A stretch of DNA of 20,917 nt from a virus. Positions 1 to 20,917 of the stretch are shown in pieces (positions within the stretch are counted from its first letter, which is position 1; every line of letters begins with the position of its first letter). The position numbers and the translations under genes were made by a program. The stretch lies in the IMG/VR virus record IMGVR_UViG_3300045944_000155, positions 1 to 20,917 of that record. The stretch is one strand, 5' to 3'. Under the pieces are notes generated by a model that saw nothing but the letters and a program-made list of their open reading frames with translations, had not been told where the DNA came from and did not search any database.

Positions 1-382
1 CCGCTGGAGCGACCTTCACCGGCAGGTTAGTGATGTCGAGCGCAGCCCACGCGCCACCGACGAAGATTTCAACCACTCCGCTTGCGTTTACACGAAGCCT
101 GGCCGTGCCCCCCACCCCGAGCTCCAGATGGCCCGCTGCCGTGTCACGGTGTATGCCGGTCGACGGTTGATTGGTGAACGTGATGCCGGGAGCCGCCGCC
201 GACCCGTCGGTGAACTTCATTGGCGCCAGCATGCCGCCGCGACCATTGCGATCGAGGCTGTCGCTGATCGCGTCCCGGAGATCCCCCATCGTGTTATTAG
301 CCCACGCGGACTCGATGATCGCGCCCGAAACAACGGGATTACCCGGGGGAAGCGTGTAAACGCCAGAGAGATCTCGCGGCAT
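1..382 (-). CDS. Tail fibre protein, N-terminal part (cut by window edge)
   Basis: The reading frame is open from an ATG at 382 to the window edge, about 127 residues. It starts MPRDLSGVYTLPPGNPVVSG and continues through WANNTMGDLRDAISDSLDRN, then a GGMLAPMKFTDG block and a FTNQPSTGIHRD block. This order (leader with PxGNPV, WANNTM, a SLDRxGxGGM segment, then a short beta-rich 'G..F.N..STG..R' unit) is what I know from the N-terminal virion-attachment part of many podovirus tail fibres. The receptor-binding C-terminus lies outside the window. A GGGAG element sits about 9 nt before the ATG, and the gene follows the 531-residue gene after a 3-nt gap (TAA, TCA, ATG), so it is probably co-transcribed. 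Seen: frame, start, motif order. Inferred: fibre role. Confidence 0.8.
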   Translation of the reverse strand, partial: MPRDLSGVYTLPPGNPVVSGAIIESAWANNTMGDLRDAISDSLDRNGRGGMLAPMKFTDGSAAAPGITFTNQPSTGIHRDTAAGHLELGVGGTARLRVNASGVVEIFVGGAWAALDITNLPVKVAPA

Positions 383-385
383 TGA

Positions 386-1981
386 TTATTCTCCCGCGCT
401 CACGCCCACCGCACCGGCCACCGACGGCGGCTGGTAGCGCAGCTTATTCGCCATACGAGCAAGCTTTTGCTGCCAGGGATGTTCACCGAACATGTATTTC
501 CGAAATCCACTGTACAACTCCGGCGACCACTCTCCCGAGAGCTTCAATATTTTGGTTCTAATCGGATCCAATATCTTATTCAGCTCAGGCGGTGTAAACG
601 GCTCAACCTCAGTGGCAAGCGTCTGATACGGGGCTTTGCCTCGCGCGTACTGCTTCAGCCGTTTGGACCTCAATGCCTGCGTCAGATGTTTCGTCTCGTA
701 CTCACCCGAGGGAGGCCCCTTCCCGATCGCAAGTTCCTGCGTCTTGTATTTGCCATAGTCTGCATCGAGCTCGCTCAGCTCATCCCTCACATGCGCCGGT
801 TGCGATCCTCTGAAATCCGCTCGCTGTCCGGTTAGGAAATCGTATACATCGCGCTTCTTAACCGCGCTCCCGATTTCATCATCGAGATATTTATCGATCA
901 GCTCGGGCTTGTTCCCTTTCCCCGCCGTCTCGATGTCTCGGGCAAGTTTATACAGCCCATCTCTATCTTCCCGTCGCGCGTTCTTGGCAAACGTTCTAAT
1001 CGAAGCGGCAACCGGCCGGTAGGCGGTCGCGTTGGCTTGCTTCCATGCAGCCCCGTAGCGCCTCGCGTACATGTCCTCGATTTCTTGTATGGCCTCGTGC
1101 GGCTCAAGCTTGGTCAGCGTTTCGCCTCTAGGCACGGCTTTCTTGAGTCCGACCTCGCGAACGCTTCGAGCGAAGTCGCTCTCTGCCGCTTTGGCTGCAC
1201 CCGCTAATCCCGGTGTAAATTTGAGTATCGTTCCTGCTACACCGAGAAAAGGCCATTTCGAGGACATGCCCGGCGTAATCCTGATACCTTCACCCATCAG
1301 CTTCGCGGCGTTCGCTCTCAACCAGTTTTTAGAAACACCACGGGCTACTAATTCTTCAATCCCCCGACCCGCGATCTTACCCGCGCCCCCGAAGCCGTAA
1401 TTGATCGCCGCATCGGTAGCGGCGTTCGCTACTCGCTCGGCGACCGTTGCTCGCTCCTCGCCCTCCTTAGGCTGTGCACGAAGAAAACCGAATTCCGCCG
1501 CCCCCGCCGTGCCCGGAACGCGAAGCGCGTTAACCACCTGTTGAGCACGCGGAAAAAAAGCGGTGGCTAGTCTCGGGACCCGCGCGGCCGCCGCCGCGCC
1601 ACCCGTCAAAAGACTCGCTGCGACGATCTGTCCCACATCGCCCGCCGTCTCGCCCGCGCTTGCCCCGAAACCTCCCTCCTCAACATCTTGCTCGACGAGC
1701 TTACGAACCTCGCGATGAAGTTTTGGGTCGCCTAGATGGAGGAGATCTGCGACACCCATGCCCGTTTTAATGCCACTCGCGGCTAGCCCGGTGCCAACTG
1801 GCGTCTGCTCAAGTGCCCAAAGCGGTGAGACCAGCGCCCGCCCCGCTTGCTTTAACAAACGGTACGGCTCGGGCTTAGCCTCGGAACGCGTAAGCGTCTC
1901 TGGCGCCGCCTGCGCCTCCTCCTCGGCGACTTCGGCCCGAAGTCGATCGAGCTCCGCTTGTTCTTCGGCTGACAATGCCAT
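386..1981 (-). CDS. Probable internal virion / DNA ejection protein (531 aa)
   Basis: I do not recognise a named domain. The N-terminus (residues 1-45) is a charged helix rich in Glu and Ala. Residues about 50-150 contain Gly/Ala-rich hydrophobic stretches such as GQIVAASLLTGGAAAAARV that could insert into membrane. The rest is long, basic and helical. Its position, directly after the transglycosylase-domain protein and before the tail fibre, is where short-tailed phages keep the large internal proteins ejected ahead of the DNA. The ATG overlaps the previous stop (TGATG at 1981-1983), which implies translational coupling. Function is inferred from position and composition only; a tail-associated structural protein is the alternative. 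Confidence 0.6.
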   Translation of the reverse strand: MALSAEEQAELDRLRAEVAEEEAQAAPETLTRSEAKPEPYRLLKQAGRALVSPLWALEQTPVGTGLAASGIKTGMGVADLLHLGDPKLHREVRKLVEQDVEEGGFGASAGETAGDVGQIVAASLLTGGAAAAARVPRLATAFFPRAQQVVNALRVPGTAGAAEFGFLRAQPKEGEERATVAERVANAATDAAINYGFGGAGKIAGRGIEELVARGVSKNWLRANAAKLMGEGIRITPGMSSKWPFLGVAGTILKFTPGLAGAAKAAESDFARSVREVGLKKAVPRGETLTKLEPHEAIQEIEDMYARRYGAAWKQANATAYRPVAASIRTFAKNARREDRDGLYKLARDIETAGKGNKPELIDKYLDDEIGSAVKKRDVYDFLTGQRADFRGSQPAHVRDELSELDADYGKYKTQELAIGKGPPSGEYETKHLTQALRSKRLKQYARGKAPYQTLATEVEPFTPPELNKILDPIRTKILKLSGEWSPELYSGFRKYMFGEHPWQQKLARMANKLRYQPPSVAGAVGVSAGE

Positions 1982-3468
1982 CAGAGGTTCTTCTCCATCT
2001 CAGCTATCTTTTTCTTTTTCTCCTCTAGCGTCATCGGTGCGTTCTTCGCTTTCGGCGGTACGTTCGTCGCTGCTTCTTCGACATCCTCTAACAACGATGC
2101 GAGATCCTCGGGCACCTCCAATCCCGCGTTTTCATACAAGCTTCGTGCTTTACCCCGAAGTGTTTCCAGGAGCAGCTCAAGATTCGCATCAAAAGCCTCT
2201 TCCGACTGACGAAGGCGTGGGAGGTAGCTCTTGATGAGCTTGCGCTCTACATCGGACACCGTCAGACCCGACAACAGGATGCTCATCTGCGAAAGCAACT
2301 GACCTGATCGATTCTGCGCCTCTACATCCTCCGGGCTCATCGGCCACAGCTTATGCATGATAGGCCCTTGCACCGGGTCTTCCCCGGTAGCTATCTCCGT
2401 CGCCAGCCCCTCCCACGGCCCGATGTGAAGCTTCTTGCTCTTTCTTAACTTGGACAGCTCGATCGCGTTTTGGAGCATGGCTCTGAAGTTACCGGCATTC
2501 TTACGTTCTTCCGTCGTCGGTAGAACTTTAGGCTTAGACGCCTGTTTCGCTTCCGCCAGCTCTTGCCTCGCAGCGTCTTTTTGCTGCTGAAGCTCTTTCG
2601 CATTTTTAAACGCCTGCTCAGCCTTCGCTACATCGCCTGTCGCCCGCGCCTCCGCCGCCGCCTGTGCTTCCGCTAGCTCCCGTTTATTAACCTCTTCCTC
2701 GTACTGCTGCTCGGCCACCCGGTCTTGCAACGCCTGCTCGCGTTCGAGCTTCGTCTGTTCTTCCTCGTACTTCTGTCTCGCCATCGCCTCTCGTAACACA
2801 CCACCCCGCTGCGCCGCATTCTCGACTCCCGACAGCATCGTCTCCCCAAGCTTGGCGATCGGCCCGATCTGCGAGAGCGATAAGAGCTGACCCATGCGCT
2901 GCTGTCCGCGTAAACGCCTCGCCATCGCCGCCGTCTGCTCGTTGGTGTCCATACCTAAGCCCAGCATCGCCTCGATCTCGCCCGGCGCGTAGGCGACCTG
3001 CTCCGGTGTTGGCGCCGAGTACGAGACCACACCGCCGCGAGGCTTCACTACCTGAGGCACGTTCGACCCCTCCTGAGACACGCGAGCCCCGTCCACGGGC
3101 ACACCCAGCCCCGCCACGAATTGATCGGCGTAGGTCTTCCCCGTGTACTTCCCGAGCACGTCGGAGCGTTCAGGCTCATCGGCTGAGCCCGTGAACCATT
3201 TAGACGCCGCCCCCCGGAGCCCGTGCTGTTTAACGTAGCCGCCGAAAACGAGATCGAAGAGTTGATCTTGGAGCTCAGGGGATGCAAGAAACTGCTCAGG
3301 CGTGATCTCTCGACCCAGGTACTCCCGAGACCACGGACGGATGTTCTCCCCCATGACCTGATAACGCCCATACGCGCGATCGCCTTTGTCCGTCCTCGGC
3401 CCCAATGCACCGTAGTCACCGGAGCTTTCGATGCCTGAGATAGCACGTCGATACGCTCTCGGGTTCAC
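1981..3468 (-). CDS. Internal virion protein with N-terminal lytic transglycosylase domain (495 aa)
   Basis: Residues about 5-110 look like a lysozyme-fold transglycosylase (SLT type). The segment AISGIESSGDYGALGP carries the expected catalytic glutamate (E14) followed by SSGDYxA, and downstream GDRAYGRYQVMGENI matches the 'G.yQvm..ni' part of the fold. Such domains in virion proteins (as in T7 gp16) cut peptidoglycan locally during DNA entry. After a middle region comes a long predicted coiled coil, roughly residues 225-325, rich in Glu, Gln, Ala and Lys, and a charged C-terminus ending EEKKKKIAEMEKNL. The start codon is GTG at 3468, immediately after the previous TAA, with no good Shine-Dalgarno sequence, so it probably depends on coupling. 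The enzymatic assignment is from motif; the virion location is from context. Confidence 0.8.
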   Translation of the reverse strand: MNPRAYRRAISGIESSGDYGALGPRTDKGDRAYGRYQVMGENIRPWSREYLGREITPEQFLASPELQDQLFDLVFGGYVKQHGLRGAASKWFTGSADEPERSDVLGKYTGKTYADQFVAGLGVPVDGARVSQEGSNVPQVVKPRGGVVSYSAPTPEQVAYAPGEIEAMLGLGMDTNEQTAAMARRLRGQQRMGQLLSLSQIGPIAKLGETMLSGVENAAQRGGVLREAMARQKYEEEQTKLEREQALQDRVAEQQYEEEVNKRELAEAQAAAEARATGDVAKAEQAFKNAKELQQQKDAARQELAEAKQASKPKVLPTTEERKNAGNFRAMLQNAIELSKLRKSKKLHIGPWEGLATEIATGEDPVQGPIMHKLWPMSPEDVEAQNRSGQLLSQMSILLSGLTVSDVERKLIKSYLPRLRQSEEAFDANLELLLETLRGKARSLYENAGLEVPEDLASLLEDVEEAATNVPPKAKNAPMTLEEKKKKIAEMEKNL

Positions 3469-4173
3469 TTACGTAGGAGGCACGCCCGGCGTGTGATAGC
3501 CACCGCCTAACACCGCTTCACGAACGCCACGCAACGCCTCGGCACGTCTACGCTGCATGTCCTCAACCGCGCGATCGGCGCGAGTCTGCTCACGTGAGCC
3601 TAAAAAATTTCCAGCCGCGCTCACCACCGCCCCCAACGGATTCGCCGCGTGATAAATGTTGCCGTACGCCATGGCTTCACCGCCCGGCGTCTCACGTAAA
3701 CGCTCCGCTTTAGCACGCTGCGCCTCGATCCCGTACGCCTCACCTTCAACGTCCATCAGAAGGTTGTTTAAAAACGCTTGCCGCTGCTCTGGCGAGAGCG
3801 TTTTCAGGTATCCGCTAAGCTCGTCATACGTCATGTCACCGTAAGGCATGCCGTTCTCGTCGAGCTTAACCGGCCCCGACGGCGATCCCGCTGGCGGCCC
3901 GGGCGGCGGACCGGGCACCTCCGGCGCGGGCACGTCCGGCATCGGCGGACCTGCTTGCTGCGGGCCGTACGGCACTTCACCCGTAGCGAGTTCCTCTCCC
4001 GTACCTATGTGGAACGGCGCATCGTACGGGGCTTCGGGCGGCGCATCAGTCGGCAAACCATACCCTTCGGCGACCGAGTACGGACGACCGAGTCCGGTTA
4101 AATCAAACGCCGGAATCGGTGCCGGGTCGGGCAACGGATACGTCCGGTTCGGCGACAGATACGTTCGTGGCAT
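3469..4173 (-). CDS. Proline-rich virion-region protein (234 aa)
   Basis: No family is recognised. The N-terminal half is strikingly rich in Pro, Gly, Ala and Tyr, with runs such as PEVPGPPPGPPAGSPSGP (residues about 84-101), and is probably extended or disordered. The C-terminal half looks helical and folded: YDELSGYLKTLSPEQRQAFL, then a segment with MAYGNIYHAANPLGAVVSAA and an arginine-rich DRAVEDMQRRRAEALRGVRE helix. The ATG at 4173 follows the upstream stop by 2 nt and has a strong GGAGGAGGG element about 9 nt before it. It lies between a second Pro/Gly-rich protein and the transglycosylase protein, in the expected place for ejection or inner-core proteins. Role inferred from position only. 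Confidence 0.6.
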   Translation of the reverse strand: MPRTYLSPNRTYPLPDPAPIPAFDLTGLGRPYSVAEGYGLPTDAPPEAPYDAPFHIGTGEELATGEVPYGPQQAGPPMPDVPAPEVPGPPPGPPAGSPSGPVKLDENGMPYGDMTYDELSGYLKTLSPEQRQAFLNNLLMDVEGEAYGIEAQRAKAERLRETPGGEAMAYGNIYHAANPLGAVVSAAGNFLGSREQTRADRAVEDMQRRRAEALRGVREAVLGGGYHTPGVPPT

Positions 4174-4175
4174 CG

Positions 4176-4664
4176 CTAGCGCCCTCCTCCACCGGTTAAC
4201 ACCGGCGCGCCGCCCAGCACGCGCTTGATGTAATCCTGCTCAGCCTGCGCGGGCGTTGGCTGGTAGCCTAGATCGCGACTGACCGCCGCATGCGTCCGCG
4301 CGGTGCTCCCGGTCGGTGCGGCTGGCCTCGGCGCAACCGGTGCCGGCGCGGGGGCAACTGGCGCGCGGAGTCTACTCGCGAGCCGACGCTGCTTGTTGAT
4401 GCCGGCTTCCTCTTTGTTGAAGTCCTGCATGAAGTTGCCGAAGAACGGATCCATCGGCGGCGGTGGCCCGACCGCGCCCCCACCCGCACCGGACGGCGCG
4501 CCAGTCGGCAACGCCAAGTTAACCGGTGCGTACGGATCCCAGCCCTCAGCGCCCCATCCGGCAGGCTCCATGGGAAGACCGGGCGTCGATCCCGTGTAAC
4601 CGGTGGTCGGCGCCGCCGAGTAACCGGGCGTTGCATACGAAGACGGTCGATAACCGCTAGGCAT
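4176..4664 (-). CDS. Small Pro/Gly/Ala-rich virion-region protein (162 aa)
   Basis: No family is recognised. The sequence is low-complexity: a Tyr/Ser/Gly/Pro-rich start (MPSGYRPSSYATPGYSAAPT), a Gly/Pro-rich middle (GAGGGAVGPPPPMDPFFGNF), a short helical patch (MQDFNKEEAGINKQRRLASR), then an Ala-Pro repeat segment (VAPAPAPVAPRPAAP). The last 35 residues look more ordered (DLGYQPTPAQAEQDYIKRVL). The ATG at 4664 shares a base with the previous stop (TGATG) and has a strong AGGAGGG element 6-7 nt upstream, both of which support a real gene. Like its downstream neighbour it may be a linker or disordered component of the ejection apparatus; this is inference. Confidence 0.55.
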   Translation of the reverse strand: MPSGYRPSSYATPGYSAAPTTGYTGSTPGLPMEPAGWGAEGWDPYAPVNLALPTGAPSGAGGGAVGPPPPMDPFFGNFMQDFNKEEAGINKQRRLASRLRAPVAPAPAPVAPRPAAPTGSTARTHAAVSRDLGYQPTPAQAEQDYIKRVLGGAPVLTGGGGR

Positions 4665-5575
4665 CAGAAGAACCCTCCTAACATGGACGCGCCGCCGATT
4701 AACGCTTGATAGAGCCCTTGCTGGCCCATCTGCTTCGCGTTGTAGGCATCGACCCCCGATTGGTACTGCTGCTTAGCAGCCCCCATGTAATCCGTCGCAC
4801 CGCCCTGACCTGCACCGCTAAACGGCTGCATCTCGGGCATGCCGACCTGCTGGCCGCTCATCAGCGCATTGATCTCGTTTAACGGCACGCCCCGCTGCTG
4901 CAGCATCTCGCTGATGCGTTGCGTGCGGAGCTTGTTCGCGTAATCGGCGGTGCCGATCTGTTGCTCGTAGAGTTGCCCCGCCTCTCCTTGCCCGAGCTCG
5001 AATGCTTGCCGACGCGCTTGCTGGTACGCATCCGTTTTCGCCCGCTCGAAGTTCGCAACCGCTGAATCGTATGCTTGATCGCCCGGACGCAAGCCCTGCC
5101 CCCGGAGCTTAATTTCCAGCGCATTTTGCGTTTCGGCGAACTTCGGATCGAGGCGCGAGGTCTCGCTCTCGTACGCGTACTGCATCGCACGATTACGGAG
5201 CTCAGTTGGGTCGTATTGAAGCCCGGACAGATCACCGAACTGCCCGTAATCGACCGGGCGTCCCAACGCTTTTGCAACCCGCCCCAACATGCCGCCCGCG
5301 AGCTTGCTTCGCCCACGCGTCAAACTTATCTGCGACTCCAGCGCCTTCTGGAGCCCGGGGTCCAACGTCGTTTTCTGCTGCCACGTTGGCACGTACTGCT
5401 TCGTGGCCGGGTCATATACCTTGCCGACGCTCCAGGTCAGATCGCCGAGCGGCGTGAACTGATTGGGCCGATTCGCGTAAGTCTGCTGCGTCAGCAGCTT
5501 TCGTTCTTCGCCCGCCTGCCTCTCAGCAGCTTGAGTGAAGTTAGGCGAGGGAGGCGCGTCGTTCTTCTTACCCAT
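4664..5575 (-). CDS. Podovirus-type virion protein, helical (303 aa)
   Basis: The opening (MGKKNDAPPSPNFTQAAERQ) followed by a segment with YANRPNQFTPLGDLTWSVG is a pattern I recognise from many proteobacterial podovirus structural proteins located between the nozzle gene and the transglycosylase protein. The body, residues about 75-260, is glutamine-rich and predicted helical (ARRQAFELGQGEAGQLYEQQ), and the C-terminus is a hydrophobic glycine-rich tail, LYQALIGGASMLGGFF. That tail could interact with membrane, which would fit an ejection protein. The ATG overlaps the GNAT-like gene stop as TGATG. The exact role is not established; membership of the virion/ejection module is inferred from context and the conserved N-terminus. 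Confidence 0.65.
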   Translation of the reverse strand: MGKKNDAPPSPNFTQAAERQAGEERKLLTQQTYANRPNQFTPLGDLTWSVGKVYDPATKQYVPTWQQKTTLDPGLQKALESQISLTRGRSKLAGGMLGRVAKALGRPVDYGQFGDLSGLQYDPTELRNRAMQYAYESETSRLDPKFAETQNALEIKLRGQGLRPGDQAYDSAVANFERAKTDAYQQARRQAFELGQGEAGQLYEQQIGTADYANKLRTQRISEMLQQRGVPLNEINALMSGQQVGMPEMQPFSGAGQGGATDYMGAAKQQYQSGVDAYNAKQMGQQGLYQALIGGASMLGGFF

Positions 5576-6018
5576 CAGTGCACCTGCTTACGCTCGTAGC
5601 CCGACCACCACCGAAAGTCTTCACGACGAACCTCGTACACGAGCATGTCAACGCCATCCGAGATGGCATCCTTCAACGTCGCCACCACCGTCATACCGAT
5701 ATGCGCGTTTAGACGCTTCGCCTTGACGTTATCGCTCGGCACCGTGCCGTACATAATTTTTCGTTTCCCATGATCGAACACGTACTCCGCGATCAGCTCA
5801 AACCAGCCATGACGAATCACCATCGGACGCACGATCACCTGATGCACGCGAACGCTGTTGGTCGTCCAGTTATCGAATATCACAACCGCCGCGCGTTCGA
5901 GCTCATCGAACTCGTTAAACGCGACCAGCCCTCGCGTATCCGAGGTCTGCACGAGCCCGAGTCTCTTTTGCGTCCAGTCCCAATCTTCCTGCATCAAGTC
6001 ACGAATCCTATAGCCCAT
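5575..6018 (-). CDS. GNAT-fold-like phage protein (147 aa)
   Basis: Starting at the ATG at 6018 the product begins MGYRIRDLMQEDWDW and is 147 residues. The layout resembles small GNAT acetyltransferase-fold proteins of phage tail modules, such as the T7 gp13 group: an N-terminal 'I.DL..ED..W', a central beta region (AAVVIFDNWTTNSVRVHQVI), an arm WFELIAEYVFDHGKRKIMYG followed by PSDNVKAKRLNAHIGM (compare 'N..a..l..k.Gf' of GNATs), and a final strand DGVDMLVYEVRRED. No clear acetyl-CoA pyrophosphate loop (R/QxxGxG/A) is visible, so enzymatic activity is doubtful. A longer frame exists to 6120, but the first 34 residues are arginine/serine shadow sequence inside the upstream gene. The preferred start gives an 11-nt overlap. 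Confidence 0.65.
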   Translation of the reverse strand: MGYRIRDLMQEDWDWTQKRLGLVQTSDTRGLVAFNEFDELERAAVVIFDNWTTNSVRVHQVIVRPMVIRHGWFELIAEYVFDHGKRKIMYGTVPSDNVKAKRLNAHIGMTVVATLKDAISDGVDMLVYEVRREDFRWWSGYERKQVH

Positions 6019-7639
6019 GCCCAGGTCGCCAGTGCACGTCGACCGAGAGCAGCATCGCGCGCGTCGTCGCCGCTCCCATGATGAGCGGCGCAAGAGTGCG
6101 CCCCTGCCCCGACGTGCCAAACAGCTTCGAGAACGTGTTCAATCGAACCGATCCCCAATGGCTGATGTCCCACAGCCCGAAGTCCCACCCGTCACTCAAC
6201 ACCGCTGGTAGAGGCGAGAAAATCAGGTCAAAGTCGACCTCGAAGTCATACAAGAATCTCGTCGTGAACGTGGGCGGTGCTTGAGATAGCCAATTAGGTC
6301 TCGCCAGCACGCCCCGTTTGAATTTCCCAGGCAAGTCGAAGTGGTGATAGTTAAACAGCACGACGAACTCGATGGGCTCACCCACGTCACCATCAAGCGT
6401 GCCGCCATCGGTCTGCGCGTCCATCACGCACACCCGTCCGTCTTCAGTGCCGAAGTAAACGAACGTCTTCCACGTGTCGAAGCAAAGCATCGGCACACCG
6501 CGCCAGAAGCCCCACCCGTCAGTCGTCAGGTTCAACACATATTGTCGATAGGTGCCATCCGCACGCCTGGGCGTTGCAACCGTCAGCACGCCCTCGGTGC
6601 CGTCGAACAACACCTGCCAGCCGTCACGCGAGCCGCTAAGCTGCATGTCGGTACGAAGAAAGCGCGCGATCCGAAACGCGAGACTCGTCGCCGCGATGCT
6701 TTGAATGTCGATCCCGCGAAGCAAGTCCGTCATCGCGATCAGTCCCGATCGCGAGAGCAAGAACAGGTCTCCTCCGTACTGCCCGGCGAAGCGATGCTTC
6801 GGCGGCACCTCGCCGATGAAGAACGCGCCCTTGTTGGTCCAGGTGCTCGCATCGGAAGGATCAGCACCGAGATAGGGCATCACATCGCCCGCGCGCGAGA
6901 TGAACACGAGGTAGTCATCTACGCCCTCGCCGCCATCGACCGACCAGTTAAAGAGCCCCGCGATCGCGCCGCCATGCTTGAACTTGCCACCCATGTGAAA
7001 CGCGGTCGCCGCACCGGAAGCAGACCCGAGCGGCAGATAGAACGCATCGGATGACTCGCGCTCGACCAGCCAGATACGCTCTTTGTGACGCATCACGATG
7101 GTAACCAGCAGCACGTTGATGCCAGTGATCCCGGAAGCTTGCGCCCAGGTGTCCGTCGCCGGCGTGTAAACGAACAGCCCGTTAGCTCGGTCCGCGACCA
7201 GCAAGCTAATCGCACCCGCCGCGTTTGCGTTATGGATGTAGGTGCAGAACCCGGCCTCGGCGCCCGTATCCGTAAACGGTTGCTTTAGCACCGGTGCCGC
7301 ACCGAACGTCGTAACCTCCCAGATGCCCTCGTTCGTCGCCGCGAACAGCTTGTCGGCGGCACCGCTTGAGGTCGCGCCCGAAAACGGGATGATCGTCCGC
7401 ACCCCGAGCCCGACGCCGGGGGTGACTTCCAGATTCACCGCATGCTCGCGCCAGCCGAAGCGCGTCCGCATGCCGTACTCGCTCGGCATCAGGTTGGTCG
7501 AAAAGACGCAGTTATCCGCGTTATCGACCGCGAGGTTAGACCGCCCATCCATGCCGCGAATCGGCGCCGGTAGCACTGCCACCTGCACGTCGCCCTGGCC
7601 TGATTGACGGCGAGCGGCTGAACTCGCGAGTCCGATCAT
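6008..7639 (-). CDS. Tail nozzle / tail stabilisation protein (543 aa)
   Basis: After a short leader the protein reads VAVLPAPIRGMDGRSNLAVD, then NLMPSEYGMRTRFGWREHAV and GVRTIIPFSGATSS, a pattern known from podovirus 'stabilisation' or tail tubular B-type proteins. The later sequence is beta-rich with repeated aromatic and Gly-Asp turns (KLFAATNEGIWEVTT, GLFVYTPATDTWAQ, DGWQVLFDGTEGVL, WGFWRGVPMLCFDTWKTFVY), consistent with a beta-propeller-like nozzle. Length is within the usual 450-800 range of such proteins. It follows the adaptor and small membrane gene with an ATGA overlap at 7636-7639. The role is to close and extend the short tail below the adaptor. Family assignment is by sequence pattern and position. 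Confidence 0.75.
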   Translation of the reverse strand: MIGLASSAARRQSGQGDVQVAVLPAPIRGMDGRSNLAVDNADNCVFSTNLMPSEYGMRTRFGWREHAVNLEVTPGVGLGVRTIIPFSGATSSGAADKLFAATNEGIWEVTTFGAAPVLKQPFTDTGAEAGFCTYIHNANAAGAISLLVADRANGLFVYTPATDTWAQASGITGINVLLVTIVMRHKERIWLVERESSDAFYLPLGSASGAATAFHMGGKFKHGGAIAGLFNWSVDGGEGVDDYLVFISRAGDVMPYLGADPSDASTWTNKGAFFIGEVPPKHRFAGQYGGDLFLLSRSGLIAMTDLLRGIDIQSIAATSLAFRIARFLRTDMQLSGSRDGWQVLFDGTEGVLTVATPRRADGTYRQYVLNLTTDGWGFWRGVPMLCFDTWKTFVYFGTEDGRVCVMDAQTDGGTLDGDVGEPIEFVVLFNYHHFDLPGKFKRGVLARPNWLSQAPPTFTTRFLYDFEVDFDLIFSPLPAVLSDGWDFGLWDISHWGSVRLNTFSKLFGTSGQGRTLAPLIMGAATTRAMLLSVDVHWRPGHGL

Positions 7640-7833
7640 GGGCGCAGCGTGAGCGGCACCGGCACGCCGGCCAGTTGCAGGAGCAAGAAAATCAGCACTA
7701 AGCAGCCAAGCACGATGGCGACGATTTTGATCATCTTGCCAAGCGGTGCCGGAACCGGGATTGCATCAACCACATAGAACACGAGACCAATCACGATTCC
7801 GACGATTAGTAAGTAGATTAATAAACTGATCAC
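7636..7833 (-). CDS. Small two-helix membrane protein (65 aa)
   Basis: Two hydrophobic helices are evident: residues about 2-21 (ISLLIYLLIVGIVIGLVFYV) and about 33-55 (GKMIKIVAIVLGCLVLIFLL and on), separated by a short loop with DAIPVPAPL. Similar small membrane proteins occur in phage and proteobacterial genomes with no proven function. The size and topology would also suit a class II holin, but there is no endolysin or spanin beside it, only tail genes. It starts at GTG 7833, overlapping the adaptor stop as GTGA, and its own stop overlaps the nozzle ATG as ATGA. It is therefore coupled between two tail genes, which argues that it is made in similar amounts and at the same time. Confidence 0.65.
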   Translation of the reverse strand: MISLLIYLLIVGIVIGLVFYVVDAIPVPAPLGKMIKIVAIVLGCLVLIFLLLQLAGVPVPLTLRP

Positions 7834-8579
7834 AGGCCGTACCCCGATGAGGGCACCGATTGCCCTCCGATGTACCTAAACCCGAGAGCCCCTCCAAACG
7901 CCGCGTTTAGGATTGGCGCGGTCTTGTCCTTGCCGGTTAAGAACATGAACGCCTGATCGGTATCGGCCTGAGCGCGAGTTGAGTCGTACCCCTTCGCATC
8001 GAGGCTCTTGGTCTTGAGCAATCTCGATATCAACAGCCGGTCATAGAGCACGATGAAGCTGCCGTTATCGGGCGTGTCCGTGCACCCGGTCCAAGTCGGA
8101 TTCGTTGGATCCATCGCCCACCACTTGGATTGATATTCGAACTTGATGGTCTGCCCGGAAGCTGGGGGCTGGGGGAACAGCCAGAACTCGCCTTGGTTTA
8201 AACGGAAGGCGACCGTGATGCTGGTGGTGTTGGTCCCGAGGAGGTACTGCCACTCCTGGTTCGATACCGGACCTGCAAGCGGCTGCTGGCTGGAACGAAC
8301 CCACCCCGCCTGGTCGATCATGTAATTGAAATCAACCGGAAGCGGGTACTTGCCAGTATCCCCCGGCGCGGTCGTGATGGTGTGCTCGCGGTTTTGCTGC
8401 TGCCACTTCCACGCGAGTGCCAGCTCCTCGGCGGCGACCGCGAGCAGGGTTTTTAGCTGTACGAAGTAGTCAGCGGTCGAGCCGAACGGATCGGCTTCTG
8501 GACTAAGTCCAATCTCGACCGCGACCCGGTTCAGGATGTCATTGATGCTCGCCGACTTGGGGACGGCTGGCGCGGCCAT
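7830..8579 (-). CDS. Head-tail adaptor / tail tubular A-like protein (249 aa)
   Basis: The N-terminal helical part (SINDILNRVAVEIGLSPEAD, then FVQLKTLLAVAAEELALAWKW) followed by a beta-rich part (TGKYPLPVDFNYMIDQAGWV, GEFWLFPQPPASGQTIKFEY) and a C-terminal helical region with DRLLISRLLKTKSLDAKGYD is the typical order of podovirus adaptor proteins that bind below the portal. The phrase 'YPLP.DF..mi...w' followed by 'w.lfP.P..g.ti.feY.s' is very characteristic of that family. Its place, between a head-region gene and the nozzle gene, agrees. The ATG at 8579 follows the upstream TAG directly, with only a weak Shine-Dalgarno element. Confidence 0.8.
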   Translation of the reverse strand: MAAPAVPKSASINDILNRVAVEIGLSPEADPFGSTADYFVQLKTLLAVAAEELALAWKWQQQNREHTITTAPGDTGKYPLPVDFNYMIDQAGWVRSSQQPLAGPVSNQEWQYLLGTNTTSITVAFRLNQGEFWLFPQPPASGQTIKFEYQSKWWAMDPTNPTWTGCTDTPDNGSFIVLYDRLLISRLLKTKSLDAKGYDSTRAQADTDQAFMFLTGKDKTAPILNAAFGGALGFRYIGGQSVPSSGYGL

Positions 8580-9413
8580 CTAGGTTTCACGCGAAGCTCG
8601 GCGGCGCCGCTGCAATATCGGCGCATTGTCCACCGGAGCCGCTACCTCCGTAGCCCCTACCACCGGTTCGTCGCTCTCAGGCAAACCTAGTGCGTCTGGC
8701 GGGATGAACAAACCGCTGTCTTCAAGCGGCTTCTCCCCGTCGTCATCATCGTTCTCGTCGTCTTCTTCCTCTTCGTCCTCGGGCACTCGGCTCGGGCGCT
8801 CTAGCCCAACACTTGGCTGGAGCTTCGCAACCGCCGCCTGCAAGCCAGCAATTTGCTGGCTGAGCTCGGCAATCTTGAGGTCACGTTCCTGGAGCTTCCG
8901 CGCCAGCTCCTCCGCCGCCCGCGTATCGCCGGTCGCGGCGAGCCACGCTTTCGCCCGCTCTTTCAGGCCCGCGAGCCCAAAGATAGCCCCCAATCGGTTA
9001 TCCGGGATGCGCGAGAGCTGCTCGACGGTGCGGACGTTGAAATAAGCCAATTCATCGACTTGCGCGCGAGTGATAACCGCCCATTCAGCCAAGGGGGTAC
9101 CCTCGATGGGCTTCGTGGTCGTTCGCGTCTTGTACGCCTGATAATGCCGGGGAAACCGATCGATATCGGCAGGAGTTGCCTCCCGCGCGATGAAATTCGT
9201 TCGATCGCCTAAGACCCTGATCTCAACATGGTCGCGATCGATGTAAATCGGACGCCCGGCGGCGCGAGATTTACCCTCGTCCCGAACCGAGAGCGAGAAG
9301 AACTTGACCAGCAAGCTATCATCGCCCGGCTGAGGCCCCCGCTGGTACGCATCGGTGTTCTCGGTCGAGAACGCCATCTCGGTCAGTTCAAATCCAGCTT
9401 CTTCTGGTGGCAT
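8580..9413 (-). CDS. Head-region protein with acidic tail (277 aa)
   Basis: Residues about 33-160 match a protein that I have seen next to capsid genes in many phages: LLVKFFSLSVRDEGKSRAAG, then RPIYIDRDHVEIRVLGDR, RFPRHYQAYKT, EGTPLAEWAVITRAQVDELA, FNVRTVEQLSRIPD and LKERAKAWLAAT. The 'T.eQL..lpD' plus 'l...A..wl' part looks like a small helix-hairpin-helix-like unit. A coiled coil follows (about 163-199) and then an acidic run of Glu and Asp (about 211-227). The function of the family is not known to me. The start at 9413 is set by a strong AGGAGGG element lying across the upstream TAG stop. Confidence 0.65.
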   Translation of the reverse strand: MPPEEAGFELTEMAFSTENTDAYQRGPQPGDDSLLVKFFSLSVRDEGKSRAAGRPIYIDRDHVEIRVLGDRTNFIAREATPADIDRFPRHYQAYKTRTTTKPIEGTPLAEWAVITRAQVDELAYFNVRTVEQLSRIPDNRLGAIFGLAGLKERAKAWLAATGDTRAAEELARKLQERDLKIAELSQQIAGLQAAVAKLQPSVGLERPSRVPEDEEEEDDENDDDDGEKPLEDSGLFIPPDALGLPESDEPVVGATEVAAPVDNAPILQRRRRASRET

Positions 9414-9423
9414 TTAGGCCCTC

Positions 9424-9630
9424 CTACAGCGCTACAGGACGATTTTCCGACTGACCCGCCACCTCCGTACCCCTAGGGGCATAAGATCGCGGTCTATGGG
9501 AGAAAAGGGGGCAATTCGATGCAGTACACGCCTCGACCTGCTGCCGCCAAGTCCCCTGGCTCGCAAATGGGTCGTAGATGCATTCCTTGCACATCCGGTT
9601 AATCGCCGACCTCATACCACCCGCTTTCAT
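9424..9630 (-). CDS. Small four-cysteine protein (68 aa)
   Basis: The protein contains INRMCKECIYDPFASQGTW followed by RQQVEACTASNCPLFSHRP, giving a CxxC...CxxxxxC arrangement (C14, C17, C34, C40) likely to bind zinc. The pattern 'I..kC.eCiyDp...GtWR.QVeaCt...CPl...RP' recurs in small proteins of phages and bacteria; its function is unknown to me. The listed ATG lies 3 nt after the upstream stop but lacks a good Shine-Dalgarno sequence. An alternative ATG at 9615 (MRSAINRM) has a GGTGG element close before it. Both start points keep the whole cysteine domain. Despite its size, the conserved motif makes it a real gene. Confidence 0.7.
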   Translation of the reverse strand: MKAGGMRSAINRMCKECIYDPFASQGTWRQQVEACTASNCPLFSHRPRSYAPRGTEVAGQSENRPVAL

Positions 9631-9633
9631 GCT

Positions 9634-10251
9634 TTAACGCCCACGCGGACGGCCTCGACCACCCTTGGCGCGAGTATGCCGCTCCGATGCATCCTCCTCG
9701 GCGCGCCGCTCGGCCTCCTCGACCTCGGCCTCGGCCTCGGCGTCCGCTTTAGCCTCGGCCTCTTCCTCGTCCTCGGCCTCCTCGGCTTCCTTGGCGAGCT
9801 GCGCCTGCTCCTCCTCAAAGCCTTCCTCGCCCATCAGCAGCGTGCCGGCGACGGTCAGCGTGCCCCAGACCCGCGCACCCGAGGGAACGGTGAGCCCGGT
9901 ACGGTTGACGACACCGGTGATGAGCGCGCCACCCGGAGCAATCGCGCCCGCAGTGGTCACGAACTGGAGGGTGTCGTTGTTGTCCGCCCCCTGGAACGCG
10001 GCGATGCGGTTGGCGGGAGAGGTCGAGACCAACCCGATATGGCCCGAAGCCCCGTTGTACGGCATGTTGGCGGCGCCGTTAAACGTGGTATTCGGCCAGT
10101 CGCTCACCTTGGGGTCGTACCCCCCGGTGTTGATGCCTATGCCGGGCGCATTAGACCCGCCGCGATTCAGACCGCCCGACCACTGCGCGGCGGCAACCTC
10201 AGTCGTTCGTTGCTTCGCCGGGTCGACGAAGAAAGTCGGCAGATTAGACAT
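9634..10251 (-). CDS. Capsid-region protein with Ala/Glu coiled coil and AT-hook-like tail (205 aa)
   Basis: The N-terminal 140 residues are Gly/Asn/Thr-rich and beta-like (IGLVSTSPANRIAAFQGADN, VVNRTGLTVPSGARVWGTLT), which would suit a head decoration or fibre protein made just after the capsid protein. Residues about 142-192 switch abruptly to an Ala/Glu coiled coil encoded by repetitive DNA (many cctcgg units on the plus strand, about 9700-9790). The last residues, KGGRGRPRGR, are basic and contain an RGRP core like a minor-groove AT-hook. The ATG is preceded by a strong AGGAGGG 5 nt upstream. The decoration role is inferred from position; the family is not recognised. Confidence 0.55.
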   Translation of the reverse strand: MSNLPTFFVDPAKQRTTEVAAAQWSGGLNRGGSNAPGIGINTGGYDPKVSDWPNTTFNGAANMPYNGASGHIGLVSTSPANRIAAFQGADNNDTLQFVTTAGAIAPGGALITGVVNRTGLTVPSGARVWGTLTVAGTLLMGEEGFEEEQAQLAKEAEEAEDEEEAEAKADAEAEAEVEEAERRAEEDASERHTRAKGGRGRPRGR

Positions 10252-10260
10252 GTCGCCCTC

Positions 10261-10365
10261 CTACGTGGGGCCGTGCATCACGCGCCAGCCGATGAAGGCG
10301 AGCGCGATCAGCACGACTAAAATCGTCAGCCCCGTTTTCCAGAGCCCTTTCTTGTCGAACTTCAC
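10261..10365 (-). CDS. Tiny single-helix membrane protein (34 aa, GTG start)
   Basis: Directly after the capsid TAA a GTG at 10365 opens a 34-codon frame ending TAG at 10261. It reads MKFDKKGLWKTGLTILVVLI and ends ALAFIGWRVMHGPT. A short basic N-terminus is followed by one hydrophobic helix (residues about 11-26) and a brief polar tail, so an N-in membrane protein is likely. The stop overlaps the Shine-Dalgarno element of the next gene. The frame exactly fills the otherwise empty gap between two well-supported genes, and its amphipathic layout is not random-looking. No strong ribosome site is seen, so it would rely on coupling to capsid translation. Function unknown. Confidence 0.5.
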   Translation of the reverse strand: MKFDKKGLWKTGLTILVVLIALAFIGWRVMHGPT

Positions 10366-11340
10366 TTAAGGCGTGAAGTTAAACCGGCCCTGAAACTTCC
10401 GCCCCGACGTGGTCAGGTTACCCGCGAACGCGAGAATGCTGACCTCTGCATCTTGGTTAACCGCATAACGCTTGTTGGGCGAGAGCGGCACCATGTTCCG
10501 GTCCGCGTGCGGGCGGTAGTGGATGTAGTTCGTGTTCAGGAAGTAGGCGGTATTGGCCGCCGCACCCGTTCGGCCGAAATCGTAGATGCCGCCGTCCAGC
10601 ACCACGTCCGCGTCGATGAACTTCAACGACGGGAACCCGAGCTGCCCGACCTCGGGCGATTCGAACCGCTGCTGCGCCTGGAGCTTCGCGAGGTACGCGA
10701 GCCAGACCGAGTTCGACATCATGATCAGGTCGGTTCGATCGGGGCCTCGGGTCACGAGCGCCCAGAGCGAGTTCATGTCGGCCAGCATGGTCGCGGTCGC
10801 ACCGGCCTGAACCTTGTTCTGCCAGAACGTGAACGTCGCGCCGTTGATGCCCCCATAGGGAGCAAGCGCCGGGTTAGTGGGAAGCGCCGCGTTTAACCCG
10901 TCGAGCTGCTTACCGCCCGCCGCCGTGCCGTCGGAGTAAATCCCCTCCGCGATTAAGTTCGCCATCGTCGCTTCGGCAACGCTGATGCGCGCTTCGAGCA
11001 GGTCGATCATCTGCTCCTTGCCCGCGTTCTGAAGCTGTTCCAGTCCCGAGATGACGACCGGCACCGCTGCCTGCTTGATGGTGTACTCAGCCGCCGAGAT
11101 GACATCCGACACGCCGACCGGCAACAGGTCATAGCCCGAGTACCACCCGGCGTTCGCGTTCTCGGCGAAGGAGAGCTCTTGCAGGATTTTGCTGCCGCCC
11201 GAGAAGGTCTTAATGCGCCCTCGCATCGAGAGCTTCCGCAGGATGGCGTTGTTGTTGGTAACGTTGTCGGCGATTTTCTTCGTGCGAGACTCGATGGTCG
11301 TCGCGACGATATCGCTGATGTTGGCATTGGCGAAAGCCAT
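10366..11340 (-). CDS. Major capsid protein (324 aa)
   Basis: The sequence follows a well-known podovirus/siphovirus coat family. The N-terminus runs ISDIVATTIESRTKKIADNV, TNNNAILRKLSMRGRIKTFS, GGSKILQELSFAENANAGWY, SGYDLLPVGVSDVISAAEYT and IKQAAVPVVISGLEQLQNAG, with a later IDLLEARISVAEATM helix and a LIAEGIYSDGTAAGGKQLDG segment. Coat proteins of this type adopt the HK97 fold. The length is typical and it lies directly after the scaffold gene. It is preceded by a strong GGAGG element 7 nt before the ATG and by a roughly 200-nt leader with two 54-nt direct repeats, which may matter for the high expression a coat gene needs. Confidence 0.9.
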   Translation of the reverse strand: MAFANANISDIVATTIESRTKKIADNVTNNNAILRKLSMRGRIKTFSGGSKILQELSFAENANAGWYSGYDLLPVGVSDVISAAEYTIKQAAVPVVISGLEQLQNAGKEQMIDLLEARISVAEATMANLIAEGIYSDGTAAGGKQLDGLNAALPTNPALAPYGGINGATFTFWQNKVQAGATATMLADMNSLWALVTRGPDRTDLIMMSNSVWLAYLAKLQAQQRFESPEVGQLGFPSLKFIDADVVLDGGIYDFGRTGAAANTAYFLNTNYIHYRPHADRNMVPLSPNKRYAVNQDAEVSILAFAGNLTTSGRKFQGRFNFTP

Positions 11341-11382
11341 GGCGAATCCTCCACAGAAAATGGTTGGTTCTCTGCTGAGGTT

Positions 11383-11436
11383 CGCTGGGGCTCTAACAAC
11401 AGGCTTCGGGGATTAGCCCGATGGGCGCGGCCTGCG
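11383..11436. repeat. 54-nt direct repeat, copy 1 (scaffold-capsid spacer)
   Basis: This copy matches 11466-11519 at 49 of 54 positions by eye. Read on the transcribed minus strand it can fold as an outer CAGGC/GCCTG stem and an inner TCGGG/CCCGA stem around a CTAATC loop. There is no T-run, so it is not an ordinary terminator. It lies in the untranslated leader of the capsid gene. Confidence 0.8.
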
Positions 11437-11465
11437 AATTCTCAACGACTGGGTAGGCTCAAGCG

Positions 11466-11519
11466 CGCTGGGGCTCTAACGGCAGGCTTCGGGGTTCAGT
11501 CCGATGGGCGCGGCCTGCG
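11466..11519. repeat. 54-nt direct repeat, copy 2 (scaffold-capsid spacer)
   Basis: The second copy begins 83 nt from the first and lies close behind the scaffold stop. The outer CAGGC/GCCTG stem is kept, while the inner stem is reduced to TCGG/CCGA. Differences between copies are five single-base changes, so the duplication is fairly recent or constrained. Confidence 0.8.
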
Positions 11520-11539
11520 GCTGGCCTACGAAAAGTCTA

Positions 11540-12616
11540 TCACACGCTCGCCCGCGAAAGCTGCTCCTCAATCTCTTCCCGCAGACTTTTTTCGCCCGAC
11601 TTGACCGCCGCGCCACCCGGAGGGCTAATAACGCTGCTGGCGGCGTTTCTCTTACGCTGAACGCTCGTCGGAACGGCACCATTCCCCCCGTTCCCCGGCA
11701 TAGCTGGGGAGCCGCCGCCAGTGCCCCGTTTAGCGATCACCGAGCTCACCTGCGGGTCAATCTGACACGCGAGCTTGTACGCATCGGCGAGCGATAGGGG
11801 CTGGTTCCGCGCGGCGTAGAGGTCCATCAGGTCTGCCATCTGCAAGCGCACGTCTTCGAAGAACTCGGGATTCGTTCCGCGAAAGTGATCCAGCTCAGCG
11901 TCAATGCTCTGGTTCATCGCCTGCTCGCGGCGCTGCTCGGCCTGGTTTACCCGCGAGAGCAAGCTATCGACCGGCGCCAAGCGTTGGTTTAACAGCTCCT
12001 CGACCCGCTTCAGCTCGGGCGTCTGCGTGGGCGTGATACCGGCCAGCTCGCCGTCCAACAGCGCGATATCAACCCCGTAGTGTTTAACCAGTGCCGCCAT
12101 CCGCGCGGCTTTCTGCTGCGGGCTCCCAATGTTGAACACCGTCACGGTTTTCAACAGCGTATCCACCGCCTCGAACGGGTCGTTCGTCCCTTCGGCCTGC
12201 ATGATCGGCTGGTACGGCGCCACGACCGCGTGGAACCGCTCGGCGATACGTCGATGCTCGGTCGCGGCTTGAAGCGTCCGCGCAATCTCGTGCTCACGCT
12301 TCGAAATGTGCGCCTGCACCTCGGGCGGTACGGAGGCCCACTGCTCACGTAACGCGGGTGACCAACTCCGGGGCGCGCCCGGGGCGGAGACGGAAGCCGA
12401 GGCAGATGGCGTGTCAGTACCCGCCTCGGGCGTCTCCCTAACTTCCGCCTCCGCTTTCTCGCGAAGCTGCGAAGCCGTCTCATCGGCGGCGACCCGCTCC
12501 GCGCGCTTGGCTTCCGCCGGTGCGTCGCCGACGGGATCCCGCTCGGGCGTCTTGCTAATCGCTGCTTCTAAATCGGCCTTGAGCGTGTCTTCCTGCTCAA
12601 TGACGTTCGTGTTCAT
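11540..12616 (-). CDS. Scaffolding protein (358 aa)
   Basis: Acidic, low-complexity N-terminus (residues 1-80), then a segment with RSWSPALREQWASVPPEVQA followed by HISKREHEIARTLQAATEHR and a stretch containing VVAPYQPIMQAEGTNDPFEA. This 'sW....R..wa.lPpevq..i..Re.e...tl' order is characteristic of scaffold-like proteins encoded directly before the coat gene in many phages. A further helical region with MAALVKHYGVDIALLDGELA follows. The C-terminus is Gly/Pro-rich and then basic and helical (KSLREEIEEQLSRASV), as expected for a coat-binding helix-loop-helix tail. The ATG at 12616 overlaps the previous stop as ATGA and has GGAG about 8 nt upstream. Confidence 0.8.
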   Translation of the reverse strand: MNTNVIEQEDTLKADLEAAISKTPERDPVGDAPAEAKRAERVAADETASQLREKAEAEVRETPEAGTDTPSASASVSAPGAPRSWSPALREQWASVPPEVQAHISKREHEIARTLQAATEHRRIAERFHAVVAPYQPIMQAEGTNDPFEAVDTLLKTVTVFNIGSPQQKAARMAALVKHYGVDIALLDGELAGITPTQTPELKRVEELLNQRLAPVDSLLSRVNQAEQRREQAMNQSIDAELDHFRGTNPEFFEDVRLQMADLMDLYAARNQPLSLADAYKLACQIDPQVSSVIAKRGTGGGSPAMPGNGGNGAVPTSVQRKRNAASSVISPPGGAAVKSGEKSLREEIEEQLSRASV

Positions 12617-12924
12617 TTTTTCTCCACCGCTCGAATCAGGGCTTCGATACGCTCGCGCTTATCAGCCGACGTTTGCCCTTCCATGCGGGCGCGCATCGCG
12701 CGTGCTCGGTTGATGTAATCCTGCGGGGTGTAGTCACCCGCTGGCTCGACGTTGTTCCGCCGGTTGTGGTCGTGCAGCCGCGAGCGCGAGGTGATGACCG
12801 TGCCGTCAACGGGTGAGACGAACGGCTTGATGTCATCGAGCACCGTCGGCGCGGATGCGCGTTCTCGACGCTGCTTAACTTCAATCAGCTTCAGCGTCTT
12901 TCGATCTTGCCTGTACGTCGGCAT
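12613..12924 (-). CDS. Small basic protein between portal and scaffold (103 aa)
   Basis: From ATG 12924 the product begins MPTYRQDRKTLKLIEVKQRR and contains the segment DDIKPFVSPVDGTVITSRSR followed by LHDHNRRNNVEPAGDYTP. The pattern 'ikp..sp.dG..I.SRs.hr.H.R.n.v...gd' is familiar from small phage proteins encoded beside the portal gene; no function is proven to my knowledge. It overlaps the portal 3' end by 44 nt in another frame. A longer frame to 12978 exists, but its extra 18 residues are portal coding sequence read out of frame. A purine-rich AAGGCGAAG lies shortly before the chosen start. Confidence 0.65.
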   Translation of the reverse strand: MPTYRQDRKTLKLIEVKQRRERASAPTVLDDIKPFVSPVDGTVITSRSRLHDHNRRNNVEPAGDYTPQDYINRARAMRARMEGQTSADKRERIEALIRAVEKK

Positions 12925-15067
12925 TGAGCTTCGCCTTTGCTGCCTCTTTGATGATTTCGTTACGGGTCGCGCCAGCATCGAGCTTGGCCTTCGCGGCTTC
13001 TTTGACGATTTCGTTTCGCGTCTCCAAGGTGTCTTTGCGCACCTCGGCTTCAGCGGTCGTCAACGTCTCCTCGGCGTTTAACCGCGCATCGGTGATGCGC
13101 TCCTCGGTATCAGCCTGGAGCTTCGCTTGAATCTTGGTGAGCTCGGCCTGGAGCTCGGCCTGGAGTATGCCGATGTCATGTCGGCTCTCGGCCATGAAGG
13201 TCTCGAAGTCCGCCTGCTTGTCGGTTAAACGCTTCTGCATCTCGCCCGCGAAGTTCGCCTGTATCTGCTCCATCGCGTGCTGATGTTTTGCATCTTCCAA
13301 CTGCATCGCGGCTTGAGCCTTAATCTCCTCGGGCGAAGGCTGCTTCGGTTGTTGTTGCTGCGCTTGCGCCGCTTGGTTCGCTTGCTCGATCGCGCGGTCG
13401 AGCACGCCCTCCATCTCGTCCCCGCCTCGGAATGCCGCGAGCGTCCACTGCAAGAACTGGAGCAATACCGGCACCGAGCCGGGTAGCGCCTGCGCCGCTT
13501 GGAAAGTCTTCTCCAGCATCACCGAAAGCGTTTGCACGTAAGCCGTCCGCTCGGCTTGCAGCTCCGCGTAGTCGACCATCGACATCGACTCGGGCTGGAT
13601 GCGAATACGCAGTCGCGATACATCGGGATTCTTCAGTAGCTCCAGCGCTTGCGGCAGAAGCTCTTGGTCGGGCGAGAACTGCATCGCCGACATACCAGCA
13701 ATAGTCTGCGCCTCGAAGTGCCGACAGATGACCTCGGCCTTGAGTGCGATTAGGTCCGACGCAAACCGCGCGAACTCTTTTTGCATCGCCTGCATGCGCG
13801 CGGAAGCGAACTTCACTTTCTGCTTAGACTGCCCGACACCCTCGTACTGGTTATCGAGCTGCCCGCGCATGATGTCGGAGAACCCCGTCACCTGATAAAG
13901 CAACTGAATTTGCTCATCACGTAATTCACGGAGCTTGTCTAGCGCCGCGACGATGTCAGCTAAGGGGAGCCAATCCACCACACCCTGCAAGCCGCCCTGC
14001 TCGCCCAGCAAGGCCCAGTTATCTACCGGGATCAGATCGTTCTCGGTGCCCTCTTTAAACATGCGCTGCACGCCATCCGCGTTCTTGTCGTAAACGCCGA
14101 CCGCCTTGACCGCTTTCGTCAGAATACCGATACGGGTCTGCAGCAAGTCGATGTCGTTGTAGAGGTCTTGCGCCAGGTGATAGTCGGGCGTCGGGAGGTA
14201 GAGGGTCGTCGTCGGATTCGCGATGAAGAACTTCGGACACGGGAAAAAATTCACGAGCTGCAGCGGGTCTTCTTTCGTGTCGAGCAGGTCATCAACGTGT
14301 TCATTGAACCAGACGACCTGGCGACGAGGCTTATCCCATATCTCCCACACTTCAGCTTGCAGCCACGCGGATTTCTCTTCTTTGCTGCTTGCTTTCTCCT
14401 CGCTCTCGATGCCACGCGCGAGATACTCGAGACCGTCGGCGTCAACTTTGGGGAATCTTGCCTTGACCTGGTCTTTGGTGAGGTAGCTCTTAAACGCGAG
14501 CCAACGCATGTCGCTCCACGTTCTAGTCCAGCTCCAGCGCACATCACCCCAGTAGACGTAATCTAGGGGCGCGTCTTCCCACCGGAGATGCTCAGTCTCG
14601 GTGCGGTCTATTCTGGTGACGGTATCGATCTTGGCGGCGTATCTGACTCTGGCAACACCTAGACCCGAGAGCAGCCGATCAAGTAAGACGTTACACAACA
14701 CGTCGTCATAACGCTCGGTGTCATCGGCGATGTCATTGTTGAGCGTGCGCTCCAGCATGTTGGCGGCGACTCTCGCCACGTCGTCGGCCGAGTCTAGGTA
14801 CGCCCGCGCGACCTCGACCTGGGGGACCTGCCCGTAGAGCAGCTCGTACATCGTGCGGACGTTCGAGTTAAACAGGTTGAGGCGTTTAGCTTCGATCGTG
14901 CCGATGGTGAGGCGGTCATCGGACTTACGGCTGTCGATGTAACGCGAGATGATCTTGTCGGACTGCTTGTGCCATTTCTTCAGCATCTCGTGCGAGGCAT
15001 CAAGCTCGGCCTTCCAGTAATCCTGGAGATTCTCGAAATCAGACCGTGATTCGATCTGCGCGGACAA
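12881..15067 (-). CDS. Portal protein (728 aa, TTG start)
   Basis: The N-terminal half has portal character: a long helical start (DYWKAELDASHEMLKKWHKQ), RLNLFNSNVRTMYELLYGQV, a stem-like region with DVLCNVLLDRLLSGLGVARV, then PLDYVYWGDVRWSWTRTWSD and the segment NFFPCPKFFIANPTTTLYLP. The middle part TGFSDIMRGQ and the following QSKQKVKFASARMQAMQKEF are typical of podovirus portals. Residues about 570-728 are a long Gln/Ala/Glu coiled coil containing a near-exact 18-residue repeat around NEIVKEAAKAKLDAGATR, encoded at 12923-12967 and 12977-13021. The frame opens with TTG at 15067: an in-frame TAA lies two codons upstream, and GGAGGG sits 7 nt before the TTG, which decides the start. It forms the dodecameric DNA gate. 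Confidence 0.85.
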   Translation of the reverse strand: MSAQIESRSDFENLQDYWKAELDASHEMLKKWHKQSDKIISRYIDSRKSDDRLTIGTIEAKRLNLFNSNVRTMYELLYGQVPQVEVARAYLDSADDVARVAANMLERTLNNDIADDTERYDDVLCNVLLDRLLSGLGVARVRYAAKIDTVTRIDRTETEHLRWEDAPLDYVYWGDVRWSWTRTWSDMRWLAFKSYLTKDQVKARFPKVDADGLEYLARGIESEEKASSKEEKSAWLQAEVWEIWDKPRRQVVWFNEHVDDLLDTKEDPLQLVNFFPCPKFFIANPTTTLYLPTPDYHLAQDLYNDIDLLQTRIGILTKAVKAVGVYDKNADGVQRMFKEGTENDLIPVDNWALLGEQGGLQGVVDWLPLADIVAALDKLRELRDEQIQLLYQVTGFSDIMRGQLDNQYEGVGQSKQKVKFASARMQAMQKEFARFASDLIALKAEVICRHFEAQTIAGMSAMQFSPDQELLPQALELLKNPDVSRLRIRIQPESMSMVDYAELQAERTAYVQTLSVMLEKTFQAAQALPGSVPVLLQFLQWTLAAFRGGDEMEGVLDRAIEQANQAAQAQQQQPKQPSPEEIKAQAAMQLEDAKHQHAMEQIQANFAGEMQKRLTDKQADFETFMAESRHDIGILQAELQAELTKIQAKLQADTEERITDARLNAEETLTTAEAEVRKDTLETRNEIVKEAAKAKLDAGATRNEIIKEAAKAKLNADVQARSKDAEAD

Positions 15068-15096
15068 GTGTTAACCCTCCCCCGAAGAGTGACGGG

Positions 15097-16461
15097 TCAC
15101 ACCCGCCCTTCGTTTAAACGCATCCTACGCTGATCGTGCTCGTCAAATAACTCCTGCAGGGTCCACCCGAGGGTCATGGTGTCGGGGCTGACCTCGCGGG
15201 ATAGCGGGGGGAGCTCGACCTTGAGCGCCATCTTGACGACCAGCGACATGTACCTAAACGCATCCGCCCCGTTGCTGGACCAGTCATGCAGCGGGGTATC
15301 GGCATAGGCTTTGTTTTTCTCGTCGTAGCGGCGACGGTAGGCCCGGAGAGCCTCTATGCCTGAGTAGCACGCGGAGCTGTTGATGGTGAGTCTCGGGAGA
15401 ACATACCGGCCCGCGTCGATGCCGTGCTGAACGCGGACGTTCGGCGCGATGCGAACGTTGAAGTTGTCCTGCTGGAGCTGCTCGACGGTGGTGCGACCCG
15501 TCTGAAGCGTATGCGCTCGGGCGTCATGCGGGAGCCACAGGGTGTCGTAACGGTAGGGCTTCGCGCGCAGATGCGTGACGTAGTGGGCGAGAGGTTTTGA
15601 TTGGTTCTCGTAGTAGTCGATGACGCGGGGGCCATCGGGGAGAACCTGCCAGAACCAGAACGCGGTCGAGTCGCTGAACCCTAAGTCAGCAGCGACGTGG
15701 ACAGGGTAGTTGAGGTCCGGCGGGTAACGGGTCGGGTGGATGTGCTGAGAGCGCTCCAGGTCAGTGATGAGGTCGGCGTAGTAAGTACCCGGCACGGCGG
15801 CGTCGAAGTCACACTCAAGCTCGCGGGCGTACTGAGCGGCGGACATCTGCTCGCGTAGCTCCTGGAGCTCCTCCGGCGGGAGGACGTGGGTCTCGGACGC
15901 CTTGAACGTGCGGTGGAACCAGTGAGGGGAGGTGCGAGCGCGAACGACGGTCGCGTGGAAATGGTTCTTGCCCTTGGCGGTGCCGATGAAGACGGCGAAG
16001 CCACGGCGGTCGGCTAGGGTCGGCAAGACTACCTCGGGCCACAGCGACGGCTTGGTGTCGCCGTATTCATCGAGGACTACCCCGTCTAAGTAGAGGCCCC
16101 GGAGGGCGTCGGGGTTATCCGCTCCGTACAAGGTGACGTACGCGTCGTTGAACAGCTCGACCCGCAGGTCTGACTCCCGGACGCGGCGGGCGAAAGATTG
16201 GGTCGAGTCCTTGAGGTACTGCCACGCCACGTCCTTCGCCTGGCGATAGAACGGCGCGATGTAGGCGTACCGGGGATGTTGACGGGGGTTGTACAGCGCC
16301 CGGAGCACGAGGTCGTTGACGGCGGCGACGGTCTTACCCACCCGGCGGTGGGCGACGATCGCGGCCCAACGTTCGTTGCGTTGATGAAAGTCGACGAATT
16401 GGGTTCTTGGCTGGTACTCGAAACGTGCAACGGGGGGCGGGATACGCTGCGCTACAGCCAT
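15097..16461 (-). CDS. terL: Terminase large subunit (454 aa)
   Basis: ATPase and nuclease motifs are all visible. Walker A is AHRRVGKT (residues 37-44), Walker B is GVVLDEYG with D131-E132, and the coupling motif is FIGTAKGKN (158-166). The RNase H-like nuclease part has acidic residues D259 (in AADLGFSDSTAFWF), D313 (in LPHDARAHTLQTG) and D400 (in HDWSSNGADAFRYM). Length is normal for the family. The protein drives DNA packaging through the portal and cuts the concatemer. The ATG at 16461 has no good Shine-Dalgarno element. A sigma70-like promoter about 40 nt upstream suggests that terL and everything leftward can be transcribed independently of the small subunit. Confidence 0.95.
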   Translation of the reverse strand: MAVAQRIPPPVARFEYQPRTQFVDFHQRNERWAAIVAHRRVGKTVAAVNDLVLRALYNPRQHPRYAYIAPFYRQAKDVAWQYLKDSTQSFARRVRESDLRVELFNDAYVTLYGADNPDALRGLYLDGVVLDEYGDTKPSLWPEVVLPTLADRRGFAVFIGTAKGKNHFHATVVRARTSPHWFHRTFKASETHVLPPEELQELREQMSAAQYARELECDFDAAVPGTYYADLITDLERSQHIHPTRYPPDLNYPVHVAADLGFSDSTAFWFWQVLPDGPRVIDYYENQSKPLAHYVTHLRAKPYRYDTLWLPHDARAHTLQTGRTTVEQLQQDNFNVRIAPNVRVQHGIDAGRYVLPRLTINSSACYSGIEALRAYRRRYDEKNKAYADTPLHDWSSNGADAFRYMSLVVKMALKVELPPLSREVSPDTMTLGWTLQELFDEHDQRRMRLNEGRV

Positions 16462-16500
16462 TTTACATTAAACCATTTTCAGACTCATAACCGTGCTATT

Positions 16501-16529
16501 GTTATAACACCGTGTTATTTACATGTAAA
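16501..16529 (-). promoter_or_regulatory. Sigma70-like promoter with embedded operator palindrome, facing terL
   Basis: On the minus strand TTTACA and TATAAC are separated by 17 nt, close to the sigma70 consensus. The spacer contains the perfect palindrome ATAACACcGTGTTAT (16504-16518), and the -35 box is part of a second palindrome, TTTACATGTAAA (16518-16529). Such overlap is typical of an operator where a repressor blocks polymerase. A start near 16494 would leave a leader of about 33 nt to the terL ATG. The surrounding 16462-16552 gap holds nothing else I can identify. Confidence 0.55.
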
Positions 16530-16552
16530 AATCTACAAAAAGGAAGGAGATT

Positions 16553-16801
16553 CTAGGGAGGCGGTAGCATGTTTGGATCTTCAACATTAAATAGCGCAAA
16601 CAATACTAAAACGCTATGCGGCGGGCTATAGTGAAGCTCTACTAACACGGGATACGTGTCAGGATAGAGGGAAGGTAACAAAACTAGAAACTCGTTGGTA
16701 ACAGCCTGCAGGTCGGTCGCCTCGATCACTTTTACGAGGTAAATCGGTGACGGATCGCCCTGCGGCGGGCTAGGTAGATTCGGGGGGCGGAGGTAGGGCA
16801 T
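16553..16801 (-). CDS. Small Cse60-like protein between the terminase genes (82 aa)
   Basis: The core reads IYLVKVIEATDLQAVTNEFL, then VLVELHYSP and HSVLVLFALFNVED. The order 'v.V....dL...vNefL...' followed by 'v.i.y.......lv.f.l' resembles the small proteins known as Cse60 in sporulating bacteria and related short phage proteins of unknown role. The resemblance is by eye and weak. The ATG at 16801 lies inside the end of the small terminase gene (32-nt overlap in another frame), with GGAG about 9 nt upstream. The N-terminus MPYLRPPNLPSPPQGDPSP is proline-rich. An extra small gene between the two terminase genes is plausible in phages. Confidence 0.55.
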   Translation of the reverse strand: MPYLRPPNLPSPPQGDPSPIYLVKVIEATDLQAVTNEFLVLLPSLYPDTYPVLVELHYSPPHSVLVLFALFNVEDPNMLPPP

Positions 16802-17360
16802 CGAGGGTCACTCCGGTGGGAAGTTGGTCGAGCTCCGTACGGGGGAGAAGCTGGTGGTCGAACTGGATCTTGATGACTTGCGGAGCTAGCGAGTTCTGAT
16901 CGTATAGTCCGGTCATCTTGTTAATAACTTCAATGGCTTGGATGCTAGTTTTCGGCTCGTCGTGCTCGTTGTTGACCGCAATTCGGTAGAGCATGGCAAT
17001 CCGGGTGGCGACGTTCGGACCGTCTAGGGCCTGCTGGAAGTGCCTAGAAAGCGCCAGGAGGCGTTTGACCTCGGGACGCTTGAGGATGGGATGGGGGTGC
17101 TTGTAGCCCGCCTTGGCGGCCGCCTGGAGAGGCGAGAGGCCATTGACTAGGGCGCGGACGAGCTCGACGTGGCGGGGTTTACAGCGGGCCTTCTGGTCGT
17201 TTAGGGCTCGTTCGATATGGTGTAAGTTCTTGATGTATAGGTTGTTTCCTGGATGGGTGTTATCCAGGAGGAACTCGGGCGGGAGCCAGCGGTAGTCGTC
17301 GGGATCGTAGTGGCGGTGGAGGACGTCCTCGCCATGGGCTTCCAGTTCACGACGCGTCAT
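16770..17360 (-). CDS. terS: Terminase small subunit (196 aa)
   Basis: Residues about 60-105 form a helix-turn-helix candidate: HVELVRALVNGLSPLQAAAK, then AGYKHPHPILKRPEVKRLLA. The wording 'fv..l..G.s...AA..AGY.h....l.rp.V...l' is standard for small terminases that recognise phage DNA. A later segment TRIAMLYRIAVNNEHDEPKT followed by SIQAIEVINKMTGLYDQ matches the central oligomerisation part seen in this family. The C-terminus is proline-rich (DALPPPPEST) and probably contacts the large subunit. It is the first gene of the leftward block, next to the divergent control region. No good Shine-Dalgarno element precedes the ATG. Confidence 0.85.
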   Translation of the reverse strand: MTRRELEAHGEDVLHRHYDPDDYRWLPPEFLLDNTHPGNNLYIKNLHHIERALNDQKARCKPRHVELVRALVNGLSPLQAAAKAGYKHPHPILKRPEVKRLLALSRHFQQALDGPNVATRIAMLYRIAVNNEHDEPKTSIQAIEVINKMTGLYDQNSLAPQVIKIQFDHQLLPRTELDQLPTGVTLDALPPPPEST

Positions 17361-17530
17361 GAGCAGAACAAGTAGTTGATTTCGGTCGAATCGTCAACGA
17401 CTTAAGGGCCAAATCCAAAACTCGAAAAATGTCTGGGGACCTTCTGTAAATTTTTCCGTTGCTGTTTCAAAAACCCGAAAGTTTTCATCAAATTTCCCAT
17501 TTAAATCAGTAGTTTACGAGTGACTCTTCA

Positions 17531-17724
17531 CGTTTAAACGCCCCCAAAGGTGAGTGCTCGGTAAGTTCTTGATCGTAAACGACTATGCGTTTAAACGTGT
17601 AAACCACAGGCTAGCTAAGTAGCTGATTAACCTAGAGTTTTGGTTATAATCCAGTGTTATCGCAATAACATTTAATTATGCGCACGTATAAATAGCACTA
17701 ATCCGTGCTGTCCAGGTTTAAACG
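17531..17724. repeat. Three GTTTAAACG palindromic boxes
   Basis: CGTTTAAACG occurs at 17531-17540 and 17588-17597, and GTTTAAACG at 17716-17724. The same 8-bp core GTTTAAAC also appears at 8196-8203 and 15112-15119 inside coding sequence. Three copies of an AT-rich 8-mer within 200 nt are unlikely by chance and could be protein-binding sites. Confidence 0.5.
17643..17670. promoter_or_regulatory. Operator/promoter-like motif upstream of terS
   Basis: GTTATAATCCAGTGTTAT (17643-17660) matches the terL upstream motif at 16501-16518 in 15 of 18 positions. It runs into a second palindrome, TGTTATcgcaATAACA (17655-17670). On the minus strand it supplies a TATAAC -10 box, though the -35 is poor. On the plus strand it contains a perfect TATAAT (17645-17650). 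It probably binds the same regulator as the terL site. Confidence 0.45.
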
Positions 17725-17777
17725 TCCACACGCGGTCGAGCATGGGTCAAAACATACCCAAAACGCTATCCAAATCG

Positions 17778-17809
17778 GGAATAACGCGTTATCCGATTAG
17801 GGAATAACG
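17778..17809. promoter_or_regulatory. ATAACGCGTTAT palindrome with repeated GGAATAACG
   Basis: A perfect 12-bp palindrome ATAACGCGTTAT lies at 17781-17792. The word GGAATAACG occurs at 17778-17786 (as GGGAATAACG) and again at 17801-17809. The half-site ATAAC is shared with the sites at 16504-16518 and 17643-17670, so this may be a further operator of the same kind. Confidence 0.4.
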
Positions 17810-17904
17810 AAAAGGGTCAGTGGTTAAAAAATGACCAGCGAAAAGGTAAACGGTTTTTCTTACTGTTTTCAACGAGTTAGGCCTTTTTTTGGTCCAAAAA
17901 ACAG

Positions 17905-17960
17905 AAAAGTAAAAAAAAACTTCAATAAAAACAAGGCGGTAGCGGCCGCGAGGATCCGCC
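17905..17960 (-). terminator. Candidate intrinsic terminator on the minus strand
   Basis: A GC-rich imperfect hairpin (outer GGCGG/CCGCC, inner GCGGCCGC, 17935-17960) stands isolated in AT-rich DNA. Read leftward it is followed by TTGTTTTTATTG and then a run of nine T. It would stop leftward transcripts entering from the rightward operon side. An origin hairpin is the alternative reading. Confidence 0.4.
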
Positions 17961-18051
17961 AACTACCTCTATATAGAACTCCCTAAATACAACTTAAAGT
18001 GGTCACTAACCCCCATTTTTGACTATCGAAATTTTTTTTCTAATCTTGTTA

Positions 18052-18172
18052 TTTGTTACCTTTAGACTAAAAACAGACCGAAAATCAATAACTTAACCAG
18101 GTAACAAACCTCGCCGGCCTTGTTACCCCCGCCTAATTTCCGTAACCTTTTCAGTAACTTAAAGGTAACAAG
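18052..18172. repeat. Four alternating TTGTTACC / GGTAACAA sites forming two inverted pairs
   Basis: TTTGTTACC (18052-18060) pairs with GGTAACAAA (18100-18108), and CTTGTTACC (18119-18127) pairs with GGTAACAAG (18164-18172); each arm is 9 bp and the flanking base also matches within a pair. The outermost arms match over 12 bp (TTGTTACCTTTA at 18053-18064, its complement at 18160-18171). A further GTTACC lies at 18218-18223. They lie just upstream of the rightward operon and look like binding sites for a dimeric regulator or a replication initiator. Confidence 0.6.
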
Positions 18173-18226
18173 CCACCACCGCCCGCTCCTCATGCCGTTA
18201 CTTAATTACGTTTAACCGTTACCGTT

Positions 18227-18272
18227 TTGTGACATGAGTCTCAGTATAAATACATGCTATAGCATACGTTTC
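18227..18272 (+). promoter_or_regulatory. Probable promoter area of the rightward operon
   Basis: TTGTGACA (18227-18234), TATAAA (18245-18250) and TGCTATAGC (18255-18263, an extended -10-like word) lie 55-100 nt before the first gene. No pair has ideal 16-18 nt spacing, so the exact promoter is uncertain. The word ATGCTATAGCAT (18254-18265) is a perfect 12-bp palindrome over the -10-like element and may be an operator. Confidence 0.4.
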
Positions 18273-18311
18273 TCGCACGCGTGCACCTCGCGCGCAGTCA
18301 TCAAACCACTC

Positions 18312-18327
18312 AGGAAACCATCACATG
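18312..18327 (+). promoter_or_regulatory. Ribosome binding site shared with the next gene, copy 1
   Basis: The 16-nt string AGGAAACCATCACATG, running from the Shine-Dalgarno element through the start codon, is identical to that at 18906-18921. It fixes the start of the metallopeptidase gene at 18325 and suggests matched translation of the two products. Confidence 0.75.
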
Positions 18328-18906
18328 ACGACTCAAAATTGGGACCGCGAAGCATGGCTGACTAGTCTTGCATCGCTAATTCAAGACGACGTTTTGGCCC
18401 GTCAAGGTATCGCGCTGATCGACTATCGGGTCTGTCTCGGCTTTCCCCCCAACTCCCGCAAAGCACTCTCGCGTACGCTCTCGCGTGCTCAATCCAAAGA
18501 CGGCCACGCCGAAATATTCATCAGTCCCGAGTTCGGCCCGCAAGACGCCATCAAGATCGCCGTTCACCTCACCCATGAGATGCTACACGCGACCCTGGAC
18601 ATGTCGACCGCGCATGCCGCGCCTTTTAGCATGTATGCCCGTCTTATTGGCTTTGAGCGCCCGTATCACAAGCCGATCCCATCCGCTCACCTGACCAGTC
18701 AGTTAGCCGCCCTAGTCCAATCAGTCGGACCATTGCCCCACGCGTCGATCACCCTGCCCGCGTCTCAACCGACGCGACTCCTTAAGATCACGTGTACCGC
18801 GTCATGCGGACTAGTGCTCCGTGCGTCGCTCGCGCAGACCAAACGTTTCGATCGTCTCGCCGCATGCCCTATCAATGGGTGCGCGGGTCACCTTGTCGTC
18901 AACTAA
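18325..18906 (+). CDS. SprT-like zinc metallopeptidase (193 aa)
   Basis: The active-site motif is HLTHEMLHATLD, giving H84-E85-x-x-H88. A third ligand candidate is H97 in AHAAPFSMYARLIGF, which corresponds to the 'GHG..F' element after HExxH in SprT proteins. Near the C-terminus two cysteine pairs, C157/C161 (CTASC) and C181/C186 (CPINGC), form a zinc ribbon like that of SprT-family proteins. Eukaryotic relatives (Spartan) cleave DNA-crosslinked proteins; the role of bacterial and phage members is poorly known. It is the first gene of the rightward operon, 12 nt before the AAA+ gene, with the same ribosome site. No signal peptide or membrane segment is seen, so it acts in the cytoplasm. Fold assignment is from motifs; substrate unknown. 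Confidence 0.8.
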   Translation: MTTQNWDREAWLTSLASLIQDDVLARQGIALIDYRVCLGFPPNSRKALSRTLSRAQSKDGHAEIFISPEFGPQDAIKIAVHLTHEMLHATLDMSTAHAAPFSMYARLIGFERPYHKPIPSAHLTSQLAALVQSVGPLPHASITLPASQPTRLLKITCTASCGLVLRASLAQTKRFDRLAACPINGCAGHLVVN

Positions 18907-18921
18907 GGAAACCATCACATG
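18906..18921 (+). promoter_or_regulatory. Ribosome binding site shared with the previous gene, copy 2
   Basis: The same 16-nt start region is placed directly at the stop codon of the first gene (TAA 18904-18906), fixing the ATPase start at 18919. Exact conservation of the spacer as well as the purine core points to duplication or selection, not chance. Confidence 0.75.
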
Positions 18922-20166
18922 CAAACTCTCAACCTTGATCAACGTCTTGCGCTTAAGCGCGCCCTTATCCAAGCGGGCATACCGATCCCAGCCAGCGCGA
19001 CCGATGCCGATCTGCAGCGTCTCGCGCCGCAGTCCGCGCCAGTCGCGTCGCCGACAGTCGAGCCAGTCGCGTCGCCGACAGTCGAGCCAGTCGCGTCGCC
19101 GACAGTTGAGCCAGTCGCGCCGCCGACAGTTGAGCCAGTGGCAGATCCGATCGCATCCGAGGTTGCGCGCATCCGTGCGTTGCCGATCGATGCGATGCTC
19201 CAAACGATCGAAACCCTAGTCACTGAGAGTCACGCGCGCCGTATCCCCACACGCGTGGGCCAGTCGGGCGAGCGTCATCTGATCCGCGATGTTTTCCAAG
19301 TAAACGTTAACGGCCACTGCCACACGCACGGCAGTCCCGACGCGCCCGCGATCGACCCCAGTTACGTGTATGACCCGCAGACCCTTAACATCGCCGTGGC
19401 GTGCATCGAGTCAGGGTCAAATCTCTTCTTAGGCGGTCCGCCGGGAACGGGCAAAAGCACCCTAGCCCAGCAATTGGCCGCTAGGCTCGGTCGCCCGCTA
19501 GTTGAGATTGCGTTCACCTTATCGACCGAAACGGACACGCTGATCGGGCAGGAAGTCCCGGCACCATCGGGTCACGAGTCTGGGACGGTATGGCGTGACG
19601 GTGTGCTACTCGCGGGCATACAGATCCCCTACGCGATCATCGTTCTTGACGAGATATCGCTCGCGCGCCATGGGCTAGTCGCCACCTTACAACCGCTACT
19701 CGATAGCCGCCGCACCGTGACCCGTGAAGACGGCACGCGCATACCGTGCGCTCCCGGTGTGGTCTTTATCGCCGCCGATAACTCGATCGGGCATGGTGAC
19801 GATACCGGCCGATACGCTGGCGTCTCGCAGTTAAATGCGGCACTACTCGATCGGTTTACTGCCGTGATCGATGTCGACTATCTGCCGCGAGACGAGGAGA
19901 TCAAGGCGCTCCAAGCGCGTACAGAGTGCACGCCCAAGCTCGCGTCGAACGTTGTCGACTTTTGCCAGCTAACGAGAGTCGCGAGCCATAACGGTGACAT
20001 CAGTCAACCGATCGGATTCCGACGCTTGGTCGCGCTGATCACTCTGCTACAGCAAGGCGTCACGCTATCCCATGCGTTACGCACCGCGATCTATAACCAC
20101 GTGACCCCACTCGATCGCGAGGTGGTCACGCAAATCGCGGTCGGTCATTTTGGAGCATCGCAATGA
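18919..20166 (+). CDS. CobS/MoxR-type AAA+ ATPase with N-terminal repeat (415 aa)
   Basis: Walker A is GGPPGTGKST (172-181), Walker B is IIVLDEIS with D244-E245, sensor 1 is N288 in AADNSIGHGD, the arginine-finger region is LLDRF (R312), and sensor 2 is in GFRRL (368-369). The segments LIGQEVPAPSG and TGRYAGVSQLNAALLDRFTA resemble CobS, the ATPase subunit of aerobic cobaltochelatase, within the MoxR group. Residues 41-75 are a PVASPTVE repeat, absent from ordinary CobS as far as I know, and the protein is longer than CobS (about 330). MoxR-type ATPases work with VWA-domain partners to remodel proteins. Its stop overlaps the CobT-like start (ATGA), which implies a complex. No CobN-like chelatase subunit is visible, so cobalamin synthesis is not implied. 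Confidence 0.85.
   Translation: MQTLNLDQRLALKRALIQAGIPIPASATDADLQRLAPQSAPVASPTVEPVASPTVEPVASPTVEPVAPPTVEPVADPIASEVARIRALPIDAMLQTIETLVTESHARRIPTRVGQSGERHLIRDVFQVNVNGHCHTHGSPDAPAIDPSYVYDPQTLNIAVACIESGSNLFLGGPPGTGKSTLAQQLAARLGRPLVEIAFTLSTETDTLIGQEVPAPSGHESGTVWRDGVLLAGIQIPYAIIVLDEISLARHGLVATLQPLLDSRRTVTREDGTRIPCAPGVVFIAADNSIGHGDDTGRYAGVSQLNAALLDRFTAVIDVDYLPRDEEIKALQARTECTPKLASNVVDFCQLTRVASHNGDISQPIGFRRLVALITLLQQGVTLSHALRTAIYNHVTPLDREVVTQIAVGHFGASQ
19039..19134 (+). repeat. 24-bp in-frame tandem repeat, four copies
   Basis: Four units starting CCAGTCGCG and ending GTCGAG or GTTGAG encode PVASPTVE, PVASPTVE, PVASPTVE and PVAPPTVE, followed by a partial unit. The first two are identical in DNA, so expansion is recent. 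The product is an extended Pro/Val-rich linker between an N-terminal helical piece and the ATPase core; copy number may vary between relatives. Confidence 0.9.
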
Positions 20167-20917
20167 TCCGCGCAGACGAGTACACGCAAGCGGCGCGAGA
20201 CGCGTTCACGGCGCTAGTGCAAGACGTGACCGGTAAGAAAGTCTATACAACCGTCGCGACTCACCCATCGGCGATCGCGGCGGTCGAGTGGAAAGTCAGC
20301 ACGGCGATCCATGCGACGCTGTACCTTCCCGCGATGCATCCTGACCAGCGTCTCACCCGCCAACATGCGGACGGTCTAGCGGCGCTGTGGTTACACGAGG
20401 CGGGTCACGTGCTGTTCACCGACAGTCAAGCATTCGGTGAAGCCTATCAACGTTTCGGCAAGGGCGGCGCGCACTTGATGAATGCCTTAGAAGACGCGCG
20501 CATGGAACGCGAGCTTATCAACGCCGCCAAGCGCGGCACCCATGGCGCCGAGTCGCTCCTCGCGCGCTTAGTTGAGACGCTGAACCGAAAGGCGCCAGTT
20601 AACGGCGAGACGTTCCCATGGGCGCTAGCCTACATCGGCCGCGCCAAACTCGGCGCGCCCTTGAAGCATGCGGACGCGTTACGCGCCAAGATGGATCCCC
20701 ACTTGGGCAAGCTACTCGACCGCGCCCTAGATGACCTACAGCACGCGACGTGCACGCGTGACATATTGCCGATCGTCGAACGACTAGTCGATGCTCTTAA
20801 GTCACCGCACGGTGACAAGCCGCAAGCGGGCCAGGGTGACCCACAAGGCGAGCCGCAAGCGAGCCAGGGTGACGCCCAGGGTGACGCCCAGGGTGAGCCA
20901 CAAGCGAGCCAGGGTGA
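20163..20917 (+). CDS. CobT-like protein with HEAGH metallopeptidase motif, N-terminal part (cut by window edge)
   Basis: The frame is open from ATG 20163 to the window end, 251 residues seen. LAALWLHEAGHVLFTDSQAF holds H78-E79-x-x-H82, and about 28 residues later LMNALEDARMERELINAAKR supplies acidic residues (E110, D111) typical of CobT-like and DUF2201-type zincin-VWA proteins; the phrase 'NALED.R.Ere' is a hallmark of phage CobT-like products. From residue about 220 a Gln/Gly/Asp/Pro-rich repeat linker begins, as in CobT, where an acidic linker precedes the VWA domain. The VWA domain itself would lie beyond the window and is not seen. The ATGA overlap with the ATPase gene suggests equal synthesis and direct partnership. 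Whether it is an active protease or a scaffold is unknown. Confidence 0.75.
   Translation, partial: MIRADEYTQAARDAFTALVQDVTGKKVYTTVATHPSAIAAVEWKVSTAIHATLYLPAMHPDQRLTRQHADGLAALWLHEAGHVLFTDSQAFGEAYQRFGKGGAHLMNALEDARMERELINAAKRGTHGAESLLARLVETLNRKAPVNGETFPWALAYIGRAKLGAPLKHADALRAKMDPHLGKLLDRALDDLQHATCTRDILPIVERLVDALKSPHGDKPQAGQGDPQGEPQASQGDAQGDAQGEPQASQG
20817..20917 (+). repeat. In-frame repeats in the CobT-like linker
   Basis: Related 24-nt units begin at 20817, 20850 and 20895 (the last cut by the edge), encoding KPQAGQGD, EPQASQGD and EPQASQG. Between them are shorter GDPQG/GDAQ units, including two copies of GCCCAGGGTGAC. The array runs off the window, so its full length is unknown. Confidence 0.8.

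Follow-up and report, generated by a model that had tools for sequence, protein, structure and literature searches.

Phage cobS and cobT genes are among the "vitamin B12" auxiliary genes most often listed. A role in vitamin B12 synthesis has been hypothesized for archaeal tailed viruses and cyanophages (PMC8651126), and the peptidase annotation of cobT was regarded as a mistake in a 2021 study of archaeal tailed viruses. In group 2.2 jumbo phages, a MoxR AAA+ ATPase and a vWA protein with an N-terminal metallopeptidase domain have already been described (Viruses 2021, PMC7824862), where, on the precedent of the MoxR-vWA system of Acidianus two-tailed virus, they were proposed to assemble and process virions. 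Wss1/SPRTN-type proteases work on DNA together with a Cdc48-type AAA+ unfoldase (PMC4559962). The window, which is the whole stretch of 20,917 nucleotides analyzed here (IMG/VR record IMGVR_UViG_3300045944_000155), ends with a cassette whose last two genes fit the MoxR-vWA(metallopeptidase) arrangement, a MoxR-type AAA+ gene adjoining a VWA gene with an N-terminal HExxH domain. This pair is already known from jumbo phages; what is new is the addition of SprT as a third member and the way in which the active sites of SprT and CobT contrast.

As the initial annotation had proposed, the SprT-like gene (18325-18906), the CobS-like AAA+ gene (18919-20166), and the CobT-like gene (20163 to the contig end) are consecutive ORFs, the last two overlap through ATGA at 20163-20166, and the first two have an identical start region. 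Positions 18312 and 18906 are the only two places in the window where AGGAAACCATCACATG occurs. When extended, the two leader copies match at 19 of 20 bases; in shuffled sequence, 0.12 matches would be expected even if 3 mismatches were tolerated. The features of the locus are as follows.

12881..15067, minus strand: portal protein, Mx8-like (PHROG 12082, E = 2.8e-144)
15097..16461, minus strand: terminase large subunit, divergent from the cassette (PHROG 2, E = 6.8e-37)
17361..18307, no strand assigned: AT-rich divergent intergenic region with palindromic CGTTTAAACG sites
18308..18327, plus strand: duplicated 20-nt translation leader (ACTCAGGAAACCATCACATG), copy 1 (repeat comparison)
18325..18906, plus strand: SprT-like protein, 193 aa (PHROG 6361, E = 4.5e-14; tblastn; AF2)
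18574..18588, plus strand: SprT HEMLH active-site motif, residues 84-88, with the third His at residue 97 (sequence)
18793..18879, plus strand: SprT C-terminal zinc ribbon, including C157, C161, and C181 (column conservation)
18902..18921, plus strand: leader copy 2, at the CobS start (repeat comparison)
18919..20166, plus strand: CobS-like (MoxR-type) AAA+ ATPase, 415 aa, with N-terminal VEPVASPT repeats (Pfam, PHROG, and PDB profile)
19435..19458, plus strand: CobS Walker A motif GPPGTGKS, residues 173-180 (sequence)
20163..20917, plus strand: CobT-like protein, first 251 aa (full 608 aa in L002, 11839-13665)
20394..20408, plus strand: CobT HEAGH, residues 78-82, on the first of two long paired helices (invariant in 44 phage CobTs)
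20481..20507, plus strand: CobT NALEDARME, residues 107-115 (N107, E110, and D111 invariant in 44 sequences)

The intergenic region at 17361..18307 is probably the promoter region of the cassette. The portal protein is 41% identical to that of Myxococcus phage Mx8. In single-protein scans of viral contigs, the only match to the window was a sister contig (IMG/VR 3300045931_000089, here L002), which is 100% identical over window positions 8325-20917 and extends 1.7 kb beyond.

The first protein had been described as SprT-like, with HEMLH and a zinc ribbon, and both elements are present in the window sequence, with family membership given by PHROG 6361. H84, E85, and H88 and the third ligand, H97, are in place, as in SprT-like/Spartan proteins (PF10263), and the zinc-ribbon Cys columns and R151 are invariant or nearly so among 54 deduplicated cassette SprTs. 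The window protein scores below the PF10263 gathering threshold (13.8 versus 25.6 bits), as does the best cassette member (L188, 24.7 bits); the SprT identity rests on PHROG 6361 and on 162 phage records matched by tblastn, with many of the matches listed annotated "SprT-like protease," and not on the Pfam cutoff. A PDB sequence search with the protein gave no match. The AF2 model (pLDDT 85, pTM 0.84) aligned with abylysin 4jiu with a TM(target) of 0.56 but an E value of 0.19, and Foldseek searches of the PDB with the SprT and CobT models gave no significant match (best E values of 0.2 and 0.1 for the two models). Zincins headed both Foldseek lists, below significance.

The second protein matches Pfam AAA_5 (E = 1e-22), PHROG 249, "porphyrin biosynthesis" (E = 1e-48), and the profile of PDB CobS 9ujv (1.9e-74), and G173, G176, G178, and K179 are invariant among phage CobS proteins. 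NCBIfam PD_CobS also matches (2.8e-31), yet below the family cutoff, and the score for the CobS equivalog (TIGR01650) is 108.9 against a cutoff of 558.55.

In the window, CobT breaks off at the contig end within a Q/G/D repeat linker, and the initial annotation had looked to an extended contig for a VWA domain; L002 completes a protein of 608 aa with a C-terminal VWA domain and MIDAS (DGSGSMG). The protein exceeds the Pfam cutoffs for VWA (26.3 versus 23.8) and CobT_C (22.4 versus 21) and matches the profile of PDB CobT 9uka (1.1e-41). It does not reach the N-terminal domain PF06213 (10.7 versus 26.1), but homology to this domain is likely because the IncC plasmid relative passes (26.6). The HEAGH motif attributed to this protein lies at residues 78-82. 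Among 44 diverse phage CobTs, 15 to 30% identical to that of the window, invariance in the N-terminal domain is confined to H78, E79, H82, N107, E110, and D111. In the AF2 model (pLDDT 92), helices span residues 66-85 and 88-122; judged from sequence and model together, the domain appears to follow the gluzincin pattern of an HExxH motif and a downstream Glu on a second helix, with E110 as a candidate third zinc ligand. One column tally presupposed HExxH; counted without that condition, the motif is present in 69 of 76 phage CobTs. The other 7 are either truncated at their 5' end by the contig boundary or split, and the split protein (L034) has HECGH in its N-terminal part.

The two active sites have had opposite fates. 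Of 18 deduplicated CobS-anchored cassettes, 11 have lost the SprT HExxH; the loss rate was taken from this set since the search pattern of the SprT-anchored scan contains HE..H and carries a selection bias. Among all deduplicated cassettes, the figure is 11 of 54. The degenerate SprT of L026, for example, has GALAH. Mapped on the CobS tree, the losses amount to about 5 changes, of which at least 3 are forced. Noncassette SprTs have an intact HExxH in 80 of 80 cases, and the loss is seen only in cassette members, which keep the rest of the protein. The HExxH residues of close relatives are retained for CobT, where they are invariant, and not for SprT, and the best reading of the 11 losses in 18 cassettes is that SprT catalysis is dispensable. 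The initial view of two zincin metallopeptidases as an acting pair does not survive these losses, and the idea of two active proteases was dropped.

More than a hundred contigs from uncultured phages carry the cassette, and the supposed co-occurrence of the three genes holds within the cassette lineage. In a SprT-anchored IMG/VR survey, SprT is followed directly, on the same strand, by CobS at every locus whose downstream sequence was long enough (72 of 72). Nearly all of these loci belong to a single phage lineage, so that the count is not independent evidence. A CobS-anchored scan gave the three-gene cassette at about 27 of 28 loci, including the window's own phage. Outside this lineage, the co-occurrence fails: CobS/CobT lie beside SprT at 0 of 80 loci of SprT relatives from other lineages, five cultured phages with SprT-like matches have no CobS/CobT neighbors, and many phages have CobS/CobT without SprT. 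A wider CobS alignment had SprT at only 2 of 80 loci; the first impression that the SprT link is rare was dropped when closer alignments revealed the dedicated lineage. Among cultured relatives by structural or terminase genes (BUCT555 and vB_OspP_OH), no cassette is annotated, and the sole result of a profile search of vB_OspP_OH was a poor match to SprT interrupted by internal stops.

The terminase and portal of the window lineage differ from those of the approximately 104 other cassette contigs, but the gene order and divergent placement are alike, with the cassette on the strand opposite terminase, portal, and (where seen) capsid genes in both lineages. Stop and start codons often overlap within the cassette lineage (e.g., L025), and in L025-type phages, exonuclease, Sak-like annealing protein, and SSB-like genes lie downstream and on the same strand. 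Relatives of the window (L017, with portal and MCP homologs, and L024, with a TerL homolog) have CobS-CobT, but not SprT, at the equivalent divergent position, and in maximum likelihood trees all three window genes lie outside the main clade of cassettes; SprT may thus have been added to CobS-CobT on two occasions. These trees disfavor a single origin, which the AU test does not reject (P = 0.147 and 0.249).

That the three genes encode an ATP-driven protein-remodeling and proteolysis machine with SprT as the targeting subunit is a reading to which we assign an even chance. It builds on the gene order, conservation, opposite active-site fates, and absence of CobN in the contigs examined, all of which were observed directly. 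CobS would be the AAA+ ring motor, on which CobT would dock through its C-terminal VWA domain, and the N-terminal gluzincin-type metalloprotease domain of CobT (HExxH and N-x-x-E-D) would perform the cutting. With its zinc ribbon and SprT fold, SprT may act as the targeting or adaptor subunit, its own catalysis being optional when CobT is present; by family analogy, it would bind DNA, and its targets would probably be DNA-bound proteins. Early expression, before the virion proteins, is probable because the cassette opens a transcription unit divergent from the terminase-portal genes. The task of the machine, during takeover, replication, or recombination, would be to remove or process DNA-bound proteins of the host or the phage. 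We hold as doubtful the more specific proposal of a DNA-directed AAA+ protease resembling SPRTN-p97 (CobS motor, CobT protease, and SprT pseudoprotease adaptor), in which SprT was recruited more than once, its catalysis was repeatedly discarded, and cobaltochelatase CobT descended from a protease of this kind through active-site loss.

Virion assembly, in which CobS-CobT would be a MoxR-vWA chaperone with a peptidase arm for head or tail proteins and SprT would help or process structural proteins, is rather unlikely. The jumbo phage proposal and its Acidianus precedent (PMC7824862) and the adjoining terminase genes favor it, but the cassette is on the strand opposite the terminase, portal, and (where seen) capsid genes in both lineages, L025-type cassettes share their strand with recombination-type genes (exonuclease, annealing protein, and SSB-like), SprT family proteins elsewhere work on DNA-bound proteins, and IncC plasmids, which make no virion, have a CobS/CobT pair beside recombination genes. 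SprT could also be a separate protease of DNA-bound proteins that merely shares an operon with CobS-CobT, as its occurrence without them in many phages (80 of 80 loci), and theirs without SprT, would allow; the unbroken adjacency in the cassette lineage (72/72), the often overlapping stop and start codons, and the confinement of active-site loss to cassette members that keep the remaining protein make this unlikely. Still less probable is counterdefense, with the machine inactivating a host defense complex and SprT recognizing a defense protein. MoxR-vWA pairs do occur in biological conflict systems (PMC7159879), the cassette has an early-type position, and the SprT catalytic motif is diverse and fast changing, but the zinc ribbon and other residues are fixed, with no hypervariable surface, and PADLOC gave only weak P-loop matches.

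Least probable of all is auxiliary metabolism, in which viral CobS and CobT join host CobN for more vitamin B12 and SprT is unrelated. The profile matches to PDB CobS and CobT speak for it, as does its presence in print (PMC8651126), but the CobS score is far below the equivalog cutoff, and the reading gives no reason for the SprT linkage. A B12 role is unlikely because CobN (PF02514) was found in 0 of 30 cassette contigs, which may be incomplete, and the large RNR subunit (PF02867) was found in none of 23; a CobN encoded by the host is still possible. All 80 alphaproteobacterial cobaltochelatase CobTs examined lack HExxH, with S/M/R at those columns, and keep both Glu residues of VEQARVE. The initial annotation's preference for a function other than vitamin B12 synthesis is in line with these results.

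Two of the cassette genes are usually labeled vitamin B12 genes. The peptidase label is favored because HExxH and N-x-x-E-D are invariant in phage CobT and lost in the alphaproteobacterial cobaltochelatases examined. SprT and its repeated active-site loss only inside the cassette point to a new modular protease machine and hint at a route by which enzymes may turn into adaptors. CobNST (PDB 9uka and 9ujv) and the cassette have homologous AAA+ and VWA domains encoded by neighboring genes, but the phage cassette has no CobN in the contigs examined, SprT as a third gene, and an intact CobT HExxH where alphaproteobacterial CobTs have S/M/R. The jumbo phage pair likewise combines an AAA+ motor with a neighboring VWA protein that has a metallopeptidase domain fused at its N terminus, whereas the available part of that description of jumbo myoviruses (PMC7824862) mentions no linked SprT and has SprT as a separate, lone protease. 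In IncC plasmids (e.g., pEC3-1/2a), CobS-like and CobT-like (HEAAH) genes flank ssb-bet-exo; this CobT-like VWA protein shares with phage CobT an HExxH motif, passes the Pfam CobT cutoff, and is encoded near recombination genes, but the pair is split by those genes and lacks SprT. The SprT-like proteases of Arthrobacter, Microbacterium, and Bordetella phages (PHROG 6361) belong to the same family as the window SprT, with HExxH always intact in those checked and CobS/CobT not nearby. By analogy, SPRTN/Wss1 with p97/Cdc48 in DNA-protein cross-link repair would be similar in combining a SprT- or WLM-type minigluzincin with an AAA+ unfoldase on DNA-bound proteins, but the AAA+ protein of the cassette is of a different clade and is accompanied by an extra zincin, CobT, that never loses its motif.

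The source of the window is an uncultured tailed phage, represented by an IMG/VR contig of 20,917 bases. Its minus strand carries terminase, portal, capsid, and more structural-type genes, and a 0.95-kb AT-rich region separates these from a plus-strand cassette:

18325-18906, plus strand, SprT-like gene
18919-20166, plus strand, CobS-like AAA+ gene
20163 to window end, plus strand, CobT-like gene

IMG/VR contig 3300045931_000089 (L002) is identical to the window across 8325-20917 and supplies the missing rest of CobT. The complete protein has 608 amino acids, with HEAGH close to the N terminus, a long repeat linker, and the C-terminal VWA domain (with DGSGSMG) that the initial annotation had sought beyond the contig end. 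The 16-base leader AGGAAACCATCACATG is exact in both SprT and CobS, and no further copies were found elsewhere in the window with three mismatches allowed. Low-complexity repeats occupy CobS residues 42-76 (VEPVASPT) and the CobT linker (GDAQGEPQASQ; window positions 20800-20917), within which the window contig ends. The palindrome CGTTTAAACG and the core GTTTAAAC, possibly operator or replication sites, cluster in the intergenic regions 5' of SprT and 3' of CobT (12 matches versus 0.67 expected, one mismatch allowed):

Window: 17531, 17588, 17715, and 15111
L002: 13957, 13973, and 14030

Over roughly 470 bases 3' of CobT (L002 13666-14134) there is no long ORF; this stretch has GGGAGACGCCCATGCCCTACCC as a short tandem repeat and, ahead of the next ORF, GTTTAAAC at three sites. 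Elsewhere in the window, a 543-amino-acid protein (6008-7639) matches PHROG 5107, "amidase" (E = 4e-75), and its tail-type neighbors point to a structural protein; a 495-amino-acid protein (1981-3468) with a lysozyme/transglycosylase-like N terminus (unnamed PHROG 24990 match) and a coiled-coil-like region is possibly an internal virion protein.

The three-gene combination claimed in the initial annotation is real and conserved. A scan with closer CobS sequences yielded 28 viral loci, with SprT directly 5' of CobS in almost all and CobT 3' of CobS in almost all where the contig extends far enough. In an independent SprT-anchored scan of 80 loci, the next same-strand gene is CobS in 72/72 with enough sequence, the contig ending before the next gene in the other eight. 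The roughly 104 contigs from these scans have a common terminase and portal type (portal PHROG 1216, TerL PHROG 38); they belong to a single lineage, so that their number does not count as independent evidence. What does count is the window, a second, unrelated structural lineage (Mx8-like portal PHROG 12082, TerL PHROG 2) with the same gene order and divergent position. SprT is missing from most phage CobS/CobT pairs. SprT relatives occur in 162 records of cultured phages, with no CobS/CobT beside SprT in the five examined, and none lies within 5 kb of non-cassette SprTs in 80/80 loci.

Among 44 phage CobT N-domains (15 to 30% identity to that of the window), only H78, E79, H82, N107, E110, and D111 are invariant. 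An AlphaFold2 model (pLDDT 92) places these residues on two long helices following a three-strand sheet, a predicted arrangement as expected for a gluzincin; Foldseek searches against the PDB gave no significant match for either the SprT or the CobT model, with zincins topping both lists. HExxH is present in 69 of 76 phage CobT ORFs, a count not conditioned on the motif; the other seven are cut or split ORFs, and split-CobT cassettes retain HELLH in the N-part. In six contigs (L175, L177, L178, L179, L181, and L187), the N-terminal CobT domain, with HELLH, and the VWA part are encoded by separate ORFs, and thus the putative protease and VWA parts can probably act as separate chains. All 80 cobaltochelatase CobTs in a bacterial sample restricted to Alphaproteobacteria lack HExxH, having S, M, or R at those columns, and retain the two Glu residues of VEQARVE. 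The CobT-like protein of IncC plasmids carries HEAAH and scores above the Pfam CobT cut-off, linking the phage domain with that of cellular CobT.

Among 54 deduplicated cassette SprTs, HExxH is intact in 43 and lost in 11, with the lost motifs taking at least six forms (GALAH, AQLCR, SQLCR, IQLCL, HGLCA, AMLCH, and RELAH); in the unbiased CobS-anchored set, it is intact in only 7/18. Mapping the motif on the CobS tree requires five changes, at least three of them forced by well-supported branches. HExxH is intact in 80/80 non-cassette SprTs, which were fetched by patterns without the motif. R8, E9, H139, Q148, T150, R151, and the zinc-ribbon cysteines are invariant among aligned cassette SprTs, and the fold and zinc ribbon are the conserved part. 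SprT catalysis is thus dispensable within the cassette, whereas the CobT motif is not lost. The proteolysis proposed in the initial annotation is probably right, but its two zincins are not both kept, as cassette members lose the SprT motif, and SprT is probably not a second necessary protease.

Two relatives of the window, one with homologous portal and capsid (L017) and one with homologous TerL (L024), have CobS-CobT but lack SprT, with the pair in the divergent position seen in the window. Maximum-likelihood trees put both the window SprT and the window CobS+CobT outside the main cassette clade (support of 97 and 100), with CobS+CobT near SprT-less pairs. Because of these relatives and placements, we favor, as a lead only, that SprT joined CobS-CobT at least twice, and an insertion would be consistent with the duplicated leader; a single origin is not rejected by the AU test (P = 0.147 and 0.249).

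A motor with VWA docking is the known principle of MoxR-vWA pairs. In the cassette, CobS would be the ring motor, and CobT would couple a VWA docking domain to a predicted zinc protease domain. The best-known SprT-family proteins, SPRTN/Wss1, are DNA-activated proteases partnered with the AAA+ unfoldase p97/Cdc48 (PMC4559962), and by analogy, the simplest reading is that SprT would carry the CobS-CobT machine to DNA-bound proteins, more likely as a targeting subunit than as a second necessary protease. The cassette genes come first in a transcription unit that diverges from the structural genes. In L025-type phages, they are followed on their own strand by genes for an exonuclease, a Sak-like annealing protein, and SSB-like proteins, and on IncC plasmids, the CobS-CobT pair lies around ssb-bet-exo. 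For this machine, assembly into a complex, proteolytic activity, timing, and targets are all inferred. Alternatively, phage CobS/CobT might work with a host CobN in vitamin B12 synthesis, and an archaeal tailed-virus study, which deemed the cobT peptidase label a mistake, proposed host CobN hijacking (PMC8651126). However, CobN is absent from 30/30 and the large RNR subunit from 23/23 cassette contigs searched, all of them fragments, no CobN occurs in the 0.65 kb past CobT in L002, and the CobS score is far under the equivalog cut-off.

CobS-like matches extend to 2,277 plasmid records. In IncC plasmid pEC3-1/2a (L368, 7908-15901), a CobS-like ATPase and a CobT-like VWA/HEAAH protein flank ssb, bet, a lambda-type exonuclease, and DUF3150. 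Jumbo-phage comparative genomics described a MoxR-vWA pair with an N-terminal metallopeptidase and proposed a role in virion assembly; SprT is listed apart from that pair (PMC7824862). In the full-text literature searched, SprT and CobS in phages are co-mentioned in one paper only, as unrelated entries, and the variant with SprT is undescribed as far as that literature shows. The cassette is a real and conserved variant that adds a third gene to the MoxR-vWA-metallopeptidase pair of phages.
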